Shown here: in pieces, positions 1 to 57,491 of the stretch
Numbering within the stretch: position 1 is the first letter of the stretch
Layout of the letters: the number at the start of each line of letters is the position of its first letter
Assembly: GCA_005799495.1 (NCBI GenBank)
Contig: SYGP01000017.1
Span: forward strand, 1-57,491
Reading direction: 5' to 3'
From: Planctomycetia bacterium
GTDB lineage: Bacteria > Planctomycetota > Phycisphaerae > Phycisphaerales > SM1A02
Length of the DNA stretch: 57,491 nt
Position numbers and translations under genes: made by a program
Notes under the pieces: model-generated
Database searches by the model: none
Told to the model about the DNA's origin: nothing
Seen by the model: the letters and a program-made list of their open reading frames with translations, nothing else

Positions 1-62
1 CATCAGGCGAGAATTGGGGAAATCCCCGTCACGATTCGGACCGACGCGGGAATTCCTCATAA

Positions 63-593
63 GTGGACAACCGCACGCAGCAAGTCTTTTCCCTCTGGAC
101 GGCCGCACAGCCCGCCGTGAGTGCATTCGTTCACGCGCTCGTGGGCAGCGCCGCGCTTCGGGACGAGGTGCTGCAGGACACAGCGGTGTCGGTCCTCGAG
201 TCGTTCGGCTCGTACGACCCCGCGCGACCATTTCTCCCCTGGGCGCTCACCATCGCGCGCCGCGCTGCGGCGGATGCGCGACGCCGCGGCGCACGCTTGC
301 CAACGCCGCTGAGCGATGCGGCCCAAGCCAGTTTGGTCGCAGCGTTTGAAGACTCGCGTTCATCGGATCGCGCACGACTGGATCACCTGACCGACTGCAT
401 CCAAGCGCTGCCCGCGCAGCAGCGTGAAGTGTGCGAACTGCGCTACCGAAGTGATTTGCAGCCCGCCCGCATTGCTGAACTGATGGGACTGAAGCCCAAC
501 ACGGTTGCGAAGTCCCTGCAGCGGATGCGTGAACTGCTTCGCGACTGCATTCAATCGCGTGTCCGCGCTGCTGAAGCAGGAGGCGCGCGGTGA
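63..593 (+). CDS. ECF RNA polymerase sigma factor (Rhodopirellula/Verrucomicrobium type)
   Basis: This 176-residue protein is an ECF sigma factor that should direct RNA polymerase to a small regulon, probably including the genes downstream. Region 2 lies at about residues 20-75 (EVLQDTAVSVLESFGSYDP, then RPFLPWALTIARR), the pattern of the planctomycete/verrucomicrobial ECF group. Region 4 is the helix-turn-helix near residues 115-165 (LPAQQREVCELRY, IAELMGLKPNTVAKSLQRMR). The start is a GTG with a weak GGGAA about 10 bases upstream. The stop overlaps the next gene by four bases, so the two are co-translated, as usual for a sigma factor and its membrane partner. A short inverted repeat (GGGGAAATCCCC, 16-27) lies upstream and could be an operator. 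The family is clear; the regulon is inferred. Confidence 0.93.
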   Translation: MDNRTQQVFSLWTAAQPAVSAFVHALVGSAALRDEVLQDTAVSVLESFGSYDPARPFLPWALTIARRAAADARRRGARLPTPLSDAAQASLVAAFEDSRSSDRARLDHLTDCIQALPAQQREVCELRYRSDLQPARIAELMGLKPNTVAKSLQRMRELLRDCIQSRVRAAEAGGAR

Positions 594-1585
594 ATCCCGA
601 TCGCCACCACCTGCGCAGCCTTGCACACGCCATGCTCGATGGCACACTCGACGAGTCGGGCAGCGAGTTGCTCAGTGATGCCCTCGCCACCGATCGCGCC
701 CTCGCCCACGAGGTCGCTGAACTCGCCTTGTTGCATGACGCACTCTCGCGTGAGCATAGTGCGGCGATCATCGGACGAAACACCGCGCGGCGGCTCGCTG
801 CGTGGAGCATCGTTCGCCGAGCGTGTGCCGCAGCAGCGGTGCTCGCAGTTGCGGGAGTCCTGCTGTGGACTGGACTGCGCACATCGCCGACCGCGAGTGC
901 CAGTGATGTCGTCGCACGATTGGTCGCGCGCGCACGCGAAGGTGACCGAACCTACACGCTCCGCGCCGTGACCGTGGACGATGCGGGGGGCGGCAGGCGG
1001 CGGCGCGACGCAGCGCCAGTTGCGTCCGATGCTGACTCGGCGGTCGGTCGCGGCAAGCAGCCATCGATCGATGGGGCGATCCTGACCGTTCGCGATCCGG
1101 ATCGGTATGTGCTCGTGCGCACTGATTCGGAGGGGCGGCGCGTGATCAGCGGCTGCGATGGCAACCGCGCGTGGACCGTGCGCGAGGATGGAACCGTTCG
1201 TACAAGCAAGGATCTTCGGCGCTTCAGCGGCGCGGTGCCTGGCAGCAAGTTCGACCTGCCGTTTCTGAATCCCGGCGATGCGCTTGCCGAACTTGGCGCG
1301 TCGTACGACATCGCCATCGTTCCTGCAGCGCCTGCGATGGGTCAGCCGTGGCCGCGCATCGTTGGCACGCGTCGTGTCGATGCGCGCGGCGGCCCACGAG
1401 ACATCGAGATCGCGTACGACGCGTCATCGTTGGTGATTCGGTCGATGCGGCTCGGCAATCTCCCGCAGGCGCGCGGCGGTCCGCGCGCAGTCGACTTCGA
1501 ACTCCGCGACGAGTCGTCGCAACCTGATTCGTTCTACGGGCACGCTGCCCACCACACGGCTGATCGTCCAATCATCGAGGAGTGA
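590..1585 (+). CDS. membrane-anchored putative anti-sigma factor
   Basis: This 331-residue protein is the probable membrane partner of the ECF sigma factor it overlaps by four bases. A cytoplasmic N-terminal region of about 85 residues (start of the type LRSLAHAMLDGTLDESGSE) precedes one transmembrane helix (residues about 86-105, ACAAAAVLAVAGVLLWTGL). The extracytoplasmic part of about 220 residues looks beta-rich. The last residues (SFYGHAAHHTADRP) resemble the end of many planctomycete sigma-associated membrane proteins. No zinc-binding anti-sigma HxxxCxxC motif is present, so the anti-sigma role rests on context and topology. The stop overlaps the leader of the sulfatase gene, which points to one transcript. 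Confidence 0.7.
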   Translation: MNPDRHHLRSLAHAMLDGTLDESGSELLSDALATDRALAHEVAELALLHDALSREHSAAIIGRNTARRLAAWSIVRRACAAAAVLAVAGVLLWTGLRTSPTASASDVVARLVARAREGDRTYTLRAVTVDDAGGGRRRRDAAPVASDADSAVGRGKQPSIDGAILTVRDPDRYVLVRTDSEGRRVISGCDGNRAWTVREDGTVRTSKDLRRFSGAVPGSKFDLPFLNPGDALAELGASYDIAIVPAAPAMGQPWPRIVGTRRVDARGGPRDIEIAYDASSLVIRSMRLGNLPQARGGPRAVDFELRDESSQPDSFYGHAAHHTADRPIIEE

Positions 1586-1590
1586 CCCGC

Positions 1591-3237
1591 ATGCCATCCA
1601 TCGTTCCGTCCATCATTGCATTTGCCGCATCCATCGCGCTCGCGCTGTTTGGCGCGCCGCCGACTCCGACGCAGTCTGGAGGCGCTGGCTCGATCAAGGG
1701 AGGCAGTGCAGCGACCCCGAGTGCAAAGCCGAACTTCGTCTTCATTCAAGCTGAGGCGCAAGGATGGTCGAGCACATCGGTCGACATGGACGGTGAACCG
1801 CCGAGCGCCGCGCGTCCGTCGGGACTCACGCCAAACCTCGAGGCATTCGCCAAGGAAGGAACGCGTTTCAGCGACTTCTATGTGACCTGCCCACGGTGCA
1901 CTCCATCGCGGACCAGTTTCGTGACGGGCATCAGCCCCGCCAAGTTGCACATGACCTATCAGTCGGAAGGGAGCCGAAAGACCGCGGACGGTGATTCGCC
2001 TTACAAGTTGATGCGGATGATTCCGCCCACGCCCGATGTCGATCTTCCCTCGGGCGTGAAGACCACTGGCGGATTGCTCGGCGATCTTGGATACACCAGC
2101 GCGCACTTTGGCAAGTGGCATGTCGGGCGCAAGTCTCCGACGGAACTTGGATTCACCGAGTGCGACGGCGCCAACAGCAATCAGGGTCCTGATCGCGGCA
2201 CCGCGCCGAATCCGACGCAAGCGGTTGCGATCACCGACCGCGGCATCGCGTTCATGCGTGAGCAGGTGAAGGCGGGCAAGCCGTTCTACCTGCAGATTTC
2301 CCATTACGGTTTCGGCGCCGAGGAAGAAGCAACGCCAGAGTCGCTTGCGACCGCCAAGGCGTTGGTGCCTGGCGTGAGCGGCAAGCCGATGGGCGCAATC
2401 GCGGGTGCGAACCTCGTTGATGCGCAGGTCGGACGCGTGCTCGCGGCGATCGCTGAACTTGGGATTGCAGATCGAACATTCGTGTTCTACAGCGCTGATC
2501 ACGGCGCGCAGGGCGCTGGTGGTGGCGGGGCGAGCGGTGGCGGCGGTGGTCGCCAGCAGGCGAACCCACCATTTGTTGGCGCGAAGGGCAGCGTGAGCGA
2601 AGGAGGCATTCGCGTGCCGCTCATCGTTCGCGGTCCTGGTGTGAAGGCAGACTCGGTGAGCCATGTTCGCGCGAGCGGCATGGACCTCGTTCCAACGATG
2701 CTTGACTTGGCTGGCGCGCCGGTGAAGCAGCCGACAACGCTCTCGTCGATTCCGGCAATCGAAGGTGGCACGCTGTTGCCAGCGCTCAAGGGCGGCACGG
2801 AGCAGGTGCAGCGCGCTTTCCCTGATCTGGTCGTGCACTTTCCGCATTACGACCTCAACAACGGCGGTCCTGCGACGGCGATTTACCGCGACCAGTGGAA
2901 ACTCGTCCGCAACGATGACGCGGGCACGGTCAAGCTGTACGACATCGGCAAGGATCGCGCGGAGTCGACTGATCTCGCCACAGCAAACGCGGATCTCGTC
3001 GCAGCGCTCGTCAAGCAGATGGACAGCTACCTCGATGCCGTTCACGCGCAGCGAGCGGTGAAGAACACGGACCCTGCGGCGGGCACGGGCAAGCCGCCCG
3101 AGCGCCGTGGTGGTCAGGGTGGTGGCCAGGGTGGTGGCCAGGGTGGTGGCCAGGGTGGTGGCCAGCGCGGTGGGCGCGGAGGTCAAGGTGGAGGCAAAGG
3201 TGGTGGCAAATCGAAGCAGGACGGAGTCGATCAGTGA
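1591..3237 (+). CDS. secreted sulfatase with altered N-terminal metal motif and Gly/Gln-rich tail
   Basis: This is a 548-residue exported sulfatase of the alkaline-phosphatase superfamily. The N-terminus is a signal peptide ([16 protein letters not shown]). The formylglycine motif CTPSR, followed by TSFVTG, is intact with Cys at residue 103, so it should be matured by an FGE such as the one at 8229-9335. The second metal motif YSADHG is present. The first motif is unusual: typical sulfatases read ADDLGW, whereas this one has AEAQGW, losing the paired aspartates. The C-terminus is a Gly/Gln-rich tail with five 12-bp repeats (3109-3168). I chose ATG 1591, behind GAGGAG at 1577-1582, over GTG 1582. 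The substrate is unknown. It is either a divergent active subgroup or a sulfatase-like protein with altered chemistry. Confidence 0.85.
3109..3168 (+). repeat. 12-bp tandem repeat, five units, in the sulfatase tail
   Basis: Five in-frame copies of GGTGGCCAGGGT with small variations encode a Gly-Gly-Gln-Gly tail. The repeat can change in number without a frameshift. Confidence 0.9.
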
Positions 3238-6200
3238 TCCACAAGATCGGCAGCGCTTTCATGTTTGCGAGTTTGGTCGCAACTTCGTTGGCAACGGCAC
3301 TGGCCACTGCGCATCCTCCTGGGTACCACGATGATCCGCGCGTGAGCTTGGGTCATGGCACTGCGCTTGGGCCGACGGAACTTGCCGCGACAATCGCAGC
3401 GCTGCACGAGCCCGGCGCGATCTTGCTCGACCCGAGCGCTGCGACGGTTGCCGATGCGCCATGGCAAGCACGCACATTTGCACCGTTCGCTCCGTTCGTC
3501 GCAACTCGGTTCGATGCGCGGTGGCTGTTCGTGGAATCCGACGGGCTTCCGCATCCTCCGCTTGAGACGAAGATGATGGTGGGCATTCGCTCGTGGCAGC
3601 AGCAGGTGCCGCTGCCGCAACCGTACACGGGATCCAATGCCTGGCAGGTTCCGCTGAAGCCAGAGCTTGCCGATGTACCGATTTACTGCAAGAACGCCCT
3701 GATGCGCGGCGCAGTGGCGATCGCCGCGAACGGCATCCCGATCTTCAACGCACTCAACAATGGTGGGCGCGACAGCTATTCGATCGGTGAACTCGACGAG
3801 TTCGGCGGGCACTGCGGACGCGGTGACGATTACCACTATCACGCCGCACCACTGGCAATCGAACGGATCGTTGGCAAAGGAAATCCAATCGCATTTGCGC
3901 TCGATGGCTTCGCGGTCTATGGGCTGTTTGATCCTGCTGCGAAGAAGGGCGAGGATCTGGCGTGCCCGCTTGGATCGCATGAGCCGCTTGACGAACTCAA
4001 TGGTCACTTCTGCGAGGTGCCGAACGGACAAGGTCTCAGCGGCGGCACACGGTCGTACCACTATCACTCATCCAAGACCTTTCCTTACATCAACGGGGGA
4101 CTTCGCGGCAAGGTGCAGCTGGAGGGCACCGGCAACGAATCGCAGGTGATTCCGCAACCCCGCGCCAATGGCGTGCGACCCGCGCTGCCGCCGCTGCGAG
4201 GCGCGTCGATCACGGGGTTCGAGCAGACAGGTCCCAAGGCGTGGTCGCTGCGCTACGAAGTTGGCGGCAAGACATCGTTCGTCAACTATCAGGTTGAGAG
4301 CGGCGGAAAGGTTGTCTTCGAATTCGTGGGGCCCGACGGCGAGAAGCGCGTGGAGGAACATATGCCGCGCGCGCGCGGTCAGGGCGGTCAGGGCGGTCAG
4401 GGCGGTCAGGGTGGTCAGGGTGGTCAGGGCGGTCAGGGCGGTCAGGGTGGTCAGGGTGGTCAGGGTGGTCAGGGTGGTCAGGGCGGTCAGGGCGGTCAGC
4501 GCAGACAAGGTGGAAAGCCACCGCGCGACGAAGCGCCGCGTTCGCGGGATGGGTTCAGCGTGTCGTGCCAATCGTTGGATGCCGCTGGACTGTTGGATGT
4601 GCAGTGCACATGCGACGGCGATGGAAAGAGTCCTGCGTTGAGCTGGGCGAAAGCGCCGACCACTGCCAAGAGCTTCGCGGTGGTGATGCATCATGTGCCG
4701 CCCGACGGCGACGAGCATGTCTACATGGTTGTGTGGGGCATTCCTGCGAGCACGACGAAAATCGCGTTGGGTGACGCGAGTGTCGGCACATGGGGCGCGA
4801 ACACCGTCTCGCGGCGGGCTGAGTATGCGCCGCCGTGTTCACAAGGGCGCGGTGAGAAGGTCTACACCGTGACTGTGTACGCGCTCACGGAGACGCCGAG
4901 TCTTCGTTCGGGCGCGACTCGCGCGGACTTGCTTCAGGCGATCAAGGATTCGACGGTTGGGAGCGCGACCATCGATCTTCGTTATGCGCGCCAGCAGGGA
5001 GCGAACGATGCGCCACCAGCAAGAGGCGAGGGGCAGGGTGGTCGCGGCGGTCGCGGCGGTCAAGGCGGCGGTCAGCGCAGCAAGGGAGAAGGCGGCGACG
5101 CTCAGGGTGGACTGCTCTCACGCATGACTTCGTTCAAGACCGATGTGCCCGCGCATGATCACGATGTGATTCTGGTGCGGCCAACGCGTGATGCGATGAC
5201 CGCCAGCATCGTGGCTTCGAGTGAACGCCTCGGTCAAGTCGAGTTCTGGCGAGATGGCGACGCGCAGAAGCGCATGACTTCCGAACAGCCGATGAAGCCG
5301 GGCGAGCCAGTGAACTTCCTCATGGATGGACTCGCGCCAGATGAGAGCTATCGATACCGCTTCGTTTGGCGTGCGACGACCAACGCCGACAGCAGCCGTG
5401 GTGAGGAAGCCGCGTTCCACACTGTGCGTCGCGCGGGCGAGTCGTTCACCTTCACCGTGCAGGCGGACTCGCACCTCGATCAGGGTGTCGATCCGCGCGC
5501 GTATGAACAGACGCTCGCCAACATGCTCAGGGCAAAGCCCGACTTGTTTGTCGATCTCGGCGACACCTTCATGACCGACAAGCGCGGGCGCGACTTTCAG
5601 CGGACGCTTCCCCAGTACGACGCGCAGCGCTGGTACTTCAGTCGCCTGTGCCACAGCGCGCCGCTGTTCATGGTGCTCGGCAATCATGACGGCGAGAAGG
5701 GCGATTCGGGTACGGGTGCGGACGACATCGGACCTTGGTCGTATCGCCAGCGCACTACGAGATTCCCCGCGCCTCCGATCGATGGCGCGATGTACACCGG
5801 CAAGACTGGATTCAACGATGGCCGCGGCGCGAACTACTACGCGTTCACTTGGGGTGACGCGCAGTTCATCGTGCTTGATCCGTTCTGGTCGACCACTCGG
5901 CGCGTCGGCAAGGGTGGTGGCGGTAGTGCGCGTGGCGGCGGACAAGGCGGCGGACAAGGCGGCGGCGGCGAGCGCCCCGAGCGCCCGAGCGACGAACCTC
6001 TGAAGCCGACCGATGCGAGTTGGAACGCAACCCTCGGCCGCGAGCAGTACGACTGGCTCATGAAGTCATTGGAGTCATCAACTGCGAAGTACCGCTTCGT
6101 GTTCATTCACCATCTTGTGGGCGGCGTGGGCGGAAGCGAGTCGCGCGGCGGCGCGGAGAGTTCGCCCTTCTTCGAGTGGGGCGGACTCAACGCGGATGGA

Positions 6201-6647
6201 TCGCCCGGCTTCGCGGAGCATCGCGCGGGCTGGCCGATGCCGATCCACGATCTGCTGGTGAAGCACGGTGTGCAAGCGGTCTTCCACGGCCACGATCACC
6301 TGTATGTGCACAGCCAGCGCGACGGCGTGCAGTACCAATGCGTTCCCCAACCTGGCAACCTTTCGGGCAATACCCGCAGTGCGACACAGTACGGGTACGC
6401 AAGCGGCACTTTGTTCGGCAGTCCAGGACATGTTCGCGTGATTGTTGCGCCGCAGTCGGCCAGTGTCGAGTTTGTGCGGACAACAGTGGCTGGAGGTGAC
6501 GCGGGCGCAGGCGGTCAAGGCGAACAGCGCGGCGGCGGCCGTCGCGGCGGCGGCGGAGCAGGTCCAGCGGAACCCAACGACTCGGTGGTCGACCGCTATG
6601 AACTCGCACCGCGCGTTGGCGCACCCATCCGAAAGGAGTCCAAGTGA
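3234..6647 (+). CDS. YHYH / PEBP-like / calcineurin-phosphatase fusion protein, secreted
   Basis: This 1137-residue exported protein joins three modules. After a signal peptide ([17 protein letters not shown]) comes a YHYH region with DYHYH near residue 197 and SYHYH near 273. A (Gly-Gln-Gly)n repeat follows at about 382-423. Residues about 440-587 resemble the PEBP/YbhB (Raf kinase inhibitor-like) fold. After a second Gly-rich linker comes a fibronectin-like region of purple-acid-phosphatase type (about 640-735). Residues 740-1050 form a metallophosphoesterase with ADSHL, GDTF, GNHD and HGHDH metal motifs. The GTG start overlaps the sulfatase stop by four bases and has GGAG upstream. A phosphatase or phosphodiesterase activity is likely; the roles of the other modules are not known. 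A sequencing-made fusion is unlikely because the frame is continuous through both linkers. Confidence 0.85.
4377..4502 (+). repeat. 9-bp tandem repeat (GGTCAGGGY), 14 units
   Basis: GGTCAG recurs exactly every nine bases from 4377 to 4494, fourteen times, varying only at the last base of each unit (GGC/GGT) apart from the final unit. It encodes a Gly-Gln-Gly linker between the YHYH and PEBP-like modules. It is a coding minisatellite, not a CRISPR array. Confidence 0.95.
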
Positions 6648-7411
6648 ATCCATGGAACATGGCCGTCATTGCGCTCGGCGCTTCGTTGTCGTTTGTGCTC
6701 ACCGAACAGCCGCTGCAAAGCGGTGACCAAGCGTCGCCAGCGGCGGGCAGGACCAAGCAAGGCGGCAATGCAGGTGGTCGTCAGGGGCGTTCGGGGCGCA
6801 AGCCACCGCCGCAGGACGGCATTGTCAAGCCATCCATGTCTGACACGATCAAGTGCGCGATGTACGCCGACAACTGGTTCGCGCTCTTCGTCAATGGGAA
6901 GCAGGTGGCGGTCGACAGCATCGACTTCCTGCCGCACAATGTCGTCGCGATCGATCTCTTGCCCGAGTATCCAATGACCATTGCGGTGCTTGCCAAGGAC
7001 AACGCCGATCCCGCCACGGGCTGCGAGTACGGTCGGCAGATCGGTGACGGCGGGTTCATCCTGCGCTTCGCCGATGGAACAGTCACCGATGCCTCGTGGA
7101 AGGCCAAGTGTTTCTTTCACGGTCCCATCGATCGGGATGTTGCGGCCCCGAAGGTTCGCAGCGAGCCCATTCCAAAGCAGTGGTTCGCCGTCGATTTCGA
7201 CGATTCGTCGTGGGATCAGGCCACCGAGTACACGCAGGAGAGGATCGATCCGAAGGAGCCGTTCTTTCAGCATGACTTCTCGCAGGCGCGGTGGATCTGG
7301 ACTTCGGACCTTGACCTCGACAACACGGTGATCCTGCGCAAGCGCGTAGAGAAGGCGGGTTGGAAGCCGCGCTGGACCACGAAGCCGGACCTGACTCCCG
7401 CGGCTGAGTGA
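6644..7411 (+). CDS. secreted protein with possible galactose-binding-like fold
   Basis: This 255-residue exported protein overlaps the fusion gene by four bases (GTGA) and has AGGAG just upstream. A signal peptide ([16 protein letters not shown]) is followed by a Gly/Gln/Lys-rich stretch (about residues 30-60). The body contains [25 protein letters not shown] and [13 protein letters not shown]. Such patterns (a small cap on ligand binding plus DDSSW) occur in the jelly-roll domains at the N-terminus of rhamnosidases and related enzymes. No catalytic motif is visible. It may bind sugar or cell-surface material for the neighbouring sulfatase and phosphatase. Function is inferred and uncertain. 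Confidence 0.65.
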
Positions 7412-7461
7412 CGACACGCGCCTGCGCTGCGCGAATCTCGTCGCAGCCTAATCTCTGACTC

Positions 7462-8232
7462 ATGTCGTCCACGCTTCCGACAGTGACGCTTGAAGTCCCG
7501 ATCGATTCGCTGGAAGCTGCGCGATTGGCTGCGCCACTGGCCACTCGCCTGGAGGTCTGCCGCGATCTGTCGTCGGAGGGCTGGACGCCGAAGATGAATC
7601 TCGTGCGGGAGTGCCGCGAACTGGTCGATGGAACGTCGTGCACCGTTGTAGCGATGATCCGTCCTGAGTTTGCTGGATGCAGCCGTTCGCTCGATGTGGC
7701 GGCGTTCACCACCACGCCGAAGTTGCTGGACCTTTGCCTGCGCGAAATCGAGGCGGCCGCTGAGGCGGGGGCGCACTCCGTGGGTGTGTCGTTGCTGACG
7801 CCAGACGGCTTTGTGGACATCGATGCGAACGCGCGGCTGATCGAGCATGCGCGATCGCTGGGCTTGGTCGTCGCGTTCCTGCGAACCTTCGACCTGCTGA
7901 ACGATCGTGAACGCGGCATCCGCGACCTGACCATGCTCGGTTTCGTCCGCTTCATCACCGCTGGAGTGCTGGGTTGGGATGCGGCGGTGGCGACACTTGA
8001 TGAGCGCATCGCCGTGGTTGCGCATGATGTCGCGCGCACGCGGACCGAGGCTGCACGGCGCGGTGGCGAGCCGATCGAGGTGATTCCCGGCGGCGGTGTG
8101 CGCGCGGTGAACGCACCGCGATGGCTGACATTGTCCCCACATCTGCATGCGTCGTGCCGCAACAATGGACGATTCAGCGTGGAGGAACTCGTGGCGCTCC
8201 GCGCAGCCATGTCGAGGAGCGTGTCGGTGTGA
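7462..8232 (+). CDS. cutC: CutC family protein
   Basis: This 256-residue cytoplasmic protein has the CutC signatures: LEVPIDSLEAARLA at the N-terminus, RLEVCRDLSSEGWTP (residues about 30-44), VAMIRPEFAG, and the late barrel motif IEVIPGGGV. CutC proteins are TIM-barrel proteins linked to copper homeostasis in some bacteria; the biochemical role is unsettled. Length is normal for the family. It lies 50 bases after the previous gene and overlaps the FGE gene by four bases. FGE enzymes use copper, so a copper-handling neighbour would fit; that link is inference. Confidence 0.88.
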   Translation: MSSTLPTVTLEVPIDSLEAARLAAPLATRLEVCRDLSSEGWTPKMNLVRECRELVDGTSCTVVAMIRPEFAGCSRSLDVAAFTTTPKLLDLCLREIEAAAEAGAHSVGVSLLTPDGFVDIDANARLIEHARSLGLVVAFLRTFDLLNDRERGIRDLTMLGFVRFITAGVLGWDAAVATLDERIAVVAHDVARTRTEAARRGGEPIEVIPGGGVRAVNAPRWLTLSPHLHASCRNNGRFSVEELVALRAAMSRSVSV

Positions 8233-9335
8233 GCATGCGGGCGCGCCGTCCGCTTGATGCGCATGCGAAGGTGCGGCGGCGAGCTGCACGCATTCGCATC
8301 GGTGTGCGGTGCGGGGTGCTTGGTGTGCTCGTGGCCCTTCAGTGTGTTGGGTGTGCACCACAGCAGCCGCCTCCTGCGGGGATGGTGTGGGTGCCGGGCG
8401 GCGAATTCACCATGGGCAGCGACCACGCGATGGCGCGGGGCGACGAGCAGCCGCCCCACCGCGTTCGTGTTGACGGCTTTTGGATGGATGTGACCGAAGT
8501 CACGAACGCGCAGTTCGATGCGTTCGCTCGCGCGACGGGGTATGTCACCGTGGCGGAACGGCCTGTCGACTGGGATCAGCTGAAGCTGCAGTTGCCGCCG
8601 AACACGCCGCGCCCTGACGAGTCACGATTACTGCCGGGGTCGCTCGTGTTCACGCCTCCTTCTGAGGAGGTCGACCTCGAGCAGTTCGATCGCTGGTGGA
8701 GTTGGGTGCAAGGTGCGAACTGGCGCCATCCACGCGGTCCAGACAGTTCGATCGTGGGCAAGGAAGACGATCCAGTAGTGCACATTGCTTTCGAGGACGC
8801 CAACGCCTTCGCGAAGTGGGCGGGCAAGCGCTTGCCGACAGAGGCAGAATGGGAGTTCGCGGCGCGTGGTGGTCTCGATGGTGCGCTGAACGCATGGGGC
8901 GATGCGCCCGTTGACGCGACGCGCGCAAACACATGGCAAGGGGATTTTCCCCATCGCAACACGGGTGCGGATGGTTTCGTGCTGGCTGCACCAGTTGGAT
9001 CGTTCCCCGCGAATGGCTACGGGTTGCGCGACATGGCGGGCAATGTGTGGGAGTGGTGCGCGGACCGATACCGCCCCGATGCGTATGCGCTTCGGCTGAG
9101 CGGGGGTGCGGATGGCAGCGCGTCGACGACTGCAGTGGTGGTCAATCCATGTGGACCTGCGGACTCCATCGACCTGCGCGATGCATACGCGCAAGGCGGA
9201 CGCGTCGTGCGCGGAGGATCGTTCCTCTGCAATGACTCGTACTGCTCGAGCTACCGACCGAGTGCGCGGATGAGCCAGTCACCTGATACTGGCATGCAGC
9301 ATCTCGGCTTTCGATGCGTTCAAAGCCGCCAGTGA
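8229..9335 (+). CDS. formylglycine-generating enzyme (sulfatase maturase), lipoprotein-type N-terminus
   Basis: This 368-residue protein belongs to the SUMF1/FGE family, which oxidises the cysteine of CxPxR sulfatases to formylglycine. Visible motifs are GMVWVPGGEFTMGS, DGFWMDVTEVTNAQF, RLPTEAEWEFAARGG, GNVWEWCADRY, and the C-terminal VVRGGSFLCNDSYCSSYRP. The two cysteines at residues 334 and 339 match the catalytic pair of true FGEs, which many family members that are not sulfatase maturases lack. The N-terminus has a hydrophobic segment ending in VGC, suggesting a lipoprotein outside the inner membrane. The GTG start overlaps cutC (GTGA) behind GAGGAG at 8213-8218; ATG 8235 is an alternative. 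Its likely client is the sulfatase at 1591-3237. Confidence 0.9.
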   Translation: MSMRARRPLDAHAKVRRRAARIRIGVRCGVLGVLVALQCVGCAPQQPPPAGMVWVPGGEFTMGSDHAMARGDEQPPHRVRVDGFWMDVTEVTNAQFDAFARATGYVTVAERPVDWDQLKLQLPPNTPRPDESRLLPGSLVFTPPSEEVDLEQFDRWWSWVQGANWRHPRGPDSSIVGKEDDPVVHIAFEDANAFAKWAGKRLPTEAEWEFAARGGLDGALNAWGDAPVDATRANTWQGDFPHRNTGADGFVLAAPVGSFPANGYGLRDMAGNVWEWCADRYRPDAYALRLSGGADGSASTTAVVVNPCGPADSIDLRDAYAQGGRVVRGGSFLCNDSYCSSYRPSARMSQSPDTGMQHLGFRCVQSRQ

Positions 9336-9375
9336 ACTCTGTGCAGCGCGCGCTGTTCCGCGGAGCGTATTGGTG

Positions 9376-10752
9376 TCAGCGCCGCCCGCGCGTTGGTCGG
9401 TTCCATCCAGACGAGCGCGGCGAGCGACCCGTCGTTGGAGTGGGCACCGTTGGAGTGGTCGCCGCTGCATTCGCTCGTGCGTGGCGACCGCCTTTTCCAC
9501 GCGTGTGATCGACCTTGGTCGAATCTCTCGTCGGTCGGATCGCAGCACTCGGCTGCGGTTCGGCCAGCGAGATGCCCGCGGGCATCTGTCGCACAGGGAT
9601 CAGCCTGCGGGTGAGCTTCTCGATGCTGCGCAGGAGTCCACGCTCCTCGTGATCGCAGAAACTGATCGAAGCGCCGCTCGCGCCTGCGCGCGCCGTGCGC
9701 CCGATTCGGTGCACATATGCCTCGGGTTCCATCGGCAGGTCGATGTTCACAACATGGGTGATGCCGTCGATGTCGAGCCCGCGCGCGGCGATGTCCGTCG
9801 CCACGAGCACGCGCACGCGCCCCTCGCGAAAGGCGAGCAGTGCGCGGACGCGGTAGTTCTGCCCCTTGTTCCCGTGGATGGCCTCCGCGGGGATGCCGTG
9901 CGCGAGCAGCCGCTTCAGGACGCGGTCGGCGCCATGCTTGGTCTTGGTGAACGCCACCACGCGCTGCATGGCGGGATCCTGCAGGAGGTGAACGAGCAAG
10001 GGAACCTTGTGAGCCCTCGGCACATGAATGAGTTCCTGCGCGATCTTCTCGACGGTGGTCGCCTCGGGCGTGACGGCCACGCGTACAGGATCATGCATCA
10101 GTTGGTCCACGAGATGACGGATCTCGTTGGGCATCGTCGCACTGAACAGCATGGTCTGGCGCTTCTTCGGCACGCGCGCGGTGATGCGCTGGATCGGCTT
10201 GATGAACCCCATGTCGAGCATGCGATCCGCTTCATCGAGCACGAGCGTGTGGATGGTGTCCAGATGAACGAATCCCTGCTCCATGAGATCGATCAGTCGC
10301 CCAGGCGTTGCGACGATGATGTCGACGCCAGCTTGCAGCGCCTTGACCTGAGGGCGCTGACCGACTCCACCGAAGATCACCGCATGGCGCAGGTGCAGAC
10401 TGCGGCCGTAGGTCGCGAAACTCTCCGCGATCTGCGCTGCGAGTTCGCGCGTCGGCGCAAGGATGAGCACACGCGGTCGGCGAGCGCTGTGTCCGTGCGG
10501 TTGTTCTGCGGCTTTCAATCGATGGAGGATCGGGAGCGCAAACGCGGCGGTCTTGCCTGTGCCCGTCTGCGCAATCCCAAGCACATCGCGACCAGAGAGC
10601 GCGATGGGAATGGTCTGCGCCTGAATCGGCGTGGGAGTGCTGTAACCCTCGGCTTGCACCGCCTTCAGGATGAGCGGGTGCAGGTGAAGGCTGTGGAAGC
10701 CCGCGGAAGCGGGCACGGCGGGAGATTTGGGATGTGTCACGGGAAAAACCAC
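9376..10752 (-). CDS. DEAD-box ATP-dependent RNA helicase (RhlE-like)
   Basis: This 458-residue helicase unwinds RNA duplexes in ribosome assembly or RNA decay. All core motifs are visible: Q-motif region STPTPIQAQTIP, Walker A AQTGTGKT, PTRELAAQ, TPGRL, DEAD variant LDEADRMLDMGF, SAT in LFSATMP, and HRIGRTARAG. The C-terminal tail is basic, low in complexity and Thr/Pro-rich (about residues 395-458), as in RhlE-like helicases. The start is a GTG without a clear ribosome site. It lies 77 bases after the photolyase gene on the same strand and converges with the FGE gene. Confidence 0.93.
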   Translation of the reverse strand: MVFPVTHPKSPAVPASAGFHSLHLHPLILKAVQAEGYSTPTPIQAQTIPIALSGRDVLGIAQTGTGKTAAFALPILHRLKAAEQPHGHSARRPRVLILAPTRELAAQIAESFATYGRSLHLRHAVIFGGVGQRPQVKALQAGVDIIVATPGRLIDLMEQGFVHLDTIHTLVLDEADRMLDMGFIKPIQRITARVPKKRQTMLFSATMPNEIRHLVDQLMHDPVRVAVTPEATTVEKIAQELIHVPRAHKVPLLVHLLQDPAMQRVVAFTKTKHGADRVLKRLLAHGIPAEAIHGNKGQNYRVRALLAFREGRVRVLVATDIAARGLDIDGITHVVNIDLPMEPEAYVHRIGRTARAGASGASISFCDHEERGLLRSIEKLTRRLIPVRQMPAGISLAEPQPSAAIRPTRDSTKVDHTRGKGGRHARANAAATTPTVPTPTTGRSPRSSGWNRPTRGRR

Positions 10753-10829
10753 GGGCGGCGTAACGGAACGCTTCCGTGACGATCAGGCAGTGTACAGGCG
10801 CGCACCATGAAACGGTTCGCTGCATCCGA

Positions 10830-12197
10830 TCAGTCGCGAACCCACAGCGCGCGATAGGCGCCGTTCGCGTCGTACCGATTTGCCTGCGACTGCACATCGA
10901 AGACGCGATTGCGCGGATCGTTGCCCACGCCTGCGACATATTGCCAGTTGCCCCAGTTCGGTCCGACATCGAAGTCGATCAGTTGGCTCTCGAACCACGC
11001 GGCGCCCCAGCGCCAATCAATGCCCGCGGTCTTCGCGAGCCAACTCGCGACATTCTGCCGCGCACGGTTCGACAATTGCCCCGTCGCGCGCAGTTCGCGC
11101 ATGCTTGCGTCCACGAATGGCTCGCCCGTGCGTCCTTCGCACCATGCCGCGAAGCCGCGCTCATCCTGTGCGCCGCAGGGTGTTCGTCCGAGCACGCCGT
11201 TCGCCTTGAACGCACGATCGCGTGCGTGTCGCACCCAGAAATGGAAGTAGTCGCGCCACAGCAGTTCGAAGAAGAGCCAGTAGGTGCTCTCGTTGGCAGT
11301 GCGTTCGCGCTCATACCGACGGATCTCCGCGGCGACTTCACGCGGCGAGAGCGTGCCGAGCGCAAGCCAGGGCGAGAGCCGCGATGAGAAGTCCGCGCCG
11401 ATCAGCCCATCGCGCGTCTGCTTGTAGCGCGCGATGCAGTCGGTCTCCCAGAACCACCGCTGCACACGCGCGAGCCCATGCGATCGGCCGCCGACGCATG
11501 TGAACGCCATCCGTGCATCCTGCGATACGGCCGCCGCACGCGCTTCATGGAAATCCGCACAGGCAAGAACGCGATCGGTGTCTTCGGTCGCACGCGAGCA
11601 GAGGTCGGTCGGCATTGCTGCGAGAACAGGCTCACGCACAGGCTCGCGAACGCGACACTTCTTCTCCACGATCCGCCGGAAGTTCGAGAACACATCGGGC
11701 AGGTCGTCGACCGAGAATGGCAGGTCGCTCGCCGCGATCATGGTCGTTTCATCGTGCACCACGAGCGCGATGCCATGCTCTGCAAGCGCCCGCGCAGCGG
11801 CGGCGTTCTCCCGTTCTTCATCCGACGCACGGCAGGGTGCGGTGTGCACTTCGGCAACACCCAGTTCCGATGCAAGCGCCGCGACACAATGCGCTGCATT
11901 GCCGCGGGCGACGAAGAGCGCCGAGCCCTTCGCCTGCCAGTCGTGTCGAAGTTCGTCGACTGCCTGGAGCAGGTGACCGATGCGCCGCGGGCTCACTCGG
12001 ACAAAGTCGGGCAGGGTCGTGTGTTGCTCGGCGCGACCGCGTTCGAGGCGCACGGGCGCTGCGACATGCTCTGGCAGCACGACCAGGCCGACCACGCGAC
12101 CATCCGACGCCGCTGCCGCCGCCGTCACAGCCGCGTTGTCCGAAAGCCGCAAGTCCGTTCGGTACCACACGAGCGCGCCGCTTCGAAGGCAAGTCAT
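10830..12197 (-). CDS. DASH-type cryptochrome/photolyase
   Basis: This 455-residue flavoprotein belongs to the photolyase/cryptochrome family, which repairs UV-induced pyrimidine dimers using blue light. The N-terminal antenna domain starts GALVWYRTDLRLSDNAAV. The DASH subgroup is suggested by LPFSVDDLPDVFSNFR and by the FAD-domain end PNWGNWQYVAGVGNDPRN. Other FAD-domain motifs are FSSRLSPWLALGTLSPR and WRDYFHFW. DASH proteins repair dimers mainly in single-stranded DNA. The divergent gap to the next gene is only about 60 bases, so the two promoters would overlap. Confidence 0.92.
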   Translation of the reverse strand: MTCLRSGALVWYRTDLRLSDNAAVTAAAAASDGRVVGLVVLPEHVAAPVRLERGRAEQHTTLPDFVRVSPRRIGHLLQAVDELRHDWQAKGSALFVARGNAAHCVAALASELGVAEVHTAPCRASDEERENAAAARALAEHGIALVVHDETTMIAASDLPFSVDDLPDVFSNFRRIVEKKCRVREPVREPVLAAMPTDLCSRATEDTDRVLACADFHEARAAAVSQDARMAFTCVGGRSHGLARVQRWFWETDCIARYKQTRDGLIGADFSSRLSPWLALGTLSPREVAAEIRRYERERTANESTYWLFFELLWRDYFHFWVRHARDRAFKANGVLGRTPCGAQDERGFAAWCEGRTGEPFVDASMRELRATGQLSNRARQNVASWLAKTAGIDWRWGAAWFESQLIDFDVGPNWGNWQYVAGVGNDPRNRVFDVQSQANRYDANGAYRALWVRD

Positions 12198-12256
12198 CCT
12201 GAAGGACTGTAGGAAACAGGATTGAGCCGCGCCGCATTCAACCTATCTTGCTGTGC

Positions 12257-15200
12257 ATGAAGTGGAAGCACTCCCTGCGAGGACTGATGTGCGCGTGGCA
12301 GGTGGTTGCGCAACTGGGGACTCAGGAGTTGCTCGCGGCGAACGCGACTGCGGACGGGGTCTACTTCACCTACCTCTGGCATCTCGAGCAGCCGCTGTAC
12401 TGGCCCGATCAGCAAGCGAGCGGCACGGACCGGACCGAACGCGCGTGGCAGAGCATCCTCCGACGCGATGCGGGCGCCGCGCATCCAGAGAACGACCTCC
12501 GTTCCATCTTCGGTCTCGATGACCGAGTGGCCGCCTACCAGTACCGACCGCGCGACACCGTGAACGCAATCTCATGGACGGCGGAGGGTGGAGCGCAAGT
12601 CAGTTTCAGCGGTGGGCTCATCGCCAACATTCAATCGTTTGCCGATGCGGGTGGGCAACTCGGATATGGCACCAACTGGACTGGTGCGTGGCGCCAAGCG
12701 CGAGGCCTGCAGACCAACCTGTCCGCCGGTTCGCCGACTCGCTCGCGTCTGGACATCGTCCTGTTTTCCTACCACCACGCGCTGCTGCCCCTCATCGACG
12801 ACGCTGCCGTGCGCATGGAAATCCGCATCTATAAGGAGGCGTACCCATCGGTGTGGGGAACGAGCCCCGCCCTGAGCAAGGGGTTCTTCCCAAGCGAGAT
12901 GGCGTTCAGCGAGCGGATCATTCCCATCCTGCAACAGGAGGGAGTGGAGTGGTGCCTCGTGAGTTCTGAAAAGATCGCGCGCGCGTACTCCAACTTCCCC
13001 GTGCAGTTCGGGTCGGGTGGCGTGAACTGCGATCCACCGAACAAGGCGGATCAGGTGAATGGTGCCGCGACGGCGTTCACGCGATCTTCGATCAGTCGCG
13101 GCTGCGGACCTGCAGAGGCGCTGCCTGGCTCCTACCGACCGCACCGCGCAAAGTGGGTGAATCCAACAACAGGTGCCGAGAGTTCCATCACCGTCGTGCC
13201 GTGCAGCCAGATCCTTGGGTGGGAGGATGGCTACTCGCCGCTGAGTTTGCAACGGCTGCAGCAGTTGGCGCCATCGAACGATCCTGCGCGTCCGATGCTC
13301 GTGGTGCTTGCGCATGACGGCGACAACGCGTGGGGCGGCGGCTACTCGTACTACATGGAGGCGGTGCCCAACTTCGTGGGGCAGGCGAGCAGCGCGGGCT
13401 TTGTGCCGAGCGTCGTGCAGAAGTACCTCGATTCTCATCCCGTGCCCGCCAACGATCTGGTGCATGTCGAAGACGGAGCATGGGTGAACGCCGACGGTGA
13501 CTTCGGTGCGCCGCAGTTCCTGAACTGGAACTATCCGCCCGTGAATGCGCAGGGGCAAGTCGACATCGTGAATGGCTGGGCGGAGGATGTGCGCAACTGG
13601 GCAGTCATCACTGCTGCGCAGAATTGGGTGAGTACGGCTGAGGCAGTCAGCACCGCCGTAGGCAACCCCGTTCGACCCGCGAAGGTCTTGAATCCAGATG
13701 CGTCAACCACTGCGGCTGAACGAGCGTGGCACTTTTTCCTCGGGTCGCTCAACAGCGGCTACATGTATTACGGCACGGCGCTCGACATGGAGGTGAAGAC
13801 AACGATTGCATGCAACGAAGCGCTGCAGCATGCCACCGCTGTCGTCGGATCGGGCAGCGGTGAAACGACTCCGCCAACGATCTGGTATCCGCAGCGTTGG
13901 CCGTGGAACCCGGGCAGCATCAACTACGGCGCACCCTACGGGTATTCGCAGAACCAAGATGACGGCGACTTCACCGTGTGGAGCCTGGTGCACGATGTCA
14001 GCGGCTTGCAGTCCGTGACGCTGAAGTGGCGGCAGGATGTGGACGGGGAAAATCCGCTGGAGAGCAATCAGAACGAGACTTTCGCGGGCGGCAGTGAAGT
14101 GGGTGCGTGGCAGTCGCTGCCGATGACCTCGGCGGTGTTTCCAGCAGAGAACATCTTCAACTTCGCCGGGATCGACTTCTTCGAGATGCCGCAGCAGATC
14201 GCGCACCGCGTGCACGCGAACATCACGGGAGTCCGAAGCGCGCTCATCGATTACTACATCGAGGCAGTCGATACGCGAGGGAATGTTGCAACAAGCCCGA
14301 TTCTGCATGTGTGGGTCGGTGCGGGCATGACGGGCGGCGGAGGTGGCGGCGCAACGGTTGTGAGTGTGTCGCCGAGTCCAGTGCTGGCAGGCCAAACGGT
14401 CATCGTTTCCTACAACCCATCGGGACGGCCGCTCGCGGGCGCCGCGGCAGTCAACCTGTACTACGGGATCAACGAGTGGCAGTCCGTCCTTCCGGCTGTG
14501 CCGATGCAGTGGATCGCCGCAGAGGGAGTTTGGCGGGCGAGCGTTCTTGTGCCGAACAGCGCGCAGCAGCTCGACATGGTGTTCAACAATGGAGCTGGTG
14601 TGTGGGACAACAATGGTGGAGCGGACTGGCACTTCACCGTCGAGGGTGGCTCGGGACAAAGCGACTGGGTGATGGATGGCCTGCTCGATACGGATGCAAA
14701 GCTGGTGGGGGAGAACGGGACGCGGCGCCTCTGGGCAGGCCTGAAGTTGGGACGGTTGTATGTGGCAGTGCAGGATGCGGGCGGCGGTGACGACGCATTC
14801 GTCGCGCTTCGAGCTGATGTGCCTGGACCCCTGCAGTCGGCGATGTGGACCAAGGCAGGGCAAGTTGCTGCGTGGGGTGCGTTCCTGGCTGCGGAGAATG
14901 ACAATCAGTTTGCGGGTTGGTTTGATGCGGCGGGAGTGCAGCGCACAGGCAGCGCATGGCGCAGCGCGCGCGGGGGCAGCAGTGGAGTCCTCGAGGGCAC
15001 CGCAGAGTTTGCCACGCTCTTCGGCGCCCAGCCGCAGCGCATCGCATTCGCGGGCTTGCGCTTCGCCACCGCCAACGCTGGTGGACTGCGGTCGAACGCG
15101 CAGGTGCCTGCGAGCATCGACGGCAATGGCAATGCGGAAGCGGGAGAGTGGATACTCGTCGATCTGTGTGCCCTTGCGGTGGGCGCTTCGTGCTGCCCAG

Positions 15201-15352
15201 GCGATCTCAATGGAAACGGCGCGGTGGATGGCGCTGACCTGACGCTGCTCGTGGGTGCTTGGGGCAGCGCTGGTGGTGATCTGACGGGCGACGGTCAGAC
15301 CGATGGCGCCGACCTCAGTGCACTGCTGAGCGGTTGGGGTTCCTGCCCCTGA
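12257..15352 (+). CDS. secreted GH57-like glycosidase with CBM25 and dockerin-like C-terminus
   Basis: This 1031-residue protein probably attacks alpha-glucans outside the cell. The N-terminal 450 residues resemble GH57: GVYFTYLWHLEQPLYWPD, SYHHALLPL, GFFPSEMAF with a candidate nucleophile Glu214, and LAHDGDNAW with a candidate acid Asp354. A middle beta-rich region follows (about 530-690). Residues about 705-798 match a CBM25 starch-binding module (VNLYYGINEWQS, MVFNNGAGVWDNN). The C-terminus (about 980-1031) has two EF-hand-like repeats (DLNGNGAVDGADL, DLTGDGQTDGADL) ending GWGSC, as in many planctomycete secreted proteins. I prefer ATG 12257 over TTG 12248. The signal peptide is poorly hydrophobic, so export is inferred from the domains. 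Confidence 0.82.
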   Translation: MKWKHSLRGLMCAWQVVAQLGTQELLAANATADGVYFTYLWHLEQPLYWPDQQASGTDRTERAWQSILRRDAGAAHPENDLRSIFGLDDRVAAYQYRPRDTVNAISWTAEGGAQVSFSGGLIANIQSFADAGGQLGYGTNWTGAWRQARGLQTNLSAGSPTRSRLDIVLFSYHHALLPLIDDAAVRMEIRIYKEAYPSVWGTSPALSKGFFPSEMAFSERIIPILQQEGVEWCLVSSEKIARAYSNFPVQFGSGGVNCDPPNKADQVNGAATAFTRSSISRGCGPAEALPGSYRPHRAKWVNPTTGAESSITVVPCSQILGWEDGYSPLSLQRLQQLAPSNDPARPMLVVLAHDGDNAWGGGYSYYMEAVPNFVGQASSAGFVPSVVQKYLDSHPVPANDLVHVEDGAWVNADGDFGAPQFLNWNYPPVNAQGQVDIVNGWAEDVRNWAVITAAQNWVSTAEAVSTAVGNPVRPAKVLNPDASTTAAERAWHFFLGSLNSGYMYYGTALDMEVKTTIACNEALQHATAVVGSGSGETTPPTIWYPQRWPWNPGSINYGAPYGYSQNQDDGDFTVWSLVHDVSGLQSVTLKWRQDVDGENPLESNQNETFAGGSEVGAWQSLPMTSAVFPAENIFNFAGIDFFEMPQQIAHRVHANITGVRSALIDYYIEAVDTRGNVATSPILHVWVGAGMTGGGGGGATVVSVSPSPVLAGQTVIVSYNPSGRPLAGAAAVNLYYGINEWQSVLPAVPMQWIAAEGVWRASVLVPNSAQQLDMVFNNGAGVWDNNGGADWHFTVEGGSGQSDWVMDGLLDTDAKLVGENGTRRLWAGLKLGRLYVAVQDAGGGDDAFVALRADVPGPLQSAMWTKAGQVAAWGAFLAAENDNQFAGWFDAAGVQRTGSAWRSARGGSSGVLEGTAEFATLFGAQPQRIAFAGLRFATANAGGLRSNAQVPASIDGNGNAEAGEWILVDLCALAVGASCCPGDLNGNGAVDGADLTLLVGAWGSAGGDLTGDGQTDGADLSALLSGWGSCP

Positions 15353-15399
15353 TCTGAACTCTCCCCAAATCGCCAACGACCCCGAAGGATGCGAGCGCC

Positions 15400-17037
15400 G
15401 TGATTCTGACATTGACTCAGTGCATTGGAGGACTGGGCATCTTCTTCGCGGGCATGTACCTGCTCACGGAGAATCTCCGTCTGTTGACGGGCCGCCGATT
15501 CCGCGAGGCGGTTGCGCGCTTCACGCGCTCGCGCCCCGCGGCAGTGGCGTGGGGCGTTTCGGCGGGGGCTGTGATGCAGAGCACTCCCGCGGTGACGCTG
15601 ATCGCCATCAGCATGCTCGGCAGCGGACTCATCGCGGTGGAGACGGGGCTCGCGATGGTGCTCGGCTGCAATGTCGGCACATCGCTGCTCGTGGTGGTTG
15701 CCTCGCTCGACATCAAGATCCTCGTCTTCGCCCTGTTGGGATTCGCCGGCTTGTCGTTCGCGAGCACGCGATTGGCGGCTGCGCGGACCGTGCCGCTCAT
15801 TGTGTTCGGCATTGGGCTTGTCTTCCTCGGACTCGACCTTCTGAAGGATGCGGTGGGACCGATCGCCCAGCAACCGTGGCTGCGCGAACTGCTCGCCTCG
15901 TCCGGGTCGTCGATGCCGCTGCTGTTCCTTGTCGGCATCGTGTTGTCCGTGCTGACGCAATCGGCCAACTCGATCATGCTGCTGGCCATCGCGCTTGCAG
16001 ATGCGGGGGCGCTCACCTTCAACCAAGCGGTGATCACGATCTACGGCGCCAATGTCGGCGACAGCATGCTGACCTGGGTGCTCTCCATGCCACTGCGCGG
16101 ACGCCAGCGGCAGGTGGCGATGTTCCAAGTGGCGTTCAACTCGATCGCTGCATGCGTGATGGTGCCGTTGTTGGTGGTGGAACTCGCGGGAGGCGTTCCG
16201 CTGGTGCTGGCGTTGGCGCGGCAGATCACCGTTGATCCGCCGTTGCAACTGGCGTGTCTCTCCGTGATGTTCAACATCGGCGGCGCGATCACGCTGTTTC
16301 CGTGCATTCCATGGGCGGCGCGAATACTCGCGCGTCGCTACCCGCCACCCACCGAGGAGGGCGATGCAGCGCCGCAGTTCCTCTATGCCGAAGCGGCCGC
16401 GGAGCCTGAGTCGGGACTGGCCCTTGCGGCATTGGAGCAGCGGAGACTCGTGTCGTTCATGCCTCGACTGTTGGCGATCGCGCGCGAGAAGCCTGCCGAT
16501 GCGCCCGCGCGGATTCGGCAAAGGCGTGATTCGATCCAGCAACTGAGCGCCGCGATCAACGAGTTCCTTGATCGGGTGGGTGAACGCTCGTTGCACGCCG
16601 GCGCGTACGAACAGCTCCATGCCGCGAGCAGCAAGGCGGAACTCATCGATGAGATCGCGGACACCATTGCCGAGTTGGCTTCCGCCGCAGTCGTGGCGGG
16701 GCGGCATGAGGCCACCCACAGGCTCAGCAGCAGCATCGTCGAGGGCATTGACGCGATGTTGCTCACTGCTGCGGAGGCGATGGGACCCGACGGTCGCGAA
16801 GAACTGGATGTTCTGCGGACCATGACCGGTGACCGCAGCACGCTCATGCGAAGAATTCGTGAAGACTATCTCGCGCGCGAGGCTGACCTCTCGGCAGGAG
16901 ACCGAAGGGATATTCTCTCCCTGACGATCGTCGCGGAGCGCGCATCGTGGCTGCTGCATCGGCTGGCGGCCGCGCTGCTTGAGGAGAGTCGAATCGAAGG
17001 TGGTGGTGGGTCTGCCCAGAAGACCCCGAATCTTTGA
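15400..17037 (+). CDS. Na/Pi cotransporter family protein with PhoU-like C-terminus
   Basis: This 545-residue membrane protein resembles sodium/phosphate cotransporters of the NptA/YjbB family. The N-terminal 310 residues hold the two inverted halves: GGLGIFFAGMYLLTENLR, then a QST motif in GAVMQSTPAVTLIA, and in the second half LTQSANSIMLL with GANVGDSM. The C-terminal 200 residues are helical and PhoU-like (QQLSAAINEFLDRVGERS and similar), as is common in this family. The start is GTG 15400. It follows the glycosidase gene after 47 bases and precedes the STAS gene by 37. The first QSS-type motif reads QST. The substrate is inferred from family only. Confidence 0.85.
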   Translation: MILTLTQCIGGLGIFFAGMYLLTENLRLLTGRRFREAVARFTRSRPAAVAWGVSAGAVMQSTPAVTLIAISMLGSGLIAVETGLAMVLGCNVGTSLLVVVASLDIKILVFALLGFAGLSFASTRLAAARTVPLIVFGIGLVFLGLDLLKDAVGPIAQQPWLRELLASSGSSMPLLFLVGIVLSVLTQSANSIMLLAIALADAGALTFNQAVITIYGANVGDSMLTWVLSMPLRGRQRQVAMFQVAFNSIAACVMVPLLVVELAGGVPLVLALARQITVDPPLQLACLSVMFNIGGAITLFPCIPWAARILARRYPPPTEEGDAAPQFLYAEAAAEPESGLALAALEQRRLVSFMPRLLAIAREKPADAPARIRQRRDSIQQLSAAINEFLDRVGERSLHAGAYEQLHAASSKAELIDEIADTIAELASAAVVAGRHEATHRLSSSIVEGIDAMLLTAAEAMGPDGREELDVLRTMTGDRSTLMRRIREDYLAREADLSAGDRRDILSLTIVAERASWLLHRLAAALLEESRIEGGGGSAQKTPNL

Positions 17038-17074
17038 AGTGGATCTCTGTTGGCGAATCAGGGAGTGCGCATCC

Positions 17075-17416
17075 ATGTTGAAGACAGAACGAACGAGTGA
17101 GAATGTGTTGGTCATTCGGATCGAGGGACGGCTCGATGGGGTATCCCGAGCCACCGTCGAGCCCGCCATCATCAGCGAACTGCAGTCGGTGCCGTGTGCG
17201 ATCGTTGATTTGTCCGGCGTTCCATTCATCGGAAGCGAAGGCCTTCGACTGCTCCTGATGCTTCGAAGGCGACCGGGCAGTGCGCGCATGCTTCTGTGCA
17301 ACATGCAAGGCCATGTTCGCGAAGTATTCGAGATCAGCGGGCTGCTGCCGCTCTTCGATGTCTTCGCGGCGCGGGACGAGGCAGAACACGCAGCGCGCTC
17401 GCACAGTCCGAGTTGA
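17075..17416 (+). CDS. STAS-domain anti-anti-sigma factor (RsbV/SpoIIAA-like)
   Basis: This 113-residue single-domain protein has the STAS fold pattern: NVLVIRIEGRLDGVS, AIVDLSGVPFIGSEGLRLLL, and a final VFEISGLLPLFDVF. The phosphorylatable serine position is kept (Ser54 in FIGSEGL). In partner switches such a protein binds an anti-sigma kinase when dephosphorylated by a PP2C phosphatase. No RsbW-type kinase is in the window, but a receiver-PP2C protein is encoded at 26258-27412, making it a candidate partner. The start is ATG 17075 with GGGAG nine bases upstream; an upstream in-frame start would run into the previous gene. Confidence 0.85.
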   Translation: MLKTERTSENVLVIRIEGRLDGVSRATVEPAIISELQSVPCAIVDLSGVPFIGSEGLRLLLMLRRRPGSARMLLCNMQGHVREVFEISGLLPLFDVFAARDEAEHAARSHSPS

Positions 17417-17578
17417 TTCGCCCCAAGTTGGGCAGTGCGTTCGCGTGCCGCCCGAACAAGGTCGAGGTCGGTGAATCCCTCGAGCCTGCCGCCCGCCGAG
17501 ACGCGAAACAGTGACGAGAGGTCGACGCGGAAGAGCCCTCCCAGTGTCGCAAGCAGTATCGCAAGGGCGCGCTCGGGG

Positions 17579-18031
17579 TCATCGCTTCCAGCCTCGCACG
17601 ACCGCCCAACCGGCGGCCGCCATCGGGATGTAGGCCCCGATGAGATCAAGCAACACCCACCAGGTGGGCGTTGCAGGCAGGGCGCGCACCATCATGATGC
17701 CGCCGATGAGAAAGAGGCACCCAATCTGCAACGCGGCGATCATTCCGCTTCTGCGCGTGCGTGCGATCGCCGATGCCACGAGTGCCCCAACAAAGGTGCC
17801 GCCAGCGTGAGCAATGAAAGGTGGCAACAAGCGTGGCGGGTCGGCAGCGGCGATCGCTGCATTCAAGACCGCGGGATCCGATGCGTCACCGCCTCCGCTT
17901 GGGACAAGTGGGAACAGCCAAACACCCACCTGAATGAGCGCAACATTGACGCCACTTCCAGCGAGCAGTCCAGCGAAAAGCGACCCAGCCCACCAAAGGA
18001 ATCGCGTCAGGAGTGACGGCGCGCTGTTCAT
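17579..18031 (-). CDS. small polytopic membrane protein of unknown function
   Basis: I do not recognise this 150-residue protein. It has about four hydrophobic segments: LLTRFLWWAGSLFAGLLAG, FIAHAGGTFVGALVASAIA, MIAALQIGCLFLIGGIMMV and WVLLDLIGAYIPMAAAGWAVV. The first is followed by a Gly/Asp-rich loop. It lies alone on the minus strand between the STAS gene and the divergent H-NS-like gene, with 94 bases to the latter. The reading frame has planctomycete-like GC-rich codon use. Confidence 0.6.
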   Translation of the reverse strand: MNSAPSLLTRFLWWAGSLFAGLLAGSGVNVALIQVGVWLFPLVPSGGGDASDPAVLNAAIAAADPPRLLPPFIAHAGGTFVGALVASAIARTRRSGMIAALQIGCLFLIGGIMMVRALPATPTWWVLLDLIGAYIPMAAAGWAVVRGWKR

Positions 18032-18065
18032 GGCGGCGAGAGTACGCGGGCAACGCGGTCGGCTG

Positions 18066-18119
18066 TTGGAAATCTGACGCAGATGCAGAGTAGAATAAAT
18101 CTGGTGTCAGGGATATACT
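18066..18119 (+). promoter_or_regulatory. candidate promoter(s) of the H-NS-like gene
   Basis: This is an unusually AT-rich patch for the window. TTGGAA (18066) and TAGAAT (18091) form a sigma-70-like pair with a long 19-base spacer. TATACT at 18114 is a second -10 candidate that would give an almost leaderless transcript. No ribosome site precedes the ATG at 18126. Confidence 0.3.
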
Positions 18120-18125
18120 CCGATC

Positions 18126-18488
18126 ATGGCAACAACATATGAAACGATCATGGCAAAGGTTCGTGATCTGACTCGAAAGGCGGAACAGGCCAAGCGCGCT
18201 GAGCAGAAGTCGCGCGCTCGCGCAATCCATCGCATCCGGCAGATCATGAAGGATCACAGGATTTCACTGGCGCATCTTGGCGGCACATCGATCGGCGGAT
18301 CGACCAGCGGGCCCAAGGCCGCCAAGCGCCGCCTGTCTCCCACGGATGGACGCCTGAAGGTCAAGCCGAAGTACCGCCATCCAAAGTCCAAGGAGACTTG
18401 GTCGGGGCGGGGCAAGACCCCGCGCTGGCTCGCCACCGAGATCAAGAACGGAAAGCGCGCGGAAGATTTCCTGATCAAGACCAAATAA
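18126..18488 (+). CDS. H-NS-like nucleoid-associated protein
   Basis: This 120-residue basic protein ends in a clear H-NS-type DNA-binding motif (KYRHPKSKETWSGRGKTPRWL region, residues about 80-102), close to the consensus of proteobacterial H-NS/StpA and related proteins. The N-terminal 45 residues are charged and helical (KVRDLTRKAEQAKRAEQKSR) and could mediate dimerisation. A Gly/Ser/Lys-rich linker lies between. Such proteins bind AT-rich DNA and silence acquired genes. H-NS is typically proteobacterial, so this copy may be a transferred gene. It lies 145 bases upstream of the chemosensory operon on the same strand. Confidence 0.8.
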   Translation: MATTYETIMAKVRDLTRKAEQAKRAEQKSRARAIHRIRQIMKDHRISLAHLGGTSIGGSTSGPKAAKRRLSPTDGRLKVKPKYRHPKSKETWSGRGKTPRWLATEIKNGKRAEDFLIKTK

Positions 18489-18508
18489 CCAAAACGTTGG
18501 GTTTTGGT
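18488..18508 (+). terminator. stem-loop after the H-NS-like gene
   Basis: ACCAAAAC and GTTTTGGT form a perfect 8-bp stem with a five-base loop (GTTGG), starting at the last base of the stop codon. No U-tract follows, so it may be a weak terminator or a transcript-end stabiliser. Confidence 0.45.
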
Positions 18509-18632
18509 CCGCGATCGATCGGATTATCCGACCTCCGTTCGAGGTTCGGCTTCCACACGGATTTTTCTCGCATTGGGCGCCCTGTGCGCCCGATGGGTAA
18601 AGGCTCCAGCGGATAAATCCGAAGGTCCATCC

Positions 18633-20747
18633 ATGAGTTCCAGTACCACGCCTCTTCGCCAACGACTGGTGTTTCGGATCACCTACCTCGGGATCCTGCC
18701 CGCGGTGCTGATCCTTGTGATCGTCGCCGGGTTCGGCATTTACAAGGCTTACACGGATTCCGCGGCGATGACCCGCAACAACTTGCGGCAGGTGGCGGAG
18801 CGGATCGCGGCAGAACTGGATGTGCAGAATCGGATGGCATGCGTGCTCGTCAGCACCATGGCGACGCAAAGGTCGGCCCGTTGGAATCCCGTGGTGGGGG
18901 ACCGCGAACAAACGCTTGCGGCGATGAAGTCCCTGGTGCGTGAAAACCCGTGGAGCATCGGGGTTTACTTTGACTATGAGGTCAACGCTGACGGGCTGGA
19001 TTCCCACTACGCCGCCCACCCGATGGATGACTGCCAACCAGCCAATTCTGGGCAGTTTGTGCCGTATGCGTTCTTGGACTGGAGGCGTGGAAACGCGCTG
19101 TCGGTCAAGCCAACCGTGGATCTGGAGACGAGCCTCTTCTTTGCTGGAATCCGCGAGATTTGGCGCTCGAGCGGGAAGACCCAGCCGCTCATCACGGAAC
19201 CGTACGTGTACGACGGGCAGGCCATGATTGAAACGGTGGCACCGATCATCGTCGATGGGAAGTTCGTCGGCATTGCCGGTTGTGATCGGGCTTTGCGGGA
19301 CATCGCCAAGGCTGTGCGTGAGGTCTGCGAAGCGAACGGGGTGGATGCGTTCGTGATCAGCAGCGGCAGCAAGGTGAAGGGACTTGAGAAACCGCGTGCG
19401 TTCGTCACCGCATCGACCGACCCGAAGGACGCTGCCGAGGATGCCGTTGAGGGGATGCTCCGAACGAGGACAGTCGACGGCACGCCCTTCGCAGCGCTCT
19501 TTTCGAACTTCATGTCCGTCGCGAGTGACGATGTCCAGGATTTCGATGCGGAAGACCCCACGAAGCAGTTGGACTGCATGTGGGCGCGAAAGTCGCTGCG
19601 CTTGCCGGATGGGAATCGATGGGACGTCATCGTTCGGGAGTTTCGGAGCGATGCGCTGGCTGCCGCGAACGAACGGCTCCTGTACCAGGGGTCTGCGGCG
19701 GCGCTGGGAGTGTGCGTGCTGGCAGCCCTGCTCATCATCCCAACTCGGTCGATCGGGAACCGAGTGGGGACTGCAACGGAGTCTGCGAAGCGGATGGCTG
19801 GTGGCGATCTCTCCGCCGGCGCCCCACCGGTGACTGGAAGTGATGAAGCGGCACTTCTCCTTACCGCCCTCGGATCGATGCACGCAGGCATGGAGTCGCT
19901 GATCACAAAGGTCAAGCAAGCGACCATCAACATCAATTCCACCGCCACGGAGTTGACGGCAACCGCGCGGCAGCAAGAGCGCGGCGCACACGGGCTGAGT
20001 GCAAGCACCACGCAGGTCGCGGCGGCCGCCAAGCAGATCGCTGCAACGAGCGGCGAACTGGGCAAGGCCATGGAACGCGTTGCCGCGAGCGCCGTGCGTG
20101 CTGCCGAACTCGCCCAGAGCGGTCGTTCCAGTCTCGATGGCATGGGCGCAACGATGCACCGACTCGATGAATCAACCGCGGGCATCGCAGCCCGACTGTC
20201 CGCCATCAGCGAGAAGGCCGCGACGATCAACAGCGTTGTCGTGACGATCACCAAGGTGGCGGACCAAACGAACCTGCTGAGCGTGAACGCTGCGATCGAG
20301 GCTGAGAAGGCAGGTGAGCATGGCGTCGGCTTCCTCGTTGTTGCGCGGGAGATTCGCCGTCTCGCCGATCAGACTGCTGCGGCCACCCTCGACATCGAGC
20401 AGACCGTTCGGCAGATGCAGGGCGCCGTGAGCACTGGCGTCATGGAAATGGACCGCTTTGCGGAACAGGTCCGCCGTGGTGTGGCGGATGTGGGCACGAT
20501 CGGCTCGCAGCTCGGACAGATCATCGAGCAGGTCGATGAGGGATCGTCGCAGTTCGCTGAGGTGAATGCTGGCATGCGCAACCAGAGCGAGGGCGCGCGG
20601 CAGATTTCCGAGGCCATGGGCGGACTCACGGGCACGGCTCGCGAAACACTGCTCGCGGCAGAGGAGTCATCGCGTGCGGCAGAACGCCTGCTCGAGGCAA
20701 TGGGCGAGCTGAAGACCGCCGTCGAGGCCTTCAAACTCCGCAAGTGA
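18633..20747 (+). CDS. wspA: WspA-like methyl-accepting chemotaxis protein
   Basis: This 704-residue membrane receptor starts the chemosensory operon. Transmembrane helix 1 is at about 17-40 (ITYLGILPAVLILVIVAGFG), a periplasmic Cache-type sensor spans about 45-345, and helix 2 is at 354-374. A HAMP region follows (KRMAGGDLSAGAPP). The signalling tip near residues 540-575 reads VADQTNLLSVNAAIEAEKAGE then EIRRLADQTAAATLDIE, very close to Pseudomonas WspA, as is VSTGVMEMDRFAEQVRRGV after it. I chose ATG 18633 because upstream in-frame sequence is not receptor-like. It should feed the CheA-REC kinase encoded 2.2 kb downstream. The stimulus is unknown; in Pseudomonas it is surface contact or membrane stress. 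Confidence 0.92.
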   Translation: MSSSTTPLRQRLVFRITYLGILPAVLILVIVAGFGIYKAYTDSAAMTRNNLRQVAERIAAELDVQNRMACVLVSTMATQRSARWNPVVGDREQTLAAMKSLVRENPWSIGVYFDYEVNADGLDSHYAAHPMDDCQPANSGQFVPYAFLDWRRGNALSVKPTVDLETSLFFAGIREIWRSSGKTQPLITEPYVYDGQAMIETVAPIIVDGKFVGIAGCDRALRDIAKAVREVCEANGVDAFVISSGSKVKGLEKPRAFVTASTDPKDAAEDAVEGMLRTRTVDGTPFAALFSNFMSVASDDVQDFDAEDPTKQLDCMWARKSLRLPDGNRWDVIVREFRSDALAAANERLLYQGSAAALGVCVLAALLIIPTRSIGNRVGTATESAKRMAGGDLSAGAPPVTGSDEAALLLTALGSMHAGMESLITKVKQATININSTATELTATARQQERGAHGLSASTTQVAAAAKQIAATSGELGKAMERVAASAVRAAELAQSGRSSLDGMGATMHRLDESTAGIAARLSAISEKAATINSVVVTITKVADQTNLLSVNAAIEAEKAGEHGVGFLVVAREIRRLADQTAAATLDIEQTVRQMQGAVSTGVMEMDRFAEQVRRGVADVGTIGSQLGQIIEQVDEGSSQFAEVNAGMRNQSEGARQISEAMGGLTGTARETLLAAEESSRAAERLLEAMGELKTAVEAFKLRK

Positions 20748-20754
20748 TCGCATC

Positions 20755-21207
20755 ATGCGCCACCTCTGCGTCATGATCGGTGGCTCACGATTCGCAGTGC
20801 CCGCTTCGGAGGTGCGCGAAGTCGGTCCCGCCGTCGCTGCTCGAACACTGCCGGGCGTGCCGATCTGGTGTCGAGGCTTCGCCTGCGCACGGGGTCAGTG
20901 GATGCCGCTCGTGCATGCAGCTGCGCTGCTTGGGATGCCGCTGACCCCGCCGACAACACTGTCGCGCACGCTGTTGTTGGATGACTCCAAAGATCCAACG
21001 CAGTCCGTCCTCATCGAGGTCGACGCAGTCGACGACCTTGTGCAACTCGACGGGACTGGCGTTCATCCGGGGCTCCAAGTCGCCGCGCACCCCTGGCTGG
21101 GGGCCTTGCATCCGTTTGGCGGTGGCAGTGTGCAGGTGTTGCTGCTTGGAGCGCTGCGGCAGCATCCGGAGTGGAGAGCACTCGCCCGAGAGGCTCCGGC
21201 GGCATGA
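20755..21207 (+). CDS. wspB: CheW-like adaptor (WspB position)
   Basis: This 150-residue cytoplasmic adaptor has a CheW-like fold: CVMIGGSRFAVPASEVREV at the start, LPGVPIWCRGFACARGQWMPLVHAAALLG in the middle, and VLIEVDAVDDLVQL later. It should couple the receptor to the CheA-REC kinase. It follows the receptor gene by seven bases and overlaps the CheR gene by four. The sequence is divergent from classical CheW. Position second in the operon matches WspB. Confidence 0.85.
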   Translation: MRHLCVMIGGSRFAVPASEVREVGPAVAARTLPGVPIWCRGFACARGQWMPLVHAAALLGMPLTPPTTLSRTLLLDDSKDPTQSVLIEVDAVDDLVQLDGTGVHPGLQVAAHPWLGALHPFGGGSVQVLLLGALRQHPEWRALAREAPAA

Positions 21208-22385
21208 CGGCGGTGCTTGCAGACCTGCTGAGTCAGCGTGCGGCATTCGATCCGCACCTGTGTTCAGGGAACGCCTTCGAGGTGACGTGCGAACAGCTTC
21301 GTCGGCGGCTCGGGGAAGTCTCTCTCGAGTCACTCGCCGATCGCGTTCGGCGCGACGAGGACGCACTGGAGCTGCTCGCGGCGCAGGTGGCCGTTCCCGA
21401 AACATGGATGTTCCGCTACCCGTCGAGCTTCGAGACGCTGCGCGATGCGTGTCTTGCGCGCGGACGCGGCATTCGCATGGCGAGTATCGGCTGCGCAACG
21501 GGGCAGGAACCGTTCTGCATGGCGGCGGCGGCACTCGCTGCGCTTGGCAGTGAGTCAGAGATTGTCGTCGATGCGCTCGACCGAAATCCCGAGGCACTTG
21601 CCATCGCTCGCGCCGTCGATTGGTCTGGCGCGCTCCGGCAGCGCGGCGAAATCCCAGCGTGGGCAGCACCATGGATATCGCACCACGCAGGCTCCGTGAC
21701 GGTGCACGAACGCACCCGTGCAGCGGTGCGATTTCACCGCGTGAAGCGCATCGACGATCTCGTCGCATTTCTCGCCGAGCGCTCGTTTGATGTGATCTTC
21801 TGCCGCAACATGCTCATGTACCTCGACGCCGCTGCACGGACTCGCGTGGTCCGAGCGATGGTGGACAGCGTTCCCGTCGGCGGTCTCCTGTTCCTTGGGC
21901 ATGCGGAGAACGCCATGCTCGCCGAGGGATTGGAACGCAGCGCTGCTCTCGATGCCTTCGCCTGGCAGCGGGCGGAACTGCCGCCGCTGGTTCGTGCGTC
22001 CTCGGTGGAGGCTTCCGGTACGGCATCGCGTGCGAAGACGGAGGGCGCCTGGGCCAGGCGTCCGCCGAACAACGCGCGTGGGCCAGAGGCTGCTGTGCAA
22101 ACACCTGTGAGCGAGGCGCGGTCGGTTCACTCGGAACAGGATCAAGCGATGCAACTTCGCACGCGAGTGAACGAGTTGTTCCTCCTTGCGGAGGAGCGTC
22201 TTGCCGCCGGTGACGAAGCGCAAGCCCAGCGCTTGCTTGGCGAAGTGGTGTTTCTTGCCCCGCAACATGACCTCGCGATGCTGGCGCTTGCCGATCTCCA
22301 CGAGCGGAGTGGCCGTGGGTCGGTGGCGGCGCAACTGCGAATGCGCGCCCAGCGAATCGCGCTGCGCGGGGGAGAGCCCCAATGA
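21204..22385 (+). CDS. wspC: CheR methyltransferase with TPR-like C-terminus (WspC-like)
   Basis: This 393-residue protein methylates receptor glutamates using S-adenosylmethionine. The N-terminal all-helical part is followed by the SAM motif MASIGCATGQEPFCMAA and the CheR motif IFCRNMLMYLD. A low-complexity linker (about 265-320) leads to a C-terminal TPR-like pair (LFLLAEERLAAGDEAQAQRLL, LAPQHDLAMLALADLHE), the architecture of WspC. The start is the ATG in the ATGA overlap with the CheW gene; the stop overlaps the next gene in the same way, so translation is coupled. Confidence 0.9.
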   Translation: MTAVLADLLSQRAAFDPHLCSGNAFEVTCEQLRRRLGEVSLESLADRVRRDEDALELLAAQVAVPETWMFRYPSSFETLRDACLARGRGIRMASIGCATGQEPFCMAAAALAALGSESEIVVDALDRNPEALAIARAVDWSGALRQRGEIPAWAAPWISHHAGSVTVHERTRAAVRFHRVKRIDDLVAFLAERSFDVIFCRNMLMYLDAAARTRVVRAMVDSVPVGGLLFLGHAENAMLAEGLERSAALDAFAWQRAELPPLVRASSVEASGTASRAKTEGAWARRPPNNARGPEAAVQTPVSEARSVHSEQDQAMQLRTRVNELFLLAEERLAAGDEAQAQRLLGEVVFLAPQHDLAMLALADLHERSGRGSVAAQLRMRAQRIALRGGEPQ

Positions 22386-22924
22386 TCGATCGCGCGCGAG
22401 TACCTACAGCGCTCGATCCGCAGGCGCTCCAAGACAACGCGGATGCGTTCGCGCGTCCCGTGCAATCGCAGCGCAAGCAGGATGTGCATGTCGTCCTTGC
22501 GCGGATCGGGTCGTCCTGGATCGCCTTTCCCGCAGCCCGAGTGCTGCGCGTCACGGCTGCGGCGGCCCCGCACCGCGTACCGCACCGCAAGCATCGGGCA
22601 CTTCGCGGACTCGCGAACATCGATGGACAGATCGCCGCAGTGATCGACTTCGCGTCGATCTGCGGATTTGAGTGGAACCCGGCAGGCGGCACGAAGGCAC
22701 GAATGGTGGTGCTGGGGGAGCGAAGCGCAGCGTGGGCGTTCGAAGTCGACGAAGTTCCTGGCACACTGGCTGTCAGTGCCGAAGATGTCGCGGTCGCCCC
22801 AGTGACAGTCTCCGCTCCACATGCCGGGTTCACATCGGGGCTCGTGCCAACCGAGCATGGCGCTGCGGGATTGGTGGATGTCGATGCGCTGCTCACCGCA
22901 TGCGAGGGAGTGGTGCGTTCATGA
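22382..22924 (+). CDS. wspD: second CheW-like adaptor (WspD position)
   Basis: This 180-residue adaptor is the second CheW-domain protein of the operon. Visible pattern: VVLARIGSSWIAFPAARVLRV, HRALRGLANIDGQIAAVIDFASICG and WAFEVDEVPGTLAVSAEDV. An N-terminal extension of about 30 residues precedes the domain. It overlaps both neighbours by four bases. Two CheW proteins flanking a CheR is the Wsp arrangement. It is somewhat shorter than Pseudomonas WspD. Confidence 0.85.
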   Translation: MIDRARVPTALDPQALQDNADAFARPVQSQRKQDVHVVLARIGSSWIAFPAARVLRVTAAAAPHRVPHRKHRALRGLANIDGQIAAVIDFASICGFEWNPAGGTKARMVVLGERSAAWAFEVDEVPGTLAVSAEDVAVAPVTVSAPHAGFTSGLVPTEHGAAGLVDVDALLTACEGVVRS

Positions 22925-25188
22925 GCCTCGGCGGCTTCAGCATGTTCGACCTGTACCGGCAGGAAGCAGAGCAGCATGGCCGCGCACTCAGCGATGGACT
23001 GGTGTCGCTCGAGAGCGCAAGTGATCCTTCGCTTGTGGAGCCGTTGATGCGCGCGGCGCACAGCGTGAAGGGAGCCGCGCGGATCGTGGGCTTCGATGCG
23101 CTGGTGAAACTCGCTCATGCGATGGAGGATTGCCTCGTTCGCATCCAGAAGGGAACGGAGGCAATCAGCGCCGGGCGAACGGATCAGTTGCTGCAAGGGG
23201 CGGATCTCATCGTGCAGAGCGCAGCGGTCCCTGAGTCGGATGTGGCATCGTGGTCGGCGCAGCAGGATGCAAAGATCGATTCGCTTGTGAAGCAGTTTGA
23301 GCAGGCCTCGGCGCCCGCTGCGGCAACCGCCACAGTGGTGCCGCCGCGCAGCACGGCTGCGCCAGAGCCCGCCGCGGTTGCGGCACCCTCCCAACCTGCG
23401 CCGACGCCGACGCCGCCGCCGCCACCGCCACCGACCGCGCCGCCGCCTGCGCCTGCGCCCGCGAGCGGCGATGTCAGCGTGATGGTCCGCACTCGCAGCC
23501 TCGACCGCCTCATGCGCCTCTCAAGCGAGAGCCTTGTGGAGTCGCGCCGCCTCGAAGGCGTGCAGCAGCGCCTGCGCGCGATTCGCCGCGGCGAACGCGT
23601 GCTCGAAGACCTGTTTGATCGTCGGCGCGCGGGCGCGGCGGTCGTCGATGACGACCTGCTCGCCGCCCATCAGCGCGTGCGCGCCGAGGTTGCACAGCTC
23701 GACTCCGACCTGCAGGCGCACTTGCGCCGCAGCGAAGAACTCGGCTCTGCGCTCCACCATGAGGCGATCCAGTCGCGCATGCGACCGTTTTCGGACGCGT
23801 GCGTGACAGTGCCGCGGACCGTGCGCGATCTTGCGCGGTCGCTCGGCAAGGAAGTGACCATCCGTCTCGGCGGACAGGCGGTCAGCGTCGACCGCGACAT
23901 CCTGCGGAAGCTGGAGGCGCCACTGACGCACCTTGTGCGCAACGCGATCGATCATGGAATCGAGTCTCCGTCGGATCGAGGCGCGACCGGCAAGTCGGTG
24001 CAGGCGACCGTCCAGGTCAGTGCGAGTCATCAGGCGGGCATGCTGCTCGTGGAAGTGGGCGATGATGGGCGGGGCATCGATCTGGACCGGCTGCGAGCGA
24101 AGATCCTTGAGAAGAAACTGTCGACAGCCGAACTCGTGGCACGCATGGGCGACAAGGAGCTGCTCGACTTCCTCTTCCTGCCGGGCTTCAGCACCGCGTC
24201 GGCACTCACGGATATCTCCGGGCGTGGTGTCGGGCTTGATGTCGTGCAGTCGACCGTCCACGAGGTTGGCGGAAGCGTCGAAGTGATCACCGCTCTGGGA
24301 AGGGGAACGACGTTTCGCATGCGCCTACCCGTCACGCTCAGCGTGGTGCGCGCTGCGATCGTGTCCATCGGCGGCGAGCCCTATGCGCTGCCGCTCGCCC
24401 GCATGGAGCGCATCGACAGGCTGGGCGAGAGCGACCTGACGCATGTCGAAGGGCGGTTGGTCGCACACATCCAGGAGGAACTGGTGGGGCTCGTTCGCGC
24501 GGATTCGCTGCTTGCGCTGCCAGAGCCGCCGCCATCGGGGTCGATCGCCGTCGTCAGCCTGCGTGTTCGGCAGAAGACGCTCGGACTGATCGTGGATGGG
24601 TTCCTCGGCGAAGAGGACATTGTGGTCAGCCCTCTCGATGAGCGCTTCGGCAGCGTTCCCCATGTGGCCGCGATGAGCGTTCGTCAGGATGGCGGGTTGG
24701 TGCTGATCCTCGATCTCGATGCGCTTGGCATCGATGCGGCGCGGCAATTGGACGAGGGATCGCTGCGTGGAGCCGCAGCGGGAAGTGAGCGCAACACCGC
24801 GCGGCGCCAGCGTGTGCTGGTGGTGGAAGATTCGCTGACTGTCCGTGAAGTCGAGCGACAGATGCTGGCGCGCGCGGGATACGACGTGGATGTCGCGGTG
24901 GACGGACTGGATGGTTGGAACGCCCTCCAGCGTTCCCGCTACGACCTTGTCCTGAGCGATGTCGACATGCCGCGAATGAATGGACTCGATCTCGTGCGTC
25001 GCATTCGGGCCGATCGCCGTCTGGCGCACCTGCCGATCGTGATGGTTTCCTACAAGGACCGCGACGAGGATCGCCGCGCCGGACTGGAGGCGGGTGCCAC
25101 GGCATACATGACGAAGGCTTCGTTCCATGATCGGACGCTGCTTGACACGGTGGCGGACCTGATCGCGTCGTCGGTGCAAGGCAACTGA
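22921..25188 (+). CDS. wspE: hybrid CheA histidine kinase with receiver domain (WspE-like)
   Basis: This 755-residue kinase is the centre of the pathway. An Hpt domain carries the phospho-acceptor His47 (RAAHSVKGAARIVGF). A Pro/Ala-rich linker with a run of prolines follows (about 125-180). The P3/P4 part shows the H-box region HEAIQSRMRPF, N-box THLVRNAIDHGIESP, G1 box GDDGRGIDL and a later GRGVGLDVV. A CheW-like P5 domain comes next (about 470-610). The C-terminal receiver has Asp680 in LSDVDMPRMNGLDLV. No separate CheY is present, so phosphate probably moves to this receiver, to the CheB-like protein and to the receiver-PP2C protein. The start overlaps the previous stop (ATGA). Confidence 0.95.
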   Translation: MSLGGFSMFDLYRQEAEQHGRALSDGLVSLESASDPSLVEPLMRAAHSVKGAARIVGFDALVKLAHAMEDCLVRIQKGTEAISAGRTDQLLQGADLIVQSAAVPESDVASWSAQQDAKIDSLVKQFEQASAPAAATATVVPPRSTAAPEPAAVAAPSQPAPTPTPPPPPPPTAPPPAPAPASGDVSVMVRTRSLDRLMRLSSESLVESRRLEGVQQRLRAIRRGERVLEDLFDRRRAGAAVVDDDLLAAHQRVRAEVAQLDSDLQAHLRRSEELGSALHHEAIQSRMRPFSDACVTVPRTVRDLARSLGKEVTIRLGGQAVSVDRDILRKLEAPLTHLVRNAIDHGIESPSDRGATGKSVQATVQVSASHQAGMLLVEVGDDGRGIDLDRLRAKILEKKLSTAELVARMGDKELLDFLFLPGFSTASALTDISGRGVGLDVVQSTVHEVGGSVEVITALGRGTTFRMRLPVTLSVVRAAIVSIGGEPYALPLARMERIDRLGESDLTHVEGRLVAHIQEELVGLVRADSLLALPEPPPSGSIAVVSLRVRQKTLGLIVDGFLGEEDIVVSPLDERFGSVPHVAAMSVRQDGGLVLILDLDALGIDAARQLDEGSLRGAAAGSERNTARRQRVLVVEDSLTVREVERQMLARAGYDVDVAVDGLDGWNALQRSRYDLVLSDVDMPRMNGLDLVRRIRADRRLAHLPIVMVSYKDRDEDRRAGLEAGATAYMTKASFHDRTLLDTVADLIASSVQGN

Positions 25189-26241
25189 GTGCCTCACCCG
25201 TACATTCCACCCGTGCGCATTGCCATCGTGAATGATCTGCGGCTCGCGGTCGAAGTCTTGCGGCGGGCGGTCGCGCAGATTCAAGGGGCGTCGGTCGCAT
25301 GGGTCGCGGAAGATGGGCAGCAGGCGGTGGACATGTGCGCGCGGGACACGCCGGATCTCCTGCTGATGGACATGCAGATGCCTGTGATGGACGGCGCTGT
25401 TGCCACGCGTCACATCATGAAGCGCTGTCCGTGCCCGATCATCGTGGTGACGGCATCGATCGATCACAACCTCGACCGTGTGTACGACGCGCTTGGCGCG
25501 GGCGCGCTTGATGTCACGCTGACGCCGACGATCCGACCTGATGGAACCCTCGATGGACTCGACGCGCTCGTCCGCAAGGTCGCCTATGTCCGCGCGCTCG
25601 ACGGGCACCGCCATGAGGTGACAGGTGCCCCGGCCCCCGCGCGCACCGCCAGCGGCCGAAGGATTGTCGCGATTGGATGCAGCACGGGCGGTCCTCCCGC
25701 GCTTGGCAAGCTGCTTGGCGCCTTGCCGCGCGCACTCGACTGGCCGATCGTGATCGTTCAACACATTGATCGGTGGTTCGCCCACGGTTTGGCGCAGTGG
25801 CTCACGTACATCTCAGGGCGCACGGTGGATGTGGCGCGCGAGGGTGAGCAAGCGGAGGCGGGGCATGTGTACCTCGCGTGCAGCGATGATCACCTCGTGC
25901 TGCGAGGCGGTCGCTTCTTCCACACTGCGGAACCGCGGGGACTTGTCCATCGCCCATCGGTGGATGTGTTGTTCGAAAGCCTTGCGCAAGCGCCGCCGGG
26001 CATCGCCGTGCTTCTCACCGGCATGGGGCGTGACGGTGCGGATGGACTGCGTGCGCTTCGTGCAGCTGGCTGGCACACGATTGCGCAGGATGAGGCGACA
26101 AGCGTGGTCTGGGGGATGCCTGGCGCGGCGGTCAAGTGCGGCGGAGCAGTGGAGGTGTTGCCGCTCGAGGCAATCCCCGACGCAATCGTCCGAAAGACCA
26201 CGGCGCATGCCTCGCGCGGCGACGGCGTGCAAACATCGTAA
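25189..26241 (+). CDS. wspF: CheB-like receptor methylesterase (WspF-like)
   Basis: This 350-residue response regulator removes receptor methyl groups. The receiver (about 9-130) has Asp61 in LLMDMQMPVMDG. The methylesterase domain has the catalytic triad Ser165 (IGCSTGGPP), His192 (VQHID) and Asp282 (TGMGRDGADG). The receiver begins RIAIVNDLRLAVEVLRRA, very like WspF. GTG 25189 follows the kinase stop directly and has AAGG seven bases upstream; GTG 25213 is an alternative that gives the usual WspF start. In Pseudomonas, loss of WspF locks the pathway on. Confidence 0.93.
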   Translation: MPHPYIPPVRIAIVNDLRLAVEVLRRAVAQIQGASVAWVAEDGQQAVDMCARDTPDLLLMDMQMPVMDGAVATRHIMKRCPCPIIVVTASIDHNLDRVYDALGAGALDVTLTPTIRPDGTLDGLDALVRKVAYVRALDGHRHEVTGAPAPARTASGRRIVAIGCSTGGPPALGKLLGALPRALDWPIVIVQHIDRWFAHGLAQWLTYISGRTVDVAREGEQAEAGHVYLACSDDHLVLRGGRFFHTAEPRGLVHRPSVDVLFESLAQAPPGIAVLLTGMGRDGADGLRALRAAGWHTIAQDEATSVVWGMPGAAVKCGGAVEVLPLEAIPDAIVRKTTAHASRGDGVQTS

Positions 26242-26257
26242 GAGCACCAGGAGCACC

Positions 26258-27412
26258 ATGACCCAAGTACTGAAGCCCAAGGACCTGCCCATCACCGTCT
26301 TGCTCATCGACGATCAGGCAATCATCGGCGAGGCAGTACGGCGCATATGCGCATCGCAACCCGACATCCACTTCCACTTCGTGAGCGATCCAACGCAGGC
26401 GATCGCGAAGGCTCGTGAACTGCAGCCGACAGTCATCTTGCAGGACCTCGTCATGCCGGGGGTCGATGGGCTTGATCTGGTCAGCCAGTTCCGCGCTGAA
26501 TCCGCCACGGCGCTCATCCCTCTCGTGGTGCTGAGTTCGAAGGAAGAAGGGAAGACCAAAGCAGAGGCTTTCGCACGCGGGGCAAATGACTACATGGTCA
26601 AGCTGCCGGATCCGCTCGAGATCATCGCACGGCTCCGCTATCACTCACGCGGCTACATCGCGCAGCTCCAGCGCAACGCGGCGTACGAGGTCCTCGCATC
26701 GGAACTCCACCAGGCTGCGGAGTATGTGCGCAGCCTTCTGCCCGCACCGATCGATGTGTCCGCGCTCCGAACGCGCTGGGTGTTCACGCCGTCGGCTTCC
26801 CTTGGTGGGGACTGTTTCGGCTATCGCATGCTGGACGACAGCCACTTCGCGTTCTGGCTGATCGATGTGTGTGGGCACGGCGTTGGACCCTCGCTGCTGT
26901 CGGTCAGTGTGCGGAACCTTCTGCAGGGGGCTGCTCCAAGCGTCGACCTGCGTCAGCCAAGCGCGGTGATGAGCATGCTGAATGCGTCGTTCCAGATGGC
27001 GACGCAGAACAACCTGTACTTCACTGGTTGGTACGGGGTCTTGCATGTTCCGACGCGGGCGCTTCGCTGGTCCGGCGCAGCGCATCCGTCTGTGCTCATC
27101 GCGGGAGCGAGCGGCATCCGCGAGTGCGAGTCACAGAACACCATCATCGGCATGGTCGACGGCATCGCCTTTGAGGAGACGCTGATTGACCTGGATCACG
27201 GCGACCGCCTCTACCTCTACAGCGACGGCATTGTCGAGATCGCCATGCCCGATGGCACCGTGTGGTCGCACAGCCAGTTCATGGAGTTCATGCGGAACGA
27301 TGCGCTGCTGACTGCATCGCCGATCGACCGAGTGATGCAGTACACCGAGCAGTTGCAGGGAAGTCCTGCGTATCAGGATGATGTGAGCATGGTGGAGATC
27401 GAAGTCCGCTGA
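26258..27412 (+). CDS. WspR-like receiver fused to PP2C/SpoIIE phosphatase: pathway output
   Basis: This 384-residue protein sits where wspR (receiver-GGDEF diguanylate cyclase) lies in Pseudomonas. Its receiver is WspR-like: IDDQAIIGEAVRR, phospho-acceptor Asp63 in PTVILQDLVMPGVDGLDLV, then GANDYMVKLPDPLEIIARLRYHSR. The output domain is not GGDEF: no GGDEF/GGEEF motif exists. From about residue 160 it is a PP2C/SpoIIE serine phosphatase with metal-site motifs SLGGDCFGY, DVCGHGVGPSLL, LYSDGIVE and QDDVSMV all intact. It should dephosphorylate a serine-phosphorylated partner, probably a STAS protein. ATG 26258 has CAGGAG upstream. Its last 106 bases recur 4.6 kb downstream. Receiver-PP2C outputs are known elsewhere, for example HsbR, but not as the standard Wsp output. 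Confidence 0.93.
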   Translation: MTQVLKPKDLPITVLLIDDQAIIGEAVRRICASQPDIHFHFVSDPTQAIAKARELQPTVILQDLVMPGVDGLDLVSQFRAESATALIPLVVLSSKEEGKTKAEAFARGANDYMVKLPDPLEIIARLRYHSRGYIAQLQRNAAYEVLASELHQAAEYVRSLLPAPIDVSALRTRWVFTPSASLGGDCFGYRMLDDSHFAFWLIDVCGHGVGPSLLSVSVRNLLQGAAPSVDLRQPSAVMSMLNASFQMATQNNLYFTGWYGVLHVPTRALRWSGAAHPSVLIAGASGIRECESQNTIIGMVDGIAFEETLIDLDHGDRLYLYSDGIVEIAMPDGTVWSHSQFMEFMRNDALLTASPIDRVMQYTEQLQGSPAYQDDVSMVEIEVR

Positions 27413-27419
27413 GGTCGAA
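27314..27419 (+). repeat. 106-bp direct repeat, copy 1 (3' end of receiver-PP2C gene)
   Basis: This stretch matches 31958-32063 at 98 of 106 positions with no gap. It covers the last 32 codons, the stop and a few bases beyond. The two copies flank the RND efflux block. Confidence 0.95.
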
Positions 27420-27466
27420 CTGCCGCACAAAGTGCTTCCGCCGCGCTCCTCTCCAGCGACCGCGTC

Positions 27467-28627
27467 TTAGGGAGCTGGCGCGACTATCGCGTTGATGGCG
27501 GAGCCGTTCTCGAGTTCGCCCTGGTTGCTGACGATGATCAGCTCGTCGGTACGCAGTTCCCTCCGACTCTTCACGCCGTCCGTTTGCTCCGCCCATGCAA
27601 CTCTGGCAAGTGTTCCATCATCGATGTCGATCGTGATCGGGCAGAGCCGTGCCGTGCTTCCTTCGACGCGAAACAGAAAGGGCATGCCGCCTCGGCGCAC
27701 GATCGCACTGCTTGGCACGAGAGGGAGATTCTGGAAGCGTTGCACGGTGAGGCGCATCCGTCCATACATGCCGGGCAACAGGCGCGGTGTCGCTCCCGCG
27801 GCAAGCCCGCGCGGCACTTGCGGCAGAACGCCACCTTTCAGGTCGGCGTGTCCAGTCTGCGCCGATGTCCGCTCGAAGGCGGCGAATGATTCGGGCGTAC
27901 CGTTCCACAAGTCCACCTCGACGCGGCGCGTTCGGTCCGCCGCACTGAGCGCCGGCGCAATTCGCGTGAGTGTGCACTGAAAAGGTCCCGTCGACCCACC
28001 ATCGATCGTGATCTCCGCCGTCGTATCGAGAGTGATGAGCGCAGCCACGGTGTCGGGAACTCGCATTCCTGCGGTCAGAATGTCATCGCGAACGACTGTC
28101 ATGAGTGGCACGGCACTTGGGAGAAGGACTGCGCTTGTGACGAACGTGCCGGGATCGACTGCACGCGTTGCGACCACGCCTTGGAACGGTGCGCGAATCT
28201 CGCGCTGGAGTGGATCCGAGGGCTGCCCTGGAAGCGGCTGAATCCGCATGACTATCTCGCCAGCCTGCACGGGATGCCCCAGACTCTTTTGAACGAACTC
28301 AATCGTCCCCGTGATGGGCGCAAAGAGGTCGGCGCGGTAGTACGGTGCGATCTCGATCGGTTGTTGGACAGTCACGGAGAGTTCCGGTCCGACTCGAGGA
28401 TGCTCCGCTCGAACGCGGATCGGATCGGACGCGCTCGCTCGCGCGGCGCCCGAAGCCGTGGCAGGTGCAGCCGTCGGCTGGGTCTGCGTGGAATCCTGTG
28501 CGACCGCGTGCATCACGCAGCACAACGAGAGTGCACAGGCACCGAATCCCGGTGTGATGCGCATGCGGCTCAGGATCGCGTCGGTCGAGTGCGGAAAGCC
28601 ATGAGAGCGTGGGAGGGCGACGGGCAT
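27467..28627 (-). CDS. RND efflux periplasmic adaptor (membrane fusion protein)
   Basis: This 386-residue exported protein should link the RND pump to an outer-membrane channel. A signal peptide (PGFGACALSLCCVMHAVAQ) is followed by an Ala/Thr-rich stretch. The lipoyl-like part shows YYRADLFAPITGTIEFVQKSLGHPVQAGEIV and IRAPFQGVVATRAVDPGTFV. The later beta-barrel part has MRLTVQRFQNLPLVPSSAIVRRGGMPFLFRV. The alpha-hairpin is very short or absent between the two lipoyl halves. The start ATG overlaps the pump stop (ATGA). No TolC-type gene is nearby, so the channel must be encoded elsewhere. Confidence 0.88.
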   Translation of the reverse strand: MPVALPRSHGFPHSTDAILSRMRITPGFGACALSLCCVMHAVAQDSTQTQPTAAPATASGAARASASDPIRVRAEHPRVGPELSVTVQQPIEIAPYYRADLFAPITGTIEFVQKSLGHPVQAGEIVMRIQPLPGQPSDPLQREIRAPFQGVVATRAVDPGTFVTSAVLLPSAVPLMTVVRDDILTAGMRVPDTVAALITLDTTAEITIDGGSTGPFQCTLTRIAPALSAADRTRRVEVDLWNGTPESFAAFERTSAQTGHADLKGGVLPQVPRGLAAGATPRLLPGMYGRMRLTVQRFQNLPLVPSSAIVRRGGMPFLFRVEGSTARLCPITIDIDDGTLARVAWAEQTDGVKSRRELRTDELIIVSNQGELENGSAINAIVAPAP

Positions 28628-31600
28628 CAGTGCTGCTCCTTCGCTGACGGGGAGAGCGGCGCAGCGAGTTCCGCATCGAGGTCGATCAGGGGACGGAGTC
28701 GCCGCGCGAGCAGCGTGTACATGACTGGCACCAGGAAAAGCGTGAGCAGCGTCGAACTGATCATGCCGCCCACCACGGCTCTTGCGAGCGGGATGTTCGC
28801 CTCGTGACCGCGCCCGATGCCGATTGCCATCGGCGTCAATGCGAGCACCGTGGCGAGGAACGTCATGACGATTGGCTTGAAGCGCGTCGCAGCCGCCTCG
28901 CGGATCGCCGTGTTCGCATCGGCGCCTTCGAGGCGCCGAGAGTTGGCGAAGTCGACCAGCAGCACGCCGTTGTTGACCGCGACGCCGACAAGAAAGATCG
29001 TTCCCATGAGGCTTTGCACATTGAGGCGCGTGTCGGTCAAGAAGAGCATCCAGATCACACCGATGAATCCGAGTGGAACGGTGAGCATGATGACACCTGG
29101 ACCGATCCAACTCCGGAAGAGCGTCACCTGAAGCAGGTACACCAGCATCGCGGCGAGCCCCAGCCCGAGCGCCAACTGCGAGAACGAATCGTTCATGCGG
29201 TCGTACTCGCCTCGGAGGGTGACGCGCATGCCAGCTGGCAGGAGAGTGTCCTTCAGGATGGACTCGATGTCGCGAGCGACACCAGCCAGGTCGCGCTGTT
29301 CAACATTCACCAAAATGTTGGTCACTCGGCGGAGTCCACTGTGATTGACCTCGACGGCACCTTCGGTTCGGCGCGGAGTCACGACGCTGCCGAGGTTGAT
29401 GCTGGCGGCTTGTGCGGGTCCCTTCACCGGCAATGCGAGTACATCATCGAGCGTGCGATCCACATCCTCGGGAAACTGAACGCCGACGAAATACTGATTG
29501 CCCGAGCGCGCATCGACCCAGAAGTTGCGATTGACGCTGACGCTCGAGTTCATGGCAACGACGACCTGCTGGACGACATCTTCGACAGTCAACCCGAACT
29601 CCGCCGCCTTGACGCGATCGACATCGAGCACGAGGTATGGCGCATCAGATCGCTGCTGCACGCGGACGTCGGCGGTTCCCGCAATCGTCGCGATCTTCTC
29701 TCGCAGGATGCGAGCCACTTGCAGGGACTGCGCGGGAGTACCGCCTTCCATCTGCACATCAATCGGGCTCGATGCGCCGAGATTGAGCGCGGTCGAGACC
29801 ATTCCGCCCGTGTCGAAGTCAAAGCGCAGATCGGCAAATGACTCCTCCGAGGCGAGGCGGTGTCGCAGCTCCATAGCCCACTCTTGGGCGCTGCGCGAAC
29901 GCGCGGCGGTCAGTTGCAAGCGCAAGAGCGCATCCTGCTGACCGGCGTTCGTCGTGTAGGCCGCAGACCAGTCTGGGTTCAGCCCAAGTTCGCTGACGAT
30001 CATTTCGCGCTCGGAAGCGGGGATGACATCTTGGATGAACTCCTCCACCTCGACGATGCGCCGCTCGGTCGCATCCAGCCGCAGGTTGGAGGGGGCGCGC
30101 ACTCGAAGGACAATCTGACCGGCATCGACCTGCGGGAAGAACTCCCGTCCGATGCGCGGCACCAACAGCAGCGACCCTCCAAAGAGAAGGGCGATGCCGA
30201 AGATCACTGCGCCGCGGTTCACGAGCGCCCAAGAAAGCACGCGCGCGTATGCGCTTGCCAGGCGGTCGACGATGGCGCGTTGGAAGCGTGCGCTCGTGCG
30301 CGCAATGAACCCTGGCGCACGCCCGCGGATGGTGCCCTGGTGTGATCCACCGAGTGAGGAGCGATGATCGTCCGGCAGGAATGTGGCGCACATCATCGGC
30401 ACAAAGGTGCGGGACAGCAAGAACGAGGTGAACATCGCGAATCCGACCGCGAGCGTCAGGGGTCGAAACAGAAACCCGCCCATGCCCGGCAACAACGCAA
30501 GGGGAGCGAGCACGATGAAGGTGGTGCATGCTGCCACCAGCACGGGCACCATGACTTGCGCACAACCATCGATCGCCGCGCGGATTCGACTCTTGCCCAT
30601 GTGGTAATTGCGGTGGTTGTTCTCCAGTTCCACGATCGCTTCGTCGACCAACGGGCCGATGGCAAGCGCCATGCCGCCCAGTGTCATGGCATTGATGGTG
30701 TTCCCCGTTGCGAAGAGCCCCACGATGCAGCCAAGGATCGAAAGCGGCAGGCTGAGCGTTGCGATAAATGTCATGCGCCAATCGCCAAGGAACAGCAGGA
30801 TCATGATGGAGACGAGTGCAGCGCCAAGCAGTCCCTCGAAAACCAGTGAGGAAAGCGCGCCGCGAACGGCTGCGGTTTGGTCCATCACGAGGGAGAGTCG
30901 TGTGCCTTCGGGCAGGACCGATTCCATTTCAGGGATCTGCTCACGCACGCCATCCACGACTCGCAGACTGCTGCTGCCGCGCTGGCGATAGACCGGCACG
31001 AACACCTCGTTTCGTCCATCGATGCGAACGCGCGACGTCTGGATCGTTGCGGCATCCTGCGCATGCCCGATGTCGCGAACCAGGATGCTCGATGCAGGCC
31101 CGAGCGTGATCGGAATCTCGTTCAAGTCCTCGGGGCGTTCGACCATGGCATTGCTGTCCAGCAGCAACTGCTCATCACCGAAGTACGCCGTGCCTGGCGT
31201 CACCATCAGGTTGCCGCGCCGCACTGCCGACACGACATCCATCGGCACGAAGTTGCGTGCGTCCATTCGATTCGGATCGAGGTAGATCATCACCGCACGA
31301 TCCTGGCCGCCGACCACGACAGGCGCAATGCAACCAGGAACCGAACCGAGCATGTTTCGCACATTGATGCGCGCGAGATCCTTCTGGCGGGCGTCATCCA
31401 TCGCTCGATTCGTGACCGTCAGAATCCCAACCGGCAGGGTGCCTGTGGCGTCGAACGGCATCGCAACGGGGGGAAGCGTGTTCGGAGGCAGGTTCGGAAG
31501 CGCGCCGAGCGCAAGCGAATTGACGAGGGTCAGTGCCTCATTGGGATCGATGTCGTCTCGGAAGTGCACCTTCACGATGCTGACGCCGGGTACCGAGCGG

Positions 31601-31845
31601 CTCTCGACCAGTCGAGCTCCAGGTGCCTGGTTGACCCAGCGCTCAATACGGTTGGTGATCGTCTTCTCGATGGACTGCGCAGGCATGCCGGGGTAATAGG
31701 TCATGACCTGCACCGACGGTGCCTTGAAGACCGGCAGGATGTCGATGGGAATCCGTTGGAGGCAAAGCACCCCCACGATGGCCAGCATCAGCACGAGCGC
31801 TGCAACGAGATAGGGGTTTCGGACGGACGCGCGAATGAGCCACAT
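28627..31845 (-). CDS. RND family efflux transporter permease (AcrB/CzcA superfamily)
   Basis: This 1072-residue inner-membrane pump has the two-fold RND layout: helix 1 PYLVAALVLMLAIVGVLCLQRIPI, a first periplasmic loop, helices 2-6, then the second half. The proton-relay helix 4 reads GMALAIGPLVDEAIVELENNHR, with Asp-Glu where AcrB has Asp-Asp. Other motifs are PVFKAPSVQVMTYYPGMPA and GVAVNNGVLLVDFAN in the second half. The substrate cannot be read from sequence. It is the first gene of a two-gene minus-strand operon with the adaptor. The whole block is bounded by two copies of a 106-bp repeat. Confidence 0.94.
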   Translation of the reverse strand: MWLIRASVRNPYLVAALVLMLAIVGVLCLQRIPIDILPVFKAPSVQVMTYYPGMPAQSIEKTITNRIERWVNQAPGARLVESRSVPGVSIVKVHFRDDIDPNEALTLVNSLALGALPNLPPNTLPPVAMPFDATGTLPVGILTVTNRAMDDARQKDLARINVRNMLGSVPGCIAPVVVGGQDRAVMIYLDPNRMDARNFVPMDVVSAVRRGNLMVTPGTAYFGDEQLLLDSNAMVERPEDLNEIPITLGPASSILVRDIGHAQDAATIQTSRVRIDGRNEVFVPVYRQRGSSSLRVVDGVREQIPEMESVLPEGTRLSLVMDQTAAVRGALSSLVFEGLLGAALVSIMILLFLGDWRMTFIATLSLPLSILGCIVGLFATGNTINAMTLGGMALAIGPLVDEAIVELENNHRNYHMGKSRIRAAIDGCAQVMVPVLVAACTTFIVLAPLALLPGMGGFLFRPLTLAVGFAMFTSFLLSRTFVPMMCATFLPDDHRSSLGGSHQGTIRGRAPGFIARTSARFQRAIVDRLASAYARVLSWALVNRGAVIFGIALLFGGSLLLVPRIGREFFPQVDAGQIVLRVRAPSNLRLDATERRIVEVEEFIQDVIPASEREMIVSELGLNPDWSAAYTTNAGQQDALLRLQLTAARSRSAQEWAMELRHRLASEESFADLRFDFDTGGMVSTALNLGASSPIDVQMEGGTPAQSLQVARILREKIATIAGTADVRVQQRSDAPYLVLDVDRVKAAEFGLTVEDVVQQVVVAMNSSVSVNRNFWVDARSGNQYFVGVQFPEDVDRTLDDVLALPVKGPAQAASINLGSVVTPRRTEGAVEVNHSGLRRVTNILVNVEQRDLAGVARDIESILKDTLLPAGMRVTLRGEYDRMNDSFSQLALGLGLAAMLVYLLQVTLFRSWIGPGVIMLTVPLGFIGVIWMLFLTDTRLNVQSLMGTIFLVGVAVNNGVLLVDFANSRRLEGADANTAIREAAATRFKPIVMTFLATVLALTPMAIGIGRGHEANIPLARAVVGGMISSTLLTLFLVPVMYTLLARRLRPLIDLDAELAAPLSPSAKEQH

Positions 31846-31861
31846 CGAGGCCAGAGATTAG

Positions 31862-32056
31862 GGGAAGACAGTATGGCTGTATCCGAGCCTGCCGAGGGGG
31901 GCGATGCTCCCAGAACGCATCGTGCGCCGGTTGCGTGCAGCTTGCAGCTGCGCTTTGGCATCGCCGATCGACCGAGTCATCCAGGACACCGAGCAGTTGC
32001 AGGGGAGTCCTGCGTATCAGGATGATGTCAGCATGGTGGAGATCGAAGTCCGCTAG
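31862..32056 (+). pseudogene. remnant of a second receiver-PP2C gene (3' end only)
   Basis: The reading frame ending in TAG at 32054-32056 encodes ASPIDRVIQDTEQLQGSPAY then QDDVSMVEIEVR, matching the end of the protein of 26258-27412. Of the differences in the coding part, three are synonymous (GTG/GTC twice, GGA/GGG), two change residues (Met to Ile, Tyr to Asp), and the stop is TAG instead of TGA. Upstream of about 31955 the similarity fades. It is a 3' fragment of a paralogous gene whose body is gone. Confidence 0.75.
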
Positions 32057-32063
32057 AGTCGAA
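31958..32063 (+). repeat. 106-bp direct repeat, copy 2
   Basis: This is the partner of 27314-27419, offset by exactly 4644 bases, with eight mismatches and no gaps. It lies between the pump start and the second ECF sigma gene. Confidence 0.95.
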
Positions 32064-32132
32064 GGACTTCAGGAGTTGCTTCAGCGGATCCCCATCACAG
32101 GGCCGCACGAGATCTCGCCGAGGACCGCGTTC

Positions 32133-32882
32133 ATGGATCTGACACGACGAACATCATCCGACGCCGACATCGCCTCAAGCGATGCGCTGCAGGCGCAGTT
32201 TGCGGCTGCCGTGGCTTTGCTTCGTGCGGGAGACCGCACCGCCCTCGATGCACTCCATCGGCGATTGACACCTGGCTTGTGTCGTCACTTCCAATCCCAG
32301 TTGAACGCCGCGGGTGTGGCGGGGGGGATTGGCGATGGCGGCGATCTGGCATCCGACCTCGCGCAACGGACATGGGAGGAGTTCTGGCGTGCGTTGGAAC
32401 GCGGCGTCTACGACCCAGCACGCGCTCGCTACTCCACATTCCTGTACGGCGTCGCTTCGAACATCTGGATGCGGGCGCGGCGCGATCGTGCGCGGGGAGT
32501 GCGGATGCGAGGCGCGGAACAGGACGCGGGTGCGCTCGCTCAGGCAGCATCGCAAGATGTCGGTGAGGGTTCGTACCACTCGCTGGCATGGGCTGAGGCA
32601 GTGGAGCGCGTTCGCTCCGCGATCGAGGGTGGCGCCGGCACACCCTTTTCGGAGGAAGATCGTGTCACGCTCAGGGCGATTGGCGAGGGTGCTTCGGAGC
32701 GCGATTTGGCGCGGCGGATGGGGGTTTCCCCGAGCAGCGCGCACGATCGGCGAGCGGCGGTGCTCGAACGCCTGCGGGAGTGGTTGGCGGGGAAGGGGCT
32801 TCTATTTGGTGAGAACGCCCGAGCGGATGCGGGCAGAAGCGGCGAAAGACTCCAAGGCACGGCGGCGCGCAAGAACCCATGA
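32133..32882 (+). CDS. ECF-type RNA polymerase sigma factor
   Basis: This 249-residue protein resembles an ECF sigma factor. Region 2 is seen at about residues 65-115 (LASDLAQRTWEEFWRALERG, YSTFLYGVASNIWMRARRDR). Region 4 is at about 175-220 (LRAIGEGASERDLARRMGVS followed by ERLREWL). It has a longer linker and a C-terminal tail compared with minimal ECF factors. ATG 32133 is the most likely start; upstream in-frame sequence runs back through the PP2C remnant in another frame. It overlaps the following gene by four bases. Confidence 0.82.
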   Translation: MDLTRRTSSDADIASSDALQAQFAAAVALLRAGDRTALDALHRRLTPGLCRHFQSQLNAAGVAGGIGDGGDLASDLAQRTWEEFWRALERGVYDPARARYSTFLYGVASNIWMRARRDRARGVRMRGAEQDAGALAQAASQDVGEGSYHSLAWAEAVERVRSAIEGGAGTPFSEEDRVTLRAIGEGASERDLARRMGVSPSSAHDRRAAVLERLREWLAGKGLLFGENARADAGRSGERLQGTAARKNP

Positions 32883-33631
32883 ACGACTTCCCATCCACCA
32901 CTCCACCAGGCGGTTCGCGGTCCGACGACATGAGCCAGTCACAGATCGAAGACTTGGTGCACCATGCGAACGCGGCATCCGCCTTTGAGCAGCAGTTGAT
33001 CGCTTCCCACGCGACTCGATTCATGCCTTCGTGGGCGGCACATGGACCGCCGCAGTCTGCAGTGGAGTCTCGCGGTGGCGCGCGCCGTGTCGGACCGCTT
33101 CGAGTCCTGCTCACGAGTGCAGCCGCGTGCGCAGCCCTGGGGCTTGCGGGTTTCCTGTTCCTCCGTGGAACTTCCACCGAGGAAAGGGTTCCGTTCCTGG
33201 AAGAGGCAGTCACCGCCGAGGATGCGCAGTCCCGGTTGCTGAAGATGGCAAGTCCGGTCCCTCACGGAGTTGGAACGCAGTCGCACGGCGATCTCGTTGT
33301 TGCGATCTACCGCGGCGAACATTCCCGCGGCGATGAGTGCGGCGAGTGCTGGTGCGTGCGACGATGGTCGCCCCAGTGGGGTGCTGAGCGGAATGTCAAC
33401 GAACTGGAGGAATCGGAACTCGTGGACGATTCGATTGTGCGTTCATGCGTCGGCGACCCAAGCCGCGTCATCGTCATTGGGCTCTCGGGCCCGGAAGACG
33501 CGCTCCCCAAGACAGACGATCAGGCGCTGCAGTTGTCGCTCTGCTTGATCGGTCAGTCCCCGAGTACTGCGACGACCTGCGTTCCAAGCGGGCTTGATTA
33601 CTGCATGGCCGCGTGGTCGCGGTCACGCTGA
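32879..33631 (+). CDS. single-pass membrane protein, putative partner of the ECF sigma factor
   Basis: I do not recognise this 250-residue protein by family. It has a cytoplasmic N-terminus of about 75 residues, one transmembrane helix (LLTSAAACAALGLAGFLFL), and an extracytoplasmic part of about 155 residues with several cysteines (DECGECWC and later single cysteines) that could form disulfides. Its four-base overlap with the sigma gene and the topology suggest an anti-sigma role. No zinc anti-sigma motif is visible. Confidence 0.6.
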   Translation: MNDFPSTTPPGGSRSDDMSQSQIEDLVHHANAASAFEQQLIASHATRFMPSWAAHGPPQSAVESRGGARRVGPLRVLLTSAAACAALGLAGFLFLRGTSTEERVPFLEEAVTAEDAQSRLLKMASPVPHGVGTQSHGDLVVAIYRGEHSRGDECGECWCVRRWSPQWGAERNVNELEESELVDDSIVRSCVGDPSRVIVIGLSGPEDALPKTDDQALQLSLCLIGQSPSTATTCVPSGLDYCMAAWSRSR

Positions 33632-33636
33632 GAGAC

Positions 33637-34839
33637 TCAGGTGCCCTCGAGCCGAACGGCACGAGCTGCCGCCTGCGCGACTTGGCGTGCGCGTGCGATC
33701 GACCCCGCTCGGGCGAGCGCCACACCCATGCGGCGGTGCGTGTGGGCGGAGGGCTTTCCAAAGAGGCGGATTTCCACTCCCGCGGTCTTGAGTGCCGCGG
33801 CGACCCCTCGATACCGAGGAGCGCCCTGGGAATCCCGCTGCGCCAAGATCACCGCGCTTGCACTCGGGCCGCGGTAGTCGATCCGAGGAATCGGCAGTCC
33901 GAGGATTGCACGCAAGTGCAGATCAAACTCGCTGAGATCCTGTGAAACCATCGTCACCATGCCGGTGACGTGCGGGCGAGGCGAGAGTTCGCTGAAGATC
34001 ACTTCACTGCCTCGCAAGAAGAACTCGACGCCGAAGAGTCCGGCGCCATCCGCACCTGCGATCCGGTCCGTGATGCGCTTGGCCATCCGCTGCGCTTGCC
34101 GAATGGCAGCTGCGGTCATCGGATGCGGCATCCATGATTCTTGGTAGTCGCCGCGCTCCTGACGATGTCCGATCGGTCGTACAAAGAGGGTGCCGCCCAC
34201 ATGCGGACGCTGCTTCACCGTGAGCAGCGTGATCTCCGAGTCGAAGCGGACGAACTCCTCCGCAATGACGCGGATCGTGTCACCGCGCATCCCTGCAAGC
34301 GCCCATTTCCAACTGCGCGCAAGGTCAGCCTTGGTCCGCGCGATGGACTGACCCTTGCCGGACGAGGACATGATCGGCTTGATGACACACGGCAGCCCGA
34401 TCGATTGCTTGCCGTTGCCGATCACCACGCGCTCGAGCTCCTTCGAGCTGTCCGCGAAGGCGTACCGCGCGGTGGGCAGGCCGAGTTCCTCCGCCGCAAG
34501 CGAGCGAATCGCATCTCGGTTCATCGTGAGGTGTGCCGCGCGCGCGCTTGGGATCACGCTGGTGCCCGCTGCTTCGAGGCGCAGCAGTTCCTCCGTGCGG
34601 ATCGCCTCGATTTCAGGCACCACGAAGTCGGGGGCATGCGCGCGGACCAGGCGGCGGATCGCAGCACCGTCGAGCATGTCGATCACGGCACTGGTATCCG
34701 CAACCTGCATGGCGGGCGCGCCTGCATACCTGTCGACGGCGATCACGCGGCAGCCAAGGCGCTTGGCACAGATCACGAACTCTCGGCCGAGTTCGCCACT
34801 TCCAAGCAGCAGAATCGTCCTCGGAAGCGAGTCATCCAT
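33637..34839 (-). CDS. purT: formate-dependent phosphoribosylglycinamide formyltransferase
   Basis: This 400-residue ATP-grasp enzyme makes formyl-GAR from GAR, formate and ATP in purine synthesis. Motifs: ILLLGSGELGREFVICAKRLG at the N-terminus, VPEIEAIRTEELLRLE, LPCVIKPIMSSSGKGQS for ATP binding, and GVEFFLRGSEVIFSELSPRPHVTG. Length matches PurT. I chose the ATG at 34839 because family members begin about ten residues before the GSGELG loop; longer starts would run into the previous gene. Its first eight bases overlap the dihydropyrimidinase gene. Confidence 0.95.
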   Translation of the reverse strand: MDDSLPRTILLLGSGELGREFVICAKRLGCRVIAVDRYAGAPAMQVADTSAVIDMLDGAAIRRLVRAHAPDFVVPEIEAIRTEELLRLEAAGTSVIPSARAAHLTMNRDAIRSLAAEELGLPTARYAFADSSKELERVVIGNGKQSIGLPCVIKPIMSSSGKGQSIARTKADLARSWKWALAGMRGDTIRVIAEEFVRFDSEITLLTVKQRPHVGGTLFVRPIGHRQERGDYQESWMPHPMTAAAIRQAQRMAKRITDRIAGADGAGLFGVEFFLRGSEVIFSELSPRPHVTGMVTMVSQDLSEFDLHLRAILGLPIPRIDYRGPSASAVILAQRDSQGAPRYRGVAAALKTAGVEIRLFGKPSAHTHRRMGVALARAGSIARARQVAQAAARAVRLEGT

Positions 34840-36259
34840 GTGTGCCACCCGACATGGAAAGCGATGCCGAACGGTGCGGGCGAGCGAGGAACCGTCCATG
34901 ACCCACTCGACCGACGAAGCGTCCATCTTCGACCGCTCGCGCACCGCGAACCCACACATCCCGCACGGCTCCCGCCACCGACATCCCCTCGAACGCGCTG
35001 TAGTCCACCGCGCTGGCGTGCGTTCGCGCCGAAATCGTTGAACGCGCGCGCGGATCGAAGATCACAAGATCTGCATCCGCGCCCAAGGCAATGCTGCCCT
35101 TGCGAGGGTGCAGTCCAAACTGCTTCGCCGCATTGGTGGATGCGACGCGCACCAAGGTGCACAAATCGATCGCGCCTTCCGCGACGCCGCGTCCATACAG
35201 CACCTTCACACGCTCCTCGAGCGATGGGATGCCATTGGGGATCTTGGTGAAGTCGTGCTCGCCAAGGCGTTTCTGAGTCGCAAAGTCGAAGGGCGCATGA
35301 TCCGTGGCAACCGTGTCGATGTCGCCGCGTCGGAGGGCGTTCCACAGCACGGCCTGATTCGAACGATCGCGCAGCGGCGGCGACATCACGAACTTCGCAC
35401 CCTCGAAGTTCGGACGCTCCGCGTCCTCCTTGTCGAGCACGAGGTACTGGATGAGCGTCTCGATGCCCACTCGAACGCCGCGGGCACGCGCAGCCAACGC
35501 GCGCTCGAGCGCTTCCGCGCACGACAGGTGCACGATGTAGGTTTCGGCCCCAGTCAACTCGGCGAATGTCATCAAGTGATCGACCCCACTCGCTTCCACA
35601 CGCGGAGGGCGGCTGTCGTGGTGCGCTTCGGGTCCCGTGCGTCCAGCTGCGAGCAGTTCGCGTGAAAGTTCAGCGATCAGCGTCTCGTTCTCACAGTGCG
35701 CCGTGACCACGACCCCAAGCCTGCTCGCCAGTGCGAGCGTGCGGTACAGGATCTCATCACCGATTCCCAGGGCGCCCTTGTAGGCGAGAAAGACCTTGAA
35801 CGAGGCAACACCGCGGCGAACGATCGAAGTCAGCGCTGCTTCGGTCGTGTCGTCCCAGCGTGTGACACCCATGTGGAAGGAGTAGTCACACGCGGAACGA
35901 TCGCGTGCGTTCGACATCCACACTTCCAGCGCGGCCGTGGGATCGTCACCCGACGCTGGGCAGACCATTTCGATCATCGTGGTCGTGCCGCCGAGCAGCG
36001 CAGCCTTGCTGGCGGTCTCCCATGTGTCCTTCGCCAGCGTTCCCATGAACGGCAGATGAATGTGGACATGCGGATCGATGAAACCTGGAAAAACCAACAT
36101 GTCGCGCGCGTCGATCGTCGTGCAACCGGTTGGTGCAGCGATCTGTGGCGCGATCGCCTCGATGGACTCGCCGCGCATCAGAATGTCCGCGCGGAACTGC
36201 CGCGTATCGGTGACGATCTCACCGCCGCGAATCAAGGTGTGGTGACCCGTTGTCGGCAT
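34832..36259 (-). CDS. hydA: dihydropyrimidinase / D-hydantoinase
   Basis: This 475-residue amidohydrolase opens dihydropyrimidine or hydantoin rings. The metal motif DPHVHIHLP (His64, His66) and the carboxylated lysine Lys155 in VASFKVFLAYKG are present, along with VVTAHCENE and ATDHAPF. Length is typical. It is the first gene of a minus-strand pair with purT; both concern nucleobase metabolism, so pyrimidine breakdown next to purine synthesis is plausible. Allantoinase or phenylhydantoinase activity cannot be excluded. Confidence 0.92.
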   Translation of the reverse strand: MPTTGHHTLIRGGEIVTDTRQFRADILMRGESIEAIAPQIAAPTGCTTIDARDMLVFPGFIDPHVHIHLPFMGTLAKDTWETASKAALLGGTTTMIEMVCPASGDDPTAALEVWMSNARDRSACDYSFHMGVTRWDDTTEAALTSIVRRGVASFKVFLAYKGALGIGDEILYRTLALASRLGVVVTAHCENETLIAELSRELLAAGRTGPEAHHDSRPPRVEASGVDHLMTFAELTGAETYIVHLSCAEALERALAARARGVRVGIETLIQYLVLDKEDAERPNFEGAKFVMSPPLRDRSNQAVLWNALRRGDIDTVATDHAPFDFATQKRLGEHDFTKIPNGIPSLEERVKVLYGRGVAEGAIDLCTLVRVASTNAAKQFGLHPRKGSIALGADADLVIFDPRARSTISARTHASAVDYSAFEGMSVAGAVRDVWVRGARAVEDGRFVGRVGHGRFLARPHRSASLSMSGGTHG

Positions 36260-36312
36260 GTTGGGACGGGGATTCTAATGGGAGTGGTCACGCGGACTGC
36301 TAGCATCCCGGC

Positions 36313-37503
36313 ATGTCGGCAGCGCAGATATCCGCTGATGCGCTGATCATCGGCGGTGGAGTTGCGGGGCTCTTCATCCTGGACACTTTGGTCGATTCAG
36401 GCGTTGGTGCATTGCTCGTCGATGCACATCCGCTTGGCAGTGGGCAGACCACGAGCAGCCAGGGAATCTTGCACGCCGGGGTGAAGTACGCGCTCGCTGG
36501 CAGCGCCGGAGACGATGCCGTTGAAGCATCGGAGGCAGCCGCGCTCTGGTCGGAGATGTTGTGCGGCGGAGCGGGCAATGACTTGCGCGGCGTGCGCGTG
36601 CTGACCGACCACTGCTGGCTGTGGCGCAGCGCATCGTGGGCTGGGGTGGCGGGCATGCTCGGTGCTCGACTGGCGCTTCGAACTGCGCCGGTCGCGGTCG
36701 CCGAACAGGAGCGCCCCGAGTGGCTGAGAGGCGTGAAGGGTGATGTGCTGAAACTCGGCGAGACGGTGATCGATCCCCGTTCACTCCTGCAGGTTCTTGC
36801 CGAGCGGCATTCCGCACGCATTCTGCGCAGCGATGTCCAAGCGATCGAGCGTCTGGCGAACGGCGCATCGGTCACGATGGGCGGAACAGGGGAGTACCGC
36901 GTCCGCGCATCGTCCGTGATTCTCGCGGCGGGGAACGGCAACGAACGGCTGTCCGCACTCGCGGATGCGGCAGAGCCGATGCAGCGCCGCCCGCTGCGGC
37001 AGTTGATGATTCGCGGGTCGCTGCCGCTGGTGTTTGGTCACTGCATCGACGGCGCTCGAACGCGTGTGACGATCACGAGTGACCGTTTGGCTGACGGATC
37101 CGTGGTCTGGCATGTGGGTGGGCAGATCGCGGAAGATGGCGTCCGCATGGATGCGAGTGAGTTCCTGCGATACGGACTCGCGGAGGTCGCCAGTGCGCTG
37201 CCCGGCGTGGAACTCGGCGGCTGCGAAGCGGGGGAGTACGTCGTGGATCGAGCGGAACCGCGGACAAAGGACGGTCGCCGTCCGCCGCGTGCGTTCGCGC
37301 AGTGGAGTGGATCGATCTGCACGGTGTGGCCCATCAAGTTGGTGCTCGCACCGCTGCTCGCCAAGGCAGTGTGCGCGCAAGTGCGTGAGCGATCAGTTGT
37401 GCGCTCGCCATCGAACGGCTGGGGCGACTTGCGCGATGGAGTCACCATGGCCCAGCGTCCCTGGGAGTCGCGGTGGAACTCGCCGCAGATGGGAACGAGA
37501 TGA
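36313..37503 (+). CDS. FAD-dependent oxidoreductase (DAO / glycerol-3-phosphate dehydrogenase-like)
   Basis: This 396-residue protein binds FAD through DALIIGGGVAGLFILDTL at the N-terminus. The DAO-fold motif SGQTTSSQGILHAGVKY follows, as in glycerol-3-phosphate dehydrogenase and L-2-hydroxyglutarate oxidase. A second nucleotide-fold strand is seen in RASSVILAAGNGNERLSAL. It overlaps the aldo/keto reductase gene by four bases, so the two redox enzymes are co-translated. The substrate is unknown. Confidence 0.8.
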   Translation: MSAAQISADALIIGGGVAGLFILDTLVDSGVGALLVDAHPLGSGQTTSSQGILHAGVKYALAGSAGDDAVEASEAAALWSEMLCGGAGNDLRGVRVLTDHCWLWRSASWAGVAGMLGARLALRTAPVAVAEQERPEWLRGVKGDVLKLGETVIDPRSLLQVLAERHSARILRSDVQAIERLANGASVTMGGTGEYRVRASSVILAAGNGNERLSALADAAEPMQRRPLRQLMIRGSLPLVFGHCIDGARTRVTITSDRLADGSVVWHVGGQIAEDGVRMDASEFLRYGLAEVASALPGVELGGCEAGEYVVDRAEPRTKDGRRPPRAFAQWSGSICTVWPIKLVLAPLLAKAVCAQVRERSVVRSPSNGWGDLRDGVTMAQRPWESRWNSPQMGTR

Positions 37504-38306
37504 ACGCACTCGCACTCCCCGAGCGGCGAGCCGCCCGACTTTCGCGCGCAGTTCAAGTGCTCGGTTGGGGGGCGTTCAAGATCGGTCGCAATGAGGGGAT
37601 CAAGTACCCCATGGCGTATGAACTCCCCACCGAACAAGACGCCGTCGCGCTCGTGCAGCAGATCGTGCGGATGGGGATTCGTTCGATCGATACGGCTCCT
37701 GCCTATGGACTCTCCGAGCAGCGCATCGGCCTTGCGCTCGAGGGGCTCACGGCGCAGGAGCGGAGTTCCGTGTTCCTGTCGACGAAGGTGGGAGAGCGCT
37801 TCGAGGGTGGGCAGTCGCACTTTGACTTTTCCGGAACAGCGGTGGAGTCGAGTGTCCTGCGCAGCCTGCAACTGCTCCGGACCACGCGGCTCGATCTGGT
37901 GTGGGTTCACTCCGACGGAAGTGATGAACGAATCGTGGCGGACGGCGCGGCGATCGGCGCGCTCGAAGCACTTCGAGCGGGTGGCGTGGTGGGGGCCATC
38001 GGTTTTTCCGCCAAGCACGCCGATGGCGCGCGGGCCGCACTCGCCGATCCTCGCGTGGATGCGCTCATGCTCGAGTTTCACCCGACCAAGCCAGAGTTGC
38101 TGCCTGTCATCGCGGATGCGGGTAGGAGTGGGCGAGCGGTGTTCATCAAGAAGCCGCTTGCCAGTGGCACCCTCGATCCAGCGGTCGCCATCCCGTGGAT
38201 TCTGCGAAACGCGGCTGTCACCAGTGTGGTCGTCGGGGGACTCTCCATCGAACGCCTTCGCGCCAACGCTGCGCTTGCAGCAGACACCGCGCCTGCCTCG
38301 CGTTGA
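37500..38306 (+). CDS. aldo/keto reductase
   Basis: This 268-residue TIM-barrel oxidoreductase has the AKR motifs LGWGAFKIGRN, RSIDTAPAYGLSEQRIG (Asp and Tyr of the active site), STKVGE for the lysine, and LDLVWVHS for the histidine. The NADPH-binding end is less clear. The start is the ATG in the ATGA overlap with the FAD enzyme. A coupled pathway with that enzyme is likely, though neither substrate can be named. Confidence 0.85.
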   Translation: MNALALPERRAARLSRAVQVLGWGAFKIGRNEGIKYPMAYELPTEQDAVALVQQIVRMGIRSIDTAPAYGLSEQRIGLALEGLTAQERSSVFLSTKVGERFEGGQSHFDFSGTAVESSVLRSLQLLRTTRLDLVWVHSDGSDERIVADGAAIGALEALRAGGVVGAIGFSAKHADGARAALADPRVDALMLEFHPTKPELLPVIADAGRSGRAVFIKKPLASGTLDPAVAIPWILRNAAVTSVVVGGLSIERLRANAALAADTAPASR

Positions 38307-38331
38307 CACTCTTTCCAGCGCCCTTTACCAT
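38303..38331 (+). promoter_or_regulatory. candidate sigma-70 promoter of the lipoprotein operon
   Basis: TTGACA (38303-38308) and TACCAT (38326-38331) are separated by 17 bases. The -35 matches the consensus exactly. It overlaps the stop codon of the aldo/keto reductase gene and lies 58 bases before the first lipoprotein start. Confidence 0.5.
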
Positions 38332-38388
38332 CTCGCGACTGCGTCGAGTTCGTCGCAGATTTCCCCTCGGACAGCTCGGGAGAACCCA

Positions 38389-38754
38389 ATGATCCTCGGA
38401 AACCATCGGTCACAACCCACCCACTCGCCTCGAGTTCTCCGCAGGACCGCACTGTCACTCGCGTGCATCACGCTTGCAGCAGTTGGCTGCGAGACCACGC
38501 GAACCCGGCAGCAGACCACTTTCACGACGAACCCGACGATGGCGGGTGGAAGTCTCCCAACGCTCGACACAACCCAGAATCCAGTGCCCATCGATCCTTC
38601 GATCCATGTGCACGGGCCCAACAACACCTTTGCGTTCGGTCAGCAGTTCCGGCCGACGACGATCATTGATCCGAAGGAACGCATCGACCAGAACACGGTG
38701 TCCACCACGACGACGACCACCACATCGACCACTTTCCCCAAGATCAATCCATGA
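38389..38754 (+). CDS. small lipoprotein of unknown function
   Basis: This 121-residue protein has a lipoprotein signal (LRRTALSLACITLAAVGC). The mature part is short, polar and rich in Thr, Asn and Pro, with a run of threonines near the end (VSTTTTTTTSTTFPKIN) and no recognisable fold. ATG 38389 has CGGGAG upstream. It overlaps the FlgO-like gene by four bases, starting a three-gene envelope operon. Confidence 0.75.
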   Translation: MILGNHRSQPTHSPRVLRRTALSLACITLAAVGCETTRTRQQTTFTTNPTMAGGSLPTLDTTQNPVPIDPSIHVHGPNNTFAFGQQFRPTTIIDPKERIDQNTVSTTTTTTTSTTFPKINP

Positions 38755-39443
38755 GCACACTCAAGAACGCCGCACTCCTTTCCCTCGCATCGATCTGCGT
38801 CGCTTCGTCAGGTTGCGTGACTCGGCAGTCACTCGTGACCGACGGCAGTCCGACGGCCCTGACGTCCTACGATGCCAACTACACGGAGACCGCCTACCGC
38901 GCCGTGCAGTACATGCTCTGGAATGCTCGGGATCAGATCGTGGGCGACGATGCATTCGATTCCACCCGTCCCGTGCTCTGCTCAGTGGCGGTCGACTTGA
39001 ACGACATGAACAAGACGACCAACTTCGGTCGTCTGATGGGACAGTCGCTCAAGACCGCCCTGCAGGCGCAGCGAGTCAACAAGATCATCGAAGTGGATCT
39101 GCGTCAGGCGTATGTCCCGATCATCCAGGGCGAGAACGCCGGCGAATTCCTGCTTTCCCGCAATCTGCTCACACTCGCGCCGCGCTTCAATGCGGGTGCA
39201 GCGCTCGTGAGCACCTACAGCATCGCGCTCAACAAGGTGTATGTCACGGTTGAACTGATCAATGTGGACCAGAACGTGATCGTGGCGGCGCACCAGTTCG
39301 AGATTCCGATCGGGCCGCGGACCTGGGCGCTGCTGACGAACAAGGAGCTGCCACCCGAGGCGGATTCGATCCTGCAGTACCGCCCTCCGCAGTCCGCGTC
39401 GGGGCAGATGGAGAAGCCGTGGCCATTCGCGAATCCCAGCTGA
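38751..39443 (+). CDS. FlgO-like outer-membrane lipoprotein
   Basis: This 230-residue lipoprotein (signal SLASICVASSGC) resembles the FlgO domain: AVDLNDMNKTTNFGRLMGQSLKTALQAQRV, VNKIIEVDL, GEFLLSRNLLTLAPRF and VSTYSIALNKVYVTVELINVDQNVIVAAHQFEI. In Vibrio FlgO stabilises flagella with FlgP and FlgT. No flagellar gene is seen in the window, so a different envelope role, perhaps of the LpoB/curli-accessory kind, is also possible. It overlaps the preceding lipoprotein gene and is 16 bases before the next. Confidence 0.78.
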   Translation: MSTLKNAALLSLASICVASSGCVTRQSLVTDGSPTALTSYDANYTETAYRAVQYMLWNARDQIVGDDAFDSTRPVLCSVAVDLNDMNKTTNFGRLMGQSLKTALQAQRVNKIIEVDLRQAYVPIIQGENAGEFLLSRNLLTLAPRFNAGAALVSTYSIALNKVYVTVELINVDQNVIVAAHQFEIPIGPRTWALLTNKELPPEADSILQYRPPQSASGQMEKPWPFANPS

Positions 39444-39459
39444 TGCGGATGGAAGCCAA

Positions 39460-40023
39460 GTGCAGTTCCTGAAAACTCAACCCACCGCGAATGCCATGAA
39501 TCTCCCGATCCGCTCTCTCTCTTCACTGCTCGCCCTCGTCTCGCTCTGCACACTGAATGCGTGTCAGACGCCCAACCAGCCGAACGCTGTTCCGCTGGCG
39601 AAGGTCCGTGCACAGTTGCCCTCAGACTGGGTTTCCTTGCAGCCCGATGACTGGCGATTGGCATATCTCGACAGCCCGACGCGTCAAACCCTGCGGGATA
39701 TGAAGAAGGAGTTGGCTGACGAGCGTGCATCGCACACATTTGCGTTCAACAACGGCTATTCCGATGCGACCTATGCGAAGATCCGCGATGTCAATGAGGC
39801 TTGCAACAAGGCCTTCTGCGCGAACGCAGTCACCATTGGCAAGGACCTGACGCCGGAACTCGCAGGCACCTCGCTCTCGGTCAACGAGGCCTACATGAAC
39901 TCCACGGTGGTAGGGGATGTGAACCTGCGGCAGGTGCAGGATGATTGGGCGCGTCTGTGGCTGATGAACAAGCCATCGAATCTCAGCCCTTATCCGATTG
40001 TCAACACGGGCGGGCGTCCCTGA
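39460..40023 (+). CDS. lipoprotein of unknown function
   Basis: This 187-residue protein has a lipoprotein signal (SLLALVSLCTLNAC). The mature part is helical and polar with several aromatic residues (SDWVSLQPDDWRLAYLDSP) and two cysteines (EACNKAFCAN). I do not recognise a family. GTG 39460 has GGAAG upstream; ATG 39496 is an alternative. Its 3' end overlaps the convergent serS gene by 23 bases. Confidence 0.68.
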   Translation: MQFLKTQPTANAMNLPIRSLSSLLALVSLCTLNACQTPNQPNAVPLAKVRAQLPSDWVSLQPDDWRLAYLDSPTRQTLRDMKKELADERASHTFAFNNGYSDATYAKIRDVNEACNKAFCANAVTIGKDLTPELAGTSLSVNEAYMNSTVVGDVNLRQVQDDWARLWLMNKPSNLSPYPIVNTGGRP

Positions 40024-41419
40024 GAGCGATCCGATCGCGGCCGCCGAGGTGAGGTCGCAGCGGGGCCGGAATCAGCACGCTGCCATCCGCCTGCTGATGC
40101 ATTTCGAGAAGCGGGATCAGGATGCGGGGGCTTGCCACCACCGTGTTGTTGAGCGCATGCGCAAAGGTCGTCTTCCCACTCTCATCCTTGTATCGCAGGT
40201 TCAGCCGTCGACACTGGAAGTCGCCGAGCCTGCTCGCGGAATGCGTCTCGCCGTACGCGCCGCGAGGTGATCCATCCGCGGCCGTTTCGCCGCGACCTGG
40301 CATCCAGCTTTCGATGTCGATCATGTCCTCGTTCTTTACGCCGAGGTCGCCGCTGCAGCACTGCAGCAAGCGGTAGGGGATCTCCAGCGATTGCAGGAGC
40401 ATCTCCACTGACTCCATCATCGTCGCATGCCAGCGACGGCTTTCAGCATCGTCCGCTCGGCAGACGACAACCTGCTCCACCTTGTCGAACTGGTGGATGC
40501 GGTAGAGCCCCGCAGTGTCCTTGCCCGCAGCGCCTGCCTCCCGGCGGAAGCAGGTGGAGACGGTGACGTACTTCCGAGGCAACGACTCCACGGGGAGGAT
40601 CTCATCGGCATGGAGACCCATGAGTCCCACTTCACCTGTGCCCGTCAGGAACAGATCATGCGTGCTGCCGCGCGATGACTCGGCGATGTGATACGCCTGC
40701 TCCCGACCCGCGGGAAAGAACCCTGTGCCGACCATGCACTCCTCGCGAACGATGACGGGGATGCCCATCGGCTCGAATCCGCGCACGTCCACCATGAAGT
40801 CGAGCGCATGCCGCAGCACCGCCTGATGCAGACGCATGCCGAGTCCCGTGAGGACGTAGTGGCGCGTTCCAGACATCTTGACGCCGCGGTCAAAGTCCAC
40901 CAAACCGAGCGAATGCACGAGTTGCAGGTGGGACTTGGGTGCAAAGCCGCGGTTCTCCGCAAAGGAACGCGCAGGGTCGAAGCCCGGCGGATTCCAGCGG
41001 CGGATCTCGACATTGTCCTCGCTGCCTTTGCCGCGCGGCACATCAGCCGCGGGTGGCTGCGGCACCGTGAGGAGAAGTGACTGCCACTCCGGTTCGACAT
41101 CGCCGAGCATGCGCTCGAGCACGGCCACTTCATTCTTCAGTTGCACGGGCTTCGCCTCGAGTGCTGCCAACTGCTCGGCAATGCCCGCGCGCTCGCCATC
41201 CGATGCCGATTTCAGCTGTCCCTTGAGCTTGCCAATCTGCGGTCCCGACTCCTTGCCCAAGCGATTCTGCTCCGCGCGCTTCTGCTCGAGATCGGAGAGG
41301 ATTCTCCGTCGCTGCTCATCGAGCGCGCGCAGTCGGGGGAAGTCCACCTCCATCCCCTTGTCGCGCGCACCCTGGATGAACCGTTCGGGATCGTCGCGGA
41401 ACGCCTTGATATCGATCAT
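40001..41419 (-). CDS. serS: seryl-tRNA synthetase
   Basis: This 472-residue class II synthetase charges tRNA-Ser. The N-terminal coiled-coil arm is at about 30-110 (RRRILSDLEQKRAEQNRL). Motif 2 is YVTVSTCFRREAGAAG and motif 3 is near SVLIPAPLRPHLGG; the Ser-site TGTGEVGL is also present. It is about 40 residues longer than most bacterial SerRS. ATG 41419 gives the usual start MIDIKAFRDDPERF. Confidence 0.96.
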   Translation of the reverse strand: MIDIKAFRDDPERFIQGARDKGMEVDFPRLRALDEQRRRILSDLEQKRAEQNRLGKESGPQIGKLKGQLKSASDGERAGIAEQLAALEAKPVQLKNEVAVLERMLGDVEPEWQSLLLTVPQPPAADVPRGKGSEDNVEIRRWNPPGFDPARSFAENRGFAPKSHLQLVHSLGLVDFDRGVKMSGTRHYVLTGLGMRLHQAVLRHALDFMVDVRGFEPMGIPVIVREECMVGTGFFPAGREQAYHIAESSRGSTHDLFLTGTGEVGLMGLHADEILPVESLPRKYVTVSTCFRREAGAAGKDTAGLYRIHQFDKVEQVVVCRADDAESRRWHATMMESVEMLLQSLEIPYRLLQCCSGDLGVKNEDMIDIESWMPGRGETAADGSPRGAYGETHSASRLGDFQCRRLNLRYKDESGKTTFAHALNNTVVASPRILIPLLEMHQQADGSVLIPAPLRPHLGGRDRIALRDARPC

Positions 41420-41487
41420 GGGCGCCAAGGTATCGCGGATCACCTGTCCTGTCGGAAGCTCGCGCGAACGCCTACCTTCCATGGGCC

Positions 41488-42165
41488 ATGTCGCGTCCGA
41501 GTCGGGATCGTCAGCGACCGCTTGCCATCGGCGGGTGGATCGCCGCCAGCATCGTGGTTGGCGTGACGCTCCTGAGCGCAATCGCCCCCGCGGATTGGCT
41601 GACCTGGTGGCTCGAAATCGCCTGGGTGATCCTGGGATTGCCGGTGGTCGTCTGGGTTGCCCGCACCCGCGGCATCACGGCGATGCTTGTTGTGCTTCTG
41701 ATGTTGCACGCGATCGTCCTCGCGGTAGGTGCGCACTACACCTATGAGCATGTGCCGCTCGGCGAGTGGGTGCGGGCGTGGACGGGATCGGAGCGCAACA
41801 ACTTCGATCGGCTTGGGCATCTGATGCAGGGGTTCGTGCCTGCGATCATCGCGCGGGAGTTGCTTCGGCGCACATCGCCGATCGCTCCGGGTGCGTGGCT
41901 CTGCATCCTGATGATTGCGCTTCCCGTGGCGTTCAGCAGTTGCTTCGAGATGATCGAGTGGTGTGCCGCCGTGCTGCTTGGGTCCTCGGCGGACGCGTAC
42001 CTCGGATCGCAGGGCGATACATGGGACGCGCAGTGGGACATGTTCTGCGCGCTCATCGGCGCCACCGCGGCAACTCTCACGCTGTCCGCTGGGCATGAAC
42101 GGCAAGTGGCGCAGCTGCTCCGCGCAAATCCGCCGTCGCACCATCAGGCGCCGCGGTCGCGATAG
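41488..42165 (+). CDS. YjdF/DUF2238-family membrane protein
   Basis: This 225-residue protein has about six membrane segments and the family motif NNFDRLGHLMQGFVPAIIARELL followed by AFSSCFEMIEWCAA and GDTWDAQWDMF. The function of the family is not known. It diverges from serS with 68 bases between, and its end overlaps the convergent NAD kinase gene by 22 bases. Confidence 0.85.
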   Translation: MSRPSRDRQRPLAIGGWIAASIVVGVTLLSAIAPADWLTWWLEIAWVILGLPVVVWVARTRGITAMLVVLLMLHAIVLAVGAHYTYEHVPLGEWVRAWTGSERNNFDRLGHLMQGFVPAIIARELLRRTSPIAPGAWLCILMIALPVAFSSCFEMIEWCAAVLLGSSADAYLGSQGDTWDAQWDMFCALIGATAATLTLSAGHERQVAQLLRANPPSHHQAPRSR

Positions 42166-42995
42166 TTCGGCGGCGCTGCCCAGCGCATCTTGGAAATCAG
42201 CTGGCGACCGTATGTCACGGCTGGATTGCCGATCAGTCGCGCCATCATCTCATGGCGTGCAACACGAATCGTGTCGCCAGGATGCAGGCGCATGTGAATC
42301 TGCCCATCGATGGCGAGGTTGGTTCCCTCGTTCGCCCGCTCGACATGCACCAAGACTTCGATGTGGCTTGGCAGGACAATCGGGCGGAACGCCAGGCTGT
42401 GCGCGCAGATCGGCGTCACGATGAGCGCCTCGACATCGGGATGCACGATGGGACCGCCAGCCGACACGTTGTATGCCGTCGACCCAATGGGGCTGGCGAC
42501 GATCACGCCATCGCCCGCGATGTCCGGCCCCGTGTCCAGCCCAAAGTCCACGCGAAGTTCGATCATTCGGAAGGGAATGCCTGCGCTCACGACGGCATCG
42601 TTCACCGCGATCCCCGAATGCACGAGCTGCCCATCGGCACGATGAACTTCGACATCCATCACCATGCGGTGCCGGATGAGGGGCGTAGGGCTGAAGATCT
42701 GTTTCGCCTGCGACTCCAGCGATGCGACATCGAACTCCGCGAGGAAACCGAGCCGACCCGAATTGAGGCCGATCAGTGGGATGCCTCGCTCAAGGATTCG
42801 GCGGACCTGGGCGATGAGCGTTCCATCACCGCCCACCGCGACAAACCGCTCGAAGTCCAGTGCATCGGGAATGGGCGTGCTGTCCGCGGGCATCTCCGCG
42901 ACAATCTCGCCGTGCGCGCGAAGGACGGCGCGAACGCGCTCGAGGAGCGCCGCCGCATCGGGAACATCGGGGGAGACAGCGAGCAGACTTCGCAT
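42144..42995 (-). CDS. nadK: NAD kinase
   Basis: This 283-residue enzyme phosphorylates NAD to NADP. The motifs are FVAVGGDGTLI, GLNSGRLGFLAEF, and GDGVIVASPIGSTAYNVSAGGPIVHP. Length is normal. It is the last gene of a minus-strand run whose upstream members are the ABC ATPase and two other proteins; the ATPase gene ends at the base where this one starts. Confidence 0.95.
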   Translation of the reverse strand: MRSLLAVSPDVPDAAALLERVRAVLRAHGEIVAEMPADSTPIPDALDFERFVAVGGDGTLIAQVRRILERGIPLIGLNSGRLGFLAEFDVASLESQAKQIFSPTPLIRHRMVMDVEVHRADGQLVHSGIAVNDAVVSAGIPFRMIELRVDFGLDTGPDIAGDGVIVASPIGSTAYNVSAGGPIVHPDVEALIVTPICAHSLAFRPIVLPSHIEVLVHVERANEGTNLAIDGQIHMRLHPGDTIRVARHEMMARLIGNPAVTYGRQLISKMRWAAPPNYRDRGA

Positions 42996-43942
42996 CAGGA
43001 CACGATTCCTTTCGTCAACCGCATGAAGGCGGTCTCCAGCGTGACGGGTTCGTGGGAGAAGCGCGCCACGCGGAATCCCTGCGTGATGAGTCGGCTGGGA
43101 ATGTCGCTGACGACAAGCCCAGCGCGCGGATCGATCGATACATCGATTCGAGTGTTGCGGTCCTCGCGTTCGAGCGAGACCTTCACGATGCCCTTGACGT
43201 TTTGCAGCAGGGCAGCGGCATCTTCGGGTCGTTCATCCACCACGACATGCACGGTGCCGCCCGTTCCGGCCTTGGCGAGCATGTCGGAGATCTTGCCTGC
43301 ATACACCAGCCTGCCCTGTTCGATGATGCCGACCGCCGTGCACAACTCCGCGAGCTCCGACAGGATGTGCGACGAGATCAGAATCGTCTTCCCCATGCGC
43401 CGCAACTCCTTCAGGAGCTCCCGCATCTCGATGCGTGCCCGCGGATCAAGACCGCTCGATGGCTCATCCATCAGCAGCACCTTCGGGTCATGCAGCAGCA
43501 CCCGCGCCACGGAAAGCCGCTGTTGCATGCCTCGCGAAAGGCCGTTCACATCCGCTGCCCGCTTGGAAGTGAGGTCAGTCAGTTCGAGCACTTCGCCGAT
43601 CACGCGTTGCCGCCGTTCGCCGTGAATGCCGTAGCACGCCGCGAAGAACTCGAGGTACTCGCTCACGAGCATGTCCTCATACGCACCGAGGAAGTCAGGC
43701 ACATAGCCGATCACGGGTCGAATCAGATGATTCTGGTAGCCGATCACATGCCCATCGACGCGCGCCTCGCCCCAGGTGGGCTTCAGCAGCGTGGCCAGAA
43801 TCTTGATGGTCGTCGTCTTGCCCGCGCCGTTGGGACCGATGAATCCGAAACAAGTCCCCTCATCGATCGTGAGGTTGAGATTGTCCAGCGCGATCAGTTC
43901 GCCGTACTTCTTGGTGAGGTTGACCGTTTCAATCATCGCCAC
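42995..43942 (-). CDS. ABC transporter ATP-binding protein
   Basis: This 315-residue ATPase has Walker A GPNGAGKTTTIK, signature LSRGMQQRLSVARVLL, Walker B KVLLMDEPSSGLDP and an H-loop SSHILSEL. The C-terminal extension of about 90 residues fits ATPases of ABC-2 exporters (NatA, CcmA or Gld type). No ABC-2 permease gene is adjacent; the gene upstream encodes a large membrane-anchored protein that might replace it. The start may be GTG 43942 or ATG 43936. Confidence 0.92.
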   Translation of the reverse strand: MAMIETVNLTKKYGELIALDNLNLTIDEGTCFGFIGPNGAGKTTTIKILATLLKPTWGEARVDGHVIGYQNHLIRPVIGYVPDFLGAYEDMLVSEYLEFFAACYGIHGERRQRVIGEVLELTDLTSKRAADVNGLSRGMQQRLSVARVLLHDPKVLLMDEPSSGLDPRARIEMRELLKELRRMGKTILISSHILSELAELCTAVGIIEQGRLVYAGKISDMLAKAGTGGTVHVVVDERPEDAAALLQNVKGIVKVSLEREDRNTRIDVSIDPRAGLVVSDIPSRLITQGFRVARFSHEPVTLETAFMRLTKGIVS

Positions 43943-43963
43943 GATGTCTCTCTTGCGACCACT

Positions 43964-46504
43964 TTATCGGCTCGGGGGAGGAGCAAACCGCGCGTCCACG
44001 GGAAGCGGGAACACGACGCGGACAAAGGTCAGTCCGGAGCTGGGGAGTGCACGCCCATTGAAGCGCAGCGGAACAGGACATTCCGCGCCACCGCTCGCGG
44101 GATCCGATGGATCGAGAAAGCCAGTCACGATGAGGCAGGGCGTCGAGAGCCAATGCGAGAGATCGATCTCTCGCGCCAGGATGCGTTCAAACCGAACGGG
44201 ATTCTTGTTGGCTCCCCCGATGTAGTCCGGGGGCGGGAGCACCGAGCAGACGCCGAGCATCTCCAGGAATGTGCGGCGCTGCTCGGGCGACATCAGCGTT
44301 CCTCCTTGGTCGAGTCGGAAGCCGCGGTCGCTTGCCCACGGCTGCTGGTAGCGGACGCGCAGTGCCCGAGCCAGGTCACCGTCACGCTCATCCACCGCGA
44401 TGGCACCACCCGGATACAGCTGCTGTGCAATCTCGATCGGCGTGTTCGGCTCCCATGTGGGCAGCATCACGAAGCGGCCGAAGCAAGGCAGATCGCCACT
44501 CGGTTCGATCAGCAGCGGATTCGCCTTCGACATGGCCGGCAGCGCGTGGCGAACAGGCGTGATGTGCAGCAGGCCCACTTGCGTCAGAGGGAAGGGGAGC
44601 GAATGCGAGATGATTCCCGACAGGGAAACCTTGGGCCACGCCCCAGCCACCACCGTTTGCACCAGTGGACGCGCCGGATCGGAAGCGCGAGGCAGTTCTC
44701 CCCACTCTTTCGGGATCGCACCGAGCCACTGCACCTCGAAGCTCGCGCTCGTGCCGCGCGCAGCGACATCGAGCTGCATCGGGGTATCGATCGGCTGCGG
44801 AATCCGCGCAGGATTCGGGAACGCACTCGGCACATCGGTTGGCGACTCCCACCCCTCGATGCGACCAGTCTTCGTAGCGTCGGGGGCGATCTCGACGGTG
44901 GTTCGGCCGTAGCCCGTGATGAGCGCGCTCACCCACGCCGTCGCGCGCACCAGCGGGAGGTCGTTCGACTGTTGACGATCAGCCGGAAGGCGAATCGCCG
45001 TGAGGACGGTCACATGCTGCGAGCTCCCTCGGCGGCTCTCCTGCAGCGTTCCCCACGCCAGCGTTCCACCTCCAAAAGCCACGGCCGCGATGACGAACAA
45101 CAGCCACGAATGCCGCTCGCGGCCGAAGAGTCGCAAGACATAGAAACCCGCCGGACCTGCGACAAGCCAATAGCTCGCGAACAACAGGAATGCAGCGAGC
45201 AGTCCAACGGTCACCTCGCCCGACATGCTGATCGCACCTGCAATCAGGTTCCCGCGACCGAACTCCACCACCGTGGGCTGCTTCTCCACGAGCAGCTTCT
45301 GGTCCACCAAGGTGCGGAGGGTCTCCGCCGTGGGACTGTCGCCGCGGACACCCAGAATTGGATTCCAGAACACATCCGCTTCGGGCAGTCCGCCTGCCAG
45401 CAGCGCACGGCGATGCAGCGCGTTCACATCGAGTCCGAGCACCGTGATGCGCCCGGCGCCAAACGGACGGGTGATGCCGATGACCTTGCCGTCGATGGAA
45501 CCCTTCCGGGGCGCAGCAAATCCCGTCGAGGAGACCCGCGGCGCGGGGAGCACGACAAGCCGATCCCACACGGATGCACCGGACGGTGCTTCGAAGAAAG
45601 TCACGGGCATGCCTGCCTTCTCATTGCTCAGGCGCGTCGCCTTGCTGATGGCCGGCAAGAGATCAGTGATGCGCGTCTCCTCGGTTCGTTCGCTCTTCCA
45701 ATCCGGCATCAGATCGCTGAAGGGGTGTTTCGCTGCCTGCGCGGCAACGCCCCACGGATCGCTGCGCTCGGGCAGCACGATGACGAAAACGCCGCCGAGC
45801 GAAATCCACTCTCGCAGCGCCCGCGCAGCATCGGGGCTCAACGATTGCGGCGATCCCTCCGACCAGATGATCGCGGCGAACGATGCGAGTCCCTCCCAGC
45901 GGTCGGGGATTTCCTGCGGCGTGATGCCGCGAGCAATCTGCGTTGTCTCATTGCGAGTCGGCAGTTCCATCATGCCCGGCGGCGGCATGCCGAGTGCATC
46001 GAGTCCGAGCCGACCATTCCCGATGATGCCGATCAGGCCGCTCATGCGAGCGACGAAGCGAGTCGGTTTGGCGGCAGCGTTCGGCGCGATGCGCGCGCTT
46101 CCGAGTTCTGCGCCGCGCCGACCGTCCTTGTACTCCCAGGCGCGGACCGACGAGATCGATTCCATGGCGGACAACTCATCGGGCGAGTTCGGAACTCGCC
46201 CGTAAAGCCACACGCGCCGAGGTTGTCCTGGATCGCAGACCACCACGCGCGAATGCTGCGCCAGATCGCCGTTGTTGTTCGGCATTTCCCATGCGACTTC
46301 CACCGAGACGGGCTCCGGCGTGTCTGTCTGCAGGGAAAGCAGGACCGGGACGACATCCCCGCCGCGGAAGCATCCGCCTGCACCGAACTGATCGAGTGTG
46401 ATGGTGACCTGTGCGCGCGCAGTCGCCGCGAAGGCCATCAGCGCAGCGCACGCGAGTCCGATCAGCGGGAGCGGCTGTCGAAACATCGCAGATCTCCTGG
46501 CCAT
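43964..46504 (-). CDS. large membrane-anchored protein of unknown function
   Basis: This 846-residue protein has a signal peptide (PLIGLACAALMAFAATARAQ), then about 380 extracytoplasmic residues with a patch that resembles class I glutamine-amidotransferase-like folds (ISLGGVFVIVLPERSDPWG, FGAGRITVLGLDVNALH). Two membrane segments follow near residues 420-470 (VTVGLLAAFLLFASYWLVAGP, WLLFVIAAVAFGGGTLAWG). A second large outer part follows. I do not recognise a family. It lies between the M20 peptidase and the ABC ATPase in one tight operon. Confidence 0.7.
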   Translation of the reverse strand: MARRSAMFRQPLPLIGLACAALMAFAATARAQVTITLDQFGAGGCFRGGDVVPVLLSLQTDTPEPVSVEVAWEMPNNNGDLAQHSRVVVCDPGQPRRVWLYGRVPNSPDELSAMESISSVRAWEYKDGRRGAELGSARIAPNAAAKPTRFVARMSGLIGIIGNGRLGLDALGMPPPGMMELPTRNETTQIARGITPQEIPDRWEGLASFAAIIWSEGSPQSLSPDAARALREWISLGGVFVIVLPERSDPWGVAAQAAKHPFSDLMPDWKSERTEETRITDLLPAISKATRLSNEKAGMPVTFFEAPSGASVWDRLVVLPAPRVSSTGFAAPRKGSIDGKVIGITRPFGAGRITVLGLDVNALHRRALLAGGLPEADVFWNPILGVRGDSPTAETLRTLVDQKLLVEKQPTVVEFGRGNLIAGAISMSGEVTVGLLAAFLLFASYWLVAGPAGFYVLRLFGRERHSWLLFVIAAVAFGGGTLAWGTLQESRRGSSQHVTVLTAIRLPADRQQSNDLPLVRATAWVSALITGYGRTTVEIAPDATKTGRIEGWESPTDVPSAFPNPARIPQPIDTPMQLDVAARGTSASFEVQWLGAIPKEWGELPRASDPARPLVQTVVAGAWPKVSLSGIISHSLPFPLTQVGLLHITPVRHALPAMSKANPLLIEPSGDLPCFGRFVMLPTWEPNTPIEIAQQLYPGGAIAVDERDGDLARALRVRYQQPWASDRGFRLDQGGTLMSPEQRRTFLEMLGVCSVLPPPDYIGGANKNPVRFERILAREIDLSHWLSTPCLIVTGFLDPSDPASGGAECPVPLRFNGRALPSSGLTFVRVVFPLPVDARFAPPPSR

Positions 46505-46506
46505 GG

Positions 46507-47910
46507 TCAGTGGCGCATGCGGCCAACTTCACCCAGCAGCGCGGCATGGCTGCGGATCGCACCGACGAAGCACGCCACCTCGAACTTTTCGTTGGGCGAA
46601 TGAACGCAATCATCGTCGAGACCAAATCCCATCAGCAGCGCTGGAACGCCAACGATCCGCTGCAGTGCACCCACGGCAGGGATGCTTCCACCCGATCCGA
46701 TGAGCAGGGGCGGCTTGCCGTACACACGCTGCAGGGCGCGTTCCGCGGCGGCAAGGATCGGCGATGAGTCCGGCACGACGAAGGCGGGCGAGAGCCCATG
46801 CTCCGTGAATGTCGCCGTGCATCCTGCGGGCAGTCGCGACTCGAAGAACTCCCGCACGGATGTGCTGATGCGGTGCGGGTCTTGTGATCCGACCAGGCGG
46901 AACGACAACTTCGCCGTGGCATGCGCGGCGATGACCGTCTTTGCCCCCTTGCCTGTGTAGCCCCCGAAGATGCCGTTCACATCGCAGGTCGGTCGACTCC
47001 ATGTTCGCTCGAGCAGGCTCCGCCCGCGTTCGCCGTAGCCATGGGCAAGGCCAATGCTGCCGAGGAACTCCCCCTCGTCGAAACCCATCGCACGCCACTG
47101 GTCGAGCACGCGGGGAGGCAACTCGGGAACGCCCTCGTAGAAGTTGGGCACTGTGATGCGGCGATCCGCGTCGTGAAGTTGCGTGATGATCGATGCAAGC
47201 ACCTGCACGGGATTCGGGACGGCACCGCCGTACATGCCCGAGTGCAGGTCCTTGTCGGGTCCGTGCACGGTCACTTCGAGATAGACAAGTCCACGGAGAC
47301 TTGTCGTGATCGCGGGCGTTTCGACATCCCACATGCCAGTATCCGAAACGACACAGGCATCCGCGCGGAGTTCATCTCGGTTCGCTTCGAGGAACGGCTC
47401 GAGACTTTCGCTGCCCGACTCTTCCTCGCCTTCGAGCAGCACGGTCACCGGGCAGGGCAGAGTGCCATGCACCTTGCTCCACCCCCGAAATGCCTCGATG
47501 AACGACATGACCTGTCCCTTGTCATCGACCGCACCGCGCGCCACGATCCGAGGCCCTCGCGGTCCCTCGACCACCACAGGGTCGAAGGGTCCGCTGTTCC
47601 AGAGTTCGACTGGATCGGGCGGCTGCACGTCGTAGTGCCCGTAGTACAGAAGCGTTGGTCCGTCGTACCCAGGTGGTCCCTCATGCTTGGCAACAACCAT
47701 CGGGTGACCCTTGGCAGGCCGGACCGCGGCGTTCAATCCAGCCGCACGAAGCTGGTGGCAGGCCCACTCGGCAGCGCGCGCAACTTCCGCCTTCTGCGCG
47801 GGGTCCGCGCTGACGCTTGGGATGCGAAGAAAATCGCAGAGTCGATCGATGGCTGCGGGGCGTTCCGCATCGACCCACTCAAGCACGGCGTTGATGTCGT
47901 CGTGGGGCAC
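46507..47910 (-). CDS. M20-family metallopeptidase (dipeptidase)
   Basis: This 467-residue zinc enzyme has the M20 motifs LLYYGHYDVQPPDPVELW, ARGAVDDKGQV, EGEEESGSESLEPF, and a late GFGLDDDCVHSPNEKF. The dimerisation domain is at about residues 205-370. Members cleave dipeptides or short peptides; the carnosinase/CPG70-like subgroup is the best match. It is the first gene of the minus-strand run and diverges from the next plus-strand gene. Confidence 0.92.
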   Translation of the reverse strand: MPHDDINAVLEWVDAERPAAIDRLCDFLRIPSVSADPAQKAEVARAAEWACHQLRAAGLNAAVRPAKGHPMVVAKHEGPPGYDGPTLLYYGHYDVQPPDPVELWNSGPFDPVVVEGPRGPRIVARGAVDDKGQVMSFIEAFRGWSKVHGTLPCPVTVLLEGEEESGSESLEPFLEANRDELRADACVVSDTGMWDVETPAITTSLRGLVYLEVTVHGPDKDLHSGMYGGAVPNPVQVLASIITQLHDADRRITVPNFYEGVPELPPRVLDQWRAMGFDEGEFLGSIGLAHGYGERGRSLLERTWSRPTCDVNGIFGGYTGKGAKTVIAAHATAKLSFRLVGSQDPHRISTSVREFFESRLPAGCTATFTEHGLSPAFVVPDSSPILAAAERALQRVYGKPPLLIGSGGSIPAVGALQRIVGVPALLMGFGLDDDCVHSPNEKFEVACFVGAIRSHAALLGEVGRMRH

Positions 47911-47980
47911 TGGACCTCGGATGCTAATGGGGAGGCGGAACGCCGTGCAGGATCGGGCAGTTCATGGGAAGATGGAAGGA

Positions 47981-49390
47981 ATGGATGGGTCACGAACTTC
48001 CGATGACACGGCACGCGCGCGGCGTGCACTTGGTCGCGTGCGAGAAGTCGACTGGCTCGCGATCGTCCCGTCGATGCGGATCCTCGGATCCGTCCCCGCT
48101 GGACTGCGCCCTGCGCGCCTTGCGATTGCCTTTGTGCTGCTCTTGACGGTGGTTGCCGCGGGACGAGTGTGGGATGGATTTGCGCAGCCCACTGCGTCGC
48201 CCGCGGGATTGTTGGCAGGTGCCATGCGTGAAGGGGCACTGGTCAGCGATCTCGAAGCCGTGCGAAGCGTGATCGTTCCCGAACTTCCTGCTGCGATGCG
48301 CGCGGCAGCAGCGACGGCGACGCTCGATGAACTGGAGGAGATGCTTGTCGAAGCGCAGGATGTGCGTGCGGTGGATGCAGGCGGAGCGGCACGGTTCGCC
48401 TCTCAGATGAGCATGATCGCTGCGGCGCGTCCGCAGCTTCCCTTCGAGTCCCTGCACGAGGCAGTCCGAGTGGAGACCTACCGCACCGCCGCAGCACTCC
48501 TGCAGTTTCAGTTCGGCGAAGCGGTCCGGGGGCTGCGTTCCCTTGCCGTCGACATTCCGTTGGCATCCTGGAGCGCTGCGCCTGCGTTCACGGGCTTCTT
48601 TGCGTTGACCTGCGTGGCAGTCCTTGGCTGGGGCGGCGGCTTGCTCTGCAGAATGTCCGCGGGCGATCTCGCGGGGCATTCCTGGACGGTCGCCGATGCG
48701 GGGGCGTTCATTCGTCCGCGCATCCCATCGCTCGTCTTCGCGCCGATCTTTGCCGGCGTGCTGGTGGGTGTGCTGCTGCTGCCGTCGCTGCTGATCGGTT
48801 GGCTGACGAGCGTGCCGTTCATCAACATGATCGCTGCGATGCTGATGCCCATCGCGCTCATCACTGCGATGCTCGCGGCCGTGGTGGCTGCTGCCGCGGT
48901 CATCGGCGCAGTCCTGCTTGCGCCTGCCGTTGCATGCGATGGATGTGATGCGGTCGAAAGCATCCAGCGAGCGGGTGCCTACATTCTCGCGCGCCCGCTG
49001 CATCTGCTGTGGTCGGCTTTGGTGTCGGCGGTTGCGCTTGCCCTTGCACTGCTCGCGGCGGACTTCGTCGTGTCTTGGAGTTGGGGCGCCATGATGGCGT
49101 CGATGAGTGTGGGTGGCGCTGACGATGTGGCGCGGAGCGCGGGCACGATGCGGCTACTCGAACCATTCCGCGATGGACCGGCGCTTGTGCTTGGATTCAG
49201 TGACGGCGTTGCGGCATCGTTCATCGACGTCTGGCGAACGGTGCTTGGTGTCGCGATCGGAGCAGTCATGCTGTCCGTGGGCTTCGCCTGTGCGACTCGC
49301 ACCTATGTGCTGTTGCGCGCGAGCGCGGATGGCCAGGAGTGGTCGGACATGTGGATGGACGGGGAAATCCCGCTGCCCGATCGACCGTAA
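47981..49390 (+). CDS. polytopic membrane protein of unknown function
   Basis: This 469-residue protein has about six membrane segments (LRPARLAIAFVLLLTVVAAG, AFTGFFALTCVAVLGWGGG, LVFAPIFAGVLVGVLLLPSL and three more). The segment between the first and second is a long soluble loop of about 120 residues. I do not recognise a family. The start could be 47972, 47981 or 48074; the pair of ATGs at 47972 and 47981 lies next to a purine-rich stretch, and the 48074 start would drop the basic leader. Confidence 0.65.
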   Translation: MDGSRTSDDTARARRALGRVREVDWLAIVPSMRILGSVPAGLRPARLAIAFVLLLTVVAAGRVWDGFAQPTASPAGLLAGAMREGALVSDLEAVRSVIVPELPAAMRAAAATATLDELEEMLVEAQDVRAVDAGGAARFASQMSMIAAARPQLPFESLHEAVRVETYRTAAALLQFQFGEAVRGLRSLAVDIPLASWSAAPAFTGFFALTCVAVLGWGGGLLCRMSAGDLAGHSWTVADAGAFIRPRIPSLVFAPIFAGVLVGVLLLPSLLIGWLTSVPFINMIAAMLMPIALITAMLAAVVAAAAVIGAVLLAPAVACDGCDAVESIQRAGAYILARPLHLLWSALVSAVALALALLAADFVVSWSWGAMMASMSVGGADDVARSAGTMRLLEPFRDGPALVLGFSDGVAASFIDVWRTVLGVAIGAVMLSVGFACATRTYVLLRASADGQEWSDMWMDGEIPLPDRP

Positions 49391-49451
49391 GGCGTTGAGT
49401 CGGCGAGGGAATGGCGACTCGCTTCGTCGTCGCTCGCGACAATCACCCACC

Positions 49452-49490
49452 AATCACTGATCAGTCACTGATCAATCGCTGATCAATCAC
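49452..49490. repeat. 11-bp tandem repeat with TGATC, three units and a partial
   Basis: AATCACTGATC, AGTCACTGATC, AATCGCTGATC and AATCAC follow each other. Each junction makes a TGATCA palindrome. The array ends at the stop codon of the S1-domain gene. Confidence 0.75.
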
Positions 49491-50866
49491 CGCGAACCCA
49501 ATCCGCCCTTGAGTTCGCGCTTGCCGCTGCCGAATTTGGCAAGCAGCTTGCGCATCTCGGGATCGGATTCGCGCGGCTCGATGGGCTCGCGTCCGCCGAA
49601 TGCATCTCCACGCCCACGACCACGACCCTGACCTCCGCCACGCCCATCGCTTCCGCCGCTGCGAGCGGGCGCATCGATGAGCGCCTTGATCGACAAACTC
49701 ACACGGCCACGCTGCGCGTCAGTCGACAGCACCTTCGCAGTCACCTCTGCGCCGATCTTGACCGCCTTCTCAGGGCTCGGAAGCCGCTCATGGGAGATCT
49801 CCGAGATGTGCACCAGTCCTTCCACGCCGGGTGCCACCTGAAGGAAGACGCCAAAGGGTGTCATGCGTGTGACGGTTCCAGTCACCGTACTGCCGACCGT
49901 GATCGTTCCAATGGCCTCGATCACGGGGTTCACCATCGCCTGCTTGCGGCTGAGGGTGATGCGCGGCGGTTTCGCCTCCCGATCGACGCGCAGTACGCGT
50001 ACTTGGACGGTTTCGCCGACTTGCACCACATCGGCCGCCTTCGCGACCATCCCATGCGCGAGTTCGCTGATGGGAATCAGCCCGTCCACACCTCCGAGGT
50101 CCGCGAACGCACCAAAGGGCTGCAGTGAAACGATCGTTGCCGTGCGCTCCGCACCGACTTCGATTGCCTTCAGGACTTCATCGCGCTGCTCCGCGCGCCG
50201 GCGTTCCAACACGCGACGCCGACTCAGCAGCATGCGCTCCTTGTTGCGCCGAAGCTCAACGATCTCGCATTCGACCTTCTGCCCGAGGAAGATCGAGATG
50301 TCCTCAATGTGGCGCACGTCCACCTGCGAGGCGGGCATGAACGCATGATGATGCGCCACTTCCATGTCGAGTCCGCCAGCGTTCATGCCAACGCAACGCG
50401 CCTCCACAATGTGGCCAACCTTCAGATCGCTCCAGGGCGCCTTGCTTGCGGCACCCTCGCGAGCAAGGATCAACAGTCCTTCGAAGGGATCGAGGCGCTC
50501 GACGACAAAGTCCATCTCTTCGCCCGCCTTGGGTGGTTCGGCGAAGTGACCGAGCGGGCAGATGCCTTGGCTTTTCGGACCGAACTCCACATACACATCA
50601 TTGCCGCGGATTTCCATGATCCGTCCGGTGCGGAGTTGGCGTCCCGCCGATGTTCGGCGGACCGCGGAGTTGGTGGTCGATCGGGCCGCTGGCTTGGAAC
50701 CGCCCGTGGCTGCCAGAAGATCCTGATCACTCATCCCACCCATGGCTCGCTCGAGTTCGGCCTCGAGCGCCGAGTGAACGCTGGACGCCGAAGGCGGGGG
50801 ATTCGATGCGGGGGGGTGACCCGGCAGATCGGGGTCCTGGGACTGCATTCGCATAGCGTAACGCAT
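49487..50866 (-). CDS. S1-domain RNA-binding protein (four S1 repeats)
   Basis: This 459-residue protein carries four S1 repeats, at about residues 82-150, 155-230, 240-315 and 325-400; the third and fourth are the clearest (VSLQPFGAFADLGGVDGLIPISEL and VTRMTPFGVFLQVAPGVEGLVHISEI). The tail is Gly/Arg-rich (GRGGGQGRGRGRG), common in RNA-binding proteins. It resembles ribosomal protein S1-like factors. ATG 50866 has AAGGG four bases before the GAG that precedes it; ATG 50854 and 50848 are possible. It diverges from pilM. Confidence 0.86.
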   Translation of the reverse strand: MRYAMRMQSQDPDLPGHPPASNPPPSASSVHSALEAELERAMGGMSDQDLLAATGGSKPAARSTTNSAVRRTSAGRQLRTGRIMEIRGNDVYVEFGPKSQGICPLGHFAEPPKAGEEMDFVVERLDPFEGLLILAREGAASKAPWSDLKVGHIVEARCVGMNAGGLDMEVAHHHAFMPASQVDVRHIEDISIFLGQKVECEIVELRRNKERMLLSRRRVLERRRAEQRDEVLKAIEVGAERTATIVSLQPFGAFADLGGVDGLIPISELAHGMVAKAADVVQVGETVQVRVLRVDREAKPPRITLSRKQAMVNPVIEAIGTITVGSTVTGTVTRMTPFGVFLQVAPGVEGLVHISEISHERLPSPEKAVKIGAEVTAKVLSTDAQRGRVSLSIKALIDAPARSGGSDGRGGGQGRGRGRGDAFGGREPIEPRESDPEMRKLLAKFGSGKRELKGGLGSR

Positions 50867-50968
50867 CTCGCCCTTGCATGAAGGCGTATACACTCTCGAC
50901 CCCATCACCGTCGACCGAGTCCCGCACGACCCCACAACGGGAACGACCGAGAGAGACCCAAACGACCT

Positions 50969-53140
50969 ATGGAAGCAAAGCACGCATGGGGCATCGAGGT
51001 AGGAGACTTTGCGCTCAAGGCAGTTCGCCTCCAGTTGACGGGTGATCAGGTCTCCGTGGTGGCCTTCGAAGTTATTCCCCACACCAAAGTTCTCTCGGAT
51101 CCGTCGATTTCCGACCGTGCGGGCATGGTGCAGATCACGCTCGGAGCGTTCGTGCAGCAGCATGCGCAGGAACTCGCAACGGAGCCGATCGTGATGAGCC
51201 TGCCCAGCAGCATGGCCTTTGCGCGGTTTGCCACGATTCCGGCCGTTGACCCGAAGTCCCTGCGCAGCATGGTGGAGTACGAGGCCAAGCAGCAGATCCC
51301 ATTCCCGATCGAGGAAGTGGAGTGGGACAGCCATGTGCTGCCCGCGGATGATCTTGGGCAGTGCGCCATCGGCATCTTCGCCGTCACGAAGGACCGCCTC
51401 CAGGAATTGCTTGCCCTTTATGCGGAGAACGGTCTGGAGCCAGATGTGCTGACGCTCAGTTCCGTGGCGGTATACAACGCGCTGCAGTACGACATGCAAC
51501 TCGATGTCGGGAGCCCGAGTGTCGCGTGCCTCGACATTGGCACCGCGACATCGGACTTGATCGTCATGTCGGGGCCCAAGATGTGGATCCGCACCTTTGC
51601 GCTTGGCGGATCGCAGTTCACCCAGGCCATCGCAGATGCGTTCTCATCGCAGAACATCGATTATTCGCGGGCGGAAGCGGTGAAGGTGCAGCGCAACCCA
51701 AATGAGAAGACTCTGCGCGGACGGACGATGGCCATGCGCAGCATCACCTCGCAGCTGGTGGAGGAAGTGGGGCGTTCACGCGATTTCTTCCTGTCGGCGA
51801 ACGATGGGGCAACGCTCGACCACATCATCGGCGTTGGATCGACACTCAAGATTTCAGGGCTGCGCACCAAGATCGCTGGAGACCTGCAACTGCGGGTGGA
51901 GCGGCTCGAGCGCTTCAAGCGCATTGAGGTGAGTGGCCCGGATCCCGTGCAGTTCGAGGAGAGGTCGATCAACCTCCTGACTGCCATCGGGTTGGGATTG
52001 CAGGGGCTCGGGTTGGCGAAGGTCCCCTTGAATCTCGCGCCGATTGCCCGCGTGCGGAGGAAGGTCTGGCAAGCCAAGACCCCATGGTTCGTTGCTGCTG
52101 CAGCGCTCCTGCTTCTTGCTTCGGTCAGCATGTTTGCGCGCGTGTTGCTCGACCGTGTCGCACTTTCGAGAGTCGATGGTGTCGTAGGACGGGCGGCGAG
52201 CACGGCGGGAATCGGAAAGCAACAGGTGAACTCGCTGCAGCAGGCGCAGCAGACCGCGGCCATTGGCGCATCCGATGCGAATGCGCTCGATTTGCTCGCC
52301 GGGCGGGATGTCTGGCCTTGGATCATTCACGACATGTTTGCGGCGCTTGAATCCACAAAGCCCCCAGTCGTTGAAACGGGAAGCGACCCAGAAGCGATAC
52401 GCGCCATCGATCTGGGCAGGCGCCGACTGGTTCGTCTCGAAGACCTTTCCGGGGAATACAAGTTCGACCCGGCGAATCAGTCTCGCACGATCGAAGTGTC
52501 TGCGCGCATCAGACTGAGCGGACGAATCGGGGACAGCGATCGAGATCCCACGATGTTCCTCAACAACGAGAAGGAAGGTGTGCTTGCTTGGTTGCGCGCC
52601 AACAAGGATCGCCCTGAGGTTCCCTACGTCATCGACGCGGACACGCTGAATGTGCCCACATGGACCGAGGTCGTGGGCGGCAAGTTGTCGGAGCAGTTGC
52701 CGCCGAGCGGCGACTCGACCGGCGATGGAGGCTTTGGCTCTTCCGACGGCGGCGGCTTCGGTGGTATCGCAGCCGGCGGTGCGGGTGCAGGTCAGAGCGG
52801 TGGCGGTGCGCTGAAGAAGCGCAACCAAGGTCCCATCGAAGACAAAGGGGGCGGCTTTCGCGGCTCGCTTGGCAGCGGAGATGACGCGGCAACGGAGGAG
52901 TCCGCAGGAGAGTCGGAGGGCTCTGAAGGAAGTCGTTCGGGCGCTCGAAGGCGCACAAAGACACAGGTCACTGCGGTGGAGGGACTTCCAGAGGTGGATA
53001 TGGCCAAGGACGCGCCCTTGCCTCAGGCGCCAGCCCTGATGGGCGAGAAGGACAAGGAGTTCGAGGGTGTGCTGAAGTTCCGATTGAAACTGCGCTCCAC
53101 GGGCTCTCCGAGTGCTGGTGCGGAGGGGGCAGCCCAGTGA
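50969..53140 (+). CDS. pilM: PilM fused to a transmembrane and periplasmic part
   Basis: This 723-residue protein starts as a PilM/SHS2 actin-like ATPase of type IV pilus platforms: AWGIEVGDFALKAVRLQ, VMSLPSSMAFARFATIPAVD, VEYEAKQQIPFPIEEVEWD, VACLDIGTATSDLIVM and IIGVGSTLKISGL. Unlike free PilM (about 350 residues, soluble), it continues with a transmembrane helix at about 372-393 (FVAAAALLLLASVSMFARVLL), a helical segment, and a large exported part with a Gly-rich tail. The second half may replace PilN. It overlaps the next gene by four bases. Confidence 0.85.
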   Translation: MEAKHAWGIEVGDFALKAVRLQLTGDQVSVVAFEVIPHTKVLSDPSISDRAGMVQITLGAFVQQHAQELATEPIVMSLPSSMAFARFATIPAVDPKSLRSMVEYEAKQQIPFPIEEVEWDSHVLPADDLGQCAIGIFAVTKDRLQELLALYAENGLEPDVLTLSSVAVYNALQYDMQLDVGSPSVACLDIGTATSDLIVMSGPKMWIRTFALGGSQFTQAIADAFSSQNIDYSRAEAVKVQRNPNEKTLRGRTMAMRSITSQLVEEVGRSRDFFLSANDGATLDHIIGVGSTLKISGLRTKIAGDLQLRVERLERFKRIEVSGPDPVQFEERSINLLTAIGLGLQGLGLAKVPLNLAPIARVRRKVWQAKTPWFVAAAALLLLASVSMFARVLLDRVALSRVDGVVGRAASTAGIGKQQVNSLQQAQQTAAIGASDANALDLLAGRDVWPWIIHDMFAALESTKPPVVETGSDPEAIRAIDLGRRRLVRLEDLSGEYKFDPANQSRTIEVSARIRLSGRIGDSDRDPTMFLNNEKEGVLAWLRANKDRPEVPYVIDADTLNVPTWTEVVGGKLSEQLPPSGDSTGDGGFGSSDGGGFGGIAAGGAGAGQSGGGALKKRNQGPIEDKGGGFRGSLGSGDDAATEESAGESEGSEGSRSGARRRTKTQVTAVEGLPEVDMAKDAPLPQAPALMGEKDKEFEGVLKFRLKLRSTGSPSAGAEGAAQ

Positions 53141-54693
53141 AACTCAAGCTGGATCTCAAAGGACTCCTTGGAAAGAAAAAGGGTTCGGCGCCGGAGATGG
53201 ACGGCGTCGTGGTGGACGGAGAAAAGTCCGCGGGCGGAGAGAGTGCCAAGCGAGTTCTCGTCTGGATCAAGTCCAACGGGCTTGTCGTGACACTCGCGGT
53301 GGTTTCGATCGGCGCGCTGGTGTGCGCGTACCTGTTCAGCAGTGATATGGCTGCCGAAAATCAGAAAAGGGCGCAGGAAATGGCGCAGCAACTGGATGGG
53401 TTGCGGACGCTTGAGCGATCCAGCGTCACCATCACCATCCCTGGAAACGATCCCATTCAGTTCTCGGGAGTTGTCAGCAGGAAGATGGTTGAGGAAGTGC
53501 GTACTCGGATGACCTCGGGGGACGAGAAGCCGCAGAATGTGATGGCGCTCGCCGTGGCGCACAACCGCCGTGGTCGCGAGCCCGCCATGAATCTTCTCAT
53601 TGCCTTGAAGGACCCGAAGGTTCAGCAGGTGCACTTTGAGATGTTCGAGGCTCTCAAGAAGCGATATGACGCCCTGCTGGCGGATTGCCGTGCAACACTG
53701 CCGCCCAGCGAAGATGATGTTCGTGCGGAACTGCGTCGCACCAAAGCGCGTTTCCTGCAGATGAATCAGAATGAAAAGGCGGGCGCTCCAGCCAAACAGG
53801 GGGATGGACAAACTTCCCCGCAGCCTGCCGGGCAGGCGACCGCGGGCGACGGCAAGGGCAAGGCGGTGTTCGATGCTGCGCTCCAGGCACAACTTCGAAG
53901 CGAGCTCCAGGCGCGGCGCCTCGGCGAGTACAGCAAGGCGGCTGCCGAGGGCGGTTTGTATTGTTCAGCGGAGGCGCTCGGCTTTGATCCCAACCCCGCC
54001 CGCAAAGCGACGCCTGAGGCTCGGCTCCTCGAACTGTGGCGGCGGCAGATGAAGTTCTGGGTAGCAGAGGATGTTGTGCAAGCATGCATGGCGGTCAACG
54101 GACAGCGGTCGATTCCGGATGCGCCGGTCAAACGAATTGTCGGGATCAACTTCCTGACGCTCGCTGGTGGAGACGAGGGTGAGCAGGGCGGATCGCTCTC
54201 TGACTCGGCACCACCTCCTCCTGCGGAACCGCCGCTCGAGGGAGCAGCCGAGGGAGAAGTGAGCAGTGCGGATGCGCTCTCCGGACAGCCCATCGACCTG
54301 CAGCTGCCCGTCACGCGCAACTACGAACAGAGCCTTTCGGGGTGGGCGACCAACCAACTCTTCGATGTCCATACCGCTGTGGTGCGCTGTGTGGTCGAGA
54401 CCTCCAAGATTCCTGCGTTCATCAATGCTTTGGCCAGGCGCAACTTCGTTGTTGTCACGAATGTCCGTGTCGCGCCCGTCGATCCCTTCGCGGCAATGGC
54501 GGAGGGGTATTACTACGGAGCCAAGGAACCCGTTTCTCTCGTGACTTTGACGATCGACAGCGCGTGGTTGAGGCAATGGACGGGTCCTTTCATGCCGGAG
54601 CCCGTTCGGAAGAAACTCGGCACATCCGGCACCGTGCAGGGCGGGGATCCCCCCGCAGATGGCGGCGCGGCCGTCGATGGTGGCGCGGGATAA
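53137..54693 (+). CDS. single-pass membrane protein, PilO/PilN-like position
   Basis: This 518-residue protein has a short cytoplasmic N-terminus (KLKLDLKGLLGKKK), one transmembrane helix (GLVVTLAVVSIGALVCAYLFS) and a large exported part with a helical segment, a Gln/Gly-rich linker and two compact regions. The second region near VVRCVVETSKIPAFINALAR resembles the ferredoxin-like fold of pilus assembly proteins, but I cannot assign a family. Position after pilM suggests a PilN/PilO-type role. Confidence 0.7.
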   Translation: MKLKLDLKGLLGKKKGSAPEMDGVVVDGEKSAGGESAKRVLVWIKSNGLVVTLAVVSIGALVCAYLFSSDMAAENQKRAQEMAQQLDGLRTLERSSVTITIPGNDPIQFSGVVSRKMVEEVRTRMTSGDEKPQNVMALAVAHNRRGREPAMNLLIALKDPKVQQVHFEMFEALKKRYDALLADCRATLPPSEDDVRAELRRTKARFLQMNQNEKAGAPAKQGDGQTSPQPAGQATAGDGKGKAVFDAALQAQLRSELQARRLGEYSKAAAEGGLYCSAEALGFDPNPARKATPEARLLELWRRQMKFWVAEDVVQACMAVNGQRSIPDAPVKRIVGINFLTLAGGDEGEQGGSLSDSAPPPPAEPPLEGAAEGEVSSADALSGQPIDLQLPVTRNYEQSLSGWATNQLFDVHTAVVRCVVETSKIPAFINALARRNFVVVTNVRVAPVDPFAAMAEGYYYGAKEPVSLVTLTIDSAWLRQWTGPFMPEPVRKKLGTSGTVQGGDPPADGGAAVDGGAG

Positions 54694-54747
54694 ACAGACC
54701 GCCTCATCGGCTCGTGATCACACCTTCATGAACAGGAGATTCTGACG

Positions 54748-56655
54748 ATGGCAGCCAAGAAGATCAGCTTTCTCGAGTTGCACTGGGAGAAGTTGCTCAC
54801 AGGCGTGGGCGGCGCGGTGCTCGTTGGGGTGCTCGTCTGGGAACTGGTGCTGAGCGGCACGACCGTCAAGGTCGGGAGCGAGGCGCTCTCCATCGGTGAC
54901 TTTGAGGACAAGTTGGCGAAGCAAGAGCAGGCGATCGAACGAAAGATCAATGCAGACCTGCCGGCGGATCTCGCGATTCCCCAGCGAAAGAGCGTGTCCT
55001 CCGCGGTTGAGTTTGCTGCGCAGCGCGATGCGGAACTGATTGCCGGCGATCTGCCTCGCAATCGTCCATGGTTTGGCAGCATGCTGACAGGTCTTGCTGG
55101 TGACCGCAACATCTGGTTCTACGAACCGAAGTTCATGGCGCCGAAGCCAGGGCGCGTCCTGGTGACCCGAGACGCGTTCGATGCTGCGGCGATCGCGAAA
55201 GAGGACTTGCAGGAGTTCGAGAAATCGTCCCCGAAGTTCGTGGAACGATTCCTCAAGTCGGAGTCGGCGGATGTGACTTGGGCGACTCCCACGGCAACGG
55301 TTTCGATGAAAGGGCTATGGGAGGAGTTGCAGAAAGAGTCGACATCCGATCGTCCTCCTCGCGAGCGGATCAAGATGCCTTGGACGAACGGGTCGGATGA
55401 AGGCGGGTTGGTGATTGTCGATGTGCTCTTTGAGCGCCGCCAAAGGAAGCCAGATGGATCGTGGGGGAACCCCATGCCGGTCACGCCCGTTGTGGGCGCA
55501 CTCTCGTACCGCAGTGACATGGCATCCACTGAGATCCCACCCGGGTCCCTTCGCGATTCGTTGACGAAAGATCTTGCAGACATCGGCGCACAGATGGACA
55601 TCCTGCAGCCTCCGCTTCTTCCGATGAAGGGCGGGTACTTCATCGAGCCATCTCCACTGAGTGGTGCGGCAGGAGCTCCCGTTGTCGACCCGGTTGTTGC
55701 GGCACGTCAGCGCGACGAACGAAAGATCGCGGCAGCCCGCGATCAGTTGGATCGCACGGCCAAGCAGTTGGAGGACAAAGGCGGTCGTCTCGATCCGCCG
55801 CCTCCTGGGTCGAAGGACGGAACGGGCGGCGGTACTGCACCACCGAAGGAGAAAGGCGGTGGTGGTCCGCCCGGCATGGGCGGCGGCGGGGGCTCCATGA
55901 AGAAGGAGAAGCGCGATGCCGATGGACAGGCGGCCAACAGCGCTGTGAGGATCGCCTTGACCAAGAAACTCGACAGGGAGAAGGCAAGTCTCAAGAAGTT
56001 GGAGGAGGCGTTTGCCTTGGCGTACCCAGAAGAGAAGTTCGCGGCGAAGAAGGAGGCGCCACCAGAGCCGCCCCTTCGCGACCGAGGGGATGTCGTGGTT
56101 TGGACGCACGACTTTGATGTGCAGGATGGCGCTACCTATCAGTACCGCGCAACGGTCGTGGTATTCAATCCGTTTTTCACGCGCCAGGACGTGCTTGTCA
56201 AGGAGCAGCAGTCTCTGGACCGAGGTGCGGGGATCGCATCCGCGGTATCGGGCTGGGGACCTGAGGTCACCATCGGTGATTCCACCGAGTTTTTCCTGAC
56301 CCGCGGATCTGCCCGAGACGGCGTGGGTGGTCGGCGTGTGACGGTCGAGCTCTTCCGTTATATCGACGGCGTGGTCCGAACCACCAGCGAGGATGTGGTT
56401 GTGGGAGATCCTGTGGGAAAGAATGCCGCAGGAAAGAGCGGTGGAGGGGATTTTCGCACACAATATTATCTCGCGGATATATTCGATGATGGCGCGGATG
56501 GGCTTGTAGCAGTATTCGAATCTCGCTCGGCGACCGGACAGGCAGCCATCGAAATCCGCACCCTTGCGGACAAGGATTCCGAGCAGTACCGAGCGCTGCG
56601 GGACCTCTCGACCGCCGCATCGCCGAAAAAGGTCGCCGCGCGCGAGCCCAAGTGA
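54748..56655 (+). CDS. single-pass membrane protein with Gly/Lys-rich linker, pilus-platform candidate
   Basis: This 635-residue protein begins with a transmembrane helix at about residues 15-32 (LLTGVGGAVLVGVLVWELVL). A long exported part follows with Pro/Gly/Lys-rich linkers near 350-390 and a coiled-coil patch (KKLDREKASLKKLEEAF). The C-terminal region shows DVVVWTHDFDVQDGATYQYR. I do not recognise a family. ATG 54748 has AGGAG upstream. It is the third gene of the pilM operon and the last before the rRNA leader. Confidence 0.7.
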   Translation: MAAKKISFLELHWEKLLTGVGGAVLVGVLVWELVLSGTTVKVGSEALSIGDFEDKLAKQEQAIERKINADLPADLAIPQRKSVSSAVEFAAQRDAELIAGDLPRNRPWFGSMLTGLAGDRNIWFYEPKFMAPKPGRVLVTRDAFDAAAIAKEDLQEFEKSSPKFVERFLKSESADVTWATPTATVSMKGLWEELQKESTSDRPPRERIKMPWTNGSDEGGLVIVDVLFERRQRKPDGSWGNPMPVTPVVGALSYRSDMASTEIPPGSLRDSLTKDLADIGAQMDILQPPLLPMKGGYFIEPSPLSGAAGAPVVDPVVAARQRDERKIAAARDQLDRTAKQLEDKGGRLDPPPPGSKDGTGGGTAPPKEKGGGGPPGMGGGGGSMKKEKRDADGQAANSAVRIALTKKLDREKASLKKLEEAFALAYPEEKFAAKKEAPPEPPLRDRGDVVVWTHDFDVQDGATYQYRATVVVFNPFFTRQDVLVKEQQSLDRGAGIASAVSGWGPEVTIGDSTEFFLTRGSARDGVGGRRVTVELFRYIDGVVRTTSEDVVVGDPVGKNAAGKSGGGDFRTQYYLADIFDDGADGLVAVFESRSATGQAAIEIRTLADKDSEQYRALRDLSTAASPKKVAAREPK

Positions 56656-56778
56656 GGCAGAAGCGCTTCTGCCATTTCTAAGTTGTTGCAGGTCAATGAC
56701 TTATGGCATCGACTCATGTTGCGTTCGCAGCATGCCTCAAGGCGTGTAGCCACGCTCTTCTCCAGCGCTTCAGAGCGC

Positions 56779-56807
56779 TTGACAGCCTTGCGGGCTTTGG
56801 GTACGCT
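56779..56807 (+). promoter_or_regulatory. candidate promoter of the 23S rRNA unit
   Basis: TTGACA (56779-56784), a 17-base spacer, and TACGCT (56802-56807). The -35 is perfect and the -10 matches at three of six positions. It lies about 290 bases before the mature 23S start. Confidence 0.45.
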
Positions 56808-56837
56808 TTTCCTTCTGCGCTGTTCCACAACACGCAG

Positions 56838-56851
56838 CGGGCGAAAGCCCG
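56838..56851 (+). promoter_or_regulatory. boxB-like hairpin
   Basis: CGGGC GAAA GCCCG forms a five-base-pair stem with a GNRA tetraloop, 25 bases upstream of the boxA-like element. Confidence 0.4.
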
Positions 56852-56876
56852 GTTTGCAGGTTTGATTTGTTCGAAA

Positions 56877-56889
56877 GCATCTTTGACAA
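56877..56889 (+). promoter_or_regulatory. boxA-like antitermination element
   Basis: GCATCTTTGACAA matches the rRNA boxA consensus (TGCTCTTTAACAA in E. coli) at most positions. boxA in rRNA leaders recruits NusB/S10 to prevent early termination. Confidence 0.5.
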
Positions 56890-57097
56890 TTGAGGATCTG
56901 ATGTCGCATGCTGAGTGCGGTGTGTTGTTCAACCACATTCAGCAAGCATGTGAATCGAGTCAAGAATCCGGATGTGCGGAGCGTTCCAACGCAATGCACA
57001 TCTGCGTGTTTTTTCGAGTTTTGTTAGTTTGAAATGAGCAGCTTGAAGGCTGGTCGCGTCCATCGGGCCTCGGTGCAAACCGGGATTCGGTAGGCGT

Positions 57098-57491
57098 GGC
57101 CAAGCTAGAAAGGGCACACGGTGGATGCCTTGGCGTCGAGAGGCGATGAAGGACGTAGGAACCTGCGATAAGCCCAGGGGAGTTGGTAACCAAACGCCGA
57201 TCCTGGGATCTCCGAATGGGGCAACCCGACCCGCAAGGGTCACCTGCACCTGAATGTATAGGGTGCAGGAGCGAACGCAGCGAACTGAAACATCTCAGTA
57301 GCTGCAGGAAAGGAAAGCAAAAGCGACTCCGCAAGTAGCGCCGAGCGAACGCGGACCAAAGCGGCTACATGATGAATTGCCTGGAAAGGCAGACCAGAGA
57401 AGGTGATAGTCCTGTATTCATGAAACCGCCCAATGGCCTAGAGTAAGGTGAGACTCGTGAAATCTCGCCTGAACATGGGGGGACCACCCTC
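57098..57491 (+). rRNA. rrl: 23S ribosomal RNA, 5' part, cut by window end
   Basis: The sequence from GGCCAAGCTAGAAAGGGCAC aligns with the first bases of E. coli 23S rRNA. ACACGGTGGATGCC, GAGGCGATGAAGGACGT, CTGCGATAAGC and CCGAATGGGG are conserved domain I blocks in the right order. The mature start at 57098 is set by alignment to the E. coli first base. The gene continues past the window. No 16S gene precedes it within the window; the nearest upstream genes are the pilus operon. Confidence 0.96.

Follow-up and report, generated by a model that had tools for sequence, protein, structure and literature searches.

A Wsp-order chemosensory operon in a planctomycete joins a WspR-type receiver to a PP2C phosphatase

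A stretch of 57,491 nucleotides from a planctomycete draft genome (hereafter, the window) carries a chemosensory operon in the gene order of Pseudomonas wsp, the last gene of which couples a receiver related to that of WspR to a complete SpoIIE/PP2C phosphatase domain in place of GGDEF. Taking these features together, we favor, with rather better than even confidence, the view that this is a Wsp-order ACF system with a phosphatase output, in which a coiled-coil switch fed by CheA would direct the enzyme to a STAS protein and thereby act through partner switching.

Locus layout and core genes

Seven tightly packed genes occupy 18633-27412 on the plus strand in the order MCP-CheW-CheR-CheW-CheA-REC-CheB-(REC-PP2C), confirming the initial annotation, which had read them as wspABCDEF plus an output (Table 1). 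The gap between MCP and CheW is 7 bp, 4-bp overlaps join CheW/CheR, CheR/CheW and CheW/CheA, the GTG of CheB follows CheA-REC with 0 bp between them, and 16 bp precede the ATG of the REC-PP2C gene. The seven proteins are collinear best matches of the Pseudomonas frederiksbergensis wsp operon (locus L116), with identities of 44% for the signaling half of the receptor, 28% and 25% for the CheWs in the WspB and WspD positions, 29% for CheR (355 aligned positions), 42% for CheA-REC, 49% for CheB and 63% for the output receiver; CheB further exceeds the cut-off of NCBIfam PRK12555.

The receptor tip, CheR-TPR, CheA-REC and CheB had been described as Wsp-like, and this stands for the signaling half of the receptor, CheA-REC and CheB. 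Of the proposed CheR-TPR protein, the CheR part stands, and the TPR behind it gives a weak match (TPR_19 E 8.8e-4, its 20.0 bits falling short of the cut-off at 25), the alignment to the WspC-position protein of L116 reaching residue 384 of 393. A role in surface sensing had also been suggested. The sensor domain of the receptor has a weak PDC/Cache-type match under its cut-off (PF22673, 1.8e-4), whereas that of the Pseudomonas WspA homologue is a four-helix bundle (4HB_MCP_1, 1.2e-21), and a response to surface contact should therefore not be assumed.

The operon holds all three CheW-domain matches and the one MCPsignal match of the whole genome, and is the sole chemosensory system found in it. 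With a draft assembly of 50 contigs, 97.8% complete, a second system may have been overlooked.

Table 1. Positions of the operon genes, the domains of the output protein and the nearby STAS gene in the window
Feature	Coordinates	Strand	Evidence
STAS (anti-anti-sigma type) gene, candidate substrate	17075..17416	+	PF01740 8.2e-15; TIGR00377 over cut-off
Receptor (MCP), WspA position	18633..20747	+	Pfam: weak PDC/Cache-type sensor, MCPsignal 1.3e-29
CheW coupling protein, WspB position	20755..21207	+	PF01584 8.8e-16
CheR methyltransferase, WspC position	21204..22385	+	PF01739 1.4e-26; C-terminal TPR weakly detected
CheW coupling protein, WspD position	22382..22924	+	PF01584 4.7e-16
CheA histidine kinase with C-terminal receiver, WspE position	22921..25188	+	Hpt, HATPase_c, CheW, Response_reg
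CheB receiver-methylesterase, WspF position, GTG start	25189..26241	+	PF01339 1.3e-57; Response_reg
Output protein REC-SpoIIE/PP2C, WspR position, ATG start	26258..27412	+	Pfam, PDB matches, tree, AlphaFold2 model
WspR-type receiver domain, about residues 12-118, acceptor Asp63	26291..26611	+	PDB 3bre, 3i5a; alignment
Continuous helix, residues 119-159, receiver-to-phosphatase linker, 38-residue class	26612..26734	+	AlphaFold2; length survey
PP2C/SpoIIE phosphatase domain	26750..27409	+	Pfam, alignment, AlphaFold2, Foldseek

The output protein

Both halves of the output protein match their Pfam families, Response_reg at 7.1e-18 and SpoIIE at 1.6e-31 over 190 of 192 model positions, and the claim that a complete SpoIIE/PP2C domain replaces GGDEF is borne out. 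On sequence grounds, we assign the receiver to the WspR type, as had been proposed. Its top PDB matches are the WspR entries 3bre (E 1.8e-52, 180.6 bits) and 3i5a (1.7e-48, 167.7 bits), with the next match at 3.9e-15 (59.6 bits); within the aligned receiver stretch it shares 63% identity with P. aeruginosa WspR, and D18, D19, D63 and K115 are invariant across 37 aligned proteins. Its distance from WspR in a receiver tree was a check set beforehand, and the two group together: a 97/80 branch separates 100 receivers on the WspR side, including that of the window, from 47 on the other. The latter include RssB (L252 and L257, over the cut-off of the NCBIfam RssB equivalog model), the HsbR-like Pseudomonas protein L250 (so called by its REC-SpoIIE-HATPase_c_2 make-up, not by a family model), the genome's own REC-GGDEF protein (L005), and all ten sampled CheA and CheB receivers.

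In the phosphatase domain, Asp185, Asp203 and S322-D323-G324 are invariant in 37 of 37 aligned proteins and Asp374 is nearly so; after SpoIIE/RsbU, we take Asp185, Asp203, Asp323 and Asp374 to be metal ligands. The AlphaFold2 model (pLDDT 94) finds RssB (3f7a, 5.3e-26) as its top Foldseek match, with WspR, SiaA, SpoIIE and Rv1364c within the next 22, and a PDB sequence search with the phosphatase domain at 0.001 returns only RssB (3es2, 3eq2) and SiaA (6k4e). In a PP2C tree built without the long rows L002, L003, L250, L260 and L263, RssB lies beyond a 100/99 branch from the window's phosphatase type. One 100/99 clade of that tree, in which rows L255 and L264 are the outputs of loci L103 and L091, combines 39 Wsp-type with 6 other phosphatase domains, and well supported branches force four label changes, so that one undisturbed origin of the REC-PP2C fusion is unsupported.

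The helix between receiver and phosphatase spans either 38 or 45 residues in all 65 proteins measured (53 of 53 in one set; 45 residues in 12 of 12 in the second), two lengths that differ by exactly one heptad, and it switches between them five times on the PP2C tree (34 rows). We read this heptad spacing as a sign of coiled-coil control. The stretch shared after WspR-type receivers was judged by eye from the tails.

Distribution and outputs of related operons

Full-length REC-PP2C proteins occur in 29 of 81 family genomes. CheA-REC lies upstream in 20 of 23 family loci, the other three running into contig ends, and 17 of 18 REC-PP2C loci of the phylum have both CheA-REC and CheB upstream of the output on its strand. 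Similar operons are found in Planctomycetota, Acidobacteriota, Elusimicrobiota, and delta- and Gammaproteobacteria. Among 25 named REC-PP2C loci, seven lack same-strand che genes within the DNA covered, three of which sit beside opposite-strand che genes and four beside none. WspR-like receivers are also fused to GGDEF, cyclase, histidine-kinase and HD-GYP outputs, and one output is REC-GAF-HD_5 (L070); the HD-GYP receivers L050 and L241, which join the WspR side by very long branches, are not counted as WspR-type by the tree.

Candidate substrates

The substrate of the phosphatase would be a STAS protein, dephosphorylated on serine. A STAS gene in the window, from which 1.2 kb and an H-NS-like gene separate the downstream receptor gene, is kept as a candidate only, as it is not conserved with the operon in the 81 family genomes. 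Its best relative there scores 6.9e-13, four loci of its best relatives (L217-L220) have neither a Na/Pi transporter nor che genes alongside, and two genomes with REC-PP2C proteins 75-76% identical to the window's (G405, G436) hold no relative of it at 1e-6. More broadly, no STAS or RsbW-like gene stands beside the operon at 23 family loci, or beside the output at 15 WspR-type REC-PP2C loci in the phylum to which the L103 genome belongs. Across the wider set, 6 of 61 PP2C outputs and 0 of 45 GGDEF outputs have STAS and/or RsbW-like genes no more than 3 kb away (p 0.037 by Fisher's test, uncorrected for relatedness), and two phosphatase relatives that have no WspR receiver (L309 and L310, 49-50% identical to the L103 phosphatase) adjoin STAS and RsbW-like genes.

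Proposed mechanism and alternatives

The lone receptor, which CheR and CheB would adapt through methylation, would respond to a ligand or stress and set the autophosphorylation of CheA, and the receiver fused to CheA may serve as a phosphate drain or tuner. In the REC-PP2C protein, Asp63 would receive the phosphate from CheA; its phosphorylation would act through the long helix, presumably one strand of a coiled coil between the subunits of a dimer, and turn the phosphatase on, the direction of control being drawn by analogy with HsbR and WspR. Precedents exist: phosphorylated HsbR dephosphorylates HsbA (PMC5085249), and PP2C dimers are controlled by coiled-coil linkers (PMC12143880). The phosphatase would then strip the serine phosphate from a STAS anti-anti-sigma protein probably encoded elsewhere in the genome, and given such a target, the final effect would most likely be on transcription via partner switching, not on c-di-GMP.

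Several other accounts deserve weighing. The PP2C-fold protein might mainly be a phosphorylation-controlled adaptor, or act on a non-STAS phosphoprotein, much as RssB does in sigma S turnover. We consider this unlikely, if worth keeping in mind, since all or nearly all of 37 proteins keep each catalytic-site Asp, RssB stands across a well-supported branch of the PP2C tree, and the adjacent partner genes at related loci, where present, are of STAS and RsbW-like kind. It nevertheless draws on RssB as the best structural match, on the restriction of PDB sequence matches to RssB and SiaA, and on the lack of a conserved STAS neighbor of the operon within the window's family; the phosphatase domain of Pseudomonas RssB is active even though the protein serves as an adaptor (PMC12143880). 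An ordinary flagellar chemotaxis cluster, which the presence of the core che genes could suggest, is scarcely credible for an operon in Wsp order with a multidomain output, no single-domain CheY in its gene list or in the Pfam matches of its seven genes, and Wsp-type operons as closest kin.

More pointed is the question, already raised in the initial annotation, of a GGDEF protein elsewhere in the genome as the true output, making c-di-GMP, with the REC-PP2C protein as an accessory. The sole GGDEF match of the genome is indeed a REC-GGDEF protein (L005, on another contig, C4), and such proteins, counted at E 8.3e-63 or better with four weaker matches excluded, accompany the operon above chance, being present in 25 of 29 family genomes with REC-PP2C versus 19 of 52 without (p 1.8e-5), or in 13 of 15 versus 13 of 30 genera. 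However, its gene is unlinked to the operon, its receiver falls outside the WspR-type side of the tree, and the co-occurrence is imperfect in both directions, 19 family genomes having REC-GGDEF without REC-PP2C and four the reverse. The receiver tree and this presence/absence pattern speak against it as the main output, a role that we judge very improbable; because of the co-occurrence, some c-di-GMP contribution may exist. Alternatively, REC-PP2C might share its CheA with a second receiver enzyme, phosphorylated in trans, so that phosphatase and second-messenger signals would arise side by side. Tandem REC-cyclase and REC-PP2C genes end one operon in L099, L304, L305 and L306, in L114 a wsp operon whose last gene encodes REC-GGDEF has REC-PP2C as its divergent neighbor, and a further WspR-like receiver occurs in 14 of 29 family genomes with REC-PP2C versus 2 of 52 without. 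All 14 candidates in the window's own genome were scored, and none is a second WspR-like receiver at E 1e-25, which makes two outputs improbable here.

Significance

Wsp is a textbook c-di-GMP pathway. With confidence only a little above even, we propose that its core is a general chemosensory front end with a swappable WspR-type receiver plug, a heptad-phase rule and a phosphatase branch. The receiver and the first part of its helix would have been joined, across several phyla and at times with two outputs in one operon, to GGDEF, PP2C, class III nucleotide cyclase, histidine-kinase and HD-GYP enzymes; such swaps would be allowed by the phase of the coiled coil, kept by gaining or losing one whole heptad, and the phosphatase branch would lead from a chemoreceptor array to partner switching by an anti-anti-sigma factor, not to a second messenger. 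If so, the c-di-GMP-making Wsp of Pseudomonas is one branch among several, and a conserved sister set ending in a phosphatase ties chemoreceptor arrays to phosphatase-based switching.

With several output enzymes on the same core, plug-and-play signaling parts become directly testable, and the one-heptad linker rule predicts workable chimeras. In the proposal of Baral et al. (2025), sensory domains common to phosphatases, diguanylate cyclases and kinases control all three by one coiled-coil linker mechanism (PMC12143880), for which natural matched pairs of the same receiver with different enzymes offer test material. Finally, planctomycete genomes have been given Wsp labels by annotation (PMC6461901), and these labels need not imply c-di-GMP signaling.

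Comparison with known systems

Precedent had been thought confined to separate REC-PP2C systems such as HsbR; it is wider, and includes RssB as well as CheR-TPR clusters with REC-phosphatase regulators. The latter were tabulated among ACF clusters in 2012 (Munoz-Martinez, PMC3447774), which lists receivers paired with family 2C Ser/Thr phosphatases as well as with cyclases and kinases; the present operon is of the same cluster kind, its multidomain response regulator output being REC-PP2C. The main text of that paper does not contain the string "planctomyc", and the parts consulted do not take up kinship to the WspR receiver, a set of orthologs in Wsp order, quantized linker lengths, tandem outputs or a substrate. 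In the HsbR-HsbA system of the HptB pathway, as is proposed here, a receiver controls a phosphatase domain whose target for dephosphorylation is an anti-anti-sigma factor, but HsbR is fed by HptB and doubles as a kinase (PMC5085249). The receiver of the HsbR-like L250 lies on the opposite side of the tree from the window's.

P. aeruginosa RssB (3f7a, 3eq2) shares the REC-helix-PP2C architecture and is the best fold match, whereas both of its domains are distant in the respective trees. RssB is not known to belong to a chemosensory operon. The partner-switching phosphatases RsbU and SpoIIE share the SpoIIE/PP2C domain and, at some related loci, the STAS and RsbW-like neighbors; unlike them, the window's protein would take its input from a CheA-fed receiver, as the operon suggests, and no STAS/kinase pair is conserved at its locus. 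Pseudomonas Wsp (wspABCDEFR) has the same gene order, receptor signaling half, CheA-REC and CheB, and also the WspR-type receiver together with the helix after it; a TPR at the end of CheR is weak here, and where the Pseudomonas system ends in GGDEF, that of the planctomycete ends in PP2C.

Operon, neighbourhood and genome

The seven-gene operon in Wsp order proposed in the initial annotation is real and conserved: Pfam and NCBIfam place MCP, CheW, CheR, CheW, CheA-REC, CheB and REC-SpoIIE/PP2C in succession, with 4-bp overlaps or gaps of 0-16 bp between genes, and the array runs collinearly with the Pseudomonas frederiksbergensis wsp operon (L116). The genome comprises 2.36 Mb in 50 contigs at 97.8% completeness, the window being all of contig C10. 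All three of its CheW-domain matches and its only MCP signalling domain lie within the operon, which is the sole chemosensory system detected in this genome and thus couples one receptor to, by linkage, one output. Neighbouring genes, other reading frames of the window and loci from related genomes are listed in the table.

Features of the window and of comparison loci (L, DNA locus; G, genome)
Feature	Coordinates	Strand	Remark
Wsp-type operon	window 18633-27412	+	7 genes
Large ORF, next downstream of operon	window 27467-29110	opposite to operon
H-NS-like gene, upstream of operon	window 18126-18488	+	Pfam
STAS gene, upstream of operon	window 17075-17416	+	Pfam
Na/Pi cotransporter gene, upstream of operon, then STAS gene	pair within window 15400-17416	+	Pfam
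ORF of 1034 residues	window 12248-15352		putatively dockerin-like C-terminal repeat
ORF of 1137 residues	window 3234-6647		YHYH, phosphatidylethanolamine-binding-like and metallophosphoesterase domains
Sulfatase and FGE-sulfatase (sulfatase-modifying type) domain protein	window 1582-3237 and 8121-9335
PilM-like type IV pilus assembly protein	window 50969-53140
RsbW-like kinase and STAS genes, immediately after WspR-type REC-PP2C	L090:10579-11404, L053:3000-3778
Phosphatase relatives without WspR receiver, adjoining STAS and RsbW-like genes	L309:8312-10875, L310:5349-7895
REC-GAF-HD-GYP gene ahead of cheW, G450	L241:3665-5518	+
REC-GAF-HD-GYP gene ahead of cheW, G360	L050:10525-12315	-
WspR-like receiver with FAD/NAD(P)-binding domain (NAD_binding_9), G442	L225:5107-7239	-	output type unique here

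Kinship of the receiver

Compared with solved structures, the REC-PP2C receiver scores 180.6 and 167.7 bits against the two WspR entries, every other match staying at or below 60 bits; its nearest named relatives belong to Planctomycetota and Phycisphaerales bins. A tree of 147 receivers, sampled by likeness to the WspR type and built on only 123 columns with an unsettled bootstrap, divides at a branch support of 97/80 into 100 and 47 rows. The larger side holds the Pseudomonas WspR proteins and the window receiver, its outputs comprising 65 PP2C, 16 GGDEF, 5 histidine kinase, 4 cyclase and 10 other rows. On the smaller side fall RssB (L252 and L257, so named by scores above the cut-off of the NCBIfam RssB model), the HsbR-like Pseudomonas protein L250, 14 further receivers of PP2C proteins and all ten sampled CheA and CheB receivers. 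The tree thereby supports the proposed likeness to WspR, the window receiver standing apart from both RssB and the HsbR-like protein. A GGDEF protein encoded elsewhere in the genome would be a rival output, and a REC-GGDEF (L005) is indeed present; its receiver, along with those of its two relatives, falls outside the WspR side, which favours the REC-PP2C as the output.

Distribution and exchange of outputs

Both phylum scans scored at most four candidates per genome, so that their counts are lower bounds. Within the window's phylum, at least 102 of 392 sampled genomes match REC-PP2C at 1e-20 and at least 19, its own included, carry full-length matches (7.1e-99 or better; the next is 6.4e-66); CheB and CheA-REC lie upstream on the same strand in 17 of the 18 other full-length loci, L053 being the exception. 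In the window's family, REC-PP2C is present in 29/81 genomes, and among the 23 loci examined CheA-REC lies upstream in 20 while three end at a contig edge; CheB, CheR and MCP were not seen near two family loci (L236, L242). When named genomes were searched using the receiver alignment, the best 80 of at least 505 relatives among candidates comprised 48 GGDEF, 25 PP2C, 3 class III cyclase and 3 histidine kinase outputs and one cut off, proportions that are biased by ranking on likeness to the window receiver. The che genes share the strand in 18 of these 25 PP2C loci and adjoin on the opposite strand in L106, L114 and L126; none occurs in the available stretches of L109, L133, L148 and L157, two of which are contigs below 5.5 kb. 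The PP2C loci fall in Planctomycetota, Acidobacteria (L094, L101), Elusimicrobia (L097), delta-proteobacterial lineages (L099, L103, L107, L109, L166) and Gammaproteobacteria (L092, L114, L152), although single assignments may err since nearly all are metagenome bins. The phylum of L103 has full-length relatives (1.9e-137 or better) in at least 16 of 395 genomes, that of L103 included; 14 of the 15 other loci follow CheB, with CheA-REC also seen in 13 of those.

Taken together, these systems amount to a remarkably clear series of natural swaps between outputs. In a CheA tree of 59 rows, one clade (95/96) gathers 27 PP2C systems of planctomycetes, including that of the window; outside it stand the planctomycete L054 and L055 and the kinase-output L068. 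PP2C and GGDEF labels each require four changes along this tree (shuffled means 16.8 and 11.9), indicating that outputs have been largely inherited, with more than one exchange; one GGDEF system and one cyclase system of cyanobacteria form sister branches (99/95). Some operons end in tandem WspR-type outputs, a REC-class III cyclase followed by REC-PP2C (L099, L304, L305, L306), and in a Methylococcaceae MAG (L114:105-11533) a pair of WspR-type REC-PP2C and STAS genes diverges from a wsp operon ending in REC-GGDEF. A second WspR-like receiver (E 1e-25 or better) accompanies REC-PP2C in 14/29 family genomes as against 2/52 lacking it (Fisher 3e-6 by genome and 2e-4 by genus, kinship ignored); none was found at 1e-25 in the window's genome. 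Seven loci with extra receivers carry HD_5 of the HD-GYP type (L069-L072, L224, L226; that of L072 is weaker than the 1e-25 line) or an NAD-binding domain (L225).

The output enzyme and its linker

An AlphaFold2 model of REC-PP2C (37 window and locus proteins; mean pLDDT 94) comprises the receiver, a single helix at residues 119-159 and the PP2C domain. Receiver residues Asp18, Asp19, Asp63 and Lys115 and phosphatase residues Asp185, Asp203 and Asp323 are invariant (37/37), and Asp374 nearly so. The top Foldseek match is P. aeruginosa RssB (3f7a, 5.3e-26), followed by E. coli RssB, WspR, SiaA, SpoIIE and Rv1364c; in the PP2C tree, the window phosphatase sits in a group, supported at 100/99, that contains 39 Wsp-type domains and 6 others, and the RssB phosphatase lies outside it.

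Measured from the end of the receiver VKLP motif to the YV..L motif that ends the helix, the linker spans either 38 (15 proteins) or 45 residues (38 proteins) in all 53 proteins measurable by pattern across 125 loci, and 45 in 12 of 12 further proteins from the 15 loci of the L103 phylum, with no intermediate length among these 53 and 12. The two classes interchange at least five times along the PP2C tree (34 labelled rows), and this quantum of one heptad would be expected of a parallel coiled coil whose phase is constrained. By eye, many outputs of the GGDEF, PP2C and kinase types share the residues directly after the receiver and diverge further on; the exchangeable plug therefore probably comprises the receiver and the start of the helix.

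Candidate substrates of the phosphatase

Neighbours were sought with profiles drawn from the window's genome, built on two RsbW-like proteins and on five STAS proteins other than the one in the window. Genes of these two kinds occur within 3 kb of the output in 6/61 PP2C as against 0/45 GGDEF loci (p 0.037, kinship ignored): STAS and kinase in L053 and L090, kinase in L094, L101 and L054, and STAS in L114, with Pfam confirming HATPase_c_2 in L053, L054, L090, L094 and L101 and STAS in L053, L090 and L114. Judging from their gene content, L090 and L053 are predicted to be ready-made partner-switching sets. The STAS gene upstream of the window's operon is not conserved in the family, having distant relatives only, and no STAS or RsbW-like gene was found next to the operon in any of the 23 loci from the family or next to WspR-type REC-PP2C in the 15 loci of the L103 phylum. 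The genome encodes eight STAS matches, three further PP2C proteins and four HATPase_c_2 matches, two of which are above the cut-off (C13, C37), each adjoining a STAS gene. A partner encoded in trans is the likeliest arrangement.

Comparison with known systems

Collinearity with L116 extends over the first six genes and the receiver of the seventh, at identities of 63% for the receiver, 49% for CheB, 44% for the signalling half of the receptor, 42% for CheA-REC, 29% for CheR and 28% and 25% for the CheWs. The sensor of the window receptor gives a weak PDC/Cache match in Pfam, which strengthens in four relatives (L227, L229, L064, L221), two above cut-off, whereas the Pseudomonas homologue carries 4HB_MCP_1; the label of surface sensing should accordingly be dropped. 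In the Wsp-PP2C operons of two family genomes (G360, G450), the place ahead of cheW is taken by a gene for a REC-GAF-HD-GYP protein, with no MCP in sight over the stretches examined. The receivers of these two proteins were placed on the WspR side of the receiver tree on very long branches, a placement that we do not trust.

The alternative cellular function (ACF) class is reportedly that of Wuichet and Zhulin. PMC3447774 (Munoz-Martinez et al. 2012) cites this class and describes CheR-TPR clusters with receivers fused to a family 2C phosphatase, cyclase, kinase or GGDEF; the kind of system is hence already known, which contradicts the suggestion that precedent is confined to separate REC-PP2C systems. 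Annotation-based reports of Wsp genes in planctomycetes exist as well (PMC6461901). No description of a Wsp-order operon with PP2C output as a system was found among titles and abstract openings, subscription journals lying mostly, and bioRxiv preprints wholly, outside this search. The main text of PMC12143880 does not contain the terms "wspr" and "chemosens", and the mechanism that it shows for RsbU and proposes as an exchangeable toolkit fits the one-heptad rule of REC-PP2C.
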